Shown piece by piece: positions 1 to 64,000 of a stretch of DNA of 64,000 bases (position 1 is its first letter; every line of letters begins with the position of its first letter). The position numbers and the translations under genes are program-made. Origin of the DNA: Cellulomonas alba (GTDB lineage: Bacteria; Actinomycetota; Actinomycetes; Actinomycetales; Cellulomonadaceae); the NCBI RefSeq assembly GCF_030362835.1, contig NZ_JAUCGQ010000002.1:1-64000 (forward strand), given 5' to 3'. The notes beneath the pieces are model-generated. The model saw only the letters and a program-made list of their open reading frames with translations, was not told where the DNA came from and did not search any database.

Positions 1-72
1 ACGACGCAGATCGACCGCCATCCGGATCGCGCGCTCCCGAAGCTCGTCCGGGTACTTCCTCGGTGCAGCCAT
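1..72 (-). CDS. IS3-family transposase OrfA, N-terminus (cut by window edge)
   Basis: Only the first 24 codons are in the window; the ATG is at 72. The peptide begins MAAPRKYPDELRERAIRMA, the characteristic start of the helix-turn-helix OrfA protein of actinobacterial IS3-family elements. OrfA binds the element's ends and is normally fused to the OrfB integrase by a programmed frameshift; that part lies outside the window. The terminal inverted repeat sits just upstream at 101-123, as expected for an intact IS end. Confidence 0.8.
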   Translation of the reverse strand, partial: MAAPRKYPDELRERAIRMAVDLRR

Positions 73-123
73 GACTCTCATCCTCCGGGGATTGAGAGCC
101 TCCACGGAACCCGGGGCGGTTCA
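1..123 (-). mobile_element. End of an IS3-family insertion sequence
   Basis: Reading leftwards from 123, the sequence starts TGAACCGCCCCGGGTTCC, which has the form of an actinobacterial IS3-family terminal inverted repeat (5' TGAACCGCCCCGG). It is followed about 50 bases later by the OrfA start at 72. The other end and any target duplication lie left of the window, so completeness cannot be judged. Confidence 0.75.
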
Positions 124-152
124 CAAGGGGCGAATTCCCTCTGGCGCCGGGG

Positions 153-1334
153 TTAGCGCCCGGCGCGCGCTTCGGAAGCCGTGGCAGCGATTCGTTCGCG
201 GCAACGGTCCGGGTCGTGGAGCAGCTCGTACTCCCAGAGTCGCAAGAGGCGCCAGCCGGCTCGGTCGAGGTAGGCGGCCTGCCGTGCGTCGTTCGCCATG
301 TTCTTCGCGACAAGCGGGCTCTCGCGGTCCTCGGGATTTCGGCCGTGCCAGTAGTCCCCATCGGCTTGGACGACCAGCCGCATTGCCGGCACGCACGCGT
401 CGACCGTCCATTTGTCGAAGATGAGGTGCTGAGGAGCCCAGTTGCCCTCGCCGAAGACATCGTCCATCAGCACGTACAGAGCAAGTTCAGGCCTAGTGGG
501 GCCTCTGCTCGCGAGGTGGTCACGCTGCATCTGCCGCACGCGATGAACGGTGGACTCGTCGGTGCGACGAGCCTCGGTCGCGCATTCTCGCGAACAGCAC
601 ACATCCCGGTTGCTGACGGGTCGCACGAAGTCGATCCCGCAAATCGGACATTGCCGTATCTCCCGGTTCCGGGCGCCCAGGCCGCGACACTCAACCGAGC
701 AGTAGCGGCCACCCCCGTCCGCGTCGACGCTCGCTACTACCTCAAAGCTCTTGCCACAGACGACACAACTCTTCGCGACCCGACGACGACGGCACTCGTT
801 CGAGCAGAACCGACCCCAGCCCTTCGCGATCTCGCTCTTGGTGGCGGTGAACTCCGCACCGCACCGTTCGCACGACCGATGAACCGGCCCGGGGAACGCA
901 CATGACTTCGAGCAGTAGATGCCCCGGCCGTCATTAGCTCGCTGCTGGGTCACTTCGAATGTCACCGAGCACGTCGGGCACACGCGCGCCAAGCGCACCA
1001 CTCGACGGGCAACGCCCGCGCAGGGCTTCGAGCAGTACACCGCGTCGTCGTCAACCTTCGCGGCCCGCACCGGGAACGGCTTCCCGCAGGTGCTGCACGG
1101 CCGGACCGCCCGGGCCCGATCGGCGTCCTTACATTCCTTCGAGCAGAACACGCCTGCCCCGGACGCGAGCCGATTCGGCGACACCTTGAAAGTGCTGGCG
1201 CAGTGCGCGCAAGTCCGATCGACGAGGTGTCCCCGCTTGGATGCGTACCAGCAGTCTCGCGAGCAGAACGTCGCGTCGTTGTACGTAGCGAACGCGTTCC
1301 CGCAATTGGCACAGTGCTTCGTGACGCGCGGCAC
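153..1334 (-). CDS. Seven-zinc-finger protein with C-terminal Vsr/DUF559-like nuclease domain
   Basis: A 393-residue protein starting at GTG 1334. Residues about 8-265 hold seven tandem zinc-binding units of the form CxxC...(F/Y)CSxxC, spaced roughly 35-40 residues apart; the first and last are the shortest. The C-terminal 100 residues resemble the very-short-patch-repair/DUF559 fold: a TVDACVP strand, then VVQADGDYWHG, a downstream N/D/R helix and the closing GWRLLRLWEYEL motif. This predicts a metal-dependent DNA nuclease guided or stabilised by a zinc-ribbon array. The usual Glu before the DG motif is Gln here. It lies between the IS end and the conjugation genes, so it is probably element cargo. 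Target and activity are unknown. Confidence 0.7.
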   Translation of the reverse strand: MPRVTKHCANCGNAFATYNDATFCSRDCWYASKRGHLVDRTCAHCASTFKVSPNRLASGAGVFCSKECKDADRARAVRPCSTCGKPFPVRAAKVDDDAVYCSKPCAGVARRVVRLARVCPTCSVTFEVTQQRANDGRGIYCSKSCAFPGPVHRSCERCGAEFTATKSEIAKGWGRFCSNECRRRRVAKSCVVCGKSFEVVASVDADGGGRYCSVECRGLGARNREIRQCPICGIDFVRPVSNRDVCCSRECATEARRTDESTVHRVRQMQRDHLASRGPTRPELALYVLMDDVFGEGNWAPQHLIFDKWTVDACVPAMRLVVQADGDYWHGRNPEDRESPLVAKNMANDARQAAYLDRAGWRLLRLWEYELLHDPDRCRERIAATASEARAGR

Positions 1335-1542
1335 GTCAATGGACCGTCAGGCTCGAGACCATGAGCCGAGTGAACACCATCGCCCTACATTCCAAGTTGA
1401 CACACGACTGCCGGCCACGGCGCGGTACGGGCCCCGCATGGCGGGTCCTCAGACCCCTGCGAGCCGCTCTGGCGGCACGGCAATAACCCCGCGGATTGGC
1501 CTGGCCTTCCTTTCACACGCGCGCCCGCGACGCTAGAGCACT

Positions 1543-2220
1543 TCACGCGTACGCGAAGAGTCGGTGGAGTGGGAGTGACCGCACCTTGCCCTGGAGCTCC
1601 GGGTAGTACCCCACTTGATGCAGCCACCAGTGAGGCTGGGGGACGACGCGTACGCAGATGTCGCCGCCCACGTCCAGTGGCTCGGACGCGCCCACGAACC
1701 AGAACCACTCGCCCGCTGCGTTGCGAGACCTCAGCGCCCGTCCGGTGAGAGCGCCTGCGTCGCGCGCGGTGACCGGACGCAGCACCGGAGGTGAGTCGGC
1801 GTCCAGGCGCACACGCTCAAGCCACGACGAGGCCTCGACATTGGACGATGCCTCTTCAGATTCGACGGACGTCCCTTCGGGCGGAAGCGCGTCCCGGTAT
1901 ACCCACGCATAGTCCGCCGGCCACCACTGCATCACGGGGTTTCGGTCCTGACTGACCCTCCACGTCCAGTAGTGGATCGGCGCACACACGGCCACCGACT
2001 CGTGCAGCTCGCCGTCCCCGGGGAACTCAACCAACCGACGCTCCGGGCGAAGAAGCACCTGACCGTCGATGAAGTACCGCCGTGGGACCCCGATCGTCAC
2101 CTCGTCACCGACCTCGAGGTCGGGTACGTAGGCAGCGGGCACCGGGTGGCGGACCGGCGGCGGCACGGTCTGCCACGTGAGGTCTTCGAACGCGAAGAAC
2201 TCGGCGTCCATCATGACCAT
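1543..2220 (-). CDS. Hypothetical protein, last visible gene of the conjugation operon
   Basis: 225 residues. The reading frame opens with four codons M-V-M-M, so the start may be 2220, 2214 or 2211; the latter two overlap the stop of the M23 gene directly and imply translational coupling. The protein is rich in Trp and Pro, has no signal peptide or membrane segment, and contains a patch of aromatic pairs (HYWTW, QWWPADYAW, HWWLHQ). I do not recognise a family. Its position suggests a cytoplasmic accessory of the transfer system. The 208 bases between this gene and the zinc-finger gene hold no recognisable feature. Confidence 0.65.
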   Translation of the reverse strand: MVMMDAEFFAFEDLTWQTVPPPVRHPVPAAYVPDLEVGDEVTIGVPRRYFIDGQVLLRPERRLVEFPGDGELHESVAVCAPIHYWTWRVSQDRNPVMQWWPADYAWVYRDALPPEGTSVESEEASSNVEASSWLERVRLDADSPPVLRPVTARDAGALTGRALRSRNAAGEWFWFVGASEPLDVGGDICVRVVPQPHWWLHQVGYYPELQGKVRSLPLHRLFAYA

Positions 2221-3533
2221 GCTCGCAGGTTCACTCCGTGCTGGAGCATGAGCGGCTCGGGATCCACGGGCACTCCGTTGACGTGAACCTCGAAGTGGTA
2301 ATGCGGACCGGTGCTGACGCCAGTGTCGCCGGACAAGGCGATGATCTGGCCGCCCCGCACTTGGTCCCCCGGCTTCACGAGCACCTGGGACAGATGAAGA
2401 TGGCGGGTCTCGACGCCACCGGCGTGCGCGAGGGTGACGTTGAGCCCCGCGCCCGAGTCCCAAGAGACGGTTTCCACCACGCCGACCGTGGGCGCGGCTA
2501 TCGGCGTTCCGACGGCGGCTTGGAAGTCCGTGCCTGCGTGCAGGCGCCAGACGTGCAAGATCGGGTGGAACCTCATGCCGAACGGTGACGTGATCCGCGC
2601 CTGCAACGGAGCGGTCCATTGACCAGAAGGGATGATCCGCTCCTGCGAGGCGGCCGCGGCCCCCGACGCCGAAGCGAGCTCGAAGTTGGACGAGCAGAAC
2701 GCATCGATGTCCACGCCGCTTGCGCGGTAGTCGGCTGCCGTCATGACGCCTTGCGGCTCGCCGCCGACTTGGAGCGCCGTGCTCGGCTCCTGCGATGCCA
2801 CCGATCGGGCCGCGCCCGATCCGCCGGTCAACGCGTCCACGATGATCGTTGCTCGCGCCTCGTGCTTCGCGTACGCGCCAGGGAAGGCTGACCGCTGGAC
2901 GCTCTGGGCGGAGACGGTGATCGGGAGCTGCGCCCAACCGGCGACGTCCAGCAGACCGGCCGGGGATGCCTTGCCGCTCGCGGGGTCGAAATGGGGCGAG
3001 GTCCGACCGCCGAAGAACGACAACGCCGCGAAGCGCGGATCGCGAATCTGCTGAGCGGTGCCCCAACCCTGCGACGGCCGCTGCTGGAAGAGCCCCAGCG
3101 AGTCGCGGTCGCCATGGTCGAGGTTCTCGAGTCCCGACTCCTGCAAGGCGGCGGCGATCCCCACGATGAGGCCGCGCCGCCCCACGCCGGCTTCAACGCC
3201 GGCCACGATGATGCCCTGAGCATTGGTGATCTTGTCGCCGTCCGTAGGGCCGAAGCCAGGGACGGCCCCGCCCGTGGGAATCGTCGGCGCCTGGTCGAGA
3301 GGCGGTGGCTGGTACGCGGCGTCGTCGACGGAGTAGCCGAGTTGGGTGCAGGTTTCAGCGGCTGCGGCCTCCCGGCCGCCGCTCGAAACCACAGTCGCCG
3401 CCGTGACCCCGACGAAGACGCACGCGCCACCGAGCACGAGGGCGCCGACAAGGAGCTTCGGCCAGTGGCGCGCGAGCCATCCAAGAGTCTGGGTCTTCGC
3501 CCAGAGGACGAGCCAGGCGGTGAACGGTTCCAA
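2211..3533 (-). CDS. Conjugative cell-wall hydrolase: lysozyme-like domain plus M23 peptidase
   Basis: 440 residues from a TTG start at 3533. One N-terminal membrane anchor (residues about 25-50) is followed by a lysozyme-like transglycosylase region (about 105-230) with the motif LQESGL, whose Glu is the likely catalytic residue, and SLGLFQQRP. The C-terminal region (about 310-425) is an M23/LytM zinc endopeptidase with HAGTD and HYHFEV ligands. Such two-headed enzymes open peptidoglycan for the transfer channel in Gram-positive ICEs. The gene follows the TcpC-like gene after 15 bases and overlaps the next gene. The TTG start is chosen because no ATG or GTG precedes the membrane anchor in frame. 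Confidence 0.88.
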   Translation of the reverse strand: MEPFTAWLVLWAKTQTLGWLARHWPKLLVGALVLGGACVFVGVTAATVVSSGGREAAAAETCTQLGYSVDDAAYQPPPLDQAPTIPTGGAVPGFGPTDGDKITNAQGIIVAGVEAGVGRRGLIVGIAAALQESGLENLDHGDRDSLGLFQQRPSQGWGTAQQIRDPRFAALSFFGGRTSPHFDPASGKASPAGLLDVAGWAQLPITVSAQSVQRSAFPGAYAKHEARATIIVDALTGGSGAARSVASQEPSTALQVGGEPQGVMTAADYRASGVDIDAFCSSNFELASASGAAAASQERIIPSGQWTAPLQARITSPFGMRFHPILHVWRLHAGTDFQAAVGTPIAAPTVGVVETVSWDSGAGLNVTLAHAGGVETRHLHLSQVLVKPGDQVRGGQIIALSGDTGVSTGPHYHFEVHVNGVPVDPEPLMLQHGVNLRAWS

Positions 3534-3548
3534 CGGTCTGCTCCCAGA

Positions 3549-4130
3549 TCACCCAGCCGGCTCGACGCTGGAGACCAGCCACGTGCCGCCGGCGGGAGCT
3601 GGAACAACGTGGACGCGAATCCACGCACCCGTCGTCGGAACGTCCAGTACGCCCTCCTCGGCGTTGATCGCGACCTGCCGCGGCTGACCACGCACGGTGA
3701 CGTCTGGCGTACTCGCCGGGTTCGTCGTGCTCAGTCCGCTGCTCCAGAGCTCGCTTGTGACGAGCGGACGCACGCCGGCGGACCAGGCCTGAGCGTCAAG
3801 GTCGGGACGCGCCCAGGCGGCGACGAAAGCGGCCGCCGCGTCGGCTGCAGCCGCAGACGGATCGCCGCCAGTCTCATCGGCGCCGAGATCGTCGGTGCCA
3901 GCCGTTCTATCTACGACGTTGTCGCTCAAGCTGTCGGATGGGGAGGGAGCGGCGGTGGTCGAGACGGCCTCAGACGGCGAGGCACTGACCGCAGTCGTCG
4001 GTCCGGACCCTGAGTGGTCGTTCGCCTGGCCGACAAGGAACACCGCGGCGAGCGCGACGATGACGACGGCGGCGAACCGCCGCGCCGAATACAACGGCCA
4101 CCGGACGATCGGAGCGAGCGCGTCCCACAT
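3549..4130 (-). CDS. TcpC-like conjugal transfer protein
   Basis: 193 residues. A short cytoplasmic N-terminus and one transmembrane helix (about 18-36) are followed by a Ser/Thr/Asp-rich low-complexity stalk (about 38-90) and a C-terminal extracellular domain of about 100 residues with an NTF2/TcpC-like pattern (AAAFVAAWARPD...WVRV-type strands ending GTWLVSSVEPAG). TcpC/VirB8-like proteins bridge the membrane and the cell wall in Gram-positive transfer machines. The ATG at 4130 overlaps the stop of the upstream membrane protein (TGATG), so the two are translationally coupled. Family assignment rests on architecture and position more than on sequence motifs. Confidence 0.65.
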   Translation of the reverse strand: MWDALAPIVRWPLYSARRFAAVVIVALAAVFLVGQANDHSGSGPTTAVSASPSEAVSTTAAPSPSDSLSDNVVDRTAGTDDLGADETGGDPSAAAADAAAAFVAAWARPDLDAQAWSAGVRPLVTSELWSSGLSTTNPASTPDVTVRGQPRQVAINAEEGVLDVPTTGAWIRVHVVPAPAGGTWLVSSVEPAG

Positions 4131-6253
4131 CAGAGGTACTCCTCCGGCTCGTCGGCCTTTGCATGCGCGCCCGTCGGCGGCCGCCAGATCTCGAAGACCG
4201 GCCTGCCTGCGGCGTCGTATCGCGCGGTCGCCTCCACCACACCGGGCGGAAGCTCGACGGAGTGGCCCAGGACCTCACCTCGGGGAGCGTTCTTGTCGAC
4301 CGGAGCGGCGAGATCGACATCGCGTTCCTCCGGTCCAATCGGCGGGTGGCTCCGTAGTTGCTCGCGAGTGCCGCCATGCTCGCCGTCCAGCTCGGCGCTT
4401 GCTGCGCGCCGACTTCCCATCGGTCCGGCGTCGCGGGCAGCAGAGCCAGCTATCTCCCGCGCACTGGACTGGTCGTTGAGCGCATCTCCTCCACCGACGA
4501 TCGCCAGCTCACGACGCGAGCGGCGCGGCAACGCATGCTCGGGCTGCTGACCTTCGGGCAGTTCGCGCTGGCGGTCCAGGTACCGCCCTGTGCCTGCAGC
4601 GGCGGCCGCGTCCGTCAGCTCGCGGGGTGCTGGCGCCGTCGGCAGCTCGCGACGAGGCGCACCCGTCATGGCGATTTCGTGGGCGTCGCCCACCGCCACG
4701 GGGGCGCCCTTGGCGTTGACGATTCGATACGTGCTGGGCTTGCGGCGCAGATCCTCGGGTCCGCCCAGGTCCGGGTTGCCGCCCTTGGCCTGGCCGTCGT
4801 CGACAGCGTCGCGGACCGCCTTGTGCGTCACGAATCCGTTGAACAGCGTGCCGATGCCTGACCTCGCCATGCGGCGCGCCGCGCGAGATCCCGGCATCGC
4901 TCGGCCGGGTCGCAGCAGCTTGAACAGCACGATGGGAATCGCCGCGACAATCACGAGCTGCAGCCCGAACGCCAGGTGGGAGTCGAGCACCGCCGTGTCG
5001 AGCAAGAGATTCGCGAGCGCGGCGACGAAGAAGGCCGGCCCGAGGACGACGAAGCGTCCGACCTGCTTGAGCACGCCGATCACCCAGTCCTGCGTGACGT
5101 AGAGCAGCCCGAGCACGCCGAACGCCGGCGCGAGCGGCACGAAGACCCTCGTGGCGATGTACGCGATGACGATGAAGACGGCGGCCACTGCGAGGAAGGG
5201 CATCGTGACCCCGACGCGCAGGACCACCGTCGCCGCCGCATCCCAGCGTCCGTTGTTCCCGGTGAGCTGCTGGTACGCGCCGGAGTCATCGCGCTCCACC
5301 GACGACGCAGTCTTGACCCACAGGTCCTTCTTTGCCTGGATGATCGCCTGGCCCGCGGACGGATCGTCCTTGACGGTCTCCGCTTCGCGCCACGAGAGGT
5401 GCGAAGCCCGGAACAGGTCCGGCCCGTAGGTACGAGCGATCGCGCTGTCCGACGAGCCGACCGTCCCGTCGAGCCATTCGTTGTAGCACGTGTCCCGGTT
5501 GATCGTGTCGAACATGTCGTCGAGCGCCGCTTGCGCTCTGTTCGTCCCAGGCGGCCCAGGCGTCTCCTCAGCCGCGCCGACGCCTCGGGCCGACGTGGCG
5601 ATCGTGGTCTGCACGAGCTGGTCGACCGCGCGCGCCGACGAGACCGGGTAGCTCATGACGAAGGTGGCAGTCACCAGGACCAGGAGCGCCCATCCGGCCG
5701 TCGTTACCGCCGCGGAAACCTGGGCGCGCGTGGCTGCAATCAGCACGCCCGAGCCGACGATCACTAGCATCGCCGTCACCCACGGGTCCCACAACCCACC
5801 CTTGATCGCGCTCGTTGCCGCGGTGAGCACGCCGTCGAGCGGAGCCAGGAAGTCTGGCGTCACCACGACGCTGAACAGGGAATGCGTGAAGGCCGACACC
5901 GACGCGCTTCCGCTCATGAGGGCGTTCGCGACGGAGGTCTGGACCTTGGGCAGCGCATCAGAGCCAGGAAGGCAGCCGTTGTCGTAGTTCACCCAGTGGT
6001 AGGAGTACCCGTAAACGTCGGCGATTTTGACGTTCCGGTCCGTGAACGGGTCGGCGTCCGTCGCTGTCGCAGGCTTGCCGTAGAGCTTGCCGGGCAGGCC
6101 GTCGAACGGCGAAGCCGGTTCGGGAGCGGGCGCGCACGCCTTCGTCAGCACCGGACCAACTGCCGGCGCGGACGCCGCCGAGGCAGCAAGCGCGGGGCCA
6201 CCGACGGTCAAGCCAACCGCGAGGGCTGCCGTCATCACGGCGCGGCGGATCAT
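4130..6253 (-). CDS. TrbL/VirB6-like polytopic conjugation membrane protein
   Basis: 707 residues with a cleavable-looking signal peptide (MIRRAVMTAALAVGLTVGG... ending ALAASAASA) and about six to seven transmembrane segments between residues 150 and 450. A long hydrophilic Arg/Glu/Pro-rich cytoplasmic tail covers about 455-707. This is the architecture of the channel-forming membrane subunit of actinobacterial type IV transfer systems. The ATG at 6253 overlaps the stop of the VirB4-like ATPase by four bases. A Cys-containing external loop (DTCYNEWLDG) and CLPGSD could form a disulfide. Predicted role: inner channel with VirB4. Confidence 0.8.
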   Translation of the reverse strand: MIRRAVMTAALAVGLTVGGPALAASAASAPAVGPVLTKACAPAPEPASPFDGLPGKLYGKPATATDADPFTDRNVKIADVYGYSYHWVNYDNGCLPGSDALPKVQTSVANALMSGSASVSAFTHSLFSVVVTPDFLAPLDGVLTAATSAIKGGLWDPWVTAMLVIVGSGVLIAATRAQVSAAVTTAGWALLVLVTATFVMSYPVSSARAVDQLVQTTIATSARGVGAAEETPGPPGTNRAQAALDDMFDTINRDTCYNEWLDGTVGSSDSAIARTYGPDLFRASHLSWREAETVKDDPSAGQAIIQAKKDLWVKTASSVERDDSGAYQQLTGNNGRWDAAATVVLRVGVTMPFLAVAAVFIVIAYIATRVFVPLAPAFGVLGLLYVTQDWVIGVLKQVGRFVVLGPAFFVAALANLLLDTAVLDSHLAFGLQLVIVAAIPIVLFKLLRPGRAMPGSRAARRMARSGIGTLFNGFVTHKAVRDAVDDGQAKGGNPDLGGPEDLRRKPSTYRIVNAKGAPVAVGDAHEIAMTGAPRRELPTAPAPRELTDAAAAAGTGRYLDRQRELPEGQQPEHALPRRSRRELAIVGGGDALNDQSSAREIAGSAARDAGPMGSRRAASAELDGEHGGTREQLRSHPPIGPEERDVDLAAPVDKNAPRGEVLGHSVELPPGVVEATARYDAAGRPVFEIWRPPTGAHAKADEPEEYL

Positions 6254-8958
6254 GCCGCGCCCTCCTCCGCGACGAGCTCCACCGCTCTCCGCTTCGCCGG
6301 GTCCGCCGTGGTGTTGAGGGCGGCGGTCAGACGTTCGTGATTGCTGTAGTCGACGCGGATCTTCTCGACGCCGCCCTTGCCGTCCTCGCCGCCCATACCA
6401 TCGCGGAAGATGAACTCCCGCGGTGTCCCGGTGAGCTCGGACCGTCGGGAACGCCGCGAGAGCTTGGCGAACTCAGCCTCGTATCCGACGCCGACCGGCA
6501 GTCCGAGGAGCCGGCAGTTGTGGGCCTGCGCCTCGTCGTCGGTCGTCTTCCCGACGAAGGCGGCGCCAACGAAGTTGTTGATGTTCTGCCCGATCACGTT
6601 GGCCGCGTTCTGCGTCGAGACGAGCGCCGCTATGTCGTGCTTGCGGGTGTCGGTGGCGACCTTCTGCACGAGCGTCCGGCCGGTCGAGACGGCGGTGATC
6701 TCGTGGACCTCGTCGAGGAACATGCCTTTGCGCTCGTTGAAGTCCGCTCGGTACACCGACCGCAGCGCCGACCACGCGGCCAAGGACATGACCGGGCGGC
6801 TCATGAGCTCGTCGTACGACCATTCGGTCTTCGGCTTGTTCTCGTCGATCTGCGCCAGGCCCTTGAGGCTGAAGAACGTCATGCGCCGGTCGCTCAGCGG
6901 CGCGCCATGGTTTCCGCTGGACGGCGTGGCGAAGAACAGCCGTGAGAGCTCGCGTTCCGACGCCTCACGCAGCCGTCGCCCGACCCGGGCGACGAGGTCG
7001 CGGTCGCCCTGGGCGTCGTTGTGCAGGGTGATCAGGACGCCGTGGGCGGTCGAGTGCGGCCGTGCCTCAGCCCTGGCGACCGCGTCTCGTAGGACGGAGA
7101 GCGCAGCCTGGTCATTCTGGTCTTCTGCGGGCAGACACCACCGCAGCGTGTCGGTCATCAGGTCTCGGCGCTGAGCCTCGGCAGCTGACTTCGCCAGCGC
7201 GAGGGCGTGCTGCGGGTCGGGCTCGTCACGGAACCACGCCAGCTGCGGTTCGGGCACGAGCGCGTACGGGTTGAGTGCGCCCGGCTCGGACTGCAGCAGA
7301 TTGATGGCGGCCGCGACTCCCCGGAACTCGGGCAGCTCGGCCAGTGCGCCGAGTCGGCCGGACGGGTCCATCACCGTCCACGGCACGCCCTGCGCTCCCG
7401 TCTTGTAGACGATCCCGCCTGCGAAGAAGCTCTTGCCCGCGCCGAGCCCGCCGACGATCGGGACGAGGCCCGATCCCTCCACGACCTCGGGGCCGTACCA
7501 GGGGTCCCACGTGACCGGACGCTCTGCGAATCCGCTTGTGTAGCCGATCAGCACTCCGCGCTTGTCGCCGACCTCGGCCGTCGCCGCTGGCACACCGGCC
7601 GCGAGCTTGAGGATCGGCAGATGGCGAGTGTGGCCCGTGTTCGCCAGCGGCTCCATCGGCACGAACTCGCGCGCCAGACGGAACTGATCGAACTCGCGCT
7701 CGATCTTGATCGCCGGCTTGTAGACCTTCTGGACGAGCTTCGCTCGCTGGAGTGCCTCCTCCTGGCTCGGAGCGGCGACTGCTATCCGGAACCAGCCCCG
7801 CGTGCGGGTCGCGAGGCCGTCGAAGCCTGAGCGCTGCTCGTCCTCAACCGCCGAGGCCCGCTCGGCCTGCCGGGCGAGCTGACGAGGCGGCTGCTTGCCG
7901 TGGTCATCGAGGTAGTGATCGCGCTGAGCCAGGACGCGGTCGGAGAGCTTGTTCATCTCCTTCGACGTCTCTTCCGGCGAGCGCACGTCGACACGGAACG
8001 CCCACTCGACGGGGAACGGCAGCTTGTCCGTCTTGGCGATCCATGGCTCGTCCAGCTCAGGGATGTGCAGCTCGCCCATGCGACCGACGGTCAGGACGAC
8101 CACGTGCCGAGTGATCGGCTGGTCGCCCATCGTCGAGTCGATCCGCACGGACTGCGCCAGAGGCTCCGCGCTCCAGTGCGTCGCGCCGGTGAACTCGTGC
8201 AGGTCCTCCTTGGACCACTCGCGTTCCTCGATGGTGTCCTGCAGGGGAGCGGGGCAGCCGAGCGCGAACGAACGAGCCAGGAGCCACGCCATGTCGTTGC
8301 CGACGGCGGGCATGGCGTCGACGCCCGGGCCGGCCATGATCTCGTCGATCTCGTCCAGCCGATGCTGGAGCGCCTCGAGCTCCCGCCGCGCGACATCGGC
8401 GATCACGCGCCCGGTCAGGTTCACCGCCGACGACCGCGAGCCCAGGTCGACGCCGAAGTACACGAGCTTGTCGCTCTGCATCCGCGACGAGAGCTGGACT
8501 TGGTCGCGCTCGAGGATCTTGGCGAAGCCCTCCGTCGGTGCGGGGGAGTTGTTCCACGCCGCCTCCGCCCAGGTCTCCACCGCGTACGGCCGCGTCGTGA
8601 TGCGCCCGTACACCGTCCGACCCACGAGCTCGGCGATCTGCGACGCGTGCGCCTCGATCAGCGACTCGCCGTCCGCGACGGTGCGAAAGCTCCACCGCTG
8701 CGGATCCAGCAGGTACCACGCGACCATGCGCTTGTCGGAGAACGTGACGTGATCCGCCACGCGCGAGAGCAGCCAGTGCATCGGGCTCGTGAGCCGCGGC
8801 GCGTCTGGGTGCCGGCCCCGGCCCTTGGGTGCCCTCGTCGACCGCGGTTGCGAGCTGTCGACGAGTTCCTCCGCCGGGTCGTACGAGACGTCGACGTCTT
8901 CGTCGTCGTCCCCGTTGGGCCGATGACCCAGCAGCGACCTGAGATTGAGCTGCATCAT
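6250..8958 (-). CDS. VirB4-like conjugation ATPase
   Basis: 902 residues. The start is placed at the ATG-ATG pair 8958/8955, just after a GAGGGGG ribosome binding site and overlapping the upstream stop; the open frame reaches further but has no support. Walker A is GGLGAGKSFF at about residue 505 and Walker B is GMFLDEVHE at about 740, followed by STQNAANV, as in VirB4/TraC-type ATPases. The N-terminal half resembles the VirB4 docking region. It powers assembly and substrate transfer of the conjugation channel at the inner membrane. It lies centrally in the leftward operon. Confidence 0.92.
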   Translation of the reverse strand: MMQLNLRSLLGHRPNGDDDEDVDVSYDPAEELVDSSQPRSTRAPKGRGRHPDAPRLTSPMHWLLSRVADHVTFSDKRMVAWYLLDPQRWSFRTVADGESLIEAHASQIAELVGRTVYGRITTRPYAVETWAEAAWNNSPAPTEGFAKILERDQVQLSSRMQSDKLVYFGVDLGSRSSAVNLTGRVIADVARRELEALQHRLDEIDEIMAGPGVDAMPAVGNDMAWLLARSFALGCPAPLQDTIEEREWSKEDLHEFTGATHWSAEPLAQSVRIDSTMGDQPITRHVVVLTVGRMGELHIPELDEPWIAKTDKLPFPVEWAFRVDVRSPEETSKEMNKLSDRVLAQRDHYLDDHGKQPPRQLARQAERASAVEDEQRSGFDGLATRTRGWFRIAVAAPSQEEALQRAKLVQKVYKPAIKIEREFDQFRLAREFVPMEPLANTGHTRHLPILKLAAGVPAATAEVGDKRGVLIGYTSGFAERPVTWDPWYGPEVVEGSGLVPIVGGLGAGKSFFAGGIVYKTGAQGVPWTVMDPSGRLGALAELPEFRGVAAAINLLQSEPGALNPYALVPEPQLAWFRDEPDPQHALALAKSAAEAQRRDLMTDTLRWCLPAEDQNDQAALSVLRDAVARAEARPHSTAHGVLITLHNDAQGDRDLVARVGRRLREASERELSRLFFATPSSGNHGAPLSDRRMTFFSLKGLAQIDENKPKTEWSYDELMSRPVMSLAAWSALRSVYRADFNERKGMFLDEVHEITAVSTGRTLVQKVATDTRKHDIAALVSTQNAANVIGQNINNFVGAAFVGKTTDDEAQAHNCRLLGLPVGVGYEAEFAKLSRRSRRSELTGTPREFIFRDGMGGEDGKGGVEKIRVDYSNHERLTAALNTTADPAKRRAVELVAEEGAA

Positions 8959-9395
8959 TCCCCCTCGTATGCAGCGGCCTTTCGGTTCGCATAGGACCGC
9001 CACCGTCGACGCCGCCCGAGCGGCAGTGCATGCGCATCCCCGATCGAGGTGATCCGCCTGCGGAATGCCGATGACCGGCGAGAGTGCTGGCCCCTCGTGG
9101 GCACGCGGGTCGCGGTCAGCTCGTGCCAGAAAGTCGCGGCGAGCACGCTCATCGGGCGCTCGTGCGTCGTCTTGTCGACCACCCACTGCGACAGTCGCAA
9201 CGACACGAGCACCGTCAGGGCGACCGAGAGCAGCGAGAACCCGATGCCGGTCTTCACCAGGAACGCGAAGCCCAGCAGCGCGAACACTGGCGTCACGGCG
9301 ATCATCCGGTAGCGGAGCCGCCCGATGTAGTAGCCCGGTGGACCGAGATAGGTCTGGTCGACGTCGTAGATCTCGTCGTCGTCGGGCAGGCGCAT
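8955..9395 (-). CDS. PrgI/TcpE-like conjugation membrane protein
   Basis: 146 residues, beginning MRLPDDDEIYDVDQTYLGP two bases after the upstream stop. After an acidic N-terminus there are two hydrophobic segments (about 35-75), followed by a basic C-terminus. This matches the small PrgI/TcpE-type proteins encoded directly upstream of VirB4-like ATPases in Gram-positive ICEs, which anchor the ATPase at the membrane. The stop TGA overlaps the VirB4 ATG. An in-frame ATG 11 codons further upstream lies inside the previous gene and is less likely. Confidence 0.75.
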   Translation of the reverse strand: MRLPDDDEIYDVDQTYLGPPGYYIGRLRYRMIAVTPVFALLGFAFLVKTGIGFSLLSVALTVLVSLRLSQWVVDKTTHERPMSVLAATFWHELTATRVPTRGQHSRRSSAFRRRITSIGDAHALPLGRRRRWRSYANRKAAAYEGE

Positions 9396-9397
9396 AG

Positions 9398-9625
9398 TCA
9401 GCCCGCGTTGAACAGACCGAGCAGCCACCGTCCGACGTCGTCCGACTTGCCCGAGATGACCATCGCGAGGAATGCGATGCCCACGAGCGTGACGCCGACC
9501 TTAGTCACTGCCTTCGAGATGTTGCCGGTGTTGCCGGCCCACAGAACACCGATGGCGATGATGATCAGGATGAGCGGAACCACGTTGTCCTGGATCCACT
9601 GAGCGATGCCGCCCGTACCAAACAT
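9398..9625 (-). CDS. Small two-helix membrane protein, pilin/TrbC-like, first gene of the transfer operon
   Basis: 75 residues with two hydrophobic helices (about 13-30 and 42-60) separated by a short polar loop (GNTGNISK). The layout resembles VirB2/TrbC-type pilin precursors but lacks a signal peptide, so 'pilin-like' is tentative. A GGGGGT ribosome binding site precedes the ATG. It heads the leftward conjugation operon, and a palindromic site at 9652-9676 lies just upstream. The 276 bases between this start and the end of the regulator gene hold no other gene. Confidence 0.7.
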   Translation of the reverse strand: MFGTGGIAQWIQDNVVPLILIIIAIGVLWAGNTGNISKAVTKVGVTLVGIAFLAMVISGKSDDVGRWLLGLFNAG

Positions 9626-9651
9626 GACCTACCCCCTGTGTCGGTCTCTAT

Positions 9652-9676
9652 CGTGTAACGCACTACACGCTACACG
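9652..9676. promoter_or_regulatory. Probable operator upstream of the conjugation operon
   Basis: CGTGTAACGCACTACACG (9652-9669) has perfect six-base arms CGTGTA/TACACG and is followed by a third half-site, CTACACG. It lies 27 bases upstream of the first transfer gene. A related 18-mer precedes the regulator gene at 10213-10230; the two agree at 13 of 18 positions when one is reverse-complemented. This suggests both are bound by the helix-turn-helix protein encoded between them. Confidence 0.6.
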
Positions 9677-9901
9677 CGAAGTCGGACCGCTGCCAGCGAC
9701 CGCTTCGAGATTCATCCGAGATGTTGTGGACCCGTCGGACTCAGACAACCGTCCAGATCGCGAGCCCGCGGGGCGTGCGTTATCGCACGCGGGGCTCAAT
9801 GGGCCGCACGACTGCTTCGGGCGGCGATGCGCACTGTCATCTCCAGTGTTAGCGGGCGCGTCCCAGCCGCGTCGGCGGCGCGCCGGGCGCCGGCACCTTC
9901 G

Positions 9902-10192
9902 CTAGACCGCTTCGCTCGACGCCCCGGAGTGCTTTGCGAGGTAGGCGCGGGCCTGCTCCGCGTTCTCAAAGCTCGCGCGGGCCGTCCGCTCGATGTAGGC
10001 CACCATGCTCTTGGACAAGCCCACGTCGGCGGCCACACTACTGAGCGAGGCGCCGGGCGTGGCCAGCATCGCCAGCACCTCGATGTCCCGAGCAACGCGG
10101 GCCTCGCGTTCCCGCTCTGACGCTTCCTTCTGGCGCGCGATCGCTTTGCGCGCGCGGTCGCGGTGCATGTCGTAGCGGGAGCCGCCGTTCAC
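9902..10192 (-). CDS. Small helix-turn-helix protein, likely transfer-operon regulator
   Basis: 96 residues from GTG 10192; ATG 10168 is an alternative. A basic, charged N-terminal helix (about 10-35) is followed by a helix-turn-helix-like stretch (LAMLATPG ASLSSVAADVGLSKSMVAYIERTA) at about 40-70. The gene lies just upstream of the transfer operon in the same direction. Matching palindromes precede this gene and that operon, so autoregulation plus control of transfer is the natural reading. Whether it represses or activates cannot be told from sequence. Confidence 0.7.
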   Translation of the reverse strand: MNGGSRYDMHRDRARKAIARQKEASEREREARVARDIEVLAMLATPGASLSSVAADVGLSKSMVAYIERTARASFENAEQARAYLAKHSGASSEAV

Positions 10193-10212
10193 AGGTGGAC
10201 CCTACCTCACGG

Positions 10213-10230
10213 CGTACAACGCGTTGCACG
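10213..10230. promoter_or_regulatory. Probable operator upstream of the small regulator
   Basis: CGTACAACGCGTTGCACG is centred on the perfect palindrome CAACGCGTTG and resembles the site at 9652-9669 (both fit CGTGYAACGCRYTRYACG). It lies about 20 bases upstream of the GTG start of the regulator, where a bound protein would block transcription. Confidence 0.6.
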
Positions 10231-10406
10231 AATCTCCGCTTGGCTCGCATCCTGAGTCCCAGGTTTGGCGAATGCAGCCGAGAGCCCTCGGATGCGGATC
10301 TCCCGAGCGGACCCGGGAGTCGGGTGACTGGGCATGATCAGATTCCATGGTTCGGTCGGCGCGCGCCTAGCACCAAGCCGCCACGCAGCACAGCTGCGAA
10401 TCGGGG

Positions 10407-11663
10407 CTACTTGAGTCGGCTAGCGCCCAGGAGTGCCTCGTCCCGGACGGCTTCCGCCACCGCGGTTGATGAAGTCACCCACAATGCGCGTCCCTGCGGC
10501 GACTTCGAGACATAGGAACTTCCAGGCGGAGCGACCAGCCATCCCGAGGCCGCCGCTTGCAGGAGCGCCGGTCGGTCGCGCAGGTAGCCGAGCAATTGTG
10601 CGAGACCCGCGCTCAGGTAAGAACTTGAGGATGAAGCTTTAAGTTCCAGCAGAATCGCGCGCGTCGGCACACCGCTATCGACGAACTCGACCACTATGTC
10701 GGGGCGGTTGCCGCCCGCAGCCAGCTCATAGTGGAGCATTGCGTCCATCAGCTCAGATGGTGCCGTAGAGGGCGGCCATGACTGATACCACACGCGCACA
10801 TCGCGCGACGCACTGATCCTAAATGCCGCAAATGGGCGACTTTGCCCATCGACTAATAGGCGAGTCGGATTTAGCCGCAGACCAACTACGGCCAGCGCAG
10901 CGGTGATTCGAAGAAGAACGGCTATCTCAAAGAGCCTCCAGTCCTCCTTCGGCTCGAAGTAACGCTCGCTCAGGGCGTCAATCACATCCTCGGGCGACGG
11001 TGCGACAAGCATGCGTCGCAAGTGGCGCGCCGCAGCGCCAACTCGCAGTCGATAGAAACCGATGCGATCCGCCTCAAGCCTCGAATATGCCTCGTCGCCC
11101 GGCCACTCGGCCGGGACGCCCTCGAGCCAGGCCATGCGGCGCGCGCGATGGATGATGTCGGTCATCGAACGGATCTCCGAGCTCCAAGTCGTCGCCGACT
11201 CGCTCAGCCGAGACGCGGCAATCACGCTCCGCTCTTCAGCCGCTTTTAGTGACCATGCCAGAAGCCGATTCTCGGGGATGTCAAAGATGCGATTTGCCGG
11301 ACGGGTCACCCAAATATCACCCGCCGGGCTCGAGGTCGCGCGATGTCGGACTGTCGCAGCCCAGTCGATGCCGGAGGTCACACTCCGGCCCGCCACCCTC
11401 GGACGAGCTGACGCCGTAAGCGGTCTGCGGATTCCTGTCGGCAGCGCAGCAACGAGATCTCGAACCGGCCTCGACAGCATCAAGTGGACAGCCAGAACCC
11501 GACGAAGGTCGGACTCCGCTAGGCGAAGCAGTTCGGCTGCTGCCGCGACTGGCCCGCCACGCTCAGTGCTTGCTGCACTGAGGAAAGCAGGGAGATGGTC
11601 CCTGACCTCCGAGAGCAGTACCGCTCGGAGTCCAGGCTCCAGGCTGCTCTCGATCTGGCTCAT
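10407..11663 (-). CDS. McrC-like PD-(D/E)XK nuclease subunit
   Basis: 418 residues. The middle region (ANRIFDIPENRLLAWSLKA, about 125-145) is the conserved McrC/DUF2357 signature. The C-terminal region has RPDIVVEF followed by AILLELKASSS (about 310-340), the D...E-x-K metal site of a PD-(D/E)XK nuclease. McrC proteins bind and stimulate the McrB motor and cut DNA. The ATG overlaps the stop of the McrB-like gene by four bases, so the subunits are made together. Base composition is visibly lower in G+C than the flanking chromosome, consistent with acquisition. The 214-base gap to the regulator gene holds no further feature beyond the operator. Confidence 0.85.
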   Translation of the reverse strand: MSQIESSLEPGLRAVLLSEVRDHLPAFLSAASTERGGPVAAAAELLRLAESDLRRVLAVHLMLSRPVRDLVAALPTGIRRPLTASARPRVAGRSVTSGIDWAATVRHRATSSPAGDIWVTRPANRIFDIPENRLLAWSLKAAEERSVIAASRLSESATTWSSEIRSMTDIIHRARRMAWLEGVPAEWPGDEAYSRLEADRIGFYRLRVGAAARHLRRMLVAPSPEDVIDALSERYFEPKEDWRLFEIAVLLRITAALAVVGLRLNPTRLLVDGQSRPFAAFRISASRDVRVWYQSWPPSTAPSELMDAMLHYELAAGGNRPDIVVEFVDSGVPTRAILLELKASSSSSYLSAGLAQLLGYLRDRPALLQAAASGWLVAPPGSSYVSKSPQGRALWVTSSTAVAEAVRDEALLGASRLK

Positions 11664-13675
11664 GACAACGCGACTTCGCGGATGGCGGACTCGAGAACGT
11701 CTCTGGCGCCGACGCCGGCGCTCGGCAGCAGCTCGTCGATCAGTCCCAAGAGCCTCTCGCTGGCTGTCAATGGCTGGCCCTCGTACTGCGGAACGACGAG
11801 GAGACGCGTGGCAGTCAGAATCGCTTCCTCGTCACTAGAAAATGTCGGTTCTCCGCTCGCGGTTTCCGCCAATCCTTCCACTATGAGCTGTGCGAAGTCG
11901 CGCCCGATCGCCGGACCGATCGCGACGGGTCCCGCGACGATCGCCATCGCGACGTCGACGAAGATAGCAACGTCGGGGCGGCCCAACTTCGCGAACCATT
12001 GCAAAAAGAGCGCGCGATAGTCGGCTTTCGCTGGAAGAGGCACGTCGATCACGGCGAATCGACGAAGGAACGCAAAGGATAGGCGAAAAAGGCTGGCCTT
12101 ATCGGATACGTTCAGCGTGCCAATAATGCGCCACGCTGGCGTGACGGCGAAGACGCCGTCCGCGACGGTCGGGTTCGATGACCATTCGATCGTTACCGGC
12201 TTTCCGTCGCTGGTGGTATACGGCAATACGGAAGTCCGTCCACCGGATCCCTCGCCGCCCGAAAGCACTGTGAAGAGGGGACCAAACGCCTTATCGATGT
12301 CGGCGCGGTTTACCTCGTCAATGACCAGCCAGCCGTTGGTGCGTAGCGAGCGCAGCACAACACCAGGTACGAACCGCAATCCATTGGCATCGGGGAGATA
12401 ACCCCCGATCGTGTCGAACGTTGTCCAGTCGGCTGTCGCGGTCGTCACGTCGTAGTTATTGCTCACGACGGCTCGACACAGCGCTTCGCCCAGCGTAGTC
12501 TTCCCGGTTCCCGGTGGGCCGCCCAATAGCAGATGCTTTCCCGCACGAAGGGCGGCGACAGCAGCGGCGACAACGCTGCGCTCGATCGAGAAGCCATCTG
12601 GGAGTTCCGCCAGTACGGCTTCGACGGAAAGCCCCTGCAGCGCGGCGGCTGTGTCGGCGTCCGCAGGTGCTTCCTCGGTCGCACCCAGTACCGCGTCCGG
12701 GGGAAGCGGTCGCTTTGCCAGTTCAATGGCTTGAGTCACAGCGCGGCTGAGCGAGCGGAACTCGTAGAACGCGGCGTAGTCGTCGACCGCACGGACCGCC
12801 TGATTGGAATTCAGGAGGCCGAGGAGTTCATCGGTCGCGCCAATGGCAGGCTCGGCGTTGAACGGGTCGGCGGGTGTCGCCTTGCGTTCAGCTTCAATTA
12901 GGAGTGCGCGTATCTCTTCGGGCGTGCGGGCGATTGGCTGCTGGGGTTGCGCCAGTACCCCGCTCGCGTCGGCGGTGGCTGTCCCCGGCATTGTCGCTCG
13001 CGTAACGAGGAATGCCATGTCGCCATCGCGCGGAGGGCGCCCTGCGGCCGTTAGAAGTTCAGCAGCCTTTTCGACGTTCTGCGCCTCGACGAGGCTGAGC
13101 CTCCTGAGCAAAGCCTCGTCGTCGCGTCCGGGATCGGCAGCCGCTCGAAGGCTAGCAACGAGCCCACGAGAGACCTCCTGGATGGGTCTCGCTGGAGCTG
13201 ACCCCTTGAACTGTGAAGCGACGGTCTCGCTCAGGCTGCGCAGCCGCAGGAAGTCAGCTGCCGGCAGGGGAGCGGTAAGCGGCTCCACCGCGACAGGTAC
13301 GACAACCCAGACTTGTCCGTTGTCGGTTCTGTCGCTGGCCTTGCCGGCCACTCGAAGCACGTGCGGGACGCCGCCCGCGACCGCTTCGTACTGTCCGAGT
13401 AGCTCCTCGTCGGCTTGCCCCATCGACGCTGCCAGATCGTGCAGTGTGTGCAGTTCATCCTCGCCTCGGGCTGGGGATGACTCGTACAGCGGCACGATCT
13501 GTTCGCCGGGCGACACGCGGTGCAATGCGTCTGCCATCGCGGTGTCCGGCTTCGCAGCCAGCTCGCCGTTCTGGACGTGCGCGAAGGTCGTCGCGTTGGC
13601 GAACAGGGCGTAGTCGGTCACGACCGTAAAGTAGCGGAGGCCGGCCGCGGCTCCAGGGACGTGTCGGTAGGACAC
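11660..13675 (-). CDS. McrB-like AAA+ motor of a restriction system
   Basis: 671 residues from the GTG at 13675; the frame could extend to 13753, but that would overlap the divergent methyltransferase start. The N-terminal 350 residues are a non-catalytic region of unknown fold, likely DNA- or target-sensing. The AAA+ core has Walker A GGPPGTGKTT (about 385), Walker B WLVIDEVNRAD (about 448) and the McrB-type signature GTLNVSDK (about 520). McrB proteins are GTP- or ATP-driven rings that translocate DNA and activate McrC. The N-terminus does not look like the classical methylcytosine reader, which fits a restriction unit that senses missing host methylation. Confidence 0.85.
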   Translation of the reverse strand: MSYRHVPGAAAGLRYFTVVTDYALFANATTFAHVQNGELAAKPDTAMADALHRVSPGEQIVPLYESSPARGEDELHTLHDLAASMGQADEELLGQYEAVAGGVPHVLRVAGKASDRTDNGQVWVVVPVAVEPLTAPLPAADFLRLRSLSETVASQFKGSAPARPIQEVSRGLVASLRAAADPGRDDEALLRRLSLVEAQNVEKAAELLTAAGRPPRDGDMAFLVTRATMPGTATADASGVLAQPQQPIARTPEEIRALLIEAERKATPADPFNAEPAIGATDELLGLLNSNQAVRAVDDYAAFYEFRSLSRAVTQAIELAKRPLPPDAVLGATEEAPADADTAAALQGLSVEAVLAELPDGFSIERSVVAAAVAALRAGKHLLLGGPPGTGKTTLGEALCRAVVSNNYDVTTATADWTTFDTIGGYLPDANGLRFVPGVVLRSLRTNGWLVIDEVNRADIDKAFGPLFTVLSGGEGSGGRTSVLPYTTSDGKPVTIEWSSNPTVADGVFAVTPAWRIIGTLNVSDKASLFRLSFAFLRRFAVIDVPLPAKADYRALFLQWFAKLGRPDVAIFVDVAMAIVAGPVAIGPAIGRDFAQLIVEGLAETASGEPTFSSDEEAILTATRLLVVPQYEGQPLTASERLLGLIDELLPSAGVGARDVLESAIREVALS

Positions 13676-13689
13676 CCTATGGTGACGAC

Positions 13690-15747
13690 GTGTCCAACCG
13701 ACGACCTTCACCCGACTGGCTTGCTCTGTCGTCACCAGGGCACAACCGTCCACTCGTTCCCCGGGTGGAACGACGGGCGCGGCACGTTCGGGCCGTCGCC
13801 GCCAAGGTGGAGTCCGATGTCGGTCTGCCGTTCGAGGAGCTCTACAAGCCGACGAGGGCCGGACTGGGTTTCACGCTCGTTGATCGTGACGTCGCCCGGC
13901 GCTCCGCTTGGGCGCTCGTCGGCGAATGGCTCGTCGCTGCTTCAGTGCAAGCGCCCTGCGCGAGCGATGGCCTGAGCGCCGCTCATGAGTGGTTCTGGCG
14001 GGGAAGTGACCGCGCGCTCGGTGCTGTGCCTGAAGTCCGCATGTCGATCGACGTTGAAGCCCTCGAGCTTCGAGCCCTGCTTCCGTACCTACTCGACCCG
14101 ATGGCGGCGGCGACGCGACGCGACGTTCTCAACGCAAACAGCACCCCTCACGAGCGGAGAGTCCGCAAGGCAACCGGCGTCTACTACACGCCGGGCGACG
14201 TTGCCCACTTGATGGTCGAACGGGTCGCGTCACGCCGCACAAGTCTCGCTACCGACCTCTGGCTCGATCCCGCTCATGGGAGCGGCGTCTTCCTGCGCGC
14301 GGTCTTCTGTGCGCTTGGGGGGCGCCCGGATGCTCTCGATCGCATTTACGGCGTCGACGTGGATCCGATCGCGGCGGAGACTGCATCCTTTGTGCTCACC
14401 GCGGAGAGCATCGCCAACGATCCCGACGGAGATCGTCCTTGGGAGGTCTGGCACCGCGTCCGCCGAAACCTGGCCACGGGAGACGCTCTTCTAATTGACC
14501 CTGCGCCGCTGACCGACGCGCCGACTTCGCTCATTGACGAAATGGCGCGATCGTTGGACGGGAACCCGCTCGGAAGTGTTCGGCCCTGGCGGCTAGACTC
14601 AGTCTTTCCTGAAACGAACGCCAGCGGTTTTGCGTGCATCGTAGCGAACCCGCCGTACGCCCCGCTTCAGCGCAACGCGGCGACACACCACATTTCTGAC
14701 TTGCACCCCGTTGCGGGCCCGACAGTTAGTGCAGACATATCGCCGGTATTTGTGGAGCTGTGCACCAACCTATTGCCTCGCGAAGGCGCTCTGGCGATTG
14801 TACTCCCACTTTCCGCGGTCTCATCCACGCGGTCGCCCTTCCCACAACTTCGCGAATACTTGGCCGGTCAACCGGGCCGGCTCGAGTTGCTCTCATTCGA
14901 CCGGGTTCCAGATGCCCTCTTTGGCGATGACATCAAGACGCGCAACTCAATTGTGCACCTGGACAGGAGCGCTCCAAGCGACATTACTGTGAGCCCGCTC
15001 TACCGCTGGACCAGCCGACGGCGTTCTTCGGCATTGGGCGAAGCTCCCATCGTCTCCATCGCTGGTATCGCGGAAGTGCCAGAAGTCATTCCGAAGATCG
15101 GCTCGTCTTGGGAGCGTGAACTCCTCCTCGCCTGCCAAGGCCACGGGCGCTACCTGGCACACCTGACCTTGAGCCAGCGGCTGTCACCGCTCGACAACAC
15201 GGGCGGGGCCCTGACCGGCGGTGACCAGCTAGACCTGCTGGCGTTGGCGCCGACGGCGTACAACTTCCTCGGGGTTGTCCGCGATCCCTTTCGCGCGGTC
15301 ATCGACGGGCACGACTCACAGAACAAGTTCTCGATCCTGCGATACGCATCGGAACGGGAAGCCTCGGCCGCCTACGCCCTGCTCAGCAGTCGCCTGGCCT
15401 TCTGGCTGTGGCACGTAACGGGCGACGGCTTTCACGTCACCGGCGCGCTCGCCCGCCGCCTGCCGGTCCCGTGGCGCGAGCAGGAGCGCGTCGAGCGGCT
15501 GGCGGACCTCGGAGAGCAACTGTGGAAGGACGCGCTTCAGAGGCCCCTGATCAGCAAGAACCGCGGACGCACCACCGTTGCGTACCCTCCGGAGCGCGAC
15601 ACGCAACTCGTCGACGAGATCGATGCGGTGATGGAGGAGGTCGTCGGCGTACCCTATGGCGCTCAGCTGGCCGCGTGGCACGAGCAACTCATCGTTGTCG
15701 ACTCCGACTCCGAGAGACGCAACTTGATCCGGAGGACGAAGCAGTGA
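13690..15747 (+). CDS. Eco57I-like N6-adenine DNA methyltransferase
   Basis: 685 residues from GTG 13690, divergent from the McrB-like gene with only 14 bases between starts. A helical N-terminal region (1-140) precedes the TGVYYTP motif (about 162-168), SAM-binding motif DPAHGSG (193-199) and catalytic NPPY (320-323). The C-terminal 300 residues would hold target recognition. This is the gamma-class organisation of Eco57I/BREX-type adenine methylases without a fused nuclease domain. The stop overlaps the GTG of the next methyltransferase. Predicted role: protects host DNA from the McrBC-like nuclease. Promoters must lie inside the coding starts, or the mRNAs are leaderless. Confidence 0.87.
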   Translation: MSNRRPSPDWLALSSPGHNRPLVPRVERRARHVRAVAAKVESDVGLPFEELYKPTRAGLGFTLVDRDVARRSAWALVGEWLVAASVQAPCASDGLSAAHEWFWRGSDRALGAVPEVRMSIDVEALELRALLPYLLDPMAAATRRDVLNANSTPHERRVRKATGVYYTPGDVAHLMVERVASRRTSLATDLWLDPAHGSGVFLRAVFCALGGRPDALDRIYGVDVDPIAAETASFVLTAESIANDPDGDRPWEVWHRVRRNLATGDALLIDPAPLTDAPTSLIDEMARSLDGNPLGSVRPWRLDSVFPETNASGFACIVANPPYAPLQRNAATHHISDLHPVAGPTVSADISPVFVELCTNLLPREGALAIVLPLSAVSSTRSPFPQLREYLAGQPGRLELLSFDRVPDALFGDDIKTRNSIVHLDRSAPSDITVSPLYRWTSRRRSSALGEAPIVSIAGIAEVPEVIPKIGSSWERELLLACQGHGRYLAHLTLSQRLSPLDNTGGALTGGDQLDLLALAPTAYNFLGVVRDPFRAVIDGHDSQNKFSILRYASEREASAAYALLSSRLAFWLWHVTGDGFHVTGALARRLPVPWREQERVERLADLGEQLWKDALQRPLISKNRGRTTVAYPPERDTQLVDEIDAVMEEVVGVPYGAQLAAWHEQLIVVDSDSERRNLIRRTKQ

Positions 15748-16598
15748 GTCTCGTTGTGACCCGAGAGCAGCGCGACGCCAGCGCGATCACCAAGGAAGAG
15801 TGGCGCGAGTACACCAAGACCGTGTGGAGCATCGCCAACGTCTCCGATCCCGAACACCCCGCCGTTTTCCCCCGGGAAATCCCCGCGCGGCTCATCAAGA
15901 TGTTCAGCTTCGTGGGAGAGACGGTCTTGGACCCGTTTGGCGGCACGGGAACAACGGGTCGCGTCGCAGCCGAGCTCGGCCGCCGGGGGGTTTGTGTCGA
16001 TCAAAGCGACGCTTACGTCCAGCGCATGCGTCGAGAGAAGGCGATGCTGAACGGGTCAGGCGAGTTGTTCGAACCACGCCTCGGCGACGCCCGGGCGCTC
16101 GATCTCGAAGACGAGTCGGTCGGCTTGGCTGTCACGAGTCCGCCCTACTGGAACAAAGCCGACTATGGCCAGGGCCTGAACAATTTGGGCAACGTCGAGG
16201 GTTACCTCGAGTTCATCGAGTCCCTACGGCCAGCGTTTTCGGAAGTGTTTAGAGTTCTGGCACCTGGACGGAAGTTTTGCGTTAACACTGCCAATGTCAA
16301 CCAGCACACCGAGCACGGCTTGCTTACCTTCCCTTTGGCGACGGACCTCGTAATCCTCCTCCGCCAACTTGGATTCGTGCTTGTCAATGAGATCATTTGG
16401 AACAAGGATGGCACCGGAGGCAAGTGGGGCTCGGCGAATGGTCAGCGCCCCATCTTTGGCAGCTATCCGTATCCACCGAACTTCCTATTTAAGAACGTGC
16501 ACGAGTACATCATCATCGTGGCAAAGCCGCCTTCGAAGAAGTCCTCTGGCAAGACCGTGGTGCCCTACGATGAGATTATGCGATCGCCAGAACGGTGA
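15744..16598 (+). CDS. Second DNA amino-methyltransferase, permuted motif order
   Basis: 284 residues. The GTG at 15744 overlaps the upstream stop (GTGA) and has GGAGG nine bases before it. The N-terminus carries FP-x-x-IPARLI and the SAM motif LDPFGGTGTTG (about 62-72), followed by the catalytic TSPPY at 131-135. In beta-class N4-cytosine or N6-adenine methylases the order is usually TSPPY first and the FxGxG block last, so this protein is circularly permuted. Methylated base (N4C or N6A) is undecided. Its coupling to the first methylase suggests the two modify the two strands of an asymmetric target. Confidence 0.85.
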   Translation: MSLVVTREQRDASAITKEEWREYTKTVWSIANVSDPEHPAVFPREIPARLIKMFSFVGETVLDPFGGTGTTGRVAAELGRRGVCVDQSDAYVQRMRREKAMLNGSGELFEPRLGDARALDLEDESVGLAVTSPPYWNKADYGQGLNNLGNVEGYLEFIESLRPAFSEVFRVLAPGRKFCVNTANVNQHTEHGLLTFPLATDLVILLRQLGFVLVNEIIWNKDGTGGKWGSANGQRPIFGSYPYPPNFLFKNVHEYIIIVAKPPSKKSSGKTVVPYDEIMRSPER

Positions 16599-16610
16599 GC
16601 GGGGAGCGGG

Positions 16611-17096
16611 ATGACACAGCTGCCAGACCTTCTGACTGGGACAGAACTTTGCCTCGTGGCAGAGGTCCCGGGTGCGGGTGATCGATGGAAGCAGGTGCAT
16701 TTCAACCTCGACATCGCGCGGCGGTTTTTTAATCTCGAACCCGGTTCGAATCGCTCAATTACTCTCGAGCGTATCGGCCCAACCGGGTACGTCGTCGAGC
16801 GTGCTAGCCGGCAGTTGGTCATCCCCGAATCGAACAGAAACTCAAGGATTGAGTTTTCGTTTGGGCGCGCGGCGGAGTATCCTCCGGCTCCGAATCGACC
16901 GATTGTTGTTGTCGTGGAAGCGAGCTACCTGACCTACCGGTACAGAACGCTCATGCCCGGTGAACCCGGCTACGAGGGTGCCAAGGCTCTCCTTGCCGCC
17001 GGGCCAAGCATTGGAAAGGGTGTCCGGCGAAGAATCGTTACCCTCGATGACCTCGAGGGCTACTGGCCCCACGCACTTCTTCGTGGCGGCATCTAG
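16611..17096 (+). CDS. Small protein of unknown function in the restriction-modification operon
   Basis: 161 residues, starting 12 bases after the second methyltransferase with a GGGAGCGGG ribosome binding region. It has no membrane segment or Cys cluster and is predicted beta-rich (alternating strands such as GYVVERA, RPIVVVVEASYLTY). No nuclease motif is evident. Possible roles are DNA recognition or a regulatory or inhibitory partner; a B3-like or barrel-type DNA-binding fold is a guess. Being last in the operon argues for a real part of the system rather than a passenger. Confidence 0.65.
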   Translation: MTQLPDLLTGTELCLVAEVPGAGDRWKQVHFNLDIARRFFNLEPGSNRSITLERIGPTGYVVERASRQLVIPESNRNSRIEFSFGRAAEYPPAPNRPIVVVVEASYLTYRYRTLMPGEPGYEGAKALLAAGPSIGKGVRRRIVTLDDLEGYWPHALLRGGI

Positions 17097-17232
17097 GCCG
17101 CTTCGCTCTGTCGACCGACCGACACATCGAATCTCGATCGATCTTCAGAGCCGCATGAAGGCTATCGTTGCGCCCAGTTTCTAGCGTGTCGCCCGCTCGT
17201 GCGTCGGCCCATGGCGATTTTCCGAACCGTGA

Positions 17233-18249
17233 CTACCTTGCAAGTTGTGCATCGATCGCTGCACGAACGCTCGTGAGAGCGTCGGCGTCAAAGCCATCTG
17301 GCTTCAACGCCAGGCGATGAAGCCGAGCGTCTTCGTTTTCGGCGCGACCGTCGTCATGGCGGTCGATTTCTCGTACATGCAAGAGTCCGTACCAGTCGAG
17401 AGTCTTCCGCGCAGCCGAAAAAGGGTCGCGGTGGATGCCGTAGTGCCGGAGTCGCGCCCAAGCTGGGATCGCAACCTCACCCTCCCTGACGTCACTGTCC
17501 GGGTCCGGTCTTAAGGCGTGTAGCCCGCACGCGACCATCAAGAGCAACGTGATCTCCGAATCTTCCAGGACGTGGATCCAGCCGTTCGTGATGAAGCCTG
17601 CTGGTACAGCAAAGGTGCTGGACTCGCGCAGACGAGGAACGACGTACGGTCGCCGGTCACCGGAGAGTTGCCGTCCCGCCTCGTGCAGGAGCGTGAAGCC
17701 CTCGTGCCGGCCGCGCCGTCCGGGATCGCCCGGGAGTTCGACGAGACCGGCTTCACTGAGGGTGTCGAGCGCAGCGCGGACGGAGCGAGCTTTCTTGTCT
17801 CGTGCCGAGGAGTGAGTTGCTCCCCTTCCGGAACTGATGGCGCCGGACGCGATGACGTCGGTCCACCCTCGTTCCGACTCGAAAGAGGCGATCTCGAGCT
17901 GCGGGAGGCGAGCGCGATGTCCCGGCGGGGTAGTCATCTGCGCGATCGCGAGGCCCGCGAGATAGAGGCGCAATGCCACTCCCTGGCTCGTCGAGACACG
18001 TGTGGCGGACGGTCGCAACTCCCGCCGCGGAGCTCGGCGGTCTGAGGCCGCGTTCTCGTCGATCGGTGCGTCGAGGCACACGAACTCGTTCCGCAGTGTC
18101 AGGCCCCGTCGGAGTGATCCGAAGCGGTCAAGCGCCTCGGCCGCGGAGACCACCGACCGTCCGAACGCGCCCGCTAACCGGTCCCGTCGGTACTCGAACG
18201 CAGAGCGTTCCTTCGCTCGCAACGGGCGGCTGAAGTCGATACCAAGCAT
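17233..18249 (-). CDS. Hypothetical protein with winged-helix-like segments
   Basis: 338 residues, convergent with the methyltransferase operon (136-base gap). Two regions look like DNA-binding helices: KARSVRAALDTLSEAGLVELPG (about 155-176) is a typical winged-helix recognition segment, and the C-terminal ARKTLDWYGLLHV is similar in style. A central hydrophobic strand set (NGWIHVLEDSEITLLLMVACG) is followed by an acidic loop. No enzyme motif is visible. Similar layouts occur in replication initiators and in defence-island regulators, but I cannot assign either. A palindrome at 18300-18319 lies about 50 bases upstream. Confidence 0.6.
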   Translation of the reverse strand: MLGIDFSRPLRAKERSAFEYRRDRLAGAFGRSVVSAAEALDRFGSLRRGLTLRNEFVCLDAPIDENAASDRRAPRRELRPSATRVSTSQGVALRLYLAGLAIAQMTTPPGHRARLPQLEIASFESERGWTDVIASGAISSGRGATHSSARDKKARSVRAALDTLSEAGLVELPGDPGRRGRHEGFTLLHEAGRQLSGDRRPYVVPRLRESSTFAVPAGFITNGWIHVLEDSEITLLLMVACGLHALRPDPDSDVREGEVAIPAWARLRHYGIHRDPFSAARKTLDWYGLLHVREIDRHDDGRAENEDARLHRLALKPDGFDADALTSVRAAIDAQLAR

Positions 18250-18299
18250 GGGCGCGCTGCTGCCCTCTTTCGTCAGATAAGTCTGAGCGCCTAAACCGG

Positions 18300-18319
18300 C
18301 CAGTACTCGACGTTACTGG
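18300..18319. promoter_or_regulatory. Inverted repeat upstream of the winged-helix-like gene
   Basis: Perfect six-base arms CCAGTA and TACTGG are separated by eight bases. The site lies 51 bases before the leftward start at 18249, where an operator would be expected. It is a candidate autoregulatory site; there is no second copy nearby to strengthen the case. Confidence 0.4.
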
Positions 18320-18429
18320 TCGATGCTCTAGCAATAGGACTGGCTGGTTTACCTGCGGAACCATGCTACTCGATTTGGCCCAGTGTCGCCCCTACCTTCG
18401 ACTTGCGTTCGACTCGAGAGGAGGTGCAC

Positions 18430-18555
18430 ATGCACAAGACACGAGCCCCTGCGCCACCAGACAACAGGTGGCCTGGGCGCCTGGACGTAGTCAGAACGCT
18501 TCTTCAGGCAGCCCAGACCATCCTGCTGCTGCTGCGCTTCATGGGTGGCTGTTGA
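18430..18555 (+). CDS. 41-residue small protein with strong ribosome binding site
   Basis: The ATG at 18430 follows AGGAGGT with a five-base spacer, one of the best ribosome binding sites in the window. The peptide starts MHKTRAPAPPDNRWPGRLD, continues as an amphipathic-to-hydrophobic helix (VVRTLLQAAQTILLLLRF) and ends MGGC. A GC-rich hairpin follows the stop after seven bases. No family is recognised. A hydrophobic helix and C-terminal Cys suggest a membrane-associated or toxin-like peptide, but this is inference. It is alone in an otherwise non-coding kilobase inside the defence island. Confidence 0.55.
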   Translation: MHKTRAPAPPDNRWPGRLDVVRTLLQAAQTILLLLRFMGGC

Positions 18556-18562
18556 CACCCAG

Positions 18563-18592
18563 GGGCCCGTCCCGATGCACCGGGGCGGGCCT
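18563..18592 (+). terminator. Hairpin after the 41-residue gene
   Basis: GGCCCGTCCCG and CCGGGGCGGGCC form a long stem, with G:T-type mismatches, around a five-base loop. It starts about ten bases after the stop at 18555. There is no T-run, so termination is plausible but not certain. Confidence 0.45.
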
Positions 18593-18810
18593 CACGCGCT
18601 TCCACCGTACGACGCAGTCACCGCCAAGGAGAAGAAGGCATGGGAGCTCGACGCCACGGGTAAGGCACGGTTGCGGACCGTCGGTGGCGGGCTGATCGAC
18701 AAGCAGCGGCGCCTCGGCCTTCACGGCGTCGGCCCGGCGGCAAGGGGACTCAGACCGGCAGGACCCCTCCGTTACGGCTCGCCGTGAGAACTTTCCTTAC
18801 TGACTCAAGG

Positions 18811-18831
18811 CGCGCGCCTCCGGCGCGCGCA
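18811..18831. terminator. Perfect GC hairpin
   Basis: GCGCGCGCC and GGCGCGCGC are perfect nine-base arms around a three-base loop. It lacks a T-tract on either strand. It probably acts as a terminator or boundary structure. Confidence 0.4.
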
Positions 18832-19376
18832 GTCGGCCTCCCGGGCGGGGCCCCGCGCTCCGGCGCTTCGCGCCTGCGCGCACCCCACCCGTCCAGCCTC
18901 CCGCGACACCACGAACGCGAGCCGCAAGCCCCCGGAACTACCTCACCCTCCACTGCTATCCAGCGCCACTGGACCCGCTCGCCCAGCCGGCCCGCACCGA
19001 CTGCCGAGCATCCGGCCGGCTCCACACCGTGTCAAGGGCGCCGTCTGCGCCGCTGCGCGATGGCCCTTGGCCACCCCTGACCCGGAGCTCCGCCGGCCTC
19101 TTGTGCTCCGCTATCGGTTCAGCCCTCGGAATGTCCCATCCGTGAGCCCCAGAGAACGACCACCAAGAGCCAGGCCGACCGCTCGGTGCAGCGGGGTGTA
19201 AGCACGGTGGCGGTCTTTGCCTTACGGCGCGGGCACGGAGGTTGGGGTCGAGATCATCGCGGCGATGATCCGTCCAAGAGTTCCAGTTGGCGGCGCCATT
19301 CGCCGTGCCACCGCTGTGATGTCAGTGCTTGGGGCAATGATCTCAGCGTTGTCTCGTCGAGGGCGTTGGAGGAGCT

Positions 19377-22300
19377 GTGGCGCACGGCAATGGCAGACGT
19401 CGGCGCGGGTGGGTCGACAACACGGTGCCGGACTTGTGGACGGCGGTCGGCACTCAACAGTCGCGGCTGACGCTCAGCCGGATGTCATGGCCTGCACCGT
19501 CGCGCTTCCCGGCCAACCACGCGTCCTCACACGTCGATTCGATCCTGCGACCCGACTTGATGGCCAGCTCGGCGGTGCTGGCGGTCGTCGGCTTCGCTTC
19601 CATTGAGCAACTGGTTGAGCTCGTCGCTGCGCGATCGGCCGATCCCCGCGACGGTGTGCGGGTGCTGCTTGGGTGGGAGCCGTTCATCAGCCAACGGGTG
19701 TCGTTCGGGTCAGCCACAGCATCGTTCGATGACGAGGTTCGCCGCTACTGGATCGAGCAGGAGGGCGTCTCACTACGCAGCTCCGCCAAGATCGTGCAGA
19801 CCTTGAACGCCCTTGAGGCCGGCCACCTACAGGTGCGGTTCGTCCCGGGCCACGATCGCCTTCACGCGAAGGTGTACCTCGCCGATCGGGCGGCGACGCT
19901 CGGCTCGAGTAACTTCACGCGCAACGGACTGCGAACCCAGCTGGAAGCCAACGCACGGTTCGACCGGCTCGACTCCGACGGGCGCTACGAGGAGCTGCGC
20001 ACGATTGGCGAGAACTTCTGGCAGATCGGCCAGGCGTGGGACGAGCCGTTCGCCGCACTGCTGCGTGACCTGCTCAAGTTCGTCTCGTGGCCGGAGGCGC
20101 TCGCCCGCGCATGCGCCGACCTGCTGGAAGGTCACTGGGCCGACCGTTTCCTGTCGGCGCAACCCGGCGGTGAGCCGCTGTGGCCTTCTCAGCGGTTTGG
20201 GATCGCCGAAGCACTTTGGGTCGTTGAGAACGTCGGATCGGTGCTCGTCGCCGACGCCACCGGGTCGGGCAAGACCCGCATGGGTGCCCACCTGACAGCG
20301 GCGGTCCGCAACCGGCTTTGGAGCACGGGACGCGTCCGGCGCGACCTCACCGTGGTCGTATGCCCCAAGGCGGTCGAGGCGGACTGGTTGCGGGAGGCCG
20401 TCTCCTGCGGCCTGACCGCCCGCACCGTGGCCCAGAGCCTGCTGTCGCAGGCATCGCCAGACGGCCCCCGCCTCCAGGAACGAGAGGTCGCCGAAGCCCA
20501 GATCCTCGCAGTGGACGAGGCGCACAACTTCCTCACGGCCTCGCGGCGCACCAGATTCGTCCGAGAGTCATCGGCAGACCATGTGCTGATGTTCACCGCG
20601 ACCCCGATCAACCGGGGTGCGTCCGACCTGCTGTCCCTGGTCGACCTGCTCGGCGCAGACAACTTCGACGACGCCACACTGAAGGTCCTGGACAATCTCG
20701 GCCGACGCGGGCGCGACGGCATCCTCGCGGATCAGGAGAAGGCTCTGCTGCGAGCCGAGATCCAACGGTTCACGGTCCGACGCACCAAGAACCGTCTCAA
20801 CGGACTCGTCGCAGACAACCCCGAGGCGTACCGCGACCCATCGACCGGCCGGATCTGTCGCTACCCGGAGCACCGCAGCTCGAGCTATCGCACGGGGGAG
20901 TCAACCCAAGACGTGGCTCTGGCTGCCGAGATCCGAGAGCACGCGCATGCGCTCACTGGAGTTGGGCTGCTCGGAAACCAACTTCTGATGCCACCCGGAC
21001 TGCGCCGGGAGATGACCGATGAGCATTGGCTCGAGCTCCGGCTCGGATCGGCCCGCGGCTTGGCGGCCCACCACGTACTGTCCGCGCTCCGTTCCTCGAA
21101 GGCCGCGCTGATCGAGCACTTGCGCGGCACGGCCGTTGCGGTGGTCAGCCTCGAGGTGACGAACCTGGTCAAGGCCCAACCTACGGGCAACCAGATCGGC
21201 GCCGTTGGTGCGGTCAGGGAGCGCGGACGTCCGACAGTCGACCTGCGGTGCAAGCTGCCTGTGTGGCTGACCGATGACGACGCGTGGCTCGCACGGTGCG
21301 AGGAGGACCTCGAGCACTACCTGGCGATCGAACGATGCGCTCGGGAACTGGACGCCAGCCGCGAGCAGGCCAAGGCGGAGCATCTGCTCGCGCTGTCACG
21401 CCGGCACAGCCTCGTCCTCGCCTTCGACCGGCACCCCATCACGTTGGCCGTGCTCGGCGCGCGCCTGGCCGCCGCCGGAGTCGATGTCGAGATCGCGACC
21501 GGCGCGGACAAGGCCAGCCAGAAGCGCGTGACACGGCAGTTCGCCCTCGGATCGACCCACCGCGGAGTTGCGCTCTGCTCGGACGCGATGAACGAGGGCA
21601 TCAACCTGCAGGGCGCCTCCTGCATCGTGCACCTGGACATGCCAACGACGCTGCGGGTCGCGGAGCAGCGCGTCGGTCGCGTAGATCGGATGAACTCCCC
21701 GCACGCCGCCGTGGAGGTCTGGTGGCCGAACGACGGAGCGGAATTCGCGACTCGAGCCGACGAGCTGTTGGCCACCCGGAACATCGAGAGCTCGCAGCTG
21801 CTCGGCTCTAACCTCCCGATCCCGTCGGACGGGAACACGATCATCGACCACTCCCTGTTCAGCCAGACCCGGGACGAAGACTGGGACGGCCTGTACGACG
21901 CGCTGGAGCCCGTGCGCCGGCTGGTTAGCGGGGAGGACGCTCTAGTGCCGCCCGACGTGTACGAGGACCAGCAGCACGCCCGGGAACGCGTGATGTCACG
22001 CGTGAGCCCGGTGCGCTCCAGCGTGCCTTGGGCGTTCTTCGCTATTGCGGGCACGGCACACGGCGCTCCTCGCTGGCTCGTGTTGGAAGGGAGTGACTCC
22101 GCGCCAACGACAGGGCTTCCCGAGGTGACAGCCCGGCTGCGTGCGCTGCTCGCGGAGGATCCGCCGCAACGCGACTTCGACGGGGCCTGCGAATACTGGC
22201 TCGAGCGGTTCCTCGACGCTGCGGCACGCGCCGAGATCGCGCTGCTCCCGCGGCGGGATCAGAGGGCTCTCGCGCAGATGGCCACATGCGCGCGAACGTG

Positions 22301-22625
22301 GGCGTCTGCGGCGAGGTTCGCGGGCGACAGGGAGGAGGCCGCTGCGCGGTGGGACGTGATCGGCCGCATCGCGCGCGGCGAGACCGATGAGGGGGCGGTC
22401 GACCTGCACGAAACGGCGGCAATCTGGCGTCAACTGACCCGCACCCGACGTGACGAGTACCGAGCCGCACACCGGCGTCGCCGCTACCTGACCCTGTCCG
22501 ACCTCGACCAGGACTTGGCGGTCCGACCGCTGGATCTGACCGACGTTGAATCGGGACTGTCCGGCCTAAGCGTGATTCCCACCCTTGACCGACGCATCTC
22601 AGCCTGCATCCTCGCTGTTCCGTGA
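19377..22625 (+). CDS. Phospholipase-D-like nuclease fused to a superfamily 2 helicase
   Basis: Up to 1082 residues; the true start is uncertain (GTG 19377 and ATG 19482 are both possible, and the first 35 residues have weak coding character). The N-terminal domain carries one HKD-type motif, HAKVYLADRAATLGSSNFT at about 162-180. The helicase core follows: Walker A ADATGSGKT (about 293), VDEAH (about 378), FTATPINRG (about 402) and motif VI QRVGRVDRMNS (about 765). The C-terminal 280 residues are unassigned. PLD-helicase proteins are a recurring phage-defence architecture that combines DNA tracking and cutting. The adjacent zinc-ribbon gene may be a partner. Confidence 0.85.
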   Translation: MAHGNGRRRRGWVDNTVPDLWTAVGTQQSRLTLSRMSWPAPSRFPANHASSHVDSILRPDLMASSAVLAVVGFASIEQLVELVAARSADPRDGVRVLLGWEPFISQRVSFGSATASFDDEVRRYWIEQEGVSLRSSAKIVQTLNALEAGHLQVRFVPGHDRLHAKVYLADRAATLGSSNFTRNGLRTQLEANARFDRLDSDGRYEELRTIGENFWQIGQAWDEPFAALLRDLLKFVSWPEALARACADLLEGHWADRFLSAQPGGEPLWPSQRFGIAEALWVVENVGSVLVADATGSGKTRMGAHLTAAVRNRLWSTGRVRRDLTVVVCPKAVEADWLREAVSCGLTARTVAQSLLSQASPDGPRLQEREVAEAQILAVDEAHNFLTASRRTRFVRESSADHVLMFTATPINRGASDLLSLVDLLGADNFDDATLKVLDNLGRRGRDGILADQEKALLRAEIQRFTVRRTKNRLNGLVADNPEAYRDPSTGRICRYPEHRSSSYRTGESTQDVALAAEIREHAHALTGVGLLGNQLLMPPGLRREMTDEHWLELRLGSARGLAAHHVLSALRSSKAALIEHLRGTAVAVVSLEVTNLVKAQPTGNQIGAVGAVRERGRPTVDLRCKLPVWLTDDDAWLARCEEDLEHYLAIERCARELDASREQAKAEHLLALSRRHSLVLAFDRHPITLAVLGARLAAAGVDVEIATGADKASQKRVTRQFALGSTHRGVALCSDAMNEGINLQGASCIVHLDMPTTLRVAEQRVGRVDRMNSPHAAVEVWWPNDGAEFATRADELLATRNIESSQLLGSNLPIPSDGNTIIDHSLFSQTRDEDWDGLYDALEPVRRLVSGEDALVPPDVYEDQQHARERVMSRVSPVRSSVPWAFFAIAGTAHGAPRWLVLEGSDSAPTTGLPEVTARLRALLAEDPPQRDFDGACEYWLERFLDAAARAEIALLPRRDQRALAQMATCARTWASAARFAGDREEAAARWDVIGRIARGETDEGAVDLHETAAIWRQLTRTRRDEYRAAHRRRRYLTLSDLDQDLAVRPLDLTDVESGLSGLSVIPTLDRRISACILAVP

Positions 22626-22890
22626 AAGCCGCACGGTGGCCGGCCGGCCCTGGCGCCGCGTCAGCACGAGGAAGGCGGGTCCCCGCTCGCCCATGGCTCG
22701 CGCGGTCGACGAGGAAATTGGAGTCTGGGGCACGAGCGGGTGACACCTGACCAACCGAGTCGGGGCGGAACCGTTGTCTACGCCGCAGCGCTGTAGCGGC
22801 GGGAGGCTGGTGCGGGCCGCGCGGATGCTCGAACCCTCGGGTTCGCGTCGCGCGCCCGACGACGGGCTGGGCTCTCGTACGCTGCCCAAC

Positions 22891-23454
22891 ATGAAGGACC
22901 CCGTGCAGCCGACGATCGGCCCACTTGCGTTCCAAGACGCGCCGGTCCCTGTTGACGACCCGAACCAGTGGTTGCGTGCGGCGAGCCGGACGCTGCGTCA
23001 TCTGGCTCGGTGCCCCCACCTGTCTGACACCACGACCTTCGTCGTCGTGTCGGCTGCCGAGCTCGACCGGTACGAGGTGTGCCAGTGGTGCGCTGACGAA
23101 GCCGCCGGAGTCGGACGGAAGTACTTCACGAATCTGGAGGACGCACTGGAAGCGTTCCACATGCCGTTGGAGAACCGGCGCCGGGCACGTGAGGTCGCAG
23201 CGGCGCACCGTCACGACAAGATCTGGACGAACGGTGCACGGACCTACATAGCTCTTGCGCTCGGGGACGGGGGGATGCTTGCCCAGCTCGGTAAGTCATG
23301 GATCTGGACGTGGGACAACGGTCGTGAGCTCCTCCCGAACCACACCAGCTCGCGGTCGTCCACGACTCGAAGCGCCGACCAGAGGGCGGCCAGCGTGTGC
23401 CCCACCTGCAGCGTCCAACTCCCCGCGACCGGAATCTGCGACACCTGCGGGTGA
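22891..23454 (+). CDS. Zinc-ribbon protein of unknown function downstream of the helicase
   Basis: 187 residues from ATG 22891; the frame is open upstream but with atypical composition. An internal CPHLSD...YEVCQWC segment and a C-terminal CPTCSVQLPATGICDTC ribbon give two zinc-binding sites. The middle region is helical and charged. No enzyme signature is seen. It follows the PLD-helicase gene in the same direction after 265 bases without a feature and is the last gene before the attachment-like site, so it may be a specificity partner of the helicase or independent cargo. Confidence 0.6.
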   Translation: MKDPVQPTIGPLAFQDAPVPVDDPNQWLRAASRTLRHLARCPHLSDTTTFVVVSAAELDRYEVCQWCADEAAGVGRKYFTNLEDALEAFHMPLENRRRAREVAAAHRHDKIWTNGARTYIALALGDGGMLAQLGKSWIWTWDNGRELLPNHTSSRSSTTRSADQRAASVCPTCSVQLPATGICDTCG

Positions 23455-23548
23455 CTGACGTCCGGGCCGGCTAGCGTCGGCGCGGCTTAATCGTCCGCAC
23501 GGCCGCGCTGACAGGAGGGGAGACCCGACCCTCCTTCCGCGTTCCCGC

Positions 23549-23565
23549 CGTTGACGGCGTCAACG
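23549..23565. promoter_or_regulatory. 17-base perfect palindrome near the right element end
   Basis: CGTTGAC and GTCAACG are perfect arms around GGC. The site lies 93 bases inside the attachment-like sequence. Such symmetric sites near an element end can be bound by an excisionase, integrase arm-binding domain or repressor. No adjacent gene explains it. Confidence 0.45.
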
Positions 23566-23657
23566 CTAGAATTCTCGCGGGCGCGAACTGGACGCGACAC
23601 CGTCAGCAAAGGGGCACGTCAGCGCTTCGCGGCAACCCGAGTCGGCCCGCCGTGGTT

Positions 23658-23681
23658 GGTTCGATTCCCGCCTCCTCCACC
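23658..23681 (+). other. Probable right attachment site (3' end of a tRNA or tmRNA gene)
   Basis: GGTTCGATTCCCGCC matches a T-loop and the 3' side of a T-stem and runs directly into CTCCTCCACC, a typical acceptor strand plus start of CCA. Upstream bases do not pair as a T-arm should, and no D-arm or anticodon arm is present, so this is only the 3' end. That is what a site-specific integrase leaves at the far end of an element inserted into a tRNA or tmRNA gene. The orientation implies the intact gene lies left of the window. Confidence 0.65.
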
Positions 23682-23870
23682 GACCGGCTTCACGTCTCTG
23701 ACCTGCACATTCGCGTTGGGGAGAGGCGCTCCTCGCGGACGCCATCCACAGACGCGTCTCGACGCCGCGCGTCGGCGAGCCGTCCCGCGGGAGCGGCCGA
23801 TGCACCGGGTAGCCAGTCCGGCTCTGGCGCGGCGACCAGGCGCTGCGTTCGCGCGGGGCGCTCGACCTCG

Positions 23871-25010
23871 TCAGCGGGCGCCGCGGAGCTGTTCGACGAT
23901 CGGGCACTCGAACGGGTCACGAGCGGCAAGCCCGACGCGGTTGAGGTACCGCACGACGATCCCGTACGACCGCAGCAGGCTCGTCTCGGTGTACGGCACG
24001 TCGTGCTCGGCGCAGAACCGGCGGACGACGAGCCGGGCCGCGCGGAGGTTGGCCGACGGCATGCTGGGGAAGAGGTGATGCTCGACCTGGTAGTTCAGGC
24101 CCCCCATGAACACGGCCATGAACCGCCCGCCGCGGACGTTGCGGCTCGTGCGGACCTGGCGTTCCAGGAAGTCCGTCCGGGCGTCGCGCGGGATGATCGG
24201 CATGCCCTTGTGGTTGGGCGCGAACACCGCGCCCATGTAGACGCCGAACACCCCGAGCTGCACGGCCAGGAACGCGACGGCCATGAGTGGCGGCAGGAAC
24301 CAGAACACGACGGCGAGATAGCCGCCGAGCCGCAGCGTGATGAACGCGATCTCGACGGGCCGCCGCTTGACGGCCCCGCGGCCGAAGATCGTCTTGACCC
24401 CCGAGATGTGCAGGTTGAGGCCCTCGAGCAGCAGCATCGGGAAGAAGAGCCAGCCCTGGTGCGCCCTGAACCAGCGGCGGAGGGGGCTGCGCGCGACGGG
24501 CACGTCCTGCGTGTGGAAGAGGATCGCTCGCCCGTTCACGATGTCGGGGTCGGCGCCGACCTGGTTCGGCTTCGCGTGGTGGCGGCTGTGCTTGTGCTGC
24601 CACCAGCCGTAGCTGACCCCGGCGACGAGGTCGCCGATCACGAGGCTCGCCCAGTCGTTCCACCGGCCGGAGCGGAAGATCTGCCGGTGCGCGGCGTCGT
24701 GCCCGAGGAACATGACCTGGCCGAGGACCACCGCGAGGGCGGCGGCGACCAGCAGCTGCCACCAGGATCGGCCGATCACCACCAGCGCGACGCCGGTCGC
24801 CGCGAGCAGCACGACGAGCACCCCGAACCTCGTCCAGTACCGGCCGTAGCGCCGGCGCATCAGCCCCGCGGCCTGGACCTCGCGGCTGAGGTCGGTGAAG
24901 GCGCTCACGGCGCGCGCACGGGGCGACGCGTTCCCGGCTCCGCGCGACCCCGGCGCGGCCGTCGTGGCGCGCGGTCCAGCCGCGACGGAACTCCTACTCG
25001 AAGACGACAT
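23871..25010 (-). CDS. Membrane fatty acid desaturase
   Basis: 379 residues from ATG 25010. The three histidine boxes of acyl-lipid/acyl-CoA desaturases are present: HDAAH (about 123), HSRHH (about 160) and QVEHH (about 315). Hydrophobic helix pairs lie at about 53-105 and 190-265. The enzyme is a di-iron, oxygen-dependent membrane desaturase that introduces a double bond into a fatty acyl chain and so adjusts membrane fluidity. The ATG lies inside the end of the preceding gene (17-base overlap), suggesting coupled expression. A 56-base copy of part of this gene lies at 31444-31499. Confidence 0.93.
   Translation of the reverse strand: MSSSSRSSVAAGPRATTAAPGSRGAGNASPRARAVSAFTDLSREVQAAGLMRRRYGRYWTRFGVLVVLLAATGVALVVIGRSWWQLLVAAALAVVLGQVMFLGHDAAHRQIFRSGRWNDWASLVIGDLVAGVSYGWWQHKHSRHHAKPNQVGADPDIVNGRAILFHTQDVPVARSPLRRWFRAHQGWLFFPMLLLEGLNLHISGVKTIFGRGAVKRRPVEIAFITLRLGGYLAVVFWFLPPLMAVAFLAVQLGVFGVYMGAVFAPNHKGMPIIPRDARTDFLERQVRTSRNVRGGRFMAVFMGGLNYQVEHHLFPSMPSANLRAARLVVRRFCAEHDVPYTETSLLRSYGIVVRYLNRVGLAARDPFECPIVEQLRGAR
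24594..24649 (+). repeat. Desaturase segment with a diverged direct copy at 31444
   Basis: This part of the desaturase gene, around LVAGVSYG and the second histidine box, matches 31444-31499 in the same orientation at about 50 of 56 positions. The two copies bracket the glycan operon and its divergent glycosyltransferase. Confidence 0.75.
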
Positions 25011-25449
25011 CCGAAGCCTGCCGGGTGATGCGATCTGTACGGTCACGTTCCTCGTGCGCCAGCACCTCGCTCGCTGCGGATGCCGTGTCACGGTCGTGCT
25101 CGAGGTCGTCGGCGATGTCCCGCAGCACCGCGGCGATCTGTGCGGCCAGCCCGTCGCGAAGCTCGTCAAGGGTCGTGTGCTTGATCAGCAACCGACGGTC
25201 CGACACGACGAGCTCGATCGGGGCCCCCGCGTGGTCGCTCAGGCGGCGAGCCGTCTCCGGGCTCTCGATGCGGATGCGTTCCGTGCCTCCCACCTGCCGG
25301 GAGAAGACCGCCGGCACCGTGTAGCGCGCGGGCGCGTGGCTCGTGCCCAGCTCGGGCGGCAGGCCCGAGACGAGCACCGACGTGAGCCGCAGCGGATCGA
25401 TCCGCGCGCCGGAGCTGCTGGGCGCCGCGGCGCCCCGGATGCCGTTCAC
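24994..25449 (-). CDS. Hypothetical protein between LapA-like gene and desaturase
   Basis: 151 residues from GTG 25449, which overlaps the stop of the LapA-like gene (GTGA). There is no signal peptide or membrane segment. A strand-rich middle (TERIRIESPETARRLSDHAG, IELVVSDRRLLIKH) is followed by a long charged helix (about 105-150). The C-terminus overlaps the desaturase start. I do not recognise a family; the coupling on both sides makes it a genuine member of a three-gene unit. Confidence 0.6.
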   Translation of the reverse strand: MNGIRGAAAPSSSGARIDPLRLTSVLVSGLPPELGTSHAPARYTVPAVFSRQVGGTERIRIESPETARRLSDHAGAPIELVVSDRRLLIKHTTLDELRDGLAAQIAAVLRDIADDLEHDRDTASAASEVLAHEERDRTDRITRQASDVVFE

Positions 25450-25838
25450 AGGACGGGCTCCGGAGTGGCGCCGCCAGCAGCCCTCCTTGCGCGCCCGAGC
25501 CGGTGGCGGAGCTGGCCGATGCGCACGCTCCCGACGACGAGCGCCACGATCCCGACTCCGACACCGGCGATGAGCAGCGTCAGGGCGAGCGGTGCGGTCC
25601 CCGACCATCCGAGGAACGACACGGAGACCGGTGCGGTGTTCTGGAGCATGAACACGATCAAGAGGAGCAGGACGGCGCCGCCGATGCAGATGGCGACCCA
25701 GGCGCCGCCCAGGCGCGACCGCGAGCCGGGGGTCCGGTTCAGGGGCTCGGTGGGTTTGGAGCCGCTCTGCTGCTGCGGCACGCCGTCGAGCGACGGAGGA
25801 GAGGGAGGGGAGTTGATGTTGTTGCGCTGGACGGGCAT
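25446..25838 (-). CDS. LapA-domain (DUF1049-like) membrane protein
   Basis: 130 residues from ATG 25838, preceded by AGAGGG. A Pro/Ser/Gln-rich N-terminus leads into two transmembrane helices (about 43-65 and 77-100) around the signature QNTAPVSVSFLGW and LALTLLIAG. A basic tail follows. This is the lipopolysaccharide-assembly-protein-A-like domain, here in a Gram-positive context and of uncertain membrane role. It overlaps the next gene by four bases. Confidence 0.8.
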   Translation of the reverse strand: MPVQRNNINSPPSPPSLDGVPQQQSGSKPTEPLNRTPGSRSRLGGAWVAICIGGAVLLLLIVFMLQNTAPVSVSFLGWSGTAPLALTLLIAGVGVGIVALVVGSVRIGQLRHRLGRARRAAGGATPEPVL

Positions 25839-25866
25839 GACGCCCTCTTCCGCAGTGCCGGGTAGC

Positions 25867-25887
25867 GGGCGGCCAAGCTGGCCGCCC
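25867..25887. terminator. GC hairpin between the glycan operon and the LapA-like gene
   Basis: GGGCGGCC and GGCCGCCC are perfect eight-base arms with a five-base loop. On the plus strand TTT follows, but there is no plus-strand gene to end. On the minus strand it lies between the cupin gene and the LapA-like gene and could separate the two leftward units. The rest of the 249-base gap is featureless. Confidence 0.45.
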
Positions 25888-26087
25888 TTTCGTCCCGGAA
25901 CTGTGTTCCATGTTACGCCCCCCCGGCGCACCCGCCATCGGGGACGAGGACGTGCAGCCCTTCCCCGCCATCGTGGCCGCACCCGCACCCACCACTGCCA
26001 CGGCCGCAGACCGCGCGTCGCGCCGTCAACGGTCGGACAGCCAAGCGGGACGTCGGCGGACCGGACGTGAGCCCACGCGGTGGGGGG

Positions 26088-26546
26088 TCAGGGCTTCGTC
26101 GTCCCTTCGCGGCCGTATCGGTCGGCGAACCTGACGACGTCCTCGCGCCAGCCGGGTGCCGCCGTCGACGCCTCGGCGAAGAGGAGATCACCCACGGCGG
26201 TGACGCGGTGGAGGACCGTGGCCGGAAGGTGGACCACGTCGCCGGGTCGCAGCGTGCGGGAGACGAGCCGGGCCGGGTCCTCGCCGTGCTCGAGGCGAGC
26301 CTGCCCGAAGACGACGGTGAGGGTCTCGTCCTTCTGGGCATGCAGCTGGAGGCTGAGGGACTCGCCGGCTCGCACGAAGATGAGCTTGCCCACGTAGCCG
26401 TGCGTGCCGTCGGCGAACAGGGCCTCGTGCCCCCAGGGTTTGGCCACGCCGACGGTGCGCCCGAAGCTGGCGCGGGCAGCCACCGCGGGGGAGCGGTCGC
26501 CCCTGCTGCCGTCGGTCGGCGTGCCCGCGTTGAGTGTGTCGGTCAT
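26088..26546 (-). CDS. Cupin protein resembling type II phosphomannose isomerase
   Basis: 152 residues. A disordered N-terminus is followed by the single cupin barrel of mannose-6-phosphate isomerase type II proteins: PWGHEALFADG, KLIFVRAGESLSLQLHAQKDET with the metal-binding His/Gln/His/Glu set, and the second motif GDVVHLPATVLHRVTA. It probably interconverts fructose and mannose phosphates or acts on a nucleotide-sugar precursor. It is the last gene of the four-gene operon and overlaps the GH130 gene (ATGA). The companion genes make mannose metabolism the best guess. Confidence 0.8.
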   Translation of the reverse strand: MTDTLNAGTPTDGSRGDRSPAVAARASFGRTVGVAKPWGHEALFADGTHGYVGKLIFVRAGESLSLQLHAQKDETLTVVFGQARLEHGEDPARLVSRTLRPGDVVHLPATVLHRVTAVGDLLFAEASTAAPGWREDVVRFADRYGREGTTKP

Positions 26547-28030
26547 GTGTGCAGCTCCTCGAGCAGGGCGTCCAGGTCGACCAGTGCGATGCGGATGGTG
26601 GAGTCGCTGCAGCCGTAGGGCAGGACGAGCGTCCGGCCGTGGAGCATGGCTCCGCAGGAGTAGACGACGTTGGGGACGTAGCCGGAGCGCTCGTCGGCCG
26701 CAGGGGTGAGCAGCGGGCGCGCGAGGCGGCCACGAACCCGGGTCGGGTCGTCCAGGTCGAGCAGCAGCGCGCCGATGCGATAGGTGCGCATCGGTCCGAC
26801 GCCGTGCGTCAGGACGACCCAGCCGCTCTCGGTCTCGATCGGCGATCCGCAGTTGCCGATCTGGACCAGCTCCCAGGGGTGTGCGGGACGCTGGACGACG
26901 ACGGACTCTGCCCAGTGCAGCAGGTCGCTCGACGTGGTGACCGAGTTGGTTTCCCGGTCGGCCCGCGACAGCGCCAGATAGCGGCCGCCGACCTGCCGGG
27001 GGAACAGCGCGAGGCCCTTGTTCCGTGCACCCGGACCCGACAAGGGGGTCGCCGTGAACCGGGTGAAGTCGCTGGTGCGCAGCAGCTGCATCGACACCTC
27101 CCGCCCGTCGAAGGCCGTGTAGGAGGCCAGGTACTCCTGCGCGCCGTCGGGAGCGATGAAGCGCACCATCCGGACGTCTTCCACTCCGTGGCTCTCCGAG
27201 GCGCCGTGCGGCAGCAGCACTCTCTCGCCGATGGCCGAGTCGGACGGGTACTCGACCTGGTAGGTGCAGTCGGCGATCCACTCGAGGCGGGCGATGGTGC
27301 GTTCCGCCGCGCCGCGTGTCAGGCGCTGAGCGCGCAGCACGTCCAGGGCGCGATCGAGGTCGTGCCGGTCGAACGTCGGCGGCAGGGCGTCCAGGACGAA
27401 GTCGGCGTTGGTCAGGTGGCCGCCCAGGTCGTCGAGCCGGTGTCGGAACGCCTCGCGCGAGTAGGGGGCGGGCCGGGTGGCCGGGAGCACGCCGACCGAC
27501 GGGGCGGGGTCCAGCGTGAGGTCGTCGTGGGCGTCGATGACGCCCGTGCGCAGACCCATGCTGGAGACGTGGCCTTCGCCGACGGCGCGCACGGCCATGA
27601 CGAACCGGGTGGAGCCCGCCGCGACTCCCGTCTGGTCGGGGTGCGGGACCAGGGACGGGTTGAACAGTGCCGCGCCCTCGACCGCGAACTCCTGGGTGAA
27701 GTACGCGCCGATGAGTCGCCGGCGGTGCTGTGCCAGGTCCACCGCGTCGGCGACCCGGTGGCGCATCAGGGCGAAGTGGGCGTCCCAGGTGGCGTCGAGG
27801 TCCCGGTGACGAGGAGCGAACGCACGAGTCAGGCCGTCCAGCTCCGCGTCGACCTCGCCGTCGGTCAGGCCCAGCACGCGGGCGAGCACGGCCGCCGAAC
27901 GCGACTCGCCGGACGCGAGCAGCTCCTGGCCCGGCAGGAAGAGCGTGCTGACCACGCGGGTCGGGTCGGGGCCGAGCCTGAGGTCGGTGCGTCGGACCCA
28001 GCTCGGGTCGTCGGTCGCGGAAGAGGTCAT
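26543..28030 (-). CDS. GH130-family beta-mannoside phosphorylase
   Basis: 495 residues from ATG 28030, overlapping the upstream stop by four bases. The N-terminal 150 residues are helical. The five-bladed propeller that follows carries family motifs: SHGVEDVRMVRF, ARNKGLALFPRQVGGRYLALSR and the closing GYVPNVVYSCGAML...LPYGCSDSTIRIA. GH130 enzymes reversibly phosphorolyse beta-mannosidic bonds (for example beta-1,2- or 1,4-mannose linkages) to mannose 1-phosphate. Substrate cannot be read from sequence. Together with two glycosyltransferases it could build or recycle a mannose-rich storage or surface glycan. Confidence 0.88.
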   Translation of the reverse strand: MTSSATDDPSWVRRTDLRLGPDPTRVVSTLFLPGQELLASGESRSAAVLARVLGLTDGEVDAELDGLTRAFAPRHRDLDATWDAHFALMRHRVADAVDLAQHRRRLIGAYFTQEFAVEGAALFNPSLVPHPDQTGVAAGSTRFVMAVRAVGEGHVSSMGLRTGVIDAHDDLTLDPAPSVGVLPATRPAPYSREAFRHRLDDLGGHLTNADFVLDALPPTFDRHDLDRALDVLRAQRLTRGAAERTIARLEWIADCTYQVEYPSDSAIGERVLLPHGASESHGVEDVRMVRFIAPDGAQEYLASYTAFDGREVSMQLLRTSDFTRFTATPLSGPGARNKGLALFPRQVGGRYLALSRADRETNSVTTSSDLLHWAESVVVQRPAHPWELVQIGNCGSPIETESGWVVLTHGVGPMRTYRIGALLLDLDDPTRVRGRLARPLLTPAADERSGYVPNVVYSCGAMLHGRTLVLPYGCSDSTIRIALVDLDALLEELHT

Positions 28031-29058
28031 CGCGCTGCGACGGGCTGCGCCTGCACCAGCTGCAGGCAGGCCAGCCACGCGAGCGTCGACTCGGCGCCCT
28101 GGTTCCGGTTCACGCCCGTCGGCTCCAGGCCGTCATAGCAGCCGCCGGTGTGGCGGTCCCGCATCGGGAGATGGCTGTCGTTGTCGCCCTCGAACCAGGT
28201 GACGCACCGGTCGAGGACCACGCGCCAGCCCTCGTCGCCCGTCGCCAGGTACGCGGCCGATGCGGCCTCGGCCAGCACGGCGGCCTCGATCGGCTGCTGG
28301 TCGAAGCCCGGGCTCATGTCGCCCGGGCCCCGCCCACCCGCAGGGACGAGGGACAGGTGACCGGCGCGGGTCTGTTCCTCGACGAGCCAGCGCAGCAGGC
28401 CCAGGCCGTCCTGCAGCAGGTCGTCGTCGTCCAGCTCGACCCCGATGGTGATCAACGCCTGCGGAAGCACCGCGTTGGCATAGCTCAGCCGGGTCTCGGG
28501 CCACGGCCAGGGGGCGTCGCCAGCGAGACGGGGCAGCACCCCTCGGGCGTCGCGAAGCATGCGGGACGCCATCGCGTCGTCAGGCGAGCAGCGGAGGATC
28601 GCGGCGGCGCCGAGTGCGGCGTATGCCATCGCGCGGGGGTAGGCAGATCGTGCGCCCATCGCCACGGTGGCGCCTCGGCGGGCGTCCGCGGCGAGAGCCT
28701 CGTCGTCCACGTGCGCGGCGGCCGTGCCGAGCGCCCAGATCGCGCGGCCCCAGTGATCTCCCGTCGACGGCGCGTCGACCCAGGCGCCGTCTGCGGTCCG
28801 CCGGTTGTGCGTGCGGCCGTCGGCGCGCTGGCCGTCGCGCAGGAAGCGCAGGTAGGTCGTCGTCAGCGCTCGCGTCGTCGGCGTGGGTTCCGCCACCCGT
28901 GCCATGACGACGAGCCCGCGGGCCACGTCGTCGACGCACATGCCGTTCGCGACGCGCGGCGCCGTGCCCAGCGCGTGCTCGTAGAGCCCGTCCGGCGTCG
29001 TCAGGCGCAGCAGGTGCTGGAGCGGGAGCGGACGGTCGCGGGCCGTCGTGCCGTCCAT
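28027..29058 (-). CDS. Alpha/alpha-barrel glycosidase-like protein
   Basis: 343 residues from ATG 29058 (the frame extends to 29130 inside the previous gene). Repeated helix pairs with Trp/Gly-rich turns (GDHWGRAIWALGTA, TWFEGDND, GCYDGLEPTGVNRNQGAESTLAW) suggest an (alpha/alpha)6 barrel like those of glycoside hydrolases and epimerases acting on mannosides. The start overlaps the upstream stop as TGATG. This family is commonly encoded next to GH130 and GT4 genes. Catalytic residues are not assigned with confidence. Confidence 0.7.
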   Translation of the reverse strand: MDGTTARDRPLPLQHLLRLTTPDGLYEHALGTAPRVANGMCVDDVARGLVVMARVAEPTPTTRALTTTYLRFLRDGQRADGRTHNRRTADGAWVDAPSTGDHWGRAIWALGTAAAHVDDEALAADARRGATVAMGARSAYPRAMAYAALGAAAILRCSPDDAMASRMLRDARGVLPRLAGDAPWPWPETRLSYANAVLPQALITIGVELDDDDLLQDGLGLLRWLVEEQTRAGHLSLVPAGGRGPGDMSPGFDQQPIEAAVLAEAASAAYLATGDEGWRVVLDRCVTWFEGDNDSHLPMRDRHTGGCYDGLEPTGVNRNQGAESTLAWLACLQLVQAQPVAAR

Positions 29059-30188
29059 CAGACGGCGCGAACGGTCAGTGCTCGCATCGACGAGGCAAGC
29101 TCGAGGTAGCGCGCGGCGACGGTGGGCCACAGCAAGGACGCGGCGAGGTTCCGGGACGTCGCGGCCATCTGGTCGGCCAGCCCATGGATCGTGAGCACGC
29201 GCTCGAGGGCGACGGCGATCGCGGACGGGTCGCGCGGCGGCACCAGGAGGCCGGCGCCGCTCGAGAGCAGCTCGACCGCGTGCGGGAAGCTCGTCGAGAT
29301 CACCGGCTTGCTGGCCGCGACCGCCTCCGTCAGCACTCCGGACGTCACCTGGTCGGGCGAGTCGTACGGGAGCAGGATCACGTCTGCTTGCCGCACCACC
29401 TCACGCAGGTCCGGGCTCGACAGGTACCTGCGGTCGAACCGGACCCGTTCGGCCAGGTGCAGGCTCGCGGTCATCTCCACGAGCCGGTCCCGGTACGCCT
29501 CGCCCTCGCGCTCCAGGACGCGCGGGTGGGTCTGGCCGACGACCTCGTAGTCCGGCAGCGGCATCCTGCGTCGGAGCTCCGCGAGACCGAGCAGGGCCCA
29601 CTCGATCCCCTTGCCCTCGGACAACAGTCCCCACGTCAGCACGCGGCGTCGGCGGGTGTGTCCGTTGGGGAACGGCACGATGGTGGACCGGTTGTCCTCG
29701 GCGCCGTGCGGGATGACCGTCACGCGGTCCGGGTCGACGCCCCAGCCGGCGATCAGCCTGTCGCGAGCGGTCGTCGTCATCGTGACCAGCGCCGCCGCGT
29801 GGTCGACGAGCTCGGCCATGACACGGTGCTGGTTCATCGACGGGCGGGTCAGGACCGTGTGCAGCACCGCGACGACCGGGACGTTCAGCCGCGCGACGAG
29901 GTCGAGCAGGTCCTGCCCGTCGGGGCCGCCGTAGATGCCGTACTCGTGCTGCACCACGGCGACGTCGTAGTCGTCGAGCGTCGCCGCGGCCGCAGCCGCA
30001 CCCGCGGGCTCGGCCGTGACCCATTGGTCGACGACAAGCGGCACGGGCGGCGCGGGCGCGTCCACGAGCCGGACCAGGCCGACGTCCGCCCCGGCCGCCA
30101 CCAGGTGCGTGACCAGTGCCTCGCTGAACGTCGCGATGCCGCACTGCGTGGGCGGATAGGTGGACAGCATGCCGATTCGAACGCCCAT
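29058..30188 (-). CDS. GT4-type glycosyltransferase
   Basis: 376 residues. The N-terminal Rossmann domain starts IGMLSTYPPTQCGIATFSEAL, with a Gly-rich acceptor loop. The C-terminal domain has VLTWGLLSEGKGIEWAL and the nucleotide-sugar site LTEAVAASKPVISTSFPHAVELL. It is a retaining GT-B enzyme, probably transferring mannose or glucose from a nucleotide sugar. It is the first gene of the leftward glycan operon; all four genes overlap by 1-4 bases, implying one coupled unit. The 216 bases upstream are shared with the divergent glycosyltransferase and should hold both promoters. Confidence 0.88.
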   Translation of the reverse strand: MGVRIGMLSTYPPTQCGIATFSEALVTHLVAAGADVGLVRLVDAPAPPVPLVVDQWVTAEPAGAAAAAATLDDYDVAVVQHEYGIYGGPDGQDLLDLVARLNVPVVAVLHTVLTRPSMNQHRVMAELVDHAAALVTMTTTARDRLIAGWGVDPDRVTVIPHGAEDNRSTIVPFPNGHTRRRRVLTWGLLSEGKGIEWALLGLAELRRRMPLPDYEVVGQTHPRVLEREGEAYRDRLVEMTASLHLAERVRFDRRYLSSPDLREVVRQADVILLPYDSPDQVTSGVLTEAVAASKPVISTSFPHAVELLSSGAGLLVPPRDPSAIAVALERVLTIHGLADQMAATSRNLAASLLWPTVAARYLELASSMRALTVRAV

Positions 30189-30404
30189 GTGGGGCCTCTT
30201 CCGTGGTGCGTTGCCGCAGCGAGAGTGCTGCCGTGCACGGAGGAGGGGAAGGCCGCGTCCCTGGGTTGCTCCACGGAGAGGCGGAGCCGAGGCCGGGAAT
30301 GACGTCCGGCCCAGTGCGATGCTGCTCCGTCACAGTACCCCGGATCGCCCGCGGCCCCGGCGTACGCTCGAGCCGAACCGGGGGAGGCCACCGTCAGAGT
30401 CGCC

Positions 30405-31439
30405 GTGCTCGCCTCGATCGCGCACCGCGTGCCGCCGCGCGACTACGGGCCGTGGGAACAGGTCGCGGCGACGATCACCGAGGGGCTCGTCGCTCGTGGG
30501 CACGACGTGACGCTGTTCGCGACCGCCGACTCGCTGACCTCGGCTCGGCTGCACGCCGAGGCGCCCGCCGGCTATGAGGAAGACGCCTCGGTCGACGCCA
30601 AGGTCTTCGAGGCCCTCCACATCGCCGCCGTGTTCGAGCGCGCCGACCAGTTCGACGTCATCAGCAACCAGTTCGACTTCCTGCCGCTCGTCTTCACCCG
30701 CATGACGTCGACGCCCGTGGTCACGACGATCCACGGCTTCTCCTCGGAACGCATCGTGCCCGTCTACCGCGCCTACGACGACGTCGGCCACTACGTCGCC
30801 ATCAGTCACGCCGACCGTCGAGCCGACCTGACCTACGCGGCGACGATCCATCACGGCATCGAGGCACGAGACTTCACCGCCGGCGCGGGTGAGGGCGGGT
30901 ACCTGCTGTTCCTCGGGCGCATCCACCCGGACAAGGGCACCGCAGCGGCGATCGAGGTGGCCCGCCGCGTGGGCCTGCCGCTCGTCATCGCCGGTGTGAT
31001 CCAGGACGCCGACTACCACCGCCGCGAGGTCGAGCCGCACCTCGGCGGCACGAACGTGACCTACCGGGGACCGGTCGGGCCCGCGGAACGCAACCAGCTG
31101 CTCGGCGGCGCGCGGGCGCTGCTGCACCTCATCGACTTCGACGAGCCGTTCGGCCTGTCCGTGGTCGAGGCGATGATCACCGGCACCCCCGTCATCGCCT
31201 TCCCTCGCGGCTCGATGCCGGAGCTCGTCCGGCCCGGCATCTCGGGCTTCCTCGTCGACGACGTCGCACAAGCGATCGCCGCCGTCGCTGCTGCCGGCGA
31301 TCTCGACCGCGCGGCGTGCCGCCTCGACGCGCTCGCCCGCTTCTCGGCCGACCGCATGGTCGACGACTACGAACGCCTGTTCCGTCGCATCGTCGCCGGG
31401 ATCACGCCCGACGGCCCGCGACCGACGTCCGCCGCCTGA
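30405..31439 (+). CDS. GT4-type glycosyltransferase, divergent from the glycan operon
   Basis: 344 residues from GTG 30405. The protein would align better with its family if translation began four codons earlier at GTC 30393, which lies at a better distance from the GGGGGAGG at about 30380. Motifs include GPWEQVAATITEGL, YLLFLGRIHPDKG and DEPFGLSVVEAMITGTPVIAF with the EX7E donor-binding pattern. It is a retaining GT-B enzyme of unknown acceptor. It diverges from the GH130 operon and probably works on the same glycan. Confidence 0.88.
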   Translation: MLASIAHRVPPRDYGPWEQVAATITEGLVARGHDVTLFATADSLTSARLHAEAPAGYEEDASVDAKVFEALHIAAVFERADQFDVISNQFDFLPLVFTRMTSTPVVTTIHGFSSERIVPVYRAYDDVGHYVAISHADRRADLTYAATIHHGIEARDFTAGAGEGGYLLFLGRIHPDKGTAAAIEVARRVGLPLVIAGVIQDADYHRREVEPHLGGTNVTYRGPVGPAERNQLLGGARALLHLIDFDEPFGLSVVEAMITGTPVIAFPRGSMPELVRPGISGFLVDDVAQAIAAVAAAGDLDRAACRLDALARFSADRMVDDYERLFRRIVAGITPDGPRPTSAA

Positions 31440-31443
31440 GCCC

Positions 31444-31499
31444 GTGCTGCCACCGGCCGTAGCTGACACCCGCGACGAGGTTGTCGATCACCAGGCTCG
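31444..31499 (-). pseudogene. Desaturase gene relic
   Basis: On the minus strand this segment encodes SLVIDNLVAGVSYGRWQH, close to SLVIGDLVAGVSYGWWQH of the desaturase at 23871-25010, and 50 of 56 bases match. Neither side extends the similarity, so it is a short leftover of a second copy or of a recombination event. It ends a few bases after the stop of the glycosyltransferase gene. Confidence 0.7.
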
Positions 31500-31528
31500 G
31501 GGAGGAGTCCCGGTCTGCGAGCGCCGCT

Positions 31529-31915
31529 CTACGCCCCCTGGACGTCGTCGTCGCCAATGCCCTGCTCGGCCCACCTGCGGCGCAGCGTTCCCGCGAGCCA
31601 GTCGGGAAGGATGAAGCTGAACTCGTCGCCGGCGTCGTCGCGAAAGACGTGCCGGTGCATGTCGCTCGGCATGCCGGCGTCGTCCTGCCAGCCCAGGTAG
31701 TCCACCAGCATGCGCAGTCCAGCCGCGTCGATGTCTTTGCCCACGTAGACGGCGTGGTCCTCGTCGTTGTACCTGAATGGCAAGCCGGCGGCGATGAGCG
31801 CGTCGTGTTCGCGGCACACGCGGAACTCGATCGGCAGGCGATCCGGGTCGCCGCCGTGAACGACCCGCGTGGCGGCGGACTCGTTGTCACAGCGCAGCAC
31901 CATGCAGGTGGCCAT
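31529..31915 (-). CDS. Hypothetical cytoplasmic protein
   Basis: 128 residues from ATG 31915 (MATCMVLRCDN); the frame is open further upstream without support. Cys pairs near the N-terminus (CMVLRCDN...VCREH) could bind metal. The rest is acidic, with FRYNDEDHAVYVGKDIDAAGLRML and a C-terminal DEFSFILPDWLAGTLRRRW. No membrane segment or family signature is recognised. The 243 bases upstream to the next gene contain nothing identifiable. Confidence 0.55.
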   Translation of the reverse strand: MATCMVLRCDNESAATRVVHGGDPDRLPIEFRVCREHDALIAAGLPFRYNDEDHAVYVGKDIDAAGLRMLVDYLGWQDDAGMPSDMHRHVFRDDAGDEFSFILPDWLAGTLRRRWAEQGIGDDDVQGA

Positions 31916-32158
31916 GGTCTGCACCGTAGCGCGCACACCGCCGTGGGGTGTCAGGGGCCGAGTGCCGAGGACCCCGGCGGCGTTCAGCACGTCAACGGAT
32001 CGCCTCGAAACGGCGCTCGGACCGTCGGATCGCCCGGCAGAACCGCTGCTCAGCGGCTCGCGACGGGCCGAGCTGCCTGGCTCGGACAGTTTCGGTTCCC
32101 GGCCGGTGCCGTCCGTCGCGCCCCGCCATCCGGCGTTGGCACTCGAGCCAGGCGCCGG

Positions 32159-32644
32159 TTAGTTGTCCTGGGCGCCCGGAGCGGGTCGGTCGCCGCGCGG
32201 GACGTCGAACCAGACGGTCTTCCCCCCGCCGTGGTGCCGCTCCACTCCCCACGCGTGCGACAGTCGATCGATCAGCAGCACCCCACGCCCGCCGATCTCG
32301 CCCGGGGCGGGATCGCGCAAGACGGGAACGGCATCGCTGCCGTCGCGCACACCGACGCGCAGGTGGGGTCCGCGCTGGTCGACGGTGACCTCGACGGTGC
32401 CGGCCGGCGGGCCGTGCACGACCGCGTTGGTGACGGCCTCGGTGGCGAGGAGCTCGATCGTGCGCACGGTGCGCAGGCCGACCCGGTGCGCCCGAGCCTG
32501 CTCGCCTGCCCAGTGTCGGGCGTGCGGGATCATCGAGAGGGCAGCGATGAAGCGCACGAACGTGCTCCCGGGGGACTGGTGCGAGATGCGCACGGGTTCA
32601 TCCTGTGCGGCGATCGGCTCTGACGCACGCCAGGGGGCGCGCAT
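32159..32644 (-). CDS. RsbW-like ATP-binding regulatory protein
   Basis: 161 residues. The HATPase_c fold of anti-sigma or serine kinases is clear: N-box LLATEAVTNAVVHG (about 66-79), G1-type VGVRDGSDAVP and G2 GGRGVLLIDRLSHAWGV. The start may be later than 32644. It lies seven bases downstream of a STAS-domain gene in the same direction. Together they form a partner-switch pair in which the kinase phosphorylates the STAS protein and otherwise binds another partner. No sigma factor or phosphatase gene is adjacent, so the controlled target lies elsewhere. Confidence 0.82.
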   Translation of the reverse strand: MRAPWRASEPIAAQDEPVRISHQSPGSTFVRFIAALSMIPHARHWAGEQARAHRVGLRTVRTIELLATEAVTNAVVHGPPAGTVEVTVDQRGPHLRVGVRDGSDAVPVLRDPAPGEIGGRGVLLIDRLSHAWGVERHHGGGKTVWFDVPRGDRPAPGAQDN

Positions 32645-32651
32645 GCCCGGA

Positions 32652-33002
32652 TCACATCTGCAGAGCGTGCGCTGGTGCGCCGAAGGTCAGGCCGCACGCG
32701 TCGAGGGTGACGCGGACCGGCTCGCTCGCCGCCCGGACGGTGAACGACTCAGCGGGAGCGGCTGCTCGCAGCGCGACGAGGGCGTCGGCGGCCCACGCGC
32801 CGAAGAACGTCACCTCGCTGAGATCCACCGCCACCGGCAGGCCACGCGCCTCGACGAGCCCACGCAGCGAGGTGACGTGCTCGGCCAGGGCGAGGTCGAG
32901 CTCGCCCACCTCGAGAGGCGGCGCTCGAGCCTGCAGGACGCGCCTCGCCGGGGCACGCTGGGTACCGGCGGCGGTGGTGCCGTCGAGGGAGGCGCATCCC
33001 AT
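32652..33002 (-). CDS. STAS-domain anti-sigma factor antagonist
   Basis: 116 residues from ATG 33002. The C-terminal 80 residues fit a STAS domain: LPVAVDLSEVTFFGAWAADALVALRAAA, with the usual DLSxVxFxD/G region. The position where a phosphorylatable Ser normally sits reads FFGAWAAD, so that residue is missing or shifted. The ATG shares the palindrome CCATGG with the start codon of the divergent gene, and no ribosome binding site is visible for this strand. A later start is possible. Confidence 0.65.
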   Translation of the reverse strand: MGCASLDGTTAAGTQRAPARRVLQARAPPLEVGELDLALAEHVTSLRGLVEARGLPVAVDLSEVTFFGAWAADALVALRAAAPAESFTVRAASEPVRVTLDACGLTFGAPAHALQM

Positions 33003-33810
33003 GGGCCGTGACGTCGGGCACCGGATCGACGCAGCACTGGCGTCGAGGCACGCATCGCCGTCCGCCGAGGCGATCGACCCCCGCTGGTTCACGAAGCCGG
33101 TCCTGACGTTCGACCTGATGCCGCCCGAGGCACGCGCCGCCGACCGGAACGGGGGCACGCCGCTGGCGGACGTGGTCCAGGTCGCGCGCTCGTACGCGAA
33201 GACGATCGACGGGGTGCCCCACCAGCTGCAGACGGGCTTCCGGGTGTACCCGTCGCAGGTGGTCGTCGCCCATGCCGTCCGCCCGCTGCGGCCCGCCCCG
33301 GCCGGGGCCTTGACGCCCGCGGGTCCCTGGCGCCACCTCGACGTCGTCGTCTACTCGGCCATCAGCACCGTCGGTCGCACCACCGGGCAGCTCGACCCCG
33401 GCATCGGCGTCACGCCGGAGAGCGACGACGAGGACGAACCCGTCGACCCGCAGCACCGGCACGCGGCAGAGCAGTGGCCGCGCCTTCCGCCCGCACTGCG
33501 CGCCACGCTCCGGCGCGACGTCCCCGACCCGCGCACGTGGCTGTCGAGCATGGCGCAGTGGACGTACGGCGGCGTCCCCCAGCGCCAGGACGCCGTCGTG
33601 GTGCGCATCGACGACTCCACGCTCACCTACGCGCTCCTCGAGCGGCGCGTGTCCTGGGGCCTGCGGGTGACGGCCGGAGCGTCCGCGCTGACGCACGCGC
33701 CCTGGCGCGTGACGCAGGTGACGTTCGCGCACGACGGCGGCGGCCGCACGGGGATCGGGCGCTCCACGCGACGCCTCGGCCGCGCGTGGCGACGGGGGAT
33801 CGGACGGTGA
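33001..33810 (+). CDS. Hypothetical protein upstream of the DnaJ-domain gene
   Basis: 269 residues from ATG 33001, with GGGAGG eight bases upstream. No signal peptide or membrane helix is present. Long strands (LDVVVYSAISTVG, DAVVVRIDDSTLTYALLERRVSWGLRVTAG) and a basic C-terminus (STRRLGRAWRRGIGR) are visible, with an acidic insertion (SDDEDEPVD) in the middle. I do not recognise a family. The stop overlaps the GTG of the DnaJ-domain gene, so the two are co-translated. Confidence 0.65.
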   Translation: MGRDVGHRIDAALASRHASPSAEAIDPRWFTKPVLTFDLMPPEARAADRNGGTPLADVVQVARSYAKTIDGVPHQLQTGFRVYPSQVVVAHAVRPLRPAPAGALTPAGPWRHLDVVVYSAISTVGRTTGQLDPGIGVTPESDDEDEPVDPQHRHAAEQWPRLPPALRATLRRDVPDPRTWLSSMAQWTYGGVPQRQDAVVVRIDDSTLTYALLERRVSWGLRVTAGASALTHAPWRVTQVTFAHDGGGRTGIGRSTRRLGRAWRRGIGR

Positions 33811-34610
33811 GCACGGCGTACGACGTCCTCGGGGTGTCGCCCGACGCCACGCAGGACGAGCTCAGGAGGGCGTACCGCTCCCGCGCGCGCCGGACCCACC
33901 CGGACGCCGGCGGGACGCACGAGGACTTCGTTCGCGTCTCGCAGGCGTGGGACCAGGTGCGCGACGCGGCGTCGAGGGCCGCGTACGACGGACGGGTGCG
34001 CGCGTCGAGGCCAACCTCGGCCAACCCTGACGTCGCCGCGGATCCGCCGGCGGCGGAGTGGGGGAGCCGCGAGTACTTCCGGCCGGGACGGGCGGGGAAC
34101 AACCCGCGACCGCGACCGGCGCCGCAGCCGTCCGGACCGTACCCGCCGCCCGGCTGGCGCCCGCCGACGGGCTTCTCGCCCCGCACGACGTCGCGGCGAC
34201 CGCCGACCGGGGCGTCCCGGCCCGGTCGCCGCGCCGTGCCCACGGAGAAGCGGTGGGGTCCGCGCACCTGGCGCGGGGCTCTGCTCTGGTGGCCGATCTC
34301 GTTCGTCTACTGGTGGACGCTGCTGATCGCGATCGTGGTGCTGTCGGACGGTGGCCGGGACGTCACGGGTGCGGCCGCGCTGATGCTGTTCGGGTGGCTG
34401 CCGGCGCTGCGCTACTTCCGCCGGCTGCGGACGTGGCGACTCTGGGTCGCGCTCGGGCTGGTCACCTCGTTCTTCGCTGCGGTTGCCTACCTGACGCAGT
34501 GGTCATTCGTCGGCGGTCTCATCACGATGGCGGGGCTGGTGGTCGGGGTGGAGCTCGTCCGTCAGGCCGTCCTCAGCTCGAAGGAGATGCTCCTCGCCGG
34601 GCGCCGGTGA
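33807..34610 (+). CDS. Membrane protein with N-terminal DnaJ domain
   Basis: 267 residues from GTG 33807. A J-domain occupies 1-60 (TAYDVLGVSPDATQDELRRAY, then THPDAGG). The canonical HPD is kept as T-HPD, so Hsp70 stimulation is possible. A long Pro/Arg-rich linker (about 65-150) leads to four hydrophobic helices (about 160-250). J-domain membrane proteins recruit DnaK to a membrane client; the client is unknown. It is coupled to the preceding unknown gene by a GTGA overlap. Confidence 0.82.
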   Translation: MSTAYDVLGVSPDATQDELRRAYRSRARRTHPDAGGTHEDFVRVSQAWDQVRDAASRAAYDGRVRASRPTSANPDVAADPPAAEWGSREYFRPGRAGNNPRPRPAPQPSGPYPPPGWRPPTGFSPRTTSRRPPTGASRPGRRAVPTEKRWGPRTWRGALLWWPISFVYWWTLLIAIVVLSDGGRDVTGAAALMLFGWLPALRYFRRLRTWRLWVALGLVTSFFAAVAYLTQWSFVGGLITMAGLVVGVELVRQAVLSSKEMLLAGRR

Positions 34611-34688
34611 GACCCGGTCGCGCAGCGAACGCCTCCCGGGACGAGGATCCTGCTCGTTGTCGTCGTCGGTGCTGACCAAGGTGGGGCC

Positions 34689-35225
34689 ATGGGACGAGTC
34701 GTGGTGTACGAGCTGCTGTCGCTCGACGGGATCGCCGAGGACCCCGCTCGGTTCATGGGCGACTGGGACGCCGAGCTGGACGCGAACTTGGCTGCCGTGA
34801 TCGGACGCCAGGACGCCGTCGTGCTCGGCCGGCGCAGCTACGACGAGTGGTCCGGGTTCTGGCCGACCAGCGACGTCGAGCCGTTCGCAACCTTCATCAA
34901 CACCGTCCCGAAGCACGTGGCGACCTCGACGCCGCTCGCCCACCAGTGGGCGGGCGCCACCGTGATCGAGGGCGACCTCGTCGCGTTCGTCCGCCACCTG
35001 CGCGACGCGCTCGGCGGTGACGTCGGCGTGCACGCGAGCATCTCCGTGGCGCGGGCGCTGCTCGCCGCCGGCGAGGTCGACGAGCTGCGCCTCGTCGTCG
35101 CCCCGCGGACCGTCGAGGGCGGCCGTCGGCTCCTCGACGGGCTGCCGCTCGAGCTCGAGCTGCTCGAGTCCGTGACGTCGTCGAACGGCTGGCTGCTGCT
35201 GGGCTACCGACCGCAGCGCGCCTGA
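34689..35225 (+). CDS. RibD C-terminal/dihydrofolate-reductase-like oxidoreductase
   Basis: 178 residues. The fold signature is VVYELLSLDGIAED, then VVLGRRSYDEWSGFW, and the C-terminal strand set DELRLVVAPRTVEGGRRLL. These proteins share the NADPH-binding fold of dihydrofolate reductase and the RibD reductase domain, but the single-domain actinobacterial members have no assigned substrate. It stands alone, convergent with the LacI gene. Confidence 0.85.
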   Translation: MGRVVVYELLSLDGIAEDPARFMGDWDAELDANLAAVIGRQDAVVLGRRSYDEWSGFWPTSDVEPFATFINTVPKHVATSTPLAHQWAGATVIEGDLVAFVRHLRDALGGDVGVHASISVARALLAAGEVDELRLVVAPRTVEGGRRLLDGLPLELELLESVTSSNGWLLLGYRPQRA

Positions 35226-35245
35226 CCGCACGAAGGTGGCTCCGC

Positions 35246-36307
35246 CTACCTCGCCACCGCGGCGACGGATCCTCGTCCGAACAGCGGCATCGCGAGCCGG
35301 TGCACGACGGGGGAGCCGGACGCCTCGGCCGGCTCAGCCTTCTCCCGCATCCCCAGCAGCACCTCCACCGCCCGCCGCCCGAGCTCCTCGTGCGGGATCC
35401 CGAACGTCGTCAGCCCAGGCCGCAGCCACTCGGCCAGTGTCGCGTTGTCGAACGACACCACCGACACGTCCTCCGGCACCCGCAGCCCCGCCTCCTGCAG
35501 CGCCTGGTAGGCACCGAACGCGAGCCGGTCGTTGAAGCAGATCAGGGCCCGCGGGGTCGGGTCCCGCGCGAGCAGGTCGTGCACCGCCGCAAAGCCGTTC
35601 GGCGGGAGCCACGCGTCGCACAGCCACCCGGACGCCGGCGCGAGCCCCGCGGAAGCCAGCTCGTCGCGGATGCCGGCGAGGCGCTCGCGCCCGGCGACCG
35701 TCGCCGGCGGCACGTCGTGCTCGCCGGGCCCCGCGCCGATCAGGTGCACCGAGCGATGGCCCGCCTCGAGCAGCAGCCGGACCGCAGAACGCCCCGCGGC
35801 GTACTCGTCCGGCACCACCGACGGCACGGCCGACGCGCCCACCGGCAGCGCGTTCAGCATCACGGCCGCCGTGCCGTCGAGCGTCGAGGGCAGCGGACGC
35901 AGCCGCGTGAACATCGAGGCCAGGATCACCCCGTCGACCTGCCGGTCGAGCATCGCGTCGATCAGCTGGCGCTCGCTCGCCGCGTCGCCCTCGGTCTCGC
36001 CGATGAACAGCATGTAGCCGTGCTCCTGGGCGGCCTCGAGGGCGCCTCGGATCATGTCGCCGGCGAGCTGGGAGGTCGCGACCGTGTCGGAGACGAAGCC
36101 GATGGTCTTCGTCGTCCCCTTGCTCAGGCCGATGGACACGATGTTCGGCCGGTAGCCCAGCTCGTCGGAGACGGCGTGGACCCGTTCCTGGACGATGTCG
36201 GAGATGCGCAGCTCGCGTCCGCGCCCCGTCAGGACCAGCGACGCCGTGGTCGGCGAGACCCCTGCGGCGGCCGCGACGTCCGCGAGAGTCACTCTCTTGC
36301 GAGCCAC
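35246..36307 (-). CDS. LacI-family transcriptional regulator of the sugar ABC operon
   Basis: 353 residues. The N-terminal helix-turn-helix with hinge reads TLADVAAAAGVSPTTASLVL, followed by a periplasmic-binding-protein-like sugar sensor (about 65-345; IGFVSDTVATSQLAGDMIRG, RALICFNDRLAFGAYQAL). It is divergent from the solute-binding-protein gene. An 18-base palindrome with a central CG lies in the shared intergenic region and is the likely operator. The protein presumably represses the transporter until its sugar ligand binds. Confidence 0.92.
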   Translation of the reverse strand: MARKRVTLADVAAAAGVSPTTASLVLTGRGRELRISDIVQERVHAVSDELGYRPNIVSIGLSKGTTKTIGFVSDTVATSQLAGDMIRGALEAAQEHGYMLFIGETEGDAASERQLIDAMLDRQVDGVILASMFTRLRPLPSTLDGTAAVMLNALPVGASAVPSVVPDEYAAGRSAVRLLLEAGHRSVHLIGAGPGEHDVPPATVAGRERLAGIRDELASAGLAPASGWLCDAWLPPNGFAAVHDLLARDPTPRALICFNDRLAFGAYQALQEAGLRVPEDVSVVSFDNATLAEWLRPGLTTFGIPHEELGRRAVEVLLGMREKAEPAEASGSPVVHRLAMPLFGRGSVAAVAR

Positions 36308-36383
36308 TGAGCCTCCCCAAGTCGAGCCGAGCGTAGTGGACGGTCACAGCCGCGTAACGAACGCGAATCGCGCCCCGGACGCG

Positions 36384-36436
36384 TTGACATCGGATCGATC
36401 GCGTGGCAACACTAGCGCTGCTAAGCCGATTTAGCA
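36384..36436 (+). promoter_or_regulatory. Promoter and LacI-type operator for the sugar ABC operon
   Basis: TTGACA at 36384-36389 is a consensus -35; the -10 (CAACACT, 36407-36413) is weak. The perfect palindrome TGCTAAGCCGATTTAGCA at 36419-36436 has six-base arms and the central CG typical of LacI-family operators. It sits just downstream of the expected transcription start, where a bound repressor would block initiation. It is 58 bases before the GTG of the binding-protein gene. Confidence 0.7.
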
Positions 36437-36494
36437 CAGAGAACGGCGACCGGGCGACGAGGCCCGATCGAACCCGTGACGAAGGGAGACATCG

Positions 36495-37871
36495 GTGTCT
36501 CGACCGGCTGGAAGGACTCGGCGCAAGGCCGCCACCGTGGCCTTGATCGTCGGCGGTCTCATGACCGCGACGGCATGCAGCGCCCCCGGGGGCGACAACA
36601 ACAACGCAGCGAACACGCAGGGTTCGACGAGCACGTCGACCGCAGGAGGGCAGCCGACCTGCGGGACCGCTCCGGTCAAGCTGAAGATGTACATCGAGAC
36701 GGGCTTCCCGCTGCCGAAGGACCTCTCGGACGAGTTCACCAAGCAGTACCCGAACGTCACCTTCGACGTCCGCGAGGACCAGTTCGCGGTGATCACGCAG
36801 AACGCGCCGCGCGTCCTGGTCGACGACCCGCCGGACCTCATGCGGCTGCCGCAGGTGTCCGAGCTCGCCAAGGACAACCTGCTGCTCAACCTCGACCCCT
36901 ACGCGACCGCGTTCGGGTGGGACAAGTGGCCCCAGTCGCAGCTCGAGCAGATGCGCGTCAACGCCGACGGCAGCCGAGGCGACGGGCCGCTGTACGCGAT
37001 GGGCCTCAACTTCTCCATGACCGGCGTCTTCTACAACAAGAAGCTCGCCCAGCAGATCGGCATGACGGCGGCGCCGACGACCCTCGCCGAGCTCGACCAG
37101 GACCTGCAGAAGGCGAAGGACGCGGGGATCGTGGGCATCGCCCAGTTCAACGGAGGCGCCACCGGCGGCCTCGCGTTCCCGCTGCAGAACCTCATGGCGG
37201 CGTACGGCGACCCCGCGCCGATCAACGACTGGATCTTCCAGAAGAAGGGTGCGTCGATCGACACGCCGACCAACCTCCAGGCGGCCGAGCACCTCGACAA
37301 GTGGATCAAGGCGGGCTACTTCGCCAAGGACATCAACTCGTTCGACTACGCGACGATGATGAGCCGCTTCATCGGCGGCAAGAGCCTGTTCATCTTCGAC
37401 GGCGACTGGGAGTCCGGGAACCTGGACAAGCAGATGGCGGGGAACGCCGGGTTCTTCATCATGCCGCCGGCCCAGGCGGGCGGTAAGCAGGCCGCGATGT
37501 CGGCGCCGCTCACGTACGGCATCTCGGCGAAGGCCGCGAACCCCGACTGCGCCGCGTTCTTCCTCAACTGGGTGGCGACGAACGACAAGGCCCGGACGAT
37601 CGCCGTCCAGGTCGGCGGTTCGCACCCCATGGGCCCGGCGGACGCGTTCATGCCGCCGGTCGAGGCGAACACCGTCACCGCGCAGACGCTCGACGCCGGC
37701 GCCAAGATCGGCAAGGACAACGGGGCGATGGACTTCATCGCGAACGCGACCGGAGCCATCTACGCGAAGAGCTGGACGCCGAACCTGCAGAAGATGGTCG
37801 CGGGTCAGCAGACGCCGCAGGGTCTTCTCACGGCGGTCCAGAAGGACTACGAGAGCGAGATCGGCGGCTGA
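36495..37871 (+). CDS. Sugar ABC transporter substrate-binding lipoprotein
   Basis: 458 residues from GTG 36495, with AAGGGAGA upstream. A basic N-terminus and hydrophobic helix end in the lipobox TATAC, giving an acylated Cys at about 28. A Ser/Thr/Asn-rich linker precedes a family 1 extracellular solute-binding domain (LKMYIETGFPLPKDLSDEF, FYNKKLAQQIGM, LFIFDGDWESGN). It captures an oligosaccharide at the outer face of the membrane for the two permeases encoded next. An ATPase gene is absent, as is usual when a shared MsmK-type ATPase serves several importers. Confidence 0.93.
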   Translation: MSRPAGRTRRKAATVALIVGGLMTATACSAPGGDNNNAANTQGSTSTSTAGGQPTCGTAPVKLKMYIETGFPLPKDLSDEFTKQYPNVTFDVREDQFAVITQNAPRVLVDDPPDLMRLPQVSELAKDNLLLNLDPYATAFGWDKWPQSQLEQMRVNADGSRGDGPLYAMGLNFSMTGVFYNKKLAQQIGMTAAPTTLAELDQDLQKAKDAGIVGIAQFNGGATGGLAFPLQNLMAAYGDPAPINDWIFQKKGASIDTPTNLQAAEHLDKWIKAGYFAKDINSFDYATMMSRFIGGKSLFIFDGDWESGNLDKQMAGNAGFFIMPPAQAGGKQAAMSAPLTYGISAKAANPDCAAFFLNWVATNDKARTIAVQVGGSHPMGPADAFMPPVEANTVTAQTLDAGAKIGKDNGAMDFIANATGAIYAKSWTPNLQKMVAGQQTPQGLLTAVQKDYESEIGG

Positions 37872-37872
37872 C

Positions 37873-38844
37873 ATGAGCCAGCAGCGGCTGGACCGGACCG
37901 ACGCCGACAGCCGCGAGGTCACAGCGCCCGACGCTGAAGCCTTCGAACGCAGGCGCCGCGCCCTCAGAGCGCGGCGCCTGCGCCGAGGCTGGGTCGCGTG
38001 GGCGCTCGTGGTTCCCGCGGCCGCGTTCTACGTGGTCTTCGTCCTCAAGCCCATCGTCCTGACGGTGCAGTACTCGTTCTACGACTGGGACGGCGTCACG
38101 GCGGCGTCGTGGGTCGGGCTCGGGAACTACGCCAAGCTCCTGCAGGACCCCGAGCTCGGCGGGTCGATCGTCCACGCCTTCGAGCTGATCCTCTACTTCA
38201 GCTTCATCCCCGTGGCCCTCGGGCTGGCGACGGCGGCGATCATCCGGAAGTTCGCGACCAGCCGGATCTCCGTGGTGTCGCGGACCGTCCTCTTCCTGCC
38301 GCAGATCATCCCGCTCGTCGCCGCGGGCATCATGTGGACCTGGCTGCTCTCCACCGACGGTCTGGTGAACCAGGTGCTGCGGGCCGTCGGCCTCGGGTCG
38401 ATCACCAGGGCGTGGCTCGGCGACTTCCACACCGCGCTGCCCGCGGTGGGCGTCATCGGCGCGTGGGTGCTGTTCGGCCTGTGCATGCTGCTGCTGCTCG
38501 CGGGCATGACGAAGATCGACCCCTCGCTCTACGAGGCGGCGCGCATCGACGGCGCCGGCGCGTGGCGCGAGTTCTTCTCGATCACGCTGCCGAGCCTGCG
38601 CCAGGAGGTCGGCGTCTGCCTGACCGTGACGGTCATCGCGGCGCTCGCGAGCTTCGACATCGTCTACATCTCGACGCAGGGCGGTCCGGGCAACGCGACC
38701 CTCGTGCCGGGCCTCGAGATCTACTACCTGGCCTTCTTCCAGCGGCAGGTCGGGACCGCGTCCGCGCTCGCCGTCGCTCTCATGCTGCTCGTCCTCGCCG
38801 TCGTGCTGCCGCTGCAGCGCCTGAACCGGACCGGTGACTCGTGA
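37873..38844 (+). CDS. Sugar ABC transporter permease, MalF-like
   Basis: 323 residues starting one base after the binding-protein stop. A charged N-terminal tail of about 40 residues precedes six transmembrane helices. The ATPase-coupling EAA loop reads YEAARIDGAGAWREFFSITLP at about 220-240. It forms half of the membrane channel for the sugar captured by the lipoprotein. It overlaps the next permease gene by four bases. Confidence 0.93.
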   Translation: MSQQRLDRTDADSREVTAPDAEAFERRRRALRARRLRRGWVAWALVVPAAAFYVVFVLKPIVLTVQYSFYDWDGVTAASWVGLGNYAKLLQDPELGGSIVHAFELILYFSFIPVALGLATAAIIRKFATSRISVVSRTVLFLPQIIPLVAAGIMWTWLLSTDGLVNQVLRAVGLGSITRAWLGDFHTALPAVGVIGAWVLFGLCMLLLLAGMTKIDPSLYEAARIDGAGAWREFFSITLPSLRQEVGVCLTVTVIAALASFDIVYISTQGGPGNATLVPGLEIYYLAFFQRQVGTASALAVALMLLVLAVVLPLQRLNRTGDS

Positions 38845-39665
38845 TCGCCTCCCGCCGAGAGCTGTGGCTCGGCCGCGTGCTGCTCGTCGTCCTGATGCTG
38901 GTGACGGTGATGCCGTTCGTCAGCCTGTTCGTGACGGCGCTGCACGAGTCGGGCACGTACCCGCCGGGGCTCGCGTGGCCGGAGGTGCTGCACTGGTCGA
39001 ACTTCGCGACCGCGTTCCAGTCGGCGCAGATGGGCAAGCTGCTCGTCTCGAGCGTGCTCATCGAGCTCGGCGTCGTGCCGGTCGCGCTGCTGATCGGGAC
39101 TCTCGCCGGTTTCGCGATCGGGCACCTGCGGCCGCCGGGCGGCCGGTGGATCTTCCTCGCGTTCCTGCTCGGGCTGACGCTCCCGTTCGAGGGCGTCATC
39201 GTGCCGCTCTACTACCAGATCCGGGACATGGGCCTGCTGAACACCCGCTGGGCGATCATCCTGCCGCTCATCGGGCTGTACATGCCGTTCGCGGTGTTCT
39301 GGATGCGCGCGCACTTCGTCAACATGCCCGACGACGTCTCCGAGGCCGCGCGGATCGACGGCGCGACCACCTGGCAGCTGTTCTGGCGGATCCACCTGCC
39401 GCTGTCGATGCCGGCCCTGTCGTCGCTCGGGATCCTGATGTTCCTGTGGACGTGGAACCAGTTCCTGCTCGCCGTGGTGCTCGTCGACGACCCCACGAAG
39501 CGGACGATGGCCGGCGCGCTCGGCGCCTTCCAGGGCCAGTGGGGGACCGACATCCCGCTGCTCTGCGCGGGCTCCCTGCTGATCCTGCTGCCGACGCTCG
39601 TGCTGTTCGTCGTGTTCCAGCGGCAGTTCGTCACCGCGCTGCTGCAGGGCTCGGTGAAGGGGTGA
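38841..39665 (+). CDS. Sugar ABC transporter permease, MalG-like
   Basis: 274 residues with six transmembrane helices and the EAA loop SEAARIDGATTWQLFWRIHLP at about 167-187. It forms the second half of the transporter channel. The ATG overlaps the preceding stop, and its own stop overlaps the esterase GTG, so the four genes are one translational unit. Confidence 0.93.
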   Translation: MIASRRELWLGRVLLVVLMLVTVMPFVSLFVTALHESGTYPPGLAWPEVLHWSNFATAFQSAQMGKLLVSSVLIELGVVPVALLIGTLAGFAIGHLRPPGGRWIFLAFLLGLTLPFEGVIVPLYYQIRDMGLLNTRWAIILPLIGLYMPFAVFWMRAHFVNMPDDVSEAARIDGATTWQLFWRIHLPLSMPALSSLGILMFLWTWNQFLLAVVLVDDPTKRTMAGALGAFQGQWGTDIPLLCAGSLLILLPTLVLFVVFQRQFVTALLQGSVKG

Positions 39666-40660
39666 CCGAGGTTGCCTGGCGGCGGCCGCCCTTCGACCCG
39701 GAGATCCAGGCGGCGCTGGAGTCGCAGCGCTCCGAGGTCGTGACGGCGCTCGCATCGGACGAGGTTCCCGAGCTGCGGGAGCGGTCCGTCGTCCCGTCGG
39801 ACGCGCTGCTGAGCCAGAACGGCCGGCTCGCCGTGACGCGGCTCGTCGTGCCCGGCGCCGCGGGGGCGCCCGACGTCCCGGCCGTGCTGGTCCGACCGCG
39901 CACGGCGCCCGACGAGCGGACGCCGGTGCTCTTCCACCTCCACGGCGGCGGCCTGGTGACCGGGACGATGTACGACGACCTCGTGCCGGCCGTGTCGCTC
40001 GCGGCCGACCTCGGGTGCGCCGTGCTGTCGGTGGACTACCGGCTTGCGCCCGAGCACCCGTACCCCGCCGCGCTCGAGGACGCGTACGGGGCGTTGGTGT
40101 GGATGGTCGAGGAGGCGGGCGACCTCGGCCTGGACGCCGACCGCGTCGTGATCGGGGGCGTGTCGGCGGGAGGAGGGCTCGCGGCCGCGGCGACGCTGCT
40201 GTCCCGGGAGTCGGGCGGGCCGGCGGTGATCGGCCAGATGCTGGTCTGCCCGATGCTCGACGACCGCAACGACACGACCTCGGCCGTCCAGATGGCCGGC
40301 GTGGGCGCGTGGGACCGGCAGGCGAACCAGACGGCGTGGAGCGCGTACCTCGGCGACCGGGTCGGGACGCCCGGCGTCCCGTCGTACGCCGCGCCCGCGC
40401 GGGCGACCGACCTGGCGGACCTGCCGCCGACGTTCATCGACGTCGGGTCGGCGGAGACGTTCCGGGACGAGTGCGTCGCGTTCGCCGGGGCGTTGTGGGC
40501 GGCGGGGAGCCAGGCCGAGCTGCACGTGTGGCCCGGCGGCTGCCACGGGTTCGAGTTCCTGGTGCCCGACGCGGCGATCTCGCGTGCGGCGCGGGCTGCG
40601 CGGACGCGATGGCTGCGGCGGACACTGGCGGCGTCGGCCGGGGCGCGGCGTCGCGGCTGA
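39662..40660 (+). CDS. Alpha/beta-hydrolase (hormone-sensitive-lipase-like esterase)
   Basis: 332 residues from GTG 39662, overlapping the permease stop. The oxyanion motif HGGGLVTG (about 89-96), nucleophile elbow GGVSAGGG (about 165), a late Asp and HGF near residue 300 define a type IV/HSL-like esterase. It has no signal peptide, so it acts inside the cell. As the last gene of the sugar operon it probably removes acyl groups (for example acetyl) from the imported oligosaccharide. Confidence 0.9.
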   Translation: MTEVAWRRPPFDPEIQAALESQRSEVVTALASDEVPELRERSVVPSDALLSQNGRLAVTRLVVPGAAGAPDVPAVLVRPRTAPDERTPVLFHLHGGGLVTGTMYDDLVPAVSLAADLGCAVLSVDYRLAPEHPYPAALEDAYGALVWMVEEAGDLGLDADRVVIGGVSAGGGLAAAATLLSRESGGPAVIGQMLVCPMLDDRNDTTSAVQMAGVGAWDRQANQTAWSAYLGDRVGTPGVPSYAAPARATDLADLPPTFIDVGSAETFRDECVAFAGALWAAGSQAELHVWPGGCHGFEFLVPDAAISRAARAARTRWLRRTLAASAGARRRG

Positions 40661-40672
40661 CCCCGAGTCCTG

Positions 40673-41419
40673 TCACACCTGCGAGCGGAGTACGTCCACC
40701 TCGCACCCGGGCGCGAACGGGTCGAAGCCGTGCTCGGTGAGCCAGTGGATCGCGACCAGGCTGCGCCAGCACCACCACGCGCGGACCCCGTCGAGATCGA
40801 CGTCGGCGCCGTAGCCCGCGACGACGTCGCCGAGCCGCTCGCCGTGCCCGAACGTCAGGCTCGCGAGGTCGAACAACGCGTCGCCCGGGCCCGCCTCCGA
40901 CCAGTCGAGCACGCCCGTGATCCGGTCGCCGTCGACGAAGACGTGGTCGGCCTGGAGGTCGCCGTGCGCGAAGACCGGCGGGCGCGGCCGCAGTGCCTCC
41001 TCGGCGACGCGGCGTCCGCGCGTCACCACGTCGGTGGGCAGGACGCGGTTCGTGACGAGCCACGCGCACTCGTCGTCGAGGCGGGTCGCGAGGTCGTCGA
41101 GGCTCCTGCCGGGCCACGGCGGCGGCGGCGCGTCGTGGAGCGCGCGGACGGCTTCTCCCGCCGCGGACCAGGCCGTCGGTGAGGCCGTCGACGGCTGGCC
41201 GAGCCGCGCCAGCGGCGCGCCGTGGACGGCGGCGAGCGCCAGCACGTGCGGCTCGCGCCAGAGGACGTCCGGGGTCGGGAGCGGCGCCAGGGCCATCGCC
41301 TCGGCCTCGAGCGCGCCGCGCGCCTCGTCGGCGTCGACCTTCAGGAACATGTCGCCGACCCGCAGGACGGTCCGCTCGTTGTGCGCGACGACGACCTCGA
41401 CCTCGGCCACGCTCGCCAT
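40673..41419 (-). CDS. Aminoglycoside phosphotransferase-family kinase
   Basis: 248 residues from ATG 41419. The fold of APH/choline-kinase-type enzymes is clear: VFAHGDLQADHVFVDGDRITGVLDWSEAG. The catalytic Asp in HGD and the metal-binding Asp in LDW are present, but the conserved Asn five residues after the catalytic Asp is His, so catalytic competence is uncertain. Substrate could be an antibiotic or a small metabolite. It is convergent with the esterase gene and divergent from the LuxR-type regulator. Confidence 0.82.
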   Translation of the reverse strand: MASVAEVEVVVAHNERTVLRVGDMFLKVDADEARGALEAEAMALAPLPTPDVLWREPHVLALAAVHGAPLARLGQPSTASPTAWSAAGEAVRALHDAPPPPWPGRSLDDLATRLDDECAWLVTNRVLPTDVVTRGRRVAEEALRPRPPVFAHGDLQADHVFVDGDRITGVLDWSEAGPGDALFDLASLTFGHGERLGDVVAGYGADVDLDGVRAWWCWRSLVAIHWLTEHGFDPFAPGCEVDVLRSQV

Positions 41420-41525
41420 TGTCGTCCGGGCGGTTGTCGGGGTCGTCCCCTTATCGGATGGCCGGCGCGTCGGCCGCACTCGGACGATGCGTGGCGAGCC
41501 GACGCGCGGCCCATCCGATCGCGCC

Positions 41526-44321
41526 ATGGACGAGACGCGCCCTGACCTGCAGACTCGCGGGGTGACCACCGTGGGCGGGGCGGTACTGATCGGGCGCGAC
41601 GACGAGCTGCGGGCACTGACGGCGCGCCTCGCGGACGTGGGCACCGGGCCGGCCGCGACGCTCGTCGTCGGGGGACCGGGGGCGGGCAAGACGGCGCTGC
41701 TGGCCGCTGTCGAGCACGATGCTCGCGAGCGAGGCTTCACGGTGCTCGCCGCCCGGGGCACGGGCGCGGAGGCGAACTTCCCGTTCGCCGCGCTGCACCT
41801 GCTCCTACGGACGCGGCTCGACGGCGTCGACCGCTTGCCCGCCCAGCAGCGCGACGCGCTCCTCGCGTGCTTCGCGATGGGCGAGCCGGCCGAGGTGAAC
41901 CCGTTCTTCGTGTCGCTCGCGGCGCTCGAGCTCGTGGTCGAGGCGGCGCCGGTGCTGCTCGCGCTCGACGACCTCGACCGGATGGACCAGCCGTCGGTGG
42001 ACGTGCTGCGGTTCGTGACGCGCCGGATCGCGGGGGAGCGCGTCGCGGTCGTCGCCACGACGTCCGCGACGCCGGCCGCCGCGAGTGAGAGCACGACCAC
42101 CGCGCTGCTGGAGCTGGGCGCCCTGGACGCGGACGCGTCGCTGGAGGTGCTCCGGTCGCGGGTGCCGGCGCTCGACCCTGCCCTCGAGGAGCGCGTCGTG
42201 CAGCAGGCCGGCGGCAACCCGCTCGCGCTCATCGAGCTGGCGCGGGCGCTCGACGAGGGTGGCGCCGAGCCGGACGAGCGCCTGCCCATGACGGCCCGGC
42301 TCGAGCGCGCGTTCGCGTCACGCGCGGGCGAGCTCGACGCGGACGCCCGCGCGGTCGCCGACGTCGCGGCCGTGGACGACGGCGAAAGCGTCGCCGACCT
42401 GCTCGCCGCGGCGGAGCTCCTGCTCGGAGAGCCCGTCGCCTGGGCGGCGGCCGAGGCGGTCGCGCGTCGCGGGATCGTCGACGTCATGGGCGATCGCTAC
42501 CGCGTCGCCGGCCCGCTCATGGGGGACGCCCTGCGACGCACCATGTCCCCGGCCCGGCGCCAGGCCGCACACGCCGCGCTCGCGGAGGTGCACGCCGCCG
42601 ATCGCGACCGCGCCACCTGGCACCGCGCCGCTGCGGTCGCCGGCCCCGACGAAGCCGTGGCGGCCGAGCTGGAGGCCGCCGCCGCGGACGCGCGCCGGCG
42701 CGGCGCCGTCTCGACCGCCGTCGCCTGGCTCGAGCGCGCGGCAGCGCTGAGCCCGACCCCCGAGGCGCGGGCGTCACGGCTGCTCAGCGCCGCCGAGCTC
42801 GCGTACGAGCTGGGGCGGTTCGGCCAGGTCGAGGAGCTCAAGGCGCGCGTCGCGGGGACGGCGCTGCACGCGCGGGACCGGTCGCGGCTCACGCTGCTCG
42901 ACGGCGCGTTCCACGACGGAGCGTCGAGCGAGCCCGCGGAGATCCGGCGCATCGTCGGGCTCGCGCGCGACGCGACACGCGCCGGCGACCCGGACCTCGC
43001 GGTCCAGCTGCTCTTCGGCGCCGCGCGCCGGGTGTGGTGGCGCGACCCGGGTGCGGCGATCCGCGGCGAGATCGTGGACGCCGCGCGGCAGGTGCCGCTG
43101 CCCCCGCACGACCCGCGCATCCTTGCAGCGCTCGCGCTGGCGGAGCCGTTCGGGCTCGGCGCCACCATCGTCGCGGACCTCGGGCGCTGGCCCGCCGATG
43201 CCGACGGCCGGCCGGACCTCGCGGCCCTGCTCGGCATCGCCGCGTTCTGCGTCGGCCAGTTCGACCGGGCGGACGCGTTCCTGACGACCGCGATCCAGGA
43301 GCTGCGGGCGCAGGGCCGGTTGAGCCTGCTCGCCGAGGCGCTCGCGATCCGGTCGTGGACCGAGGTGAACCTCGGCATCTTCGTGCCCGCACGGTCCGCC
43401 GACGAGGCGGTGCGGCTCGCCGACGAGACCGGTCAGGCGGTCTGGGCCGCCAGCGCGCGGATCGCGCTCGCGCTCTCCGACGCGGTCGCCGGGCGCTGGG
43501 ATCCCCGGCACGCGGTGCTCGGCCACGCGGAGCGGACCGCGGTCCGGACGCCGAACGCCAGCTCGTCGCTGCTCTCGGCGGTCCAGCTCGTGCGCGGGGT
43601 CGGCGAGCTCGGCGCGGACCACCCGGGCCAGGCGTTCGACGAGCTCCGGCGTGCGTTCGACCCGTCCGACCCGGCGTACCAGGAGGTGCAGCAGCTCTGG
43701 GCGATCGGCTACGTGGCCGACGCGGCCGTGCGGACCGGGCGCCGCGATGCCGCGCGTGAGCTCCGCGCGGTGTGCGAGCAGCTCGCCGGTGCGCAACCGC
43801 CGCTCGGCTCGGCCATCGCGCTGGAGTACGCGGCCGCGGTCCTGGCGGACGACGACGCCGCGGAGGCGCGCTTCGAGGCGGCGCTCGGCGGTCCGGCGCG
43901 CGCGTACCCGTGGCACCGCGCGCGCCTGCTGCTCGCGCAGGGCGAGTGGCTGCGCCGTCAGCGGCGGTCCGTCGAGAGCCGGGAGCCGCTGCGCACGGCG
44001 CGCGAGGCGTTCTCCGCGCTGGGCGCCGCGTCGTGGGCCGACCGCGCCGACCAGGAGCTGCGCGCGACGGGGGAGCAGGGCTGGCGCCCGGCGTCCGCGC
44101 CGGCCGAGGAGCTGTCCGCGCAGGAGGCGCGGATCGCCGAGCTTGCGGCGCAGGGACTGTCCAACCGCGAGATCGGCCAGCGGCTGTTCCTGTCGCACCG
44201 GACGGTCGGCTCGCACCTCTACCGCGTGTTCCCCAAGCTCGGCATCACGAGCCGGGGTCAGCTCGCCGGCGCGCTCGCGGTCAGCCGACCGACGTCGCCG
44301 CCGCCAGCACCGCCGCGGTGA
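41526..44321 (+). CDS. Large LuxR-family regulator with AAA ATPase domain (LAL type)
   Basis: 931 residues from ATG 41526. Walker A GGPGAGKTALL (about 43) and a Walker B-like LLALDDLDRMD (about 146) begin a STAND/AAA module. A long helical, probably tetratricopeptide-like region covers about 330-830. The C-terminal LuxR helix-turn-helix is LSAQEARIAELAAQGLSNRE then IGQRLFLSHRTV. Such proteins activate transcription after an inducer triggers ATP-dependent assembly. Target genes are unknown. Its last 41 bases overlap, on the opposite strand, the end of the hydrolase gene. Confidence 0.9.
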   Translation: MDETRPDLQTRGVTTVGGAVLIGRDDELRALTARLADVGTGPAATLVVGGPGAGKTALLAAVEHDARERGFTVLAARGTGAEANFPFAALHLLLRTRLDGVDRLPAQQRDALLACFAMGEPAEVNPFFVSLAALELVVEAAPVLLALDDLDRMDQPSVDVLRFVTRRIAGERVAVVATTSATPAAASESTTTALLELGALDADASLEVLRSRVPALDPALEERVVQQAGGNPLALIELARALDEGGAEPDERLPMTARLERAFASRAGELDADARAVADVAAVDDGESVADLLAAAELLLGEPVAWAAAEAVARRGIVDVMGDRYRVAGPLMGDALRRTMSPARRQAAHAALAEVHAADRDRATWHRAAAVAGPDEAVAAELEAAAADARRRGAVSTAVAWLERAAALSPTPEARASRLLSAAELAYELGRFGQVEELKARVAGTALHARDRSRLTLLDGAFHDGASSEPAEIRRIVGLARDATRAGDPDLAVQLLFGAARRVWWRDPGAAIRGEIVDAARQVPLPPHDPRILAALALAEPFGLGATIVADLGRWPADADGRPDLAALLGIAAFCVGQFDRADAFLTTAIQELRAQGRLSLLAEALAIRSWTEVNLGIFVPARSADEAVRLADETGQAVWAASARIALALSDAVAGRWDPRHAVLGHAERTAVRTPNASSSLLSAVQLVRGVGELGADHPGQAFDELRRAFDPSDPAYQEVQQLWAIGYVADAAVRTGRRDAARELRAVCEQLAGAQPPLGSAIALEYAAAVLADDDAAEARFEAALGGPARAYPWHRARLLLAQGEWLRRQRRSVESREPLRTAREAFSALGAASWADRADQELRATGEQGWRPASAPAEELSAQEARIAELAAQGLSNREIGQRLFLSHRTVGSHLYRVFPKLGITSRGQLAGALAVSRPTSPPPAPPR

Positions 44322-45015
44322 CCGCCTCGGGACGCGACACCATCACGGCGTGCGACGACGTCGTCTCGGCGACCGTCGCGCCGGCGCGCTGCGCCATCCA
44401 CCGCTGACCCGCCGGCGGGATCGCGTTGTCCTCCGAGGCGACGAGCGCCCAGCTCGGCAGGTGCTTCCACGCGGGTTCGGCGGCGGCCGTGCCGGTGAAC
44501 GCGGTCAGCGACAGAGGTCGCTGCTCGAGGTACATCAGGCGGGCGCGCGCGGCGCCGACGTCGGCGGCGAAGACCTTCGCGAAGTCGGCGTCGGTGATGT
44601 AGAGGTCGCCGTCCTGCCCGTCGGGCGCCGCGGGGTTGCGGACCGGGCGCGTGATCGTCGTCTCCGGGCCGAGCAGCCCGCCGGGGTAGCGCTCCGGGTC
44701 GAGCACGGTCGCGATCGACTCGCCCTCGTCGAGCGCGTAGGCGGCGACGAAGACCAGCGCCCGCACGTTCGACGCGCCCCGCGCGGCCTCGCCGATCACC
44801 GCACCGCCGTACGAGTGGCCGACCAGCACCACCGGGCCGTCGATCGTGTCGAGCACCGATCGGACCTGGTCCGCGTCGGCGGTGAGGCCGCGCAGCGGGT
44901 TGGGTGCGGCGATCACGGGGTAGCCGCGGCCGTCGAGGTCGGCGAGAGTGCTGGACCAGCCGCTCGAGTCGGCGAACGCGCCGTGCACGAAGACGAGGGT
45001 GGGCAGAGTGCTCAT
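44281..45015 (-). CDS. Alpha/beta-hydrolase
   Basis: 244 residues from ATG 45015. FVHGAFADSSGW and nucleophile elbow GHSYGGAV (about 75), with a late Asp (ASEDNAIPP) and His (SSHAVMVSRPEAV) at the ends of strands, complete the catalytic triad. It resembles the RutD/salicylate-esterase-like cytoplasmic hydrolases often annotated as 'alpha/beta hydrolase'. It follows the SDR gene by 17 bases in the same direction, so the two are probably one operon. Confidence 0.88.
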   Translation of the reverse strand: MSTLPTLVFVHGAFADSSGWSSTLADLDGRGYPVIAAPNPLRGLTADADQVRSVLDTIDGPVVLVGHSYGGAVIGEAARGASNVRALVFVAAYALDEGESIATVLDPERYPGGLLGPETTITRPVRNPAAPDGQDGDLYITDADFAKVFAADVGAARARLMYLEQRPLSLTAFTGTAAAEPAWKHLPSWALVASEDNAIPPAGQRWMAQRAGATVAETTSSHAVMVSRPEAVTAAVLAAATSVG

Positions 45016-45032
45016 CTGACGTCCTTCCGGGG

Positions 45033-45809
45033 TCACCAGGTGGGGTCGAAGCCGCCGTCGAGTGCGATCGCGGCTCCGGTGAGGTTCGGCCACCGGTCAC
45101 CGGCGAGCACCACCGCGAGCGCGGCGACCTCCTCGGGCCGCGTGAACCGGCGGGTGACCATGGCCGCCGCCGCCCCCTGCTGGACGGCGGCGGGGTCCTG
45201 GCCCGTCGCGGCGCCGACGACGTCGGCGACCCCGCCCGCGCCGAGCCACAGGTCGGTCGCGACCGGCCCGGGGTCGATGCTGTTGACGCGGACGTTCCGG
45301 TCGCCGAACTCCTTCGACAGCGACTTCGCGAGGTTGACCTGCGCGGCCTTCGCCGCCGAGTAGTCGACGACGAGCGGGTCGGGCACGCGCGCGTTGACGG
45401 AGCCGATCACCACGACGCTGCCGCCGCCGCGGGCCAGCAGCACCGGGATCGCGGCGCGCAACGTCCGGACGTGGCTCAGCAGGTCGAGCTCGAGCGTCTG
45501 CCGCCACATCTCGTCCGTGACACTCGCGAAGCCCTCGGGCCGCGGGTGCACCGACCCGACGTTGTCGACGACGACGGCGAGGTCGGGTCCGGCCGCGTCG
45601 ATCAGCGCCGCCGGACCGTCCGGCGTCGCGAGGTCGACCGCGACCGCCTCGACGCCCTGGTCCGCGAGAGCCGCGAGCTCGGGCGTCACCGTGCGCGAGC
45701 CCGCGACGACTCGCGCCCCCTCCGCGACGAACGCGCGCACCGTCGCCAGCCCGATGCCCCTGCCCGCACCCGTCACGACGACGGTCGTCCCGCTCAGCCC
45801 CAGGTCCAT
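45033..45809 (-). CDS. Short-chain dehydrogenase/reductase
   Basis: 258 residues. NAD(P)-binding TGAGRGIG at about 14-21, the NNAG-equivalent VDNVGSV at about 88 and catalytic DYSAAKAAQ (Tyr and Lys) at about 150 are present. The C-terminal GAAIALDGGFDPTW is typical of classical SDRs. Substrate is unknown. The complex inverted repeat at 45854-45887 lies 45 bases upstream and probably controls this gene and the divergent hydrolase. Confidence 0.9.
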   Translation of the reverse strand: MDLGLSGTTVVVTGAGRGIGLATVRAFVAEGARVVAGSRTVTPELAALADQGVEAVAVDLATPDGPAALIDAAGPDLAVVVDNVGSVHPRPEGFASVTDEMWRQTLELDLLSHVRTLRAAIPVLLARGGGSVVVIGSVNARVPDPLVVDYSAAKAAQVNLAKSLSKEFGDRNVRVNSIDPGPVATDLWLGAGGVADVVGAATGQDPAAVQQGAAAAMVTRRFTRPEEVAALAVVLAGDRWPNLTGAAIALDGGFDPTW

Positions 45810-45853
45810 GCCGACGACGCTAGGAGCGCGGCGCCGGGCGATCTTCGGTCAGA

Positions 45854-45887
45854 TGACTGAGTCGTCCGTACTCAGTCACGTGACTCA
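45854..45887. promoter_or_regulatory. Compound operator between the SDR and hydrolase genes
   Basis: TGACTGAGT and ACTCAGTCA are perfect nine-base arms separated by seven bases (45854-45878). The right arm also starts a second perfect palindrome, AGTCACGTGACT (45874-45885). Three half-sites in 34 bases suggest two dimers bound side by side, as TetR- or MarR-family regulators do. No such regulator gene is adjacent. Confidence 0.65.
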
Positions 45888-45948
45888 AGCGCGCTCCGCG
45901 CAGGCGGGACGACGATCGGTGACGTCATCGTCTCCGAGGGAGGAAGCC

Positions 45949-46761
45949 ATGTCTGACGTCCGACGCCCCGTCGTCTTCATCCACGGCCTCTGGCTGCACG
46001 CGTCGTCGTGGCAGCCGTGGGTCGACCTGTTCGAGCGCGCCGGCTACGCGCCCATCGCACCGGGCTGGCCCGGTGACGCCGACACCGTCGAGGAGTCGCG
46101 TGCCCACCCGGAGGACATCGCGGACAAGGGCATCGACGACGTCGTCGAGCACTACCTCGCGATCTTCCGCACGCTGCCGCGCAAGCCGATCCTCGTCGGC
46201 CACTCGTTCGGCGGGATGATCTCGGAGAAGCTGCTCGGCCTCGACGCCGCCGACGGCGCGGTGGCGATCGACGCGGCGCAGATCAAGGGCGTGCTGCCCC
46301 TTCCGCTGTCGTCGCTGCGCGCCACCCTGCCCGTCTTCAAGAACCCGGCCAACAAGCACCACGCGGTGTCGCTGACGAAGGAGCAGTTCCGCTACAGCTT
46401 CGGCAACGCGGTCTCGGACGCGGAGTCGGACGAGCTGTACGAGCGCTGGACGATCCCGGCGCCCGGCAAGCCGCTGTTCGAGGCGGCCGCCGCGAACTTC
46501 TCGCTGCACTCGCCCGCGAAGGTCGCCACCGACAACGAGGCGCGCGGGCCGCTGCTGCTCGTCACCGGCAGCGAGGACCACACCGTGCCCGAGGTGATCA
46601 CGAAGTCGACCCTCAAGCAGTACCGGCACTCGAGCGCGGTCACCGAGCTGGTGGAGCTGACGGGCCGCGGGCACTCGCTCGTCATCGACAGCGGCTGGGA
46701 GGTCGTCGCGAAGACGGCGCTCGCCTGGCTCGAGGAGCAGGGGCTCGGCCCCGACGCCTGA
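45949..46761 (+). CDS. Alpha/beta-hydrolase
   Basis: 270 residues from ATG 45949, with GAGGGAGGAAG upstream. VVFIHGLWLHASSW, nucleophile elbow GHSFGGMI (about 87), acid GSEDHTVP (about 205) and base GRGHSLVIDSGW (about 245) make a complete catalytic triad. It belongs to the haloperoxidase/lipase-like cytoplasmic hydrolases. It is divergent from an SDR gene across a shared operator, so the two may act in one detoxification or catabolic step. Confidence 0.88.
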   Translation: MSDVRRPVVFIHGLWLHASSWQPWVDLFERAGYAPIAPGWPGDADTVEESRAHPEDIADKGIDDVVEHYLAIFRTLPRKPILVGHSFGGMISEKLLGLDAADGAVAIDAAQIKGVLPLPLSSLRATLPVFKNPANKHHAVSLTKEQFRYSFGNAVSDAESDELYERWTIPAPGKPLFEAAAANFSLHSPAKVATDNEARGPLLLVTGSEDHTVPEVITKSTLKQYRHSSAVTELVELTGRGHSLVIDSGWEVVAKTALAWLEEQGLGPDA

Positions 46762-46776
46762 CGCGGCGCGGGGCCT

Positions 46777-46812
46777 GGCCGCCCGGCGCAGCGCGGCTCG
46801 CGCCGGGCGGCC
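46777..46812. terminator. Strong bidirectional hairpin between convergent genes
   Basis: Perfect 13-base arms (GGCCGCCCGGCGC and its complement) enclose a ten-base loop. It lies between the end of the hydrolase gene at 46761 and the end of the PT-rich lipoprotein gene at 46901. No T-run is present, as is common in high-GC actinobacteria. Confidence 0.7.
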
Positions 46813-46900
46813 TCGGTCGCCTCACCAAGGCGACCTGGGCCGACTGCGCCGGCCATCAGCGGCTTCAGGCCGGCCCGCGGCGCCCCAGCCGACAGGGAGC

Positions 46901-47446
46901 TCAGGCCGCGCCGCGGCGGGCTCGGACGGCCAGGGGGATGCCGATGCCCGCGCCGACGACCACGAGGCCGAGCGCCCACCACACCCACGCCGGCGTGCTG
47001 CCGTCGGACGGGTCGGTCGGGGTCGCCGTCGGCGACGGGCTGGGCGTCGGAGTCTCGGTCCGGGTGGGCGTCGGGGTCGGTGTGGGCGTGGGGGTCGGCG
47101 TCGGGGTCGCGGTCGGCGTCTCGACCGGCGGCGGGACGACGGCAGTCTCGGTCGGCTGCGGCGGGGTCGTCGGCTTCGGCGTCGGGGTGGGGGTCGGCGT
47201 CGGGGTCGGGGAGGGCGACGGGGTTGGCGTCGGCGTGGGGGTCGGCCGCGGAGTGAGCGTCGGGGTCGGACGCGGCGGCACGGTCACCGTCACCGTCGGC
47301 GAGGGGAGCGAGAACGTGGGCGTCGGCAACGTCCGCGTCGGGCTGGGTCCGCCCCCGCCGGTGCACGACGCGAGCAGAACCACGGTGATCAGGACGGCGA
47401 CCACGCCCGCGATCGTGCGGACGGTGCCGCGCTGCGGTGCTCCCAC
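46901..47446 (-). CDS. Lipoprotein with Pro-Thr repeat stalk and C-terminal membrane anchor
   Basis: 181 residues from GTG 47446, preceded by GGGAGG with a five-base spacer. A signal segment ends in the lipobox LLASC at about residue 26. Residues about 30-145 are a Pro/Thr-rich repeat (PTPTPTP) that would form an extended, possibly glycosylated stalk. A transmembrane helix ([21 protein letters not shown]) and a basic tail end the protein. Both termini thus appear membrane-attached, which is unusual. Function unknown. The repeat makes the DNA appear as an imperfect G-rich tandem array. Confidence 0.75.
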
Positions 47447-47714
47447 GCCAGCCTCCCGGCGATCGGTCCGGACCACGGCGGCCGAGGGCGGCTGCCCTCG
47501 GGAACCCGGCTCTCGGGGGATGCAACGTATCGGCGCGCCGGAGCGGGTGAGAAGGGTCGGACCTCTCGCTTCGTCCGATATCACCCAGCCCGGGTGACCC
47601 GGGGCGCGGCGGCCGGCTGCGGATGGGCGGCGGGCAGAACTCGGCCCTTTGGTCCCGGTCCGGCGGCCCGTCCACGTCACTAGCGTCGAGCTGACGACTC
47701 GGTGTGGAGCGACC

Positions 47715-48191
47715 ATGACGACCATCAGGGAAGCGGCGGACACGTTCCTCGGCGTGCAGCGGATCGCGGTCACGGGGGTGTCGCGCACGCCGGCCAGCCA
47801 CGGCGGCAACGTCGTGTACCGAAGCCTGCGCGAGCGCGGCTACGACGTCTTCGCGGTGAACCCGAACGCGACCACCGTCGAGGACGACCCGGCGTACGCG
47901 AGCCTGGAGGCGATCCCGGGCGGGGTCGACGCGGTCGTCGTCGCGACGCGCCCGGAGCACGCGCGCGCGACTGTGCAGCAGGCGATCGACCTCGGCATCA
48001 AGCAGGTGTGGATGCACCGGTCGGTGGACCGCGGCAGCGTGGACGACGCCGCCACGCGGCTGGGCCGCGAGCACGGGCTGACCGTCATCGACGGCGGCTG
48101 CCCGCTGATGTACGGACCCGACGCCGACCGCGCGCACCGCGTCATGTGCCGCGTGATGTCGCTGACGCGACGCATCCCGCGCGAGGTGTAG
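47715..48191 (+). CDS. CoA-binding domain protein (YccU-like)
   Basis: 158 residues from ATG 47715. The Rossmann-type CoA-binding domain shows [42 protein letters not shown] and [13 protein letters not shown], ending with [13 protein letters not shown]. The family binds CoA or acyl-CoA with an unclear physiological role, possibly in redox or stress response. It stands alone; the 268-base upstream gap holds no clear promoter motif. Confidence 0.85.
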
Positions 48192-48263
48192 GGCCGTCCG
48201 GTCCGGCGTCCGACCCGCCCGAGGGAGTGCGGGCCGGGCGTCCCGCTCGGCGTTCCCGTGCGC

Positions 48264-48290
48264 TGTCACGTTTCGCGGCGCTGTCTCGAC
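48264..48290 (+). promoter_or_regulatory. Probable ECF41-type promoter of the epimerase-sigma operon
   Basis: TGTCACG at 48264-48270 is followed by exactly 16 bases and then CGAC at 48287-48290. The published ECF41 promoter pattern is TGTCACA, 16 bases, CGTC, so both boxes match except one base each. It lies 44 bases before the ATG of the epimerase gene, whose downstream partner is an ECF41-like sigma factor. This would make the operon autoregulated. Confidence 0.7.
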
Positions 48291-48333
48291 TCGTGGGGTG
48301 AGACCGCGGTGAGACCCACGAGAGGTGAGAACG

Positions 48334-49260
48334 ATGCACGTGTACGTCGCAGGCGCCACGGGCGCCGTCGGGACGAGGCTGGTCCCGATGCTCGTCGAGC
48401 GCGGACATCGGGTGACGGGGACGACGACCGACCCGGCGAAGCGGGCGCTGCTCGAACGGATGGGCGCCCGGGCGGTCGTCGTCGACGGGCTCGACGGCGC
48501 TGCCGTCGGGGAGGCGGTGGCGACAGCCGAGCCGGACGCCGTCGTCCACCAGATGACGGCGCTGGCCGGGCGGCCCGACACGAGGAACTTCGACCGGTGG
48601 TTCGCGCTCACCAACCGGCTGCGGACCGAGGGCCTGGACCACCTCGTCGCCGCTGCTCGCGCGTGCGGGGTCACCCGCTTCGTCGCGCAGAGCTACACGG
48701 GATGGCCGAATGCCCGGACCGGCGACTGGGTCAAGGATGAGGACGACCCGCTCGACCCGGACCCGCCCCAGGCGCAGCGCGAGACGCTCGCGGCGATCCG
48801 CTACCTCGAGGAGGCCGTGCGCAAGGTGGACGGCACCGTGCTGCGATACGGCGCGCTCTACGGCGGCGCCCCCGACCCGATGGTGGAGCTGGTGCGCAAG
48901 CGGCGGTTCCCCCTCGTCGGCGGCGGCACCGGTTACACCTCCTGGCTCCATCTCGACGACGCCGCGGGCGCCGCGGTGCGCGCGCTCGAGGCCGACGTCC
49001 GGGGCGTGTTCGACATCGTGGACGACGAGCCGGCGCCCGCGTCGGACTGGCTGCCGTACCTCGCGGAGTGCCTCGGCGCGAAGCCGCCGCTGCGGCTGCC
49101 GGTGTGGGTGGCGCGCCTGGCCGCGGGGGAGGTCGCGGTGTCGATGCTGACGCGCACGCGCGGCTCGTCGAACGCCCGTGCGCGGCGCGAGCTCGGGTGG
49201 GAGCCGATCTGGCCGAGCTGGCGGCAAGGCTTCCGGCACGGCCTGGCGGCCGGGGCGTAG
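48334..49260 (+). CDS. NAD-dependent epimerase/dehydratase-family protein
   Basis: 308 residues from ATG 48334, preceded by GAGAGGTGAGA; a GTG three codons earlier is possible. NAD(P)-binding GATGAVGTRL (about 8-17) begins an extended SDR fold; the usual Tyr-x-x-x-Lys catalytic pair is not obvious. This is the epimerase ('E') member of the COE proteins commonly encoded with ECF41 sigma factors. It is immediately followed by that sigma factor gene (two bases apart), so the pair forms a unit. Substrate unknown. Confidence 0.85.
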   Translation: MHVYVAGATGAVGTRLVPMLVERGHRVTGTTTDPAKRALLERMGARAVVVDGLDGAAVGEAVATAEPDAVVHQMTALAGRPDTRNFDRWFALTNRLRTEGLDHLVAAARACGVTRFVAQSYTGWPNARTGDWVKDEDDPLDPDPPQAQRETLAAIRYLEEAVRKVDGTVLRYGALYGGAPDPMVELVRKRRFPLVGGGTGYTSWLHLDDAAGAAVRALEADVRGVFDIVDDEPAPASDWLPYLAECLGAKPPLRLPVWVARLAAGEVAVSMLTRTRGSSNARARRELGWEPIWPSWRQGFRHGLAAGA

Positions 49261-49262
49261 CC

Positions 49263-50192
49263 GTGGGCGCAGCGGAGTTCGAGCAGCTGCGGCCGCTGCT
49301 GTTCTCGATCGCCTACCGGATCCTCGGCAGCGTGAGCGAGGCGGAGGACGCCGTGCAGGAGACCTGGCTGCGCTACGACGCCGCCGACGTCGACCCGGCG
49401 TCGCTCAAGTCGTTCCTGTCGGCGATCGTCACCCGCGTGTCGATCGACGTGCTGCGCTCGGCGCGCGTGCGCCGCGAGTCCTACGTCGGCCAGTGGCTGC
49501 CCGAGCCGCTGCTGACGGACGGCGAGCCGGAGGCCTCCGGCGACCCGCTCCGTGCCGCCGAGCTCGCCGACTCGCTCTCGATGGCGGCGCTGCTGCTGCT
49601 CGAGCGTCTGACGCCCGAGCAACGCGCGGTGTTCGTGCTGCACGACGTGTTCGCGTTCCCGTTCGCCGAGGTGGCCCAGGTGATCGGGCGCTCGGAGACG
49701 GCGTGCCGGCAGCTCGCGTCGCGGGCGCGCCGCCTCGTCGAGGACGGGAGGCCGCGCTTCGACGTGGACCGGCGCGAGCGGGAGGAGCTCGCCGGCCGCT
49801 TCTTCGACGCGATGACTGCCGGCGACGTCGACGCGCTGCGCGAGCTCCTCGCGGCCGACGTCGAGGTCTACGGCGACGGCGGCGGCAACGCCCCGCAGTG
49901 GACGCGCGTCGTGCGGGGGAGCGACAACGTCGCGCGGATGTTCGGCGGGCTCGGTCGGCGGTTCGCCGGCGTGGGTCTGCAGGTCGAGCCGCACGAGGTC
50001 AACGGCCAGCCGGGCGCCGTGCTGCGCGACGCGTCGGGTCGCGTCATCAACGTGTTCGCGTTCGACGTGCTCGACGGCCGGATCCAGGTGGTCCGCTCGG
50101 TGATCAACCCGGAGAAGCTGCGCCACCTCGGACCGGTGGCCGACGCGTGGGCCCTGATGCGGGACAACGCGCCGGGCGGGCCCGCGACCTGA
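49263..50192 (+). CDS. ECF41-type RNA polymerase sigma factor with SnoaL-like C-terminal domain
   Basis: 309 residues from GTG 49263. Sigma region 2 (LLFSIAYRILGSVSEAEDAVQE) and region 4 (LLERLTPEQRAVFVLHDVFAF, then VIGRSETACRQLASRARRL) are complete. The linker carries the ECF41 signature WLPEPL. The C-terminal SnoaL-like extension has the DGGGN and NPEKL motifs by which ECF41 proteins sense or regulate their own activity without an anti-sigma factor. Consistently, no anti-sigma gene is present. Its target is likely the promoter at 48264-48290 and perhaps few others. Confidence 0.92.
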   Translation: MGAAEFEQLRPLLFSIAYRILGSVSEAEDAVQETWLRYDAADVDPASLKSFLSAIVTRVSIDVLRSARVRRESYVGQWLPEPLLTDGEPEASGDPLRAAELADSLSMAALLLLERLTPEQRAVFVLHDVFAFPFAEVAQVIGRSETACRQLASRARRLVEDGRPRFDVDRREREELAGRFFDAMTAGDVDALRELLAADVEVYGDGGGNAPQWTRVVRGSDNVARMFGGLGRRFAGVGLQVEPHEVNGQPGAVLRDASGRVINVFAFDVLDGRIQVVRSVINPEKLRHLGPVADAWALMRDNAPGGPAT

Positions 50193-50204
50193 CCGTTCGC
50201 GCGG

Positions 50205-50846
50205 TCAGGCCGCCAGGTGGAACGTGCTCGCGAACCGGTCCAGCAGGTCGCCCGGACCGCGCAGCACCTCGACGACGCCGGTGGCGATGGCGCGCTCCGG
50301 CGCGAGCTCGCCGGAGATGACCCGCCGGATGTCGGGTCCGGCCGCGAACGACAGGTCGACGGGGCCGTCCCCTCGCGCCACGTGGAGCGCGGGCCCGTCC
50401 ACGCGGATCAGCAGGCCGGCGTCACCGAACCTCGCCCCGTACGCCGTCGGCGGCAGGTCCGCCGCGACGTCCGGCCGGAACGCGGTCCGGAGGGCCATCG
50501 TCATCGAGTCCGGCGTGACGATCTGGTCGGTCCGGGGGTCGCCCATCGCCTTGAAGCCCCACGCGCCGAGCGCGAGGACGACCGGTTCGAGCTCCCGGCC
50601 GTACGGCGTCAGCTCGTAGACGATGATGCGGGACCGCGGACCGCGCCGGATGATGCCCGCGGCCTGCAGCTCCTTGAGCCGCGCCGCCAGGATGTTGCTC
50701 GGGATGCGGGGCAGACCCGCGGCGAGCTCTCCGTAGCGGCGCGGCCCCACGAGCAGGTCGCGGACGATCAGCAGAGCCCAGCGCTCGCCGATCAGCTCGA
50801 GCGCGCGCGTGACGCCGCAGTACTGCCCGTACTCGCGCGCGGTCAT
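50205..50846 (-). CDS. HxlR-family winged-helix regulator
   Basis: 213 residues. The HxlR domain is clear: LELIGERWALLIVRDLLVG, RYGELAAGLPRIPSNILAARL and VYELTPYGRELEPVV. An extra C-terminal domain of about 100 residues (SCP2-like in style) may bind a ligand. HxlR proteins often sense electrophiles or redox stress through Cys; here the only N-terminal Cys is QYCGVTRA, close to the usual sensing position. It is the second gene of an operon with the VOC protein, whose upstream palindrome is its likely target. Confidence 0.9.
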   Translation of the reverse strand: MTAREYGQYCGVTRALELIGERWALLIVRDLLVGPRRYGELAAGLPRIPSNILAARLKELQAAGIIRRGPRSRIIVYELTPYGRELEPVVLALGAWGFKAMGDPRTDQIVTPDSMTMALRTAFRPDVAADLPPTAYGARFGDAGLLIRVDGPALHVARGDGPVDLSFAAGPDIRRVISGELAPERAIATGVVEVLRGPGDLLDRFASTFHLAA

Positions 50847-50850
50847 CGCG

Positions 50851-51294
50851 TCAGGCCTGCTGCGCCTGCTGCGCCATGAACGCCTCGGGGCCCTGCTCTG
50901 CGGCGACCGGGTCCATCCAGCCGAACTCGAGGATGTTGCCGTCGGGGTCGGTCAGCTGGCGCTGGTACATGAAGCCGTAGTCGGAGGCAGCCTGGTCCTC
51001 GCGGCCGCCGTGCGCCAGGCCGTTGGCCACCGTCGCGTCGACCTCGGCGCGGCTGTCGAGGAAGATCGCCGTGGAGACCGAGATGGCCTGCGCGGGGTCG
51101 CCGATCGGTCGCTCCGAGAACGTCTGGAAGAACTCGCGCGTCAGCAGCATGAAGTAGCTGTGGCCGTCCTCGACGACGAGGCAGGACGCGTTGTGGTCCG
51201 TGAACTTGTCGTTGATGGTGAACCCGAGCGACGCGTAGAACGCCTTGGCGCGGTCCAGGTCGGTGACGGGCAGGTTGACGAACATCTGGGCCAT
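50851..51294 (-). CDS. Glyoxalase/VOC-superfamily protein
   Basis: 147 residues. Two beta-alpha-beta-beta-beta modules are recognisable: FVNLPVTDLDRAKAFYASLGF at the N-terminus and the closing DPDGNILEFGWMDP with the metal-ligand Glu. A predicted dioxygenase/isomerase/lyase-type metalloenzyme or binding protein. It is followed after four bases by an HxlR regulator and preceded by a perfect palindrome at 51338-51356. Detoxification of an electrophile is a likely role. Confidence 0.88.
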   Translation of the reverse strand: MAQMFVNLPVTDLDRAKAFYASLGFTINDKFTDHNASCLVVEDGHSYFMLLTREFFQTFSERPIGDPAQAISVSTAIFLDSRAEVDATVANGLAHGGREDQAASDYGFMYQRQLTDPDGNILEFGWMDPVAAEQGPEAFMAQQAQQA

Positions 51295-51337
51295 GGTGGC
51301 TCCCTCGGTCGGCCTCGCTCGGTTGTGACGTCCCCGA

Positions 51338-51356
51338 CACTTGCAAAAAACAAGTG
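51338..51356. promoter_or_regulatory. Probable HxlR operator upstream of the VOC-HxlR operon
   Basis: CACTTG and CAAGTG are perfect six-base arms around CAAAAAA. An A-tract spacer is unusual in this very GC-rich sequence and stands out. The site lies 44 bases upstream of the VOC start. It is shared with the divergent SDR gene at 51564, which could be part of the same regulon. Confidence 0.65.
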
Positions 51357-51563
51357 AGGCGTCAAGGGGGTGCGCCGGGCCGGTCGGCGCGAGGACGGCG
51401 CGGCCGGACGGCCGCGACGCGACCCCGTCTGGACGCCCACGTCCCGGTCCCTCGGTACGCCCGACGAAGCGGCGGCCGCTCCGACACCGTTATCGTCGCG
51501 GGCGGGACCGACGCCGCCTCCCCGCGGCCGCGCGTCCCGCCGGCGCCCGCGAAGGAGAACCCG

Positions 51564-52460
51564 ATGTCGTCCGACCAGCTCACGTTCGACAACCCCGTCG
51601 AGCGGCACTCGCACATCAAGCCGCACGCCTCGTGGCAGCCCGTCCCCGGCCTCGACGCCGAGCTCGACCCGAAGGCCGACCACGGCGAGACGACCTACCG
51701 CGGCACGGGCCGCCTGCCCGGGCGGAAGGCGCTCATCACGGGCGGCGACTCGGGCATCGGCGCTGCGGTCGCGATCGCGTTCGCGCGCGAGGGCGCCGAC
51801 GTCGCGCTCAGCTACCTGCCGGAAGAGCAGGTCGACGCCGAGGCGATCGCCGAGGTCGTGCGCGCCGAGGGCCGCAAGGCGATCCTGCTGCCGGGCGACA
51901 TCCGCGACCGGGAGTTCTGCCGCACGCTCGTGGCCGACGCGGTCGAGGGGCTCGGCGGCCTCGACATCCTCGTCAACAACGCGGCGCACCAGGTCTACCA
52001 CCAGACGTTCGACGAGCTCGACGAGGCCGACCTCGACCGCACGATCCAGACGAACCTCTACGCGCTGAACTGGATCACGCGCGACGCGCTGCCGCACCTG
52101 AGGCCGGGGTCGACGATCATCAACAGCACGTCCGTCCAGGGCTACAACCCGTCGCCGATGATCATCAACTACGCCTCGACGAAGTTCGCCATCATCGGGT
52201 TCACCAAGGCGCTCGCGGCCGACCTCGCGCCGCGCGGCATCCGTGTCAACGCCGTCGCGCCCGGCCCGGTGTGGACGCCGCTCCAGGTCTCCGACGGTCA
52301 GCCCGCGGAGAAGCTGAACGGGTTCGGCGAGTCGTCGTGGCTCGGCCGCACGAGCCAGCCCGTCGAGCAGGCGCCCGCCTACGTGTTCCTCGCGTCGCCC
52401 GAGTCGAGCTTCGTGGTGGGCGAGGTCATCAACGTCAACGGCGGCGCGAACGTGCCGTGA
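51564..52460 (+). CDS. Short-chain dehydrogenase/reductase with N-terminal extension
   Basis: 298 residues from ATG 51564, with AAGGAGAA upstream. A polar N-terminal extension of about 50 residues precedes the NAD(P)-binding TGGDSGIG (about 58-65), NNAAH (about 135) and catalytic YASTK (about 198). The extended form matches the general-stress-type SDRs (GSP39-like) of Gram-positive bacteria. Substrate unknown. It is divergent from the VOC-HxlR operon across the palindrome at 51338. Confidence 0.9.
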   Translation: MSSDQLTFDNPVERHSHIKPHASWQPVPGLDAELDPKADHGETTYRGTGRLPGRKALITGGDSGIGAAVAIAFAREGADVALSYLPEEQVDAEAIAEVVRAEGRKAILLPGDIRDREFCRTLVADAVEGLGGLDILVNNAAHQVYHQTFDELDEADLDRTIQTNLYALNWITRDALPHLRPGSTIINSTSVQGYNPSPMIINYASTKFAIIGFTKALAADLAPRGIRVNAVAPGPVWTPLQVSDGQPAEKLNGFGESSWLGRTSQPVEQAPAYVFLASPESSFVVGEVINVNGGANVP

Positions 52461-52687
52461 CGGTCGGCGGCCGGCCGGCGGTCCGCGTCGTTGCGTCGTC
52501 CAGTGGCAACTTGCCCCGCGCCAGGAAGGCCTTTACTCGCTCGGCTCGAGATCCGCGAAGAAGCGATCAACGTCGCGTCTGTCGATCAACCGAGCCAGGC
52601 CGACAGCCGATTGGGCTGACTTGTTCTGAGCGTGTGGATTGGCCCGCTGGCCGTGCTGAAGCGGTTGACGGTTCGCAGGGCCGTTTG

Positions 52688-53050
52688 TCAGGGAGCCAGA
52701 GGCCAGATGCGGAGCAATCCGACCACGCGCGGCTCTTCGCAGTCGAGCATAAGGAGAAAGTATCCGTCTGAAGAATCGATCATCGTGTTCCTGACCATCA
52801 CGCCTTCGTGGCCGCGCAGACCAGCAACCGTCGCTTCGAGTCCCGAGACGCGGACGCCAGCGCCTTGGGCGGCGATGTACTTGACCAACAGCGACTGCGC
52901 AAGCGAGCCAGCGTGGCTCGTGCCGAACGGGATGGCGTCGGTCGGGCGCTCACCGAGCAACCTCGCGAGCTCGACTCGTTCCGCGAACCGGTGCTCCGCC
53001 CGTTCAACGGCTCCACGAACGGCTGCACCCGGGATCAACGACATCGTCAC
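52688..53050 (-). CDS. Hypothetical protein, first of a foreign-looking pair
   Basis: 120 residues from GTG 53050, which has GGAGG seven bases upstream; ATG 53044 is an alternative. It is cytoplasmic, with an N-terminal charged helix (RGAVERAEHRFAERVELARLLGERP), a Gly-rich centre and strands SSDGYFLLMLDCEEPRVVGLLRIW at the end. No family recognised. Its codon use is less GC-biased than the neighbours, as is that of the next gene, hinting at a small acquired island. The 227 bases to its left hold nothing recognisable. Confidence 0.55.
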   Translation of the reverse strand: MTMSLIPGAAVRGAVERAEHRFAERVELARLLGERPTDAIPFGTSHAGSLAQSLLVKYIAAQGAGVRVSGLEATVAGLRGHEGVMVRNTMIDSSDGYFLLMLDCEEPRVVGLLRIWPLAP

Positions 53051-53255
53051 CCCGCCACCTCCACTGCACTGCTTCCTGCGACTCCACGTTCGCCTTTGCG
53101 GGCGAAGTCGACACTGCTCCCCGCCTGGCAGGGAACGAGCGGCAGGCGCCTCGGACCCGCTTGGCGATGACTCTGAAGTTCGGCGCCCACGCCCGACGGC
53201 CGCGTCCGGCAAGGCGCCGATGCGCGTGCGTGCGAGCAGGCGACGCATGCCGACG

Positions 53256-53672
53256 TCACGGGCCTGAGCCGTGGAGGCGGTCGATCAACTGCCGCAAGTC
53301 GCTGACGCCAGCGTCGCGGCGGCGCTTGGCCGCCCAGGCCTCGAAAGCGTCGATCGACTTCGAGAGAGAGGTGAGAAGCGCTGCTCTCGGATCGTCTTGC
53401 GCGCTCGCGGGCAGTGCGACTTGAACCTTCAGGAGCGAGTCGGCCCTCCGGAAGGCGCCGGTGCGCACGCCCTCGAAGTCAGGGACCAGGTGGTTGCCGG
53501 GGACGTGAAACTCGCCGTTGACGTTGACGTCGGCCACGGCCCCCTCGCGCAGCGTGGCGACGTCGAGCATGAGCTGATGAAGGGCGGTGACCCAGGCGCG
53601 GTTGGCAGGTGTCCTGCCGCCGACCAGGATGCCGATCGACACGACCCGTGCGCTGTCACCGCTGGCGCTCAC
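53256..53672 (-). CDS. Hypothetical protein, second of a foreign-looking pair
   Basis: 138 residues from GTG 53672. Strands VVSIGILVGG and GAVADVNVNGEFHVPG alternate with helices; a C-terminal charged helix ends the protein. No signal peptide or membrane segment. I do not recognise a family. It lies 205 bases upstream of the other unknown gene in the same direction; a shared function is possible but unproven. A contact-dependent immunity-type role is conceivable for such small lone proteins. Confidence 0.55.
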   Translation of the reverse strand: MSASGDSARVVSIGILVGGRTPANRAWVTALHQLMLDVATLREGAVADVNVNGEFHVPGNHLVPDFEGVRTGAFRRADSLLKVQVALPASAQDDPRAALLTSLSKSIDAFEAWAAKRRRDAGVSDLRQLIDRLHGSGP

Positions 53673-53857
53673 GGGACGTCTATCCCCTTACCTGGGCCGA
53701 CATCGAGAGTCACACCGCACGTTCCCGTTGCGACGGATCTTGCCGAGAAACGTACTGAGCCAGCCCGTCTGTTGTCATCGCCCGAACCGGTGGGGCCGGC
53801 CGGCGCGGACAGGGCCGCGGGGCCGGCCGCCCGTCCTCACGCCGTAGGCTCCCCGGC

Positions 53858-54475
53858 GTGGGGCACTACCTGTCATTCCTGGCGCTCGCGGTGGTGCTCG
53901 CGCTGATCCCCGGGCCCGACATGCTATTGACGACGCGCAGCACGGTGGTCCGCGGGCGGCGCAGCGGCCTCTGGACGCTGGTCGGTGTCACGGTGGCCGG
54001 CGGTGTGCAGGGTGTGCTCGCGGCGTCAGGGCTCGGCGCGGTGATCGCGGCGTCGCGCCCGGTGTTCGAGGGCATCCGATGGGCCGGAGTTGCATACCTG
54101 CTGTACCTCGGCACCCGCGCGCTCGTCACGGCAGGGCGCGACCGACAGGGCGTCGGCGTGGGCGAGACGCTCGGCGTCGAGCGTCCGTGGCCGGGGCTGC
54201 GGCAGGGCTTCCTCTGCAACATCACGAACCCCAAGGTTCTGGCATTCAACCTCTCGGTTCTCCCGCAGTTCGTGTCCCGCGACGCAGGTGTCGGCGAGTT
54301 GCTGACGTTCGCGCTGACCGCGACCGGCGTGGGCATGCTCGTGCTGCTGGGCGTCGTCGCGGCGGCGGGTGCGGCGCGTCGCGTGCTCGCGTCGAGGCGG
54401 GCGCGCCGGCGGCTGGAAGGTGTCGCGGGCCTGACCTTCGTCGGCTTCGCGACGGCGCTGGCCGCGGAGCACTGA
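53858..54475 (+). CDS. LysE-family amino-acid/metabolite exporter
   Basis: 205 residues from GTG 53858. Six hydrophobic segments and the family start LALIPGPDMLLTTRSTV are present, with the conserved FLCNITNPKVLAFNLSVLPQF at about 114-135. LysE/RhtB proteins export amino acids or related metabolites across the membrane. A second LysE-family gene follows 88 bases downstream; the two are paralogous but diverged. Confidence 0.9.
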   Translation: MGHYLSFLALAVVLALIPGPDMLLTTRSTVVRGRRSGLWTLVGVTVAGGVQGVLAASGLGAVIAASRPVFEGIRWAGVAYLLYLGTRALVTAGRDRQGVGVGETLGVERPWPGLRQGFLCNITNPKVLAFNLSVLPQFVSRDAGVGELLTFALTATGVGMLVLLGVVAAAGAARRVLASRRARRRLEGVAGLTFVGFATALAAEH

Positions 54476-54563
54476 CCGGTCAGATTGGCGTTTTGTCCGA
54501 CGGCGTCGGATGGCACCATGGCGAGCGCGGATGTCCCGCGCCTGCCGACTAGAGGTGCCGCCC

Positions 54564-55172
54564 ATGAGCCTGGCGTTCCTGCTCACGTCGCTCGCGATCG
54601 TCGCGACACCCGGCACCGGGGTCGTGCTCACGGTCGCGGCGGGGCTGCGCGGGGGCGTGCGGGCTTCGCTGGTGACGGCGCTCGGGTGCACGCTCGGGAT
54701 CGTGCCGCACCTCGTCGCGGCGGTGACGGGCACGGCCGCGCTGCTGCGCGCGGGCGGTCACGCGTTCGAGGTGCTGAAGGTCGCCGGCGTGCTCTACCTG
54801 CTGTACATGGCATGGTCGACGTGGCGGCACAGCGGCGTGCTCGCGGTCGAGGACGAGCAGGCGCCGACACCCCCGCTGCGGCGCATCGTGAACGCCGTGC
54901 TCGCCAACCTCCTGAACCCGAAGCTGACGCTGTTCTTCTTCGCGTTCCTGCCGCAGTTCGTCTCGCCCGGCCAGTCGGCGCTCGCGCAGATGACGGGCCT
55001 CGGCGCGGTGTTCATGGCGATGACGTTCGTCGTGTTCGCGCTGTACGGCTGGGGCGCGGCGGCGGTGCGGCGGCACGTCGTCGGCCGGCCGCGGGTCGTG
55101 CGTCGACTCCAACGGGCGTTCTCGCTCAGCTACCTCGGGCTCGGCGTCCGGCTCGCGACCGTGCACCGGTAG
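54564..55172 (+). CDS. LysE-family exporter, second copy
   Basis: 202 residues from ATG 54564, with AGAGG upstream. Six transmembrane segments, ATPGTGVVLTVAAGLRGG near the start and LANLLNPKLTLFFFAFLPQF at about 113-132 identify the family. Substrate differs from or overlaps the neighbouring paralogue; neither can be told from sequence. The stop is followed by the leader region of the MFS gene. Confidence 0.9.
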   Translation: MSLAFLLTSLAIVATPGTGVVLTVAAGLRGGVRASLVTALGCTLGIVPHLVAAVTGTAALLRAGGHAFEVLKVAGVLYLLYMAWSTWRHSGVLAVEDEQAPTPPLRRIVNAVLANLLNPKLTLFFFAFLPQFVSPGQSALAQMTGLGAVFMAMTFVVFALYGWGAAAVRRHVVGRPRVVRRLQRAFSLSYLGLGVRLATVHR

Positions 55173-55205
55173 CGGGCCGCCCCGCAGCTCGCGGGCGACG
55201 CGCGC

Positions 55206-55266
55206 TAGAATGCGGGTGAAGCCTTCGTGCACGCCCCGGGTCCGGGTGCGGGTCGAAGGCTTTTTT
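55206..55266 (+). promoter_or_regulatory. Leader ORF and transcription attenuator of the MFS gene
   Basis: A TAGAAT -10 box (55206-55211) is followed by a leader ORF, either ATG 55210 or leaderless GTG 55216, reading VKPSCTPRVRVRVEGFF. An intrinsic terminator overlaps it: AAGCCTTCG (55219-55227) pairs perfectly with CGAAGGCTT (55254-55262), ending in six T (55261-55266). The hairpin stops directly before the MFS ATG at 55268. Transcription should therefore end before the gene unless a ribosome stalled in the leader disrupts the hairpin, as in drug-induced attenuation. Confidence 0.75.
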
Positions 55267-55267
55267 C

Positions 55268-56467
55268 ATGCCACTCGTCCTCACCGACACGACCCGTCCC
55301 ACCTACCGCTCACTTCTCGGCCGCCGCGAGTTCGTCGGCCTGTACACGAGCTTCACGGTCACCACTGCGGGCTCGACGATGTCGGGCTTCGCGCTCGGGA
55401 GCCTCGTCCACACGGCGACCGGATCGCCGCTGCTCACGGCGATCGCGATGTACGGATCCACGTTCGCCGTAGTGCTCGGCGCGCTCACGCTGATGTCGGT
55501 CGCCGACGGCGGCCGGCCGCGCGCCACGCTGCTCGCCCTCCAGGTGCTGTCCCTCGCGGGCGTGGCCTCGCAGGCGTGGCCGGGCCTCCCGATCCCGGGG
55601 CGTTTCGCGATCTTGGTCGTGCTCGGGTTCGTGCAGTCGCTGAGCACCGGGGTCCGGATGGGCCTGCTGGCCGAGACGGTGCCGCTGGAGCTCTACGCGC
55701 TCGCGCGGTCGCTGATGAACGTCACGTCGGGCGGTGCCTCTATCGTCGGCTTCGCGGTGGGCGGCGTGCTCCTTACGTGCCTCGGGACGTCGGGCGTCTT
55801 GCTCACGAGCGCAGGGCTCGCGGCCGTAGCCCTCACGGTGCTCGCGACGACGGTCCGCGAGCGGTCGGTGCGCCTCAGCCGGCGGCCCGGCCTGTCCGCC
55901 ACCTGGCGGACGAACCGTGTGCTGTTCGCCCGGCGCGGCCCCCGGGCGCTCCTCGTGAACCTCTGGGTGCCGAACGGCCTGATCGTCGGGTGCGAGGGTC
56001 TGCTGCTGTCGTATGACTCCGCGCACGCCGCCACGATGCTCGCCGCCGGCTCCGCCGGCATGCTCGTCGGCGACCTGACGGTCGGGCGGCTCCTGACGGC
56101 GGCTCAGCGCCGTGCCTGGGCGTACCCGCTGCGGCTCGTCCTCGCGACACCGTTCCTCGCGTTCGCGGCGCATCCGGGCGTGCTCGTCGGCTCCGCGATC
56201 CTCTTCGTGTCGAGCGCCGGCTTCGCGGCGACGCTCCCGCTGCAGGAGCGCCTGCTCGCGCTCACGCCCGAGGCGGTCCGCGGGCAGGTGCAGGGCGTCG
56301 AGTCCGCGGGCCGGATCGCGTGGCAGGGGATCGGAGCCATCGTGGGCGGCGCGGTGGCGCTCGCGGTCGCGCCGGCGACGAGCATCGCCACGCTCGCGCT
56401 CGCCTCGGTCGCCATCACGGTGGCCACCCGAGGCGCGGTCGGGAGCAGCCGCGCGCTCCCGATGTGA
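55268..56467 (+). CDS. MFS exporter under attenuation control
   Basis: 399 residues with about 12 transmembrane helices; it has no other domain. It resembles drug-type major facilitator exporters. The ATG at 55268 has no ribosome binding site; the six T of an intrinsic terminator end two bases before it, so expression depends on the upstream leader. An inhibitor of translation exported by this pump would be a logical inducer. Substrate is not identifiable from sequence. Confidence 0.88.
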   Translation: MPLVLTDTTRPTYRSLLGRREFVGLYTSFTVTTAGSTMSGFALGSLVHTATGSPLLTAIAMYGSTFAVVLGALTLMSVADGGRPRATLLALQVLSLAGVASQAWPGLPIPGRFAILVVLGFVQSLSTGVRMGLLAETVPLELYALARSLMNVTSGGASIVGFAVGGVLLTCLGTSGVLLTSAGLAAVALTVLATTVRERSVRLSRRPGLSATWRTNRVLFARRGPRALLVNLWVPNGLIVGCEGLLLSYDSAHAATMLAAGSAGMLVGDLTVGRLLTAAQRRAWAYPLRLVLATPFLAFAAHPGVLVGSAILFVSSAGFAATLPLQERLLALTPEAVRGQVQGVESAGRIAWQGIGAIVGGAVALAVAPATSIATLALASVAITVATRGAVGSSRALPM

Positions 56468-56612
56468 CCTGGGCGTCCACCACGGCCGGCTCTTGCCACC
56501 GACCACCTCGCGGCAGAACTGTGCTGCCAGAAGGCCGCGTGGCGCATCGGGCCGATGCCGCCGGGCCGCCATGATGTCGCCCGGTGCGGACGCCATTCAT
56601 CGAGGAGCCGTC

Positions 56613-56987
56613 GTGATCGACTTCGACAACGCGTCATTCGTCAAACTCAACGCGTGGGATGGGGCGCAGGCGCACGCCGAGCTCGCCGAGATCCTCGTCC
56701 CCGGCGAGCAGGTGTACCTCGCGTTCAAGGGGATCAGGGACTCAGTCACGTTCACCGACAAGCGGATCGTCGCTCTCAACGTCCAGGGGATGACGGGCAA
56801 GAAGAAGGACTACACGTCGCTCCCGTACGCGCGCATTCAGGCGTTCTCGGTGGAGACCGCGGGCGGCCTGGACCGCGACACCGAACTAGAGCTGTGGTTC
56901 AGCGGTCTCGGTCGCGTCAAGCTCGAGTTCGGTTCGGGCGTGGACATCCGCGGGCTCGGGCGGCTGCTGGCAGACAAAACTCTGTGA
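56613..56987 (+). CDS. Bacterial PH-domain protein
   Basis: 124 residues from GTG 56613, with GAGGAG upstream. VPGEQVYLAFKGIRDSVTFT, DKRIVALNVQGMTGKKKDY and the closing ELELWFSGLGRVKLEFG give the beta-sandwich plus helix of bacterial PH domains (YvbH/DUF1696-like). These small proteins occur widely and are linked to membrane or cell-envelope stress without a settled function. Convergent with the SRPBCC gene. Confidence 0.85.
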   Translation: MIDFDNASFVKLNAWDGAQAHAELAEILVPGEQVYLAFKGIRDSVTFTDKRIVALNVQGMTGKKKDYTSLPYARIQAFSVETAGGLDRDTELELWFSGLGRVKLEFGSGVDIRGLGRLLADKTL

Positions 56988-57001
56988 CGCGGTAGCCACA
57001 C

Positions 57002-57403
57002 TCAGCGGCGCGACTCGAGGATGCGCCGGAGCCGGTCGAGGTCGGCCGCCACGAGCCCGGCGTCGCGCTCGAACTCGTCGTCGGTCATCCCCGCGAGCCG
57101 CCGGACGCTGAACACCACCTCGCTGCCGTCGCCGTTCGCCGTCACGCGCATCGGGTTGTAGAACACGTCGCCCGTCGGGAACGCCACGTAGTGGTCGAGG
57201 ACGCCGTACTCGTTGCGCGGCGCGAACTCGACGCCGACGCGGCCGGCGTCCGTCTCGACGAACCACCGGCCGTCGACCTGGATCACCGACGACCCGAGGC
57301 CCGGGGCCCACTCCGCGAGGTGCGCGGGCTCGGACACGTAGTCGTAGACCACGGCCGGCGCGCGCTCGATCAGGACCGTCAGCTGCTTCGACTCCGATGT
57401 CAT
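57002..57403 (-). CDS. SRPBCC-family (polyketide cyclase/START-like) protein
   Basis: 133 residues from ATG 57403. It starts LTVLIERAPAVVYDYVSEPAHLAEWAPGLG, the typical first strand and helix of the SRPBCC ligand-binding fold, and ends with a long C-terminal helix (AADLDRLRRILESRR). It binds a hydrophobic ligand or acts as an aromatase/cyclase-like or stress protein; none can be chosen from sequence. Confidence 0.85.
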   Translation of the reverse strand: MTSESKQLTVLIERAPAVVYDYVSEPAHLAEWAPGLGSSVIQVDGRWFVETDAGRVGVEFAPRNEYGVLDHYVAFPTGDVFYNPMRVTANGDGSEVVFSVRRLAGMTDDEFERDAGLVAADLDRLRRILESRR

Positions 57404-57453
57404 CCCGCCACTGTGCCAGCGCGGTCCGACACGCCTCCGCATCCCGGGCTGCG

Positions 57454-58554
57454 TCAGGGGCGCGGGTGCACGTCCTCGGCGGCGCTTTCCGACCGCGCCT
57501 CGCGCTCCTGGATCGCCTGCTCGGCCTCCCGGCGGAGCAGGCGCCCGCGGCGGACGTCCTCCTCGGCCTTGGCCTGCTTCTTGTCGCTCGCCTTGGTGTC
57601 GCGCGGCGGCAGCTGGATCGTCTCCTCGGCCGGGATGCCGGCCTGGAGCTGGCGGCCACGCTCGAGCTCGGCGTCGAGCTCGGCACCGAACAGCAGCGCG
57701 AGGTTGGTGATCCACAGCCAGAGCAGCACGAGGATGACGCCCGCCAGCGAGCCGTACGTCTTGTCGTAGCTGCCGAAGCTCGCGACGTAGAACCCGAACG
57801 CGACCGACGCGACGACCCAGACCAGCAGGGCCACGAACGCGCCGACGCTCATCCAGCGGAACTTCGGCTGGCGCACGTTCGGCGTCGCCCAGTAGAGCAG
57901 CGCGATCGCGACGATCACGAGGAGCACCACGACGGGCCACTTCGCGATGTTCCACACCGTGACGAACGCGTCGCTCATGCCGAGCGTCCTGCCGACGGAG
58001 CGGGCGACGTCACCGGACAGCACGAGCGCCACGACCACGAGGACCGCGATGACGAGGAGGGCGAGCGTGACCAGCAGCAGCACGGGCCGCAGCTTCCAGA
58101 ACGGCCGGCCCTCGGGGATCTCGTACACCCGGTTCATGCCGCGGCTGAACGCGGCGACGTAGCCCGACGCGGACCAGAGCGCGATCACGAGGCCGACGAT
58201 CAGCGTGACGCCCGCGGCGGACGACGTGGTGAGCCGCTCGAGGATCGGCTGGAACGTGTCGACCGCGCCGGACGGGCCGAGGTCCTTCACGATGCCGAGC
58301 AGCTTGTCGACGGTTGTCGCGGGATCGCCCGTCAGGCCGAGCAGCGAGACCAGCACCAGCAGCGCGGGCGCCACGGCGAGCACCGCGTAGTAGGTGAGGG
58401 CGGCCGCGAGGTCCGTGCACTGGTCGGCGAAGAACTCGCGGAACGTCTTGCGCGCGACGTACTGCCAGGACGGCTTCCTCAGCTCGTCGGGCGAGCGCGG
58501 CTTGCGCGGGTCGTCCGGTGCGGGTGCGTCGGTCGTCGCTTCGTCGTGCGTCAT
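57454..58554 (-). CDS. YihY/BrkB-family membrane protein
   Basis: 366 residues. A polar N-terminus (about 40 residues) leads into the family signature FADQCTDLAAALTYYAVLAVAPALLVL and six transmembrane helices; a charged cytoplasmic tail of about 70 residues ends the protein. Members were once called ribonuclease BN but are membrane proteins of uncertain function, possibly transporters or flippases. The small membrane gene upstream is in the same direction and only eight bases away. Confidence 0.9.
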   Translation of the reverse strand: MTHDEATTDAPAPDDPRKPRSPDELRKPSWQYVARKTFREFFADQCTDLAAALTYYAVLAVAPALLVLVSLLGLTGDPATTVDKLLGIVKDLGPSGAVDTFQPILERLTTSSAAGVTLIVGLVIALWSASGYVAAFSRGMNRVYEIPEGRPFWKLRPVLLLVTLALLVIAVLVVVALVLSGDVARSVGRTLGMSDAFVTVWNIAKWPVVVLLVIVAIALLYWATPNVRQPKFRWMSVGAFVALLVWVVASVAFGFYVASFGSYDKTYGSLAGVILVLLWLWITNLALLFGAELDAELERGRQLQAGIPAEETIQLPPRDTKASDKKQAKAEEDVRRGRLLRREAEQAIQEREARSESAAEDVHPRP

Positions 58555-58562
58555 CGCGCTCC

Positions 58563-58760
58563 TCAGGCGCGCGCGCCGGCGCGGCGGCCGGACTGCGGCA
58601 GGGCGTCACCGACCCAGACGAGGGCGCGCGACGTGGGGGTCGCGCCGTGGTTGCGGGTCTCGACGCGCCGCGCCCACGCCCGCACCGCGACGCGGGTGAC
58701 CCGCACGAGGACGGCGAGCACGAAGAGGCGCCAGATCCGGCGCCAGAAGAACATCCACAT
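58563..58760 (-). CDS. Small basic membrane protein upstream of YihY
   Basis: 65 residues from ATG 58760. One transmembrane helix rich in Trp and Phe (MWMFFWRRIWRLFVLAVLV) is followed by a strongly basic tail. It starts eight bases before the YihY gene and probably shares its transcript. No family recognised; a small partner of YihY is a reasonable inference. Confidence 0.6.
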   Translation of the reverse strand: MWMFFWRRIWRLFVLAVLVRVTRVAVRAWARRVETRNHGATPTSRALVWVGDALPQSGRRAGARA

Positions 58761-58928
58761 GGGCGCTCCCGGTGGTCCAGCCGCTGCGGCGGCTCCCGGG
58801 CGCAGTGGTCTCGACGCCGCTCCCACGCTACGACGAGCCTCGCAGCGGCGCTCGGGGACCTGCACGAGAACCGGTTCTGCGGGACGAAAGCCCCCACGCG
58901 GCAGTGCGCCGGCCAGTACGTTCACCCC

Positions 58929-60401
58929 ATGGCCGACCCCCGCGGTTTCCTGCGCACGCGCCACCGCGAGCTCCCGCCGGACCGTCCCGTCGCGGTCCGC
59001 CTGCTCGACTGGGCGGAGATCCACGAGCACCTCGCGGGCGACCAGGCGGCGATCGGCGTCGTCGGGCGGCAGGCCGGCCGGTGCATGGACTGCGGCGTGC
59101 CGTTCTGCCACTTCCAGTGCCCGCTCGGCAACGTGATGCCGGAGTGGAACGACCTCGTGTGGCGCGGCCAGTGGGCCGCCGCGTCCGAGCGCATGCACCT
59201 GACGAACAACTTCCCCGAGTTCACCGGCCGCCTGTGCCCGGCGCCGTGCGAGACGGCGTGCGTGCTCGGCATCAACGAGCCGCCCGTGACGATCCGCAAC
59301 GTCGAGCTCACCATCGCCGAGGAGGCGTTCGACCGCGGGCTGCTCGCGCCGCTCGTGCCGGATCGGATGACCGAGCAGTCGGTCGCCGTGATCGGCTCCG
59401 GCCCCGCGGGGCTCGCGGCCGCGCAGCAGCTCACGCAGGCGGGCCACGCCGTCACCGTGTTCGAGCGCTCGCCCGCGCCGGGCGGCCTGCTGCGGTTCGG
59501 CATCCCCGAGTACAAGCTGCCCGCGTCCGTCGTGGAACGCCGGCTGGACCTCATGCGCGCCGAGGGGACGGTGTTCCGCTGCGGCGTGGCGGTGGGGACG
59601 GACATCTCGGGGGACGAGCTGCGCGCGCGGTTCGACGCGGTCGTCGTCACCACCGGCTCGACCGTGCCGCGGGATCTGCCCATCCCGGGCCGCGAGCTTC
59701 GCGGCGTGCTCGCCGCGATGGAGTACCTCGTGCCGGCGAACCATGCCGCGCTCGGTGAGCCGGTCGAGGGCGCGGAGGTCGCGACGGGGCTGGACGTCGT
59801 GGTGATCGGCGGCGGCGACACCGGCGCGGACTGCCTGGGCACCGCGTTGCGGCAGGGTGCGGCGTCGGTGACGCAGCTCGAGATCCTCGCGGAGCCGCCC
59901 GCGGACCGTCCGGCCGGGCAGCCGTGGCCGACGTACCCCGCGATCTTCCGCGTCTCGACGTCGCACGAGGAGGGCGGCGAGCGCGTGTTCGCCGTCAGCA
60001 CGGTCGAGCTCGTGGCGGACGACGACGGCCGCGTGTCGGGCGTCCGCGTGGTCGACGTCGAGCGCGTCGGCGGCCGGTTCGAACCGGTGCCCGGCACCGA
60101 GCGGACGCTGCCCGCGCAGCTCGTCGTGCTCGCGCTGGGCTTCGCCGGGCCGGAGGCGGGCGCCTTCGCCGCGCAGCTCGGTCTGACGACGGACGCGCGG
60201 GGCGCGTTCGTCCGCGGCGACGACTTCTCGACCGGGACGCCCGGGGTGTTCGTCGCGGGCGACTGCGGGCGCGGCCAGTCGCTCGTCGTGTGGGCGATCG
60301 CCGAGGGCCGGGCCGCGGCTGCCGCGGTCGACCGGTACCTGGCCGGCGGCACGCAGCTGCCGTCGCCGGTCACGCCGCGGACGGCGCCGCTGCGCGTCTG
60401 A
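58929..60401 (+). CDS. gltD: Glutamate synthase small subunit
   Basis: 490 residues from ATG 58929. The N-terminal Fe-S domain has CMDCGVPFC...CPLGNVMPEWN and LCPAPCETACVLGINEPPV. FAD- and NADPH-binding motifs GSGPAGLAAAQQL and GGGDTGADCLGTALRQGA and the C-terminal GVFVAGDCGRGQSLVVWAI are complete. It passes electrons from NADPH to the large subunit, which makes glutamate from glutamine and 2-oxoglutarate. No large-subunit gene lies on either side: YihY precedes it and a convergent phosphatase follows. It is thus either separated from gltB or a related GltD-like oxidoreductase. Confidence 0.9.
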   Translation: MADPRGFLRTRHRELPPDRPVAVRLLDWAEIHEHLAGDQAAIGVVGRQAGRCMDCGVPFCHFQCPLGNVMPEWNDLVWRGQWAAASERMHLTNNFPEFTGRLCPAPCETACVLGINEPPVTIRNVELTIAEEAFDRGLLAPLVPDRMTEQSVAVIGSGPAGLAAAQQLTQAGHAVTVFERSPAPGGLLRFGIPEYKLPASVVERRLDLMRAEGTVFRCGVAVGTDISGDELRARFDAVVVTTGSTVPRDLPIPGRELRGVLAAMEYLVPANHAALGEPVEGAEVATGLDVVVIGGGDTGADCLGTALRQGAASVTQLEILAEPPADRPAGQPWPTYPAIFRVSTSHEEGGERVFAVSTVELVADDDGRVSGVRVVDVERVGGRFEPVPGTERTLPAQLVVLALGFAGPEAGAFAAQLGLTTDARGAFVRGDDFSTGTPGVFVAGDCGRGQSLVVWAIAEGRAAAAAVDRYLAGGTQLPSPVTPRTAPLRV

Positions 60402-60456
60402 GCCGGCGGCCGCTGCGCGTCTGACCCGCGCCCGTTGCGGCCCCGGCACGCCGCGA

Positions 60457-60482
60457 CCGGGCCTGCGTCATCGCAGACCCGG
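60457..60482. terminator. Bidirectional terminator between gltD and the phosphatase gene
   Basis: CCGGG-C-CTGCG pairs with CGCAG-A-CCCGG around a TCAT loop. It lies between two convergent genes (ends at 60401 and 60523) and can terminate both. There is no T-run. Confidence 0.65.
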
Positions 60483-60522
60483 CCGCAGCAGGGGTGGTGC
60501 GGGGGCGTGAGGCGTCAGCGCG

Positions 60523-61377
60523 TCACGGCAGGTAGTAGTTCGGGTTCGGCAGCTTGAACGTGCGGTCCGCGAAGCCGCCCTTGAGGTCGCTGTACTGGTC
60601 GCCGAAGTTCGCGACGATGTCGTAGCCGAGCGACTCGATGTGGGCGCGGGTGGCCGACTTGTAGTGGATCGTCGTGCACGAGCCGTTCGGGTCACCGGCG
60701 CACGCCGTCTTGAGGTAGGCCGGGTAGTCCGCGACCGCGGGCTTGGTGAACAGCCCGTCCTCGCCGTTCGTCAGCGTGGTGGGCGCCGGGTAGCCGGCGT
60801 CGACGCCGATCCCGTCGGACGTCAGGTTGCCGAGCGTCGCGGCCTCCTGCGTCGCCGGGCGGCCGGTGAGGAAGAAGATCGCGTAGCCCTCCGAGGCGGC
60901 CTGCTTGACGAGGTCGACCATGCCCGGCGTCGCCGGGAACAGCTGGCCGGTCACGTACGCGGCGTTGGTCGTCGGGTTGTAGGCCCAGTTGCTCGCGATC
61001 TCGTAGTTCCACGTCGTGAGCGTCGTGTCGTCGACGTCGAGGACGATGGCCTTGGTCGCGCCCGTCTTCGCCTTCCCGTGCGGGTGCTGCTTCGCCGCGA
61101 GCCAGTGCTCACCGGAGCGAGCGACCTTGCTCGCCTCCTTCGCGTAGTTGCCCTGCGGGTCGAACGTGCCCGTGCCGAGCGGGTCGCCGTAGTAGTTGCG
61201 GATCTGCTGGCGCAGGACGTCGATGTTGGTGATCTGGTTCGCGGATCTCGGCGTGAACGTCTTGATGGCGGGCTGCGTCGTCGCGCCGTAGGCGACGCCG
61301 CCGCCCACGAGGGTCGCGACCACGGCAGCCGTGACGATCGTGGTGCGCCGGGGGAGGCGCCGGAAGCGGAAGCTCAT
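60523..61377 (-). CDS. Secreted HAD-family acid phosphatase
   Basis: 284 residues from ATG 61377, with AAGGAGATGG upstream. An Arg-rich signal sequence (FRFRRLPRRTTIVTAAVVATL) directs export. The HAD motifs are present: VLDVDDTTL (about 105), FFLTGRP (about 155), Lys in HYKSATR (about 235) and GDQYSDL (about 257). It hydrolyses phosphate esters outside the cytoplasm, perhaps to gather phosphate. The preceding gene's strong terminator (61508-61546) isolates it from the Ig-like protein gene. Confidence 0.9.
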   Translation of the reverse strand: MSFRFRRLPRRTTIVTAAVVATLVGGGVAYGATTQPAIKTFTPRSANQITNIDVLRQQIRNYYGDPLGTGTFDPQGNYAKEASKVARSGEHWLAAKQHPHGKAKTGATKAIVLDVDDTTLTTWNYEIASNWAYNPTTNAAYVTGQLFPATPGMVDLVKQAASEGYAIFFLTGRPATQEAATLGNLTSDGIGVDAGYPAPTTLTNGEDGLFTKPAVADYPAYLKTACAGDPNGSCTTIHYKSATRAHIESLGYDIVANFGDQYSDLKGGFADRTFKLPNPNYYLP

Positions 61378-61507
61378 AGATCCATCTCCTTGTGTGTCGC
61401 ACGTCCTGGTGAGTCGCAGGGATGAATGCACGCTATGCGGACCGGGTGAAGTCGGCGCGGTGGAGGCGAACGGCCGTCCAGGAGGGTGTCCGCAGACGCA
61501 GACGCAG

Positions 61508-61546
61508 ACGGGCGGGCCGCCCCCGCGTGGGGGACGGCCCGCCCGT
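61508..61546. terminator. Strong terminator after the Ig-like protein gene
   Basis: Outer arms ACGGGCGGGCCG/CGGCCCGCCCGT and inner arms CCCCC/GGGGG form one stem of about 17 pairs with a single bulge and a four-base loop. It lies 26 bases after the leftward stop at 61573. Next to it, GCAGAC is repeated three times. Confidence 0.75.
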
Positions 61547-61572
61547 GTGGTCGCCGCGTGTGCGGCGCAGGG

Positions 61573-63150
61573 TCAGACGATGCGCAGCTTGCTGACGCTC
61601 GACGTCGACGTCTTGAGCACCTTCGCCGTCGTGCCCGACGGCGTGAAGGTCGCGGTGACCTTGTAGGTCGCCTTCGTCGAGAGCCGGGGGAGCGTGAGCG
61701 TGACCCTGCCCTTGGCCGAGGACTTGACCGCCTTCGTCACGGTCTTGGTGCCGACCTTGACGGTCACCTTGCCGACCGGGCTCGCGAGGCCCGTGGCCTT
61801 GACCCTGACGGTGACCTTGACGGTCGCGCCGGCCTTGGCCTTGGTCGTGCTGAGCGTCTCGGTGACGGTCGCCTTGCCGCGGACGACGGCCTTCGTGGCG
61901 GCCGACGTCGCCGAGGCGGACGTGTGGCCGAGCACGTGCGCGGTGATGCGGACCGAGAGCCGCTTGCCCACGTCGACCGTCGAGACCGCGTAGGTCTTGG
62001 CCGTCGCGCCGGAGATCGCCTTGCCGTTGCGCAGCCACTGGTACGACGCCGTGACACCGGACAGCGACCACGTGCCGGCCGAGGCCGTCAGCTTCGCGTT
62101 CGACGCGACGGTGCCCGAGATCGTCGGCGCGGTCTTCAGCACCGGCGCGGCTGCCGCGGCGACCGTCGCGGAGGCGACCGACGTGGCCTGTGCCGGCCCG
62201 TGGCCGGCCGTCGACGGCGTGAACGTCACACGCGACGCGACCTTCGTGCCGTAGTCGGCGCCGACAAGGGTGTACGTCGACGCGGTCGCGCCGGTGATGA
62301 CTGCGCCGTTCCGCAGCCACTGGTACGACGCGACGCCGTCCTGGTCCCAGGTGCCCGCGGTCGTCGTCAGGGTGCTGCCGACCTTCGCCGTCCCGCTCAC
62401 CGTCGGGGCGGCCGTCGCCGTGGCCGTGACGTAGTACAGGTCGACGCCCTTGGAGCCGCCCGTCACCTGCACCGCGTGGGCGTGGTCGAGCGTGAGCCCA
62501 CGGTACGGGCCCGCGTAGAAGTAGCCGTCGAGGCTGTCCTCGACGTCGTAGGTCGACAGGACCACGTCGTACTTGACGCCCTGCGTCGCGCCGCCGAGCG
62601 TGTACGGGCCGTTGCCCGTCTCGGCGATCGTGGCACCCATCGGCCGGCCCGTCGACGGCTCGAGCAGGTACGGGCCGTCGACGTCCACGCTCACGTCCTC
62701 GGGCACCACGTAGCTGCCCTTGACGGCGACCGCGCCGGCGAGGTCGAGCTCGAGACCGGTCGTGCCCGCGGCCACGAGGGTGGCGCCGGAGACGGTTGGC
62801 GCGAGCGTGTGCTTCGAGGTGTAGTACCCGCTCGCGTACGTGCCGTACAGGTCGGTGTAGAGGATCTGGTAGCTCGTGCCCGGCGTGACGCCGTCGAGCT
62901 CGAAGGTGCCGTCGGCGCCCACGGGCGCGTCGCTCACGTAGTCGATGCCACGCGCCCCGGGGACGTAGGCCAGCACCAGCGCGAACGGCGAGGCGATCCC
63001 CGGCGCCTCCACGTGACCGGTGATCACCGGGTCGACCGCGGATGCAGGTGACGCGCCGACGAGCGCCGCGGCGGCGAGCCCGGCGGCGGTGAAGGCGCCG
63101 ACGGCGAGCCGCCGGCGGGAGGGGTTCGGAGCGGTGGCGCGCGGCGTCAT
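61573..63150 (-). CDS. Secreted protein with Ig-like repeats
   Basis: 525 residues from ATG 63150. A signal peptide ends ASPASA at about residue 38. Residues about 40-235 are beta-rich carboxypeptidase-regulatory-like modules (GTFELDGVTPGTSYQILYT). Two bacterial Ig-like repeats follow, each with the hallmark SYQWLRNG...ITGATA and TYTLVGADYG (about 250-330, 345-415), and a third Lys/Thr-rich Ig-like domain closes the protein. No catalytic domain or cell-wall sorting signal is seen. Likely an extracellular adhesion or structural protein. Confidence 0.85.
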   Translation of the reverse strand: MTPRATAPNPSRRRLAVGAFTAAGLAAAALVGASPASAVDPVITGHVEAPGIASPFALVLAYVPGARGIDYVSDAPVGADGTFELDGVTPGTSYQILYTDLYGTYASGYYTSKHTLAPTVSGATLVAAGTTGLELDLAGAVAVKGSYVVPEDVSVDVDGPYLLEPSTGRPMGATIAETGNGPYTLGGATQGVKYDVVLSTYDVEDSLDGYFYAGPYRGLTLDHAHAVQVTGGSKGVDLYYVTATATAAPTVSGTAKVGSTLTTTAGTWDQDGVASYQWLRNGAVITGATASTYTLVGADYGTKVASRVTFTPSTAGHGPAQATSVASATVAAAAAPVLKTAPTISGTVASNAKLTASAGTWSLSGVTASYQWLRNGKAISGATAKTYAVSTVDVGKRLSVRITAHVLGHTSASATSAATKAVVRGKATVTETLSTTKAKAGATVKVTVRVKATGLASPVGKVTVKVGTKTVTKAVKSSAKGRVTLTLPRLSTKATYKVTATFTPSGTTAKVLKTSTSSVSKLRIV

Positions 63151-63408
63151 GGCGTTCCTCGTCTGTGGGTGGGTGCGGGACCGGCGTCCCGCGCACGCGT
63201 GACTGTGGTGCATCCCGGCTGTCGCTGAGGGCAACTGTGAGCGATTCGGTCGGGATGCCCGGACTTGTCGCCCGCGCTTTCACCCGCGTGACGCAGGCCG
63301 TCCCAGAGGACGGAACGCCGCCGTCGGCGCCCCAGCTCCGTCGCCTCGCCGCGCGCGCGCCCGCCGTCCTCGCCAGACTGGCGACCCAACGGGTGGAGGG
63401 AGCGGGCC

Positions 63409-64000
63409 GTGAGCATCCTGCGGACCAAGTCGATCGAGCAGTCGCTCGCCGACGCCGACGAGCCGGAGTTCAAGCTCAAGCGGTCGCTCGGCGCGCTCGA
63501 CCTCGTCGTCTTCGGCGTCGGCGTCGTGATCGGGGCAGGCATCTTCACGCTCACCGGTCGCGCGGCGCACGCGGTGGCCGGGCCCTCGATCGTCATCAGC
63601 TTCGTCGTCGCCGCGGTCTGCTGCGCGCTCGCGGCGGTGTGCTACGCGGAGTTCGCGTCGACCGTCCCCGTCTCGGGGTCCGCGTACACGTTCAGCTACG
63701 CGAGCCTCGGCGAGATCGTCGCGTGGATCATCGGCTGGGACCTGCTGCTCGAGCTCGTGCTCGGCGCGAGCGTCGTCGCGCAGGGATGGAGCTCGTACCT
63801 CGGCGTGTTCCTCGACAACCTCGGCATCCACATCCCCGAGGCGATCGGGTACGGCGGCGACGTCGACCTGATGGCGATGCTGCTGGTGGTCGCGCTCGGC
63901 GTGCTCATCACGATCGGCATCAAGGAGTCGATGCGCGTCAACATGGTGCTCGTCGGCGTGAAGGTGTTCATCGTGCTGTTCGTCATCGTCGCGGGCATCG
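63409..64000 (+). CDS. APC-family amino-acid permease (runs off the window)
   Basis: The first 197 codons are present, from GTG 63409 preceded by GGTGGAGGGAG. The family motif GVGVVIGAGIFTLTG lies at about 37-51, followed by the first five to six transmembrane helices. It is probably a cationic amino-acid/polyamine-type transporter with 12 to 14 helices. The 258-base region upstream is shared with the divergent Ig-like protein gene. Confidence 0.92.
   Translation, partial: MSILRTKSIEQSLADADEPEFKLKRSLGALDLVVFGVGVVIGAGIFTLTGRAAHAVAGPSIVISFVVAAVCCALAAVCYAEFASTVPVSGSAYTFSYASLGEIVAWIIGWDLLLELVLGASVVAQGWSSYLGVFLDNLGIHIPEAIGYGGDVDLMAMLLVVALGVLITIGIKESMRVNMVLVGVKVFIVLFVIVAGI

Follow-up and report, generated by a model that had tools for sequence, protein, structure and literature searches.

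LlaJI, in the portions of two reports that deal with it (PMC1459862, PMC12707154), combines a B3 domain, two methyltransferases (MTases), and an McrBC-like engine that acts on unmodified asymmetric sites. Its two MTases are of the C5 type, and the McrB-like protein of Helicobacter pylori carries an N-terminal B3 domain (PMC1459862, PMC7680126). PMC1459862 also places the McrB-like proteins of BsuMI and LlaI in cassettes with three restriction open reading frames (ORFs). Target recognition is carried out by B3 domains, and in BfiI two methylases serve the opposite strands of an asymmetric site (PMC4267653). McrB relatives use YTH or EVE domains for base recognition (passages in PMC12707154 and PMC7680126).

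We analyzed a 64,000-nucleotide stretch of DNA from Cellulomonas alba, referred to here as the window, in which a five-gene cassette with all of its ORFs intact lies at positions 10407 to 17096. The cassette can be read, with a probability of about 0.68, as a Type II-like restriction-modification system that is built on an McrBC engine and that a B3 protein would direct to unmethylated asymmetric sites. An earlier note on this DNA had proposed a restriction-modification system attacking unmethylated sites, and this is kept as the best reading. On this reading, it would belong with LlaJI, LlaI, and BsuMI while combining known restriction parts in a new way.

With the LlaJI systems of Lactococcus and Helicobacter, the locus shares an McrB/McrC-like pair, two MTases, a B3 fold, and the unmethylated asymmetric target that is proposed here as well. 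Unlike those systems, it has amino-MTases in place of C5-cytosine enzymes, a separate B3 protein, a divergent layout, and an EVE/YTH-like domain rather than B3 at the McrB N terminus, where the fold search barely covered the part after about residue 185. The three-ORF cassettes of BsuMI and LlaI are a precedent for the split layout, but the McrB-like proteins there, with lengths of just 343 and 337 amino acids (aa), lack the large N terminus. A B3 recognition domain is shared with BfiI and other PLD-family Type IIS systems and with CglI and NgoAVII, as are two methylases with BfiI; the locus differs from these in that no PLD nuclease lies in the cassette or is fused to the 161-aa protein, which is B3 only, and in that McrBC would be the nuclease. 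The Type IV McrBC systems of Escherichia coli and Thermococcus have the architecture of McrB motor and McrC-like nuclease that is predicted here, and some archaeal McrB proteins have a similar PUA-type (EVE/YTH-like) N terminus. In contrast to Type IV systems, which have no cognate methylases, the window has two linked, dedicated MTases and a B3 subunit, and most of eight aromatic N-terminal McrB positions are lost. BREX/Pgl systems have PglX together with PglZ and BrxC; here, MTase1 gave only weak PglX matches, and neither PglZ nor BrxC was matched among the five cassette proteins.

Gene organization and genomic setting

The two 4-base gene overlaps described in the earlier note are borne out by the ORF coordinates: the McrC-like gene overlaps the end of the McrB-like gene, and MTase1 overlaps MTase2, which starts with GTG (Table 1). 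The 14-base gap that it gave between the divergent halves holds only if McrB starts at the GTG at 13675; because 18 of 27 aligned homologs begin at the equivalent of position 13621, that start is favored and the gap becomes 68 bases.

TABLE 1 Features of the predicted restriction cassette in the C. alba window
Feature	Position(s)	Strand	Basis or comment
McrC-like nuclease subunit (predicted), 418 aa	10407..11663	-	Invariant motif columns and place after McrB
McrC-like protein: predicted PD-(D/E)XK catalytic segment	10638..10706	-	Invariant columns of homolog alignment
McrB-like AAA+ motor subunit, 653 aa	11660..13621	-	AAA_5, PDB McrB chains, homolog start
McrB alternative upstream starts	13675, 13711, 13735, 13753	-	
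AAA+ domain of McrB	12056..12535	-	Pfam, residues 407-566 of the 697-aa ORF
Predicted EVE/YTH-like (PUA-type) N-terminal domain of McrB	13124..13621	-	AlphaFold2 and fold search
68-base divergent intergenic region	13622..13689	.	Likely shared promoter region (inferred function)
MTase1 (M1), N6-adenine-type with NPPY, 685 aa	13690..15747	+	Eco57I, N6_Mtase
MTase2 (M2), N6_N4_Mtase with TSPPY	15744..16598	+	Pfam
Small protein with a predicted B3 fold, 161 aa; proposed DNA-recognition and specificity subunit	16611..17096	+	Predicted fold

The lower G+C content noted previously was confirmed, with values of 0.605 to 0.65 at 9 to 18 kb (2-kb windows) versus 0.66 to 0.70 on the left and 0.65 to 0.78 on the right. 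Third-position G+C was 0.64 to 0.74 in four cassette genes (by a heuristic ORF scan in which MTase2 was not listed) and mostly 0.8 to 0.99 in ORFs beyond 23.8 kb. The earlier note placed the cassette inside a mobile element; conjugation-type genes (a TcpF-like ATPase and a weak TrbL) lie on the left. The five-gene defense cassette appears to be rare and mobile.

The predicted McrBC engine

The motor subunit is of the McrB type, matching Pfam AAA_5 (E value, 2e-17) and the McrB chains 6hz4, 6ut6, 7vsr, and 6ut3 in the PDB, where midasin chains scored higher. It contains GGPPGTGKTT, WLVIDEVNRAD, and LNVSD, which we take to be the Walker A, Walker B, and N-x-x-D elements, respectively. The McrC-like protein had no match in sequence searches of Pfam, NCBIfam, PADLOC, or the PDB. 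Its identity as a putative nuclease with a predicted PD-(D/E)XK site is based on the residues R320-P-D322 and L-E340-L-K342-A, which are invariant in 20 McrC-like homologs, and on its place directly behind McrB, an arrangement found in 76 of 80 distant loci.

The earlier note had described the McrB N terminus as unlike the known methylcytosine reader and suggested structure prediction. The AlphaFold2 model (pLDDT, 92) refines that description to an EVE/YTH-like, PUA-type fold: its structural matches were MJECL36, PH1033, VcaM4I, THYN1, YTH domains, and the N-terminal domain of Staphylothermus marinus McrB, which by prediction gives it a type of fold shared with other readers of modified bases. 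Of eight aromatic positions that distant McrB relatives retain, close relatives have lost most. The window's protein has lost seven, retaining W123 (model numbering), and in the main group that includes it (22 rows), six positions are never aromatic and the other two are aromatic in 5% and 32%. Some B3-linked relatives (P0191 and P0202) retain up to five of the eight, and seven further aromatic N-terminal columns are retained in close and distant rows alike. The domain that remains could still read a modification, and this was counted against the restriction-modification reading.

Methylases and the B3 protein

Both methylases are of the amino type, as the earlier note had stated. MTase1 matched Pfam Eco57I (2e-10) and N6_Mtase (3e-8) and found nothing in a PDB sequence search; MTase2 matched N6_N4_Mtase (4e-36), with motif I before motif IV, a permutation relative to 2zie. 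The MTase1 match was 62% to the protein of Paenarthrobacter plasmid pB and 33.5% to a fused Salipiger MTase; for MTase2, the values were 85% (Paenarthrobacter) and 64% (Salipiger). The LlaI methylase is of the adenine type. Among 76 distant McrBC loci, MTase homologs within 3 kb were C5 at 10, amino at 7, and not detected at 58, so a view in which C5 methylases are the sole partners of McrBC relatives is too narrow.

Relatives of the methylase pair adjoin PLD-family genes. In Salipiger, a fused M1-M2 gene precedes one, and in IMG/VR contig L090, the pair is followed by a PLD gene that occupies the place of the B3 gene; the McrC profile had no match in either locus. An Abditibacteriota plasmid (L008) with the same M1-M2-small gene order was dropped as BREX-like (DUF4007, weak PglZ).

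The small protein, previously left without a function, has a predicted B3 fold, with BfiI-C and LlaJI.R1 (6c5d, ranked second) as top structural matches, and from this model it is likely the specificity subunit. The B3 relationship was visible from the fold alone: a PDB sequence search gave nothing meaningful, and sequence comparison did not link the protein to the C terminus of the Salipiger PLD protein or to Priestia NgoFVII. The B3 and McrBC trees drew on contigs with all three proteins (34 plus the window); in a second comparison of 24 plus the window, from which ten deeper rows were dropped, the two trees conflict. Two B3 types were compared, set by loop length after strand 1 with two rows of middle length left out; because this loop defines the types, part of the excess found there follows from the definition. 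The lack of agreement between the B3 types and the McrBC tree suggests exchange of the B3 subunit. Such discordance is expected of an exchanged specificity subunit and supports the restriction-modification reading.

Linkage and distribution

All five genes recur on the Paenarthrobacter conjugative plasmid pB with their order and divergent arrangement unchanged, in support of one conserved cassette. Elsewhere, the family is mostly seen as protein clusters without genomic context, and linkage was therefore scored by matching contigs of identical length, using each cluster's longest contig and the best 120 of 135 McrC and best 120 of 465 McrB matches; among the 112 small proteins, one lacked a contig. 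McrB-like, McrC-like, and small proteins occurred together on at least 35 contigs, including the window's, and in Nocardioides hungaricus they have the tags 24930, 24940, and 24900, respectively. At least 47 of the 50 small-protein contigs of ≥7 kb were also listed for McrB or McrC. From the main and mid groups, 67 McrB contigs were ≥6.9 kb long, and the same matching placed the small protein on at least 40 of them. This incomplete pairing was counted against the restriction-modification reading, as was the direct reading of MTase1/MTase2 linkage only in the window and locus L003.

Independent occurrence of the two halves, which the earlier note had named as evidence against a single system, was found in part. 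The small protein and McrBC co-occur strongly, but distant McrBC relatives (43 to 47% identical) showed the small protein on 0 of 21 contigs of ≥6.9 kb among the matches listed, a distant locus (L009) had neither MTase nor B3 detected, and the two methylase-pair loci beside PLD genes lacked an McrC-profile match. The association is therefore lineage specific and looks assembled from modules.

The McrC-like profile matched 1 of 297 genomes of the order and 1 of 394 of the class, its own each time, and had no confirmed relative in GTDB-220 or viral contigs; the single protein had no relative in phages. The B3 profile had no relative among viral contigs, MTase2 matched 1 of 396 genomes of the phylum (its own), and a further search for distant McrB relatives in 396 genomes gave three partial matches besides the window's own.

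Alternative explanations

The EVE/YTH-like fold, retained at high confidence, would suit a dual sensor in which McrB still reads modification, as would the use of YTH or EVE by McrB relatives and the aromatic positions kept in some B3-linked relatives. The six positions never aromatic in the window's group, and the low frequencies at the other two, argue against such a sensor, which we consider unlikely. Quite improbable is a plain Type IV McrBC that merely adjoins an unrelated methylase/B3 cassette in a defense island. The distant relatives with no MTase or B3 detected, and the methylase pairs without McrBC, are what it predicts; the near-constant listing of small-protein contigs for McrB or McrC and the repetition of the divergent arrangement on an unrelated Paenarthrobacter plasmid speak against it, and the methylases and B3 alone would hold no nuclease.

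Conjugation-type genes beside the cassette, and its presence on a conjugative plasmid in Paenarthrobacter, are also consistent with selfish addiction, in which loss of the methylases would leave a cell to be killed by McrBC and the main benefit is plasmid or ICE maintenance. This explanation, very improbable in our estimate, invokes the same biochemical mechanism as the restriction-modification reading and is indistinguishable from it by sequence. An extremely small chance is left for B3 serving, as in NgoAVII or CglI, the gene with PLD and SNF2-type helicase domains at 19377 to 22625, 2.3 kb from the B3 gene. McrBC is the conserved neighbor of the B3 gene, and the PLD-SNF2 gene returned no match on the Paenarthrobacter five-gene plasmid in a search run without a positive control.

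Proposed mechanism and implications

If the cassette is active in restriction-modification, the stand-alone B3 protein would read a short, probably asymmetric motif, and each amino-methylase would guard one of its strands in the host's own DNA. Invading DNA without this methylation would be bound by B3, which, by forming a complex with McrBC, would recruit or activate the McrB AAA+ ring; using NTP, the ring would move on the DNA and bring in the McrC PD-(D/E)XK nuclease to cut. Given the loss of most of the eight aromatics, the McrB EVE/YTH-like domain is proposed to be an ancestral modified-base reader that may now contact DNA or dock B3. Tentatively, and at somewhat less than even odds, a Type IV McrBC may have become a Type II system by capturing a BfiI-like methylase-pair/B3 module without its PLD nuclease, after which the base-reading pocket decayed and B3 was detached and swapped between McrBC lineages in the manner of Type I HsdS.

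The cassette therefore suggests a route by which a Type IV engine could become a Type II restriction system. In the detached 161-aa B3 protein, it would also offer a guide for an NTP-driven nuclease that occurs naturally and can be swapped. Because the B3 and McrBC trees disagree, the exchange of specificity is open to a direct test.

Gene content of the cassette

All five open reading frames of the cassette were intact where the earlier note had placed them, and an open reading frame check of the window confirmed the 4-base overlaps that it had described between McrB and McrC and between the two methyltransferases (MTase1 and MTase2). The divergent halves are probably separated by 68 bases, not the proposed 14, because 18 of 27 aligned McrB homologs begin at the equivalent of position 13621. 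In Pfam, the McrB-like protein matched AAA_5, MTase1 matched Eco57I and N6_Mtase, and MTase2 matched N6_N4_Mtase; the McrC-like and small proteins had zero Pfam matches. PADLOC and NCBIfam returned general NTPase or methylase matches and one weak McrB equivalog match, and in the PDB the McrB profile matched McrB chains, ranked below midasin. RPD and LELKA residues were invariant across the McrC-like family, a pattern consistent with PD-(D/E)XK. Among the neighboring genes, the one encoding PLD and SNF2/helicase domains is likely a second nuclease-helicase defence gene, and the 338-aa protein had zero matches in Pfam, PADLOC, and NCBIfam.

Positions of genes in the window and in the compared loci (each in its own coordinates)
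Locus	Position	Strand	Feature
Window	153-1334	-	393-aa protein, DUF559/MTES_1575 nuclease-like domain at C-terminus
Window	2211-9186	-	Conjugation-type genes: M23 peptidase, weak TrbL match, TcpF-like transfer ATPase
Window	10407-11663	-	McrC-like
Window	11660-13621	-	McrB-like
Window	13690-15747	+	MTase1
Window	15744-16598	+	MTase2
Window	16611-17096	+	Small protein, 161 aa, B3 fold, proposed specificity subunit
Window	17233-18249	-	338-aa protein, next gene past B3 gene
Window	19377-22625	+	1082-aa protein, PLD and SNF2/helicase domains
L004, Priestia plasmid	6604-13098		C5 MTase, NgoFVII-type enzyme, and Vsr directly ahead of McrBC-like pair
L005, haloarchaeal plasmid	10695-20661		McrBC-like pair convergent with Dam-type MTase, DUF1156 MTase, DUF499 ATPase
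L009, Solirubrobacter	6093-9566	-	Distant McrBC; McrB N-terminus like aromatic-rich group
L018	12290-13558		Amino-MTase convergent with McrC-like gene, slight overlap
L064	5942-7291		As L018
L075	near 3960-5210		As L018

Conservation of the five-gene set

A plasmid of Paenarthrobacter ureafaciens, pB, typed as conjugative, carried five genes identical in kind and order (identities to the window: McrC, 63%; McrB, 63%; MTase1, 62%; MTase2, 85%; small protein, 73%). When contigs were matched by length across three homolog lists of 120, 120, and 111 entries, with the longest contig per entry, at least 35 contigs, counting the window's own and that of Paenarthrobacter, had McrC, McrB, and the small protein. 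Of the 50 contigs measuring 7 kb or more that encoded the small protein, 47 were also among the McrB or McrC matches listed. Locus tags, taken from the homolog lists only, were available for Nocardioides hungaricus (small protein, 24900; McrB, 24930; McrC, 24940) and Nocardia sp. CA-135953 (small protein, 02480; McrC, 02500). Few species-level genomes carry the system: the sole match among those sampled (297 and 394) was the window's own genome, and GTDB-220 contigs contained zero confirmed relatives.

Phylogenies of the B3 protein and McrBC

Pairwise distances of McrB and McrC correlated at 0.93, and those of the small protein with McrB and McrC at only 0.71 and 0.67 (35 rows, one mis-mapped). 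In 25-row trees, the seven small proteins whose loop after strand 1 is longer formed a single B3 clade (support 100/100), and the same rows were scattered over three places in the McrBC tree; an McrBC tree forced to unite them was rejected (p-AU 1e-73). Rows 14520 and 92477 were sisters by McrBC yet had different B3 types, and B3 data rejected this pairing (p-AU 9e-8) as well as an McrBC clade of nine rows (p-AU 1e-37), all tested groups having been picked after the trees had been seen. This conflict between the trees suggests that B3 modules have been exchanged among McrBC lineages. In a 51-row B3 alignment, the 7 long-loop and 42 short-loop rows differed most at strand 1 (0.28), loop 19-27 (0.33, an excess partly built in, because that loop defined the groups), and the 56-90 region (0.16), compared with 0.04-0.10 elsewhere. 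These three regions are presumably the DNA-contacting arms of B3 domains.

Methylase partners

The window methylases resemble, in sequence, those of a PLD-nuclease cassette. A fused M1-M2 methylase adjoining a PLD-family gene on a Salipiger plasmid was 33.5% identical to MTase1 in its N-terminal half and 64% identical to MTase2 over 285 residues in its C-terminal half. The IMG/VR contig L090 encoded MTase1-like and MTase2-like proteins (the latter 64% identical) from genes overlapping by 4 bases, followed by a PLD-family gene; the window B3 gene therefore sits in the PLD gene's place. A second contig, L091, had the MTase pair, where the locus stops. For BfiI, two methylases are described that modify opposite strands of an asymmetric site, and target recognition by PLD enzymes is assigned to B3 domains (PMC4267653); from this analogy, we infer that the window system would recognize an asymmetric target, each strand of which has its own methylase.

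Of 404 places found when McrB relatives were scanned for, the best 80 were examined, and in 76 of these loci McrB was followed by an McrC-like gene. A C5 MTase lay within 3 kb in 10 of the 76, an amino-MTase in 7, and a motif-only candidate in 1, and no MTase was detected in 58; thus, McrBC-like engines pair repeatedly with C5 and amino methylases, yet usually occur without a detected one. Loci L018, L064, and L075, from Dongia and Sphingomonas, showed another layout of McrBC and amino-methylase. At L009, where no methylase was detected, the neighboring genes encoded a protein with a weak AAA_23 (SMC-like) match and another of 311 aa that belonged to no family; this locus is possibly a separate defence system.

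Relation to known systems

The functional precedent is LlaJI, in which an McrBC-like system with two C5 methylases restricts asymmetric sites that are unmethylated (PMC1459862); the window cassette has amino-methylases instead. The same source presents LlaI and BsuMI as restriction cassettes of three ORFs with short McrB-like proteins. DNA reading is attributed to a B3 domain in LlaJI and to YTH or EVE in other McrB relatives (PMC7680126, PMC12707154); PMC6753208 was not informative on this point. No stand-alone B3 subunit with McrBC occurred in the titles and abstracts found, a coverage mostly outside subscription papers that leaves its absence unproven. The cassette is best read as a predicted restriction-modification system driven by McrBC, in which the methylases are of the amino type, a detached B3 protein would confer specificity, and McrB carries an EVE/YTH-like reader domain that appears to have decayed.
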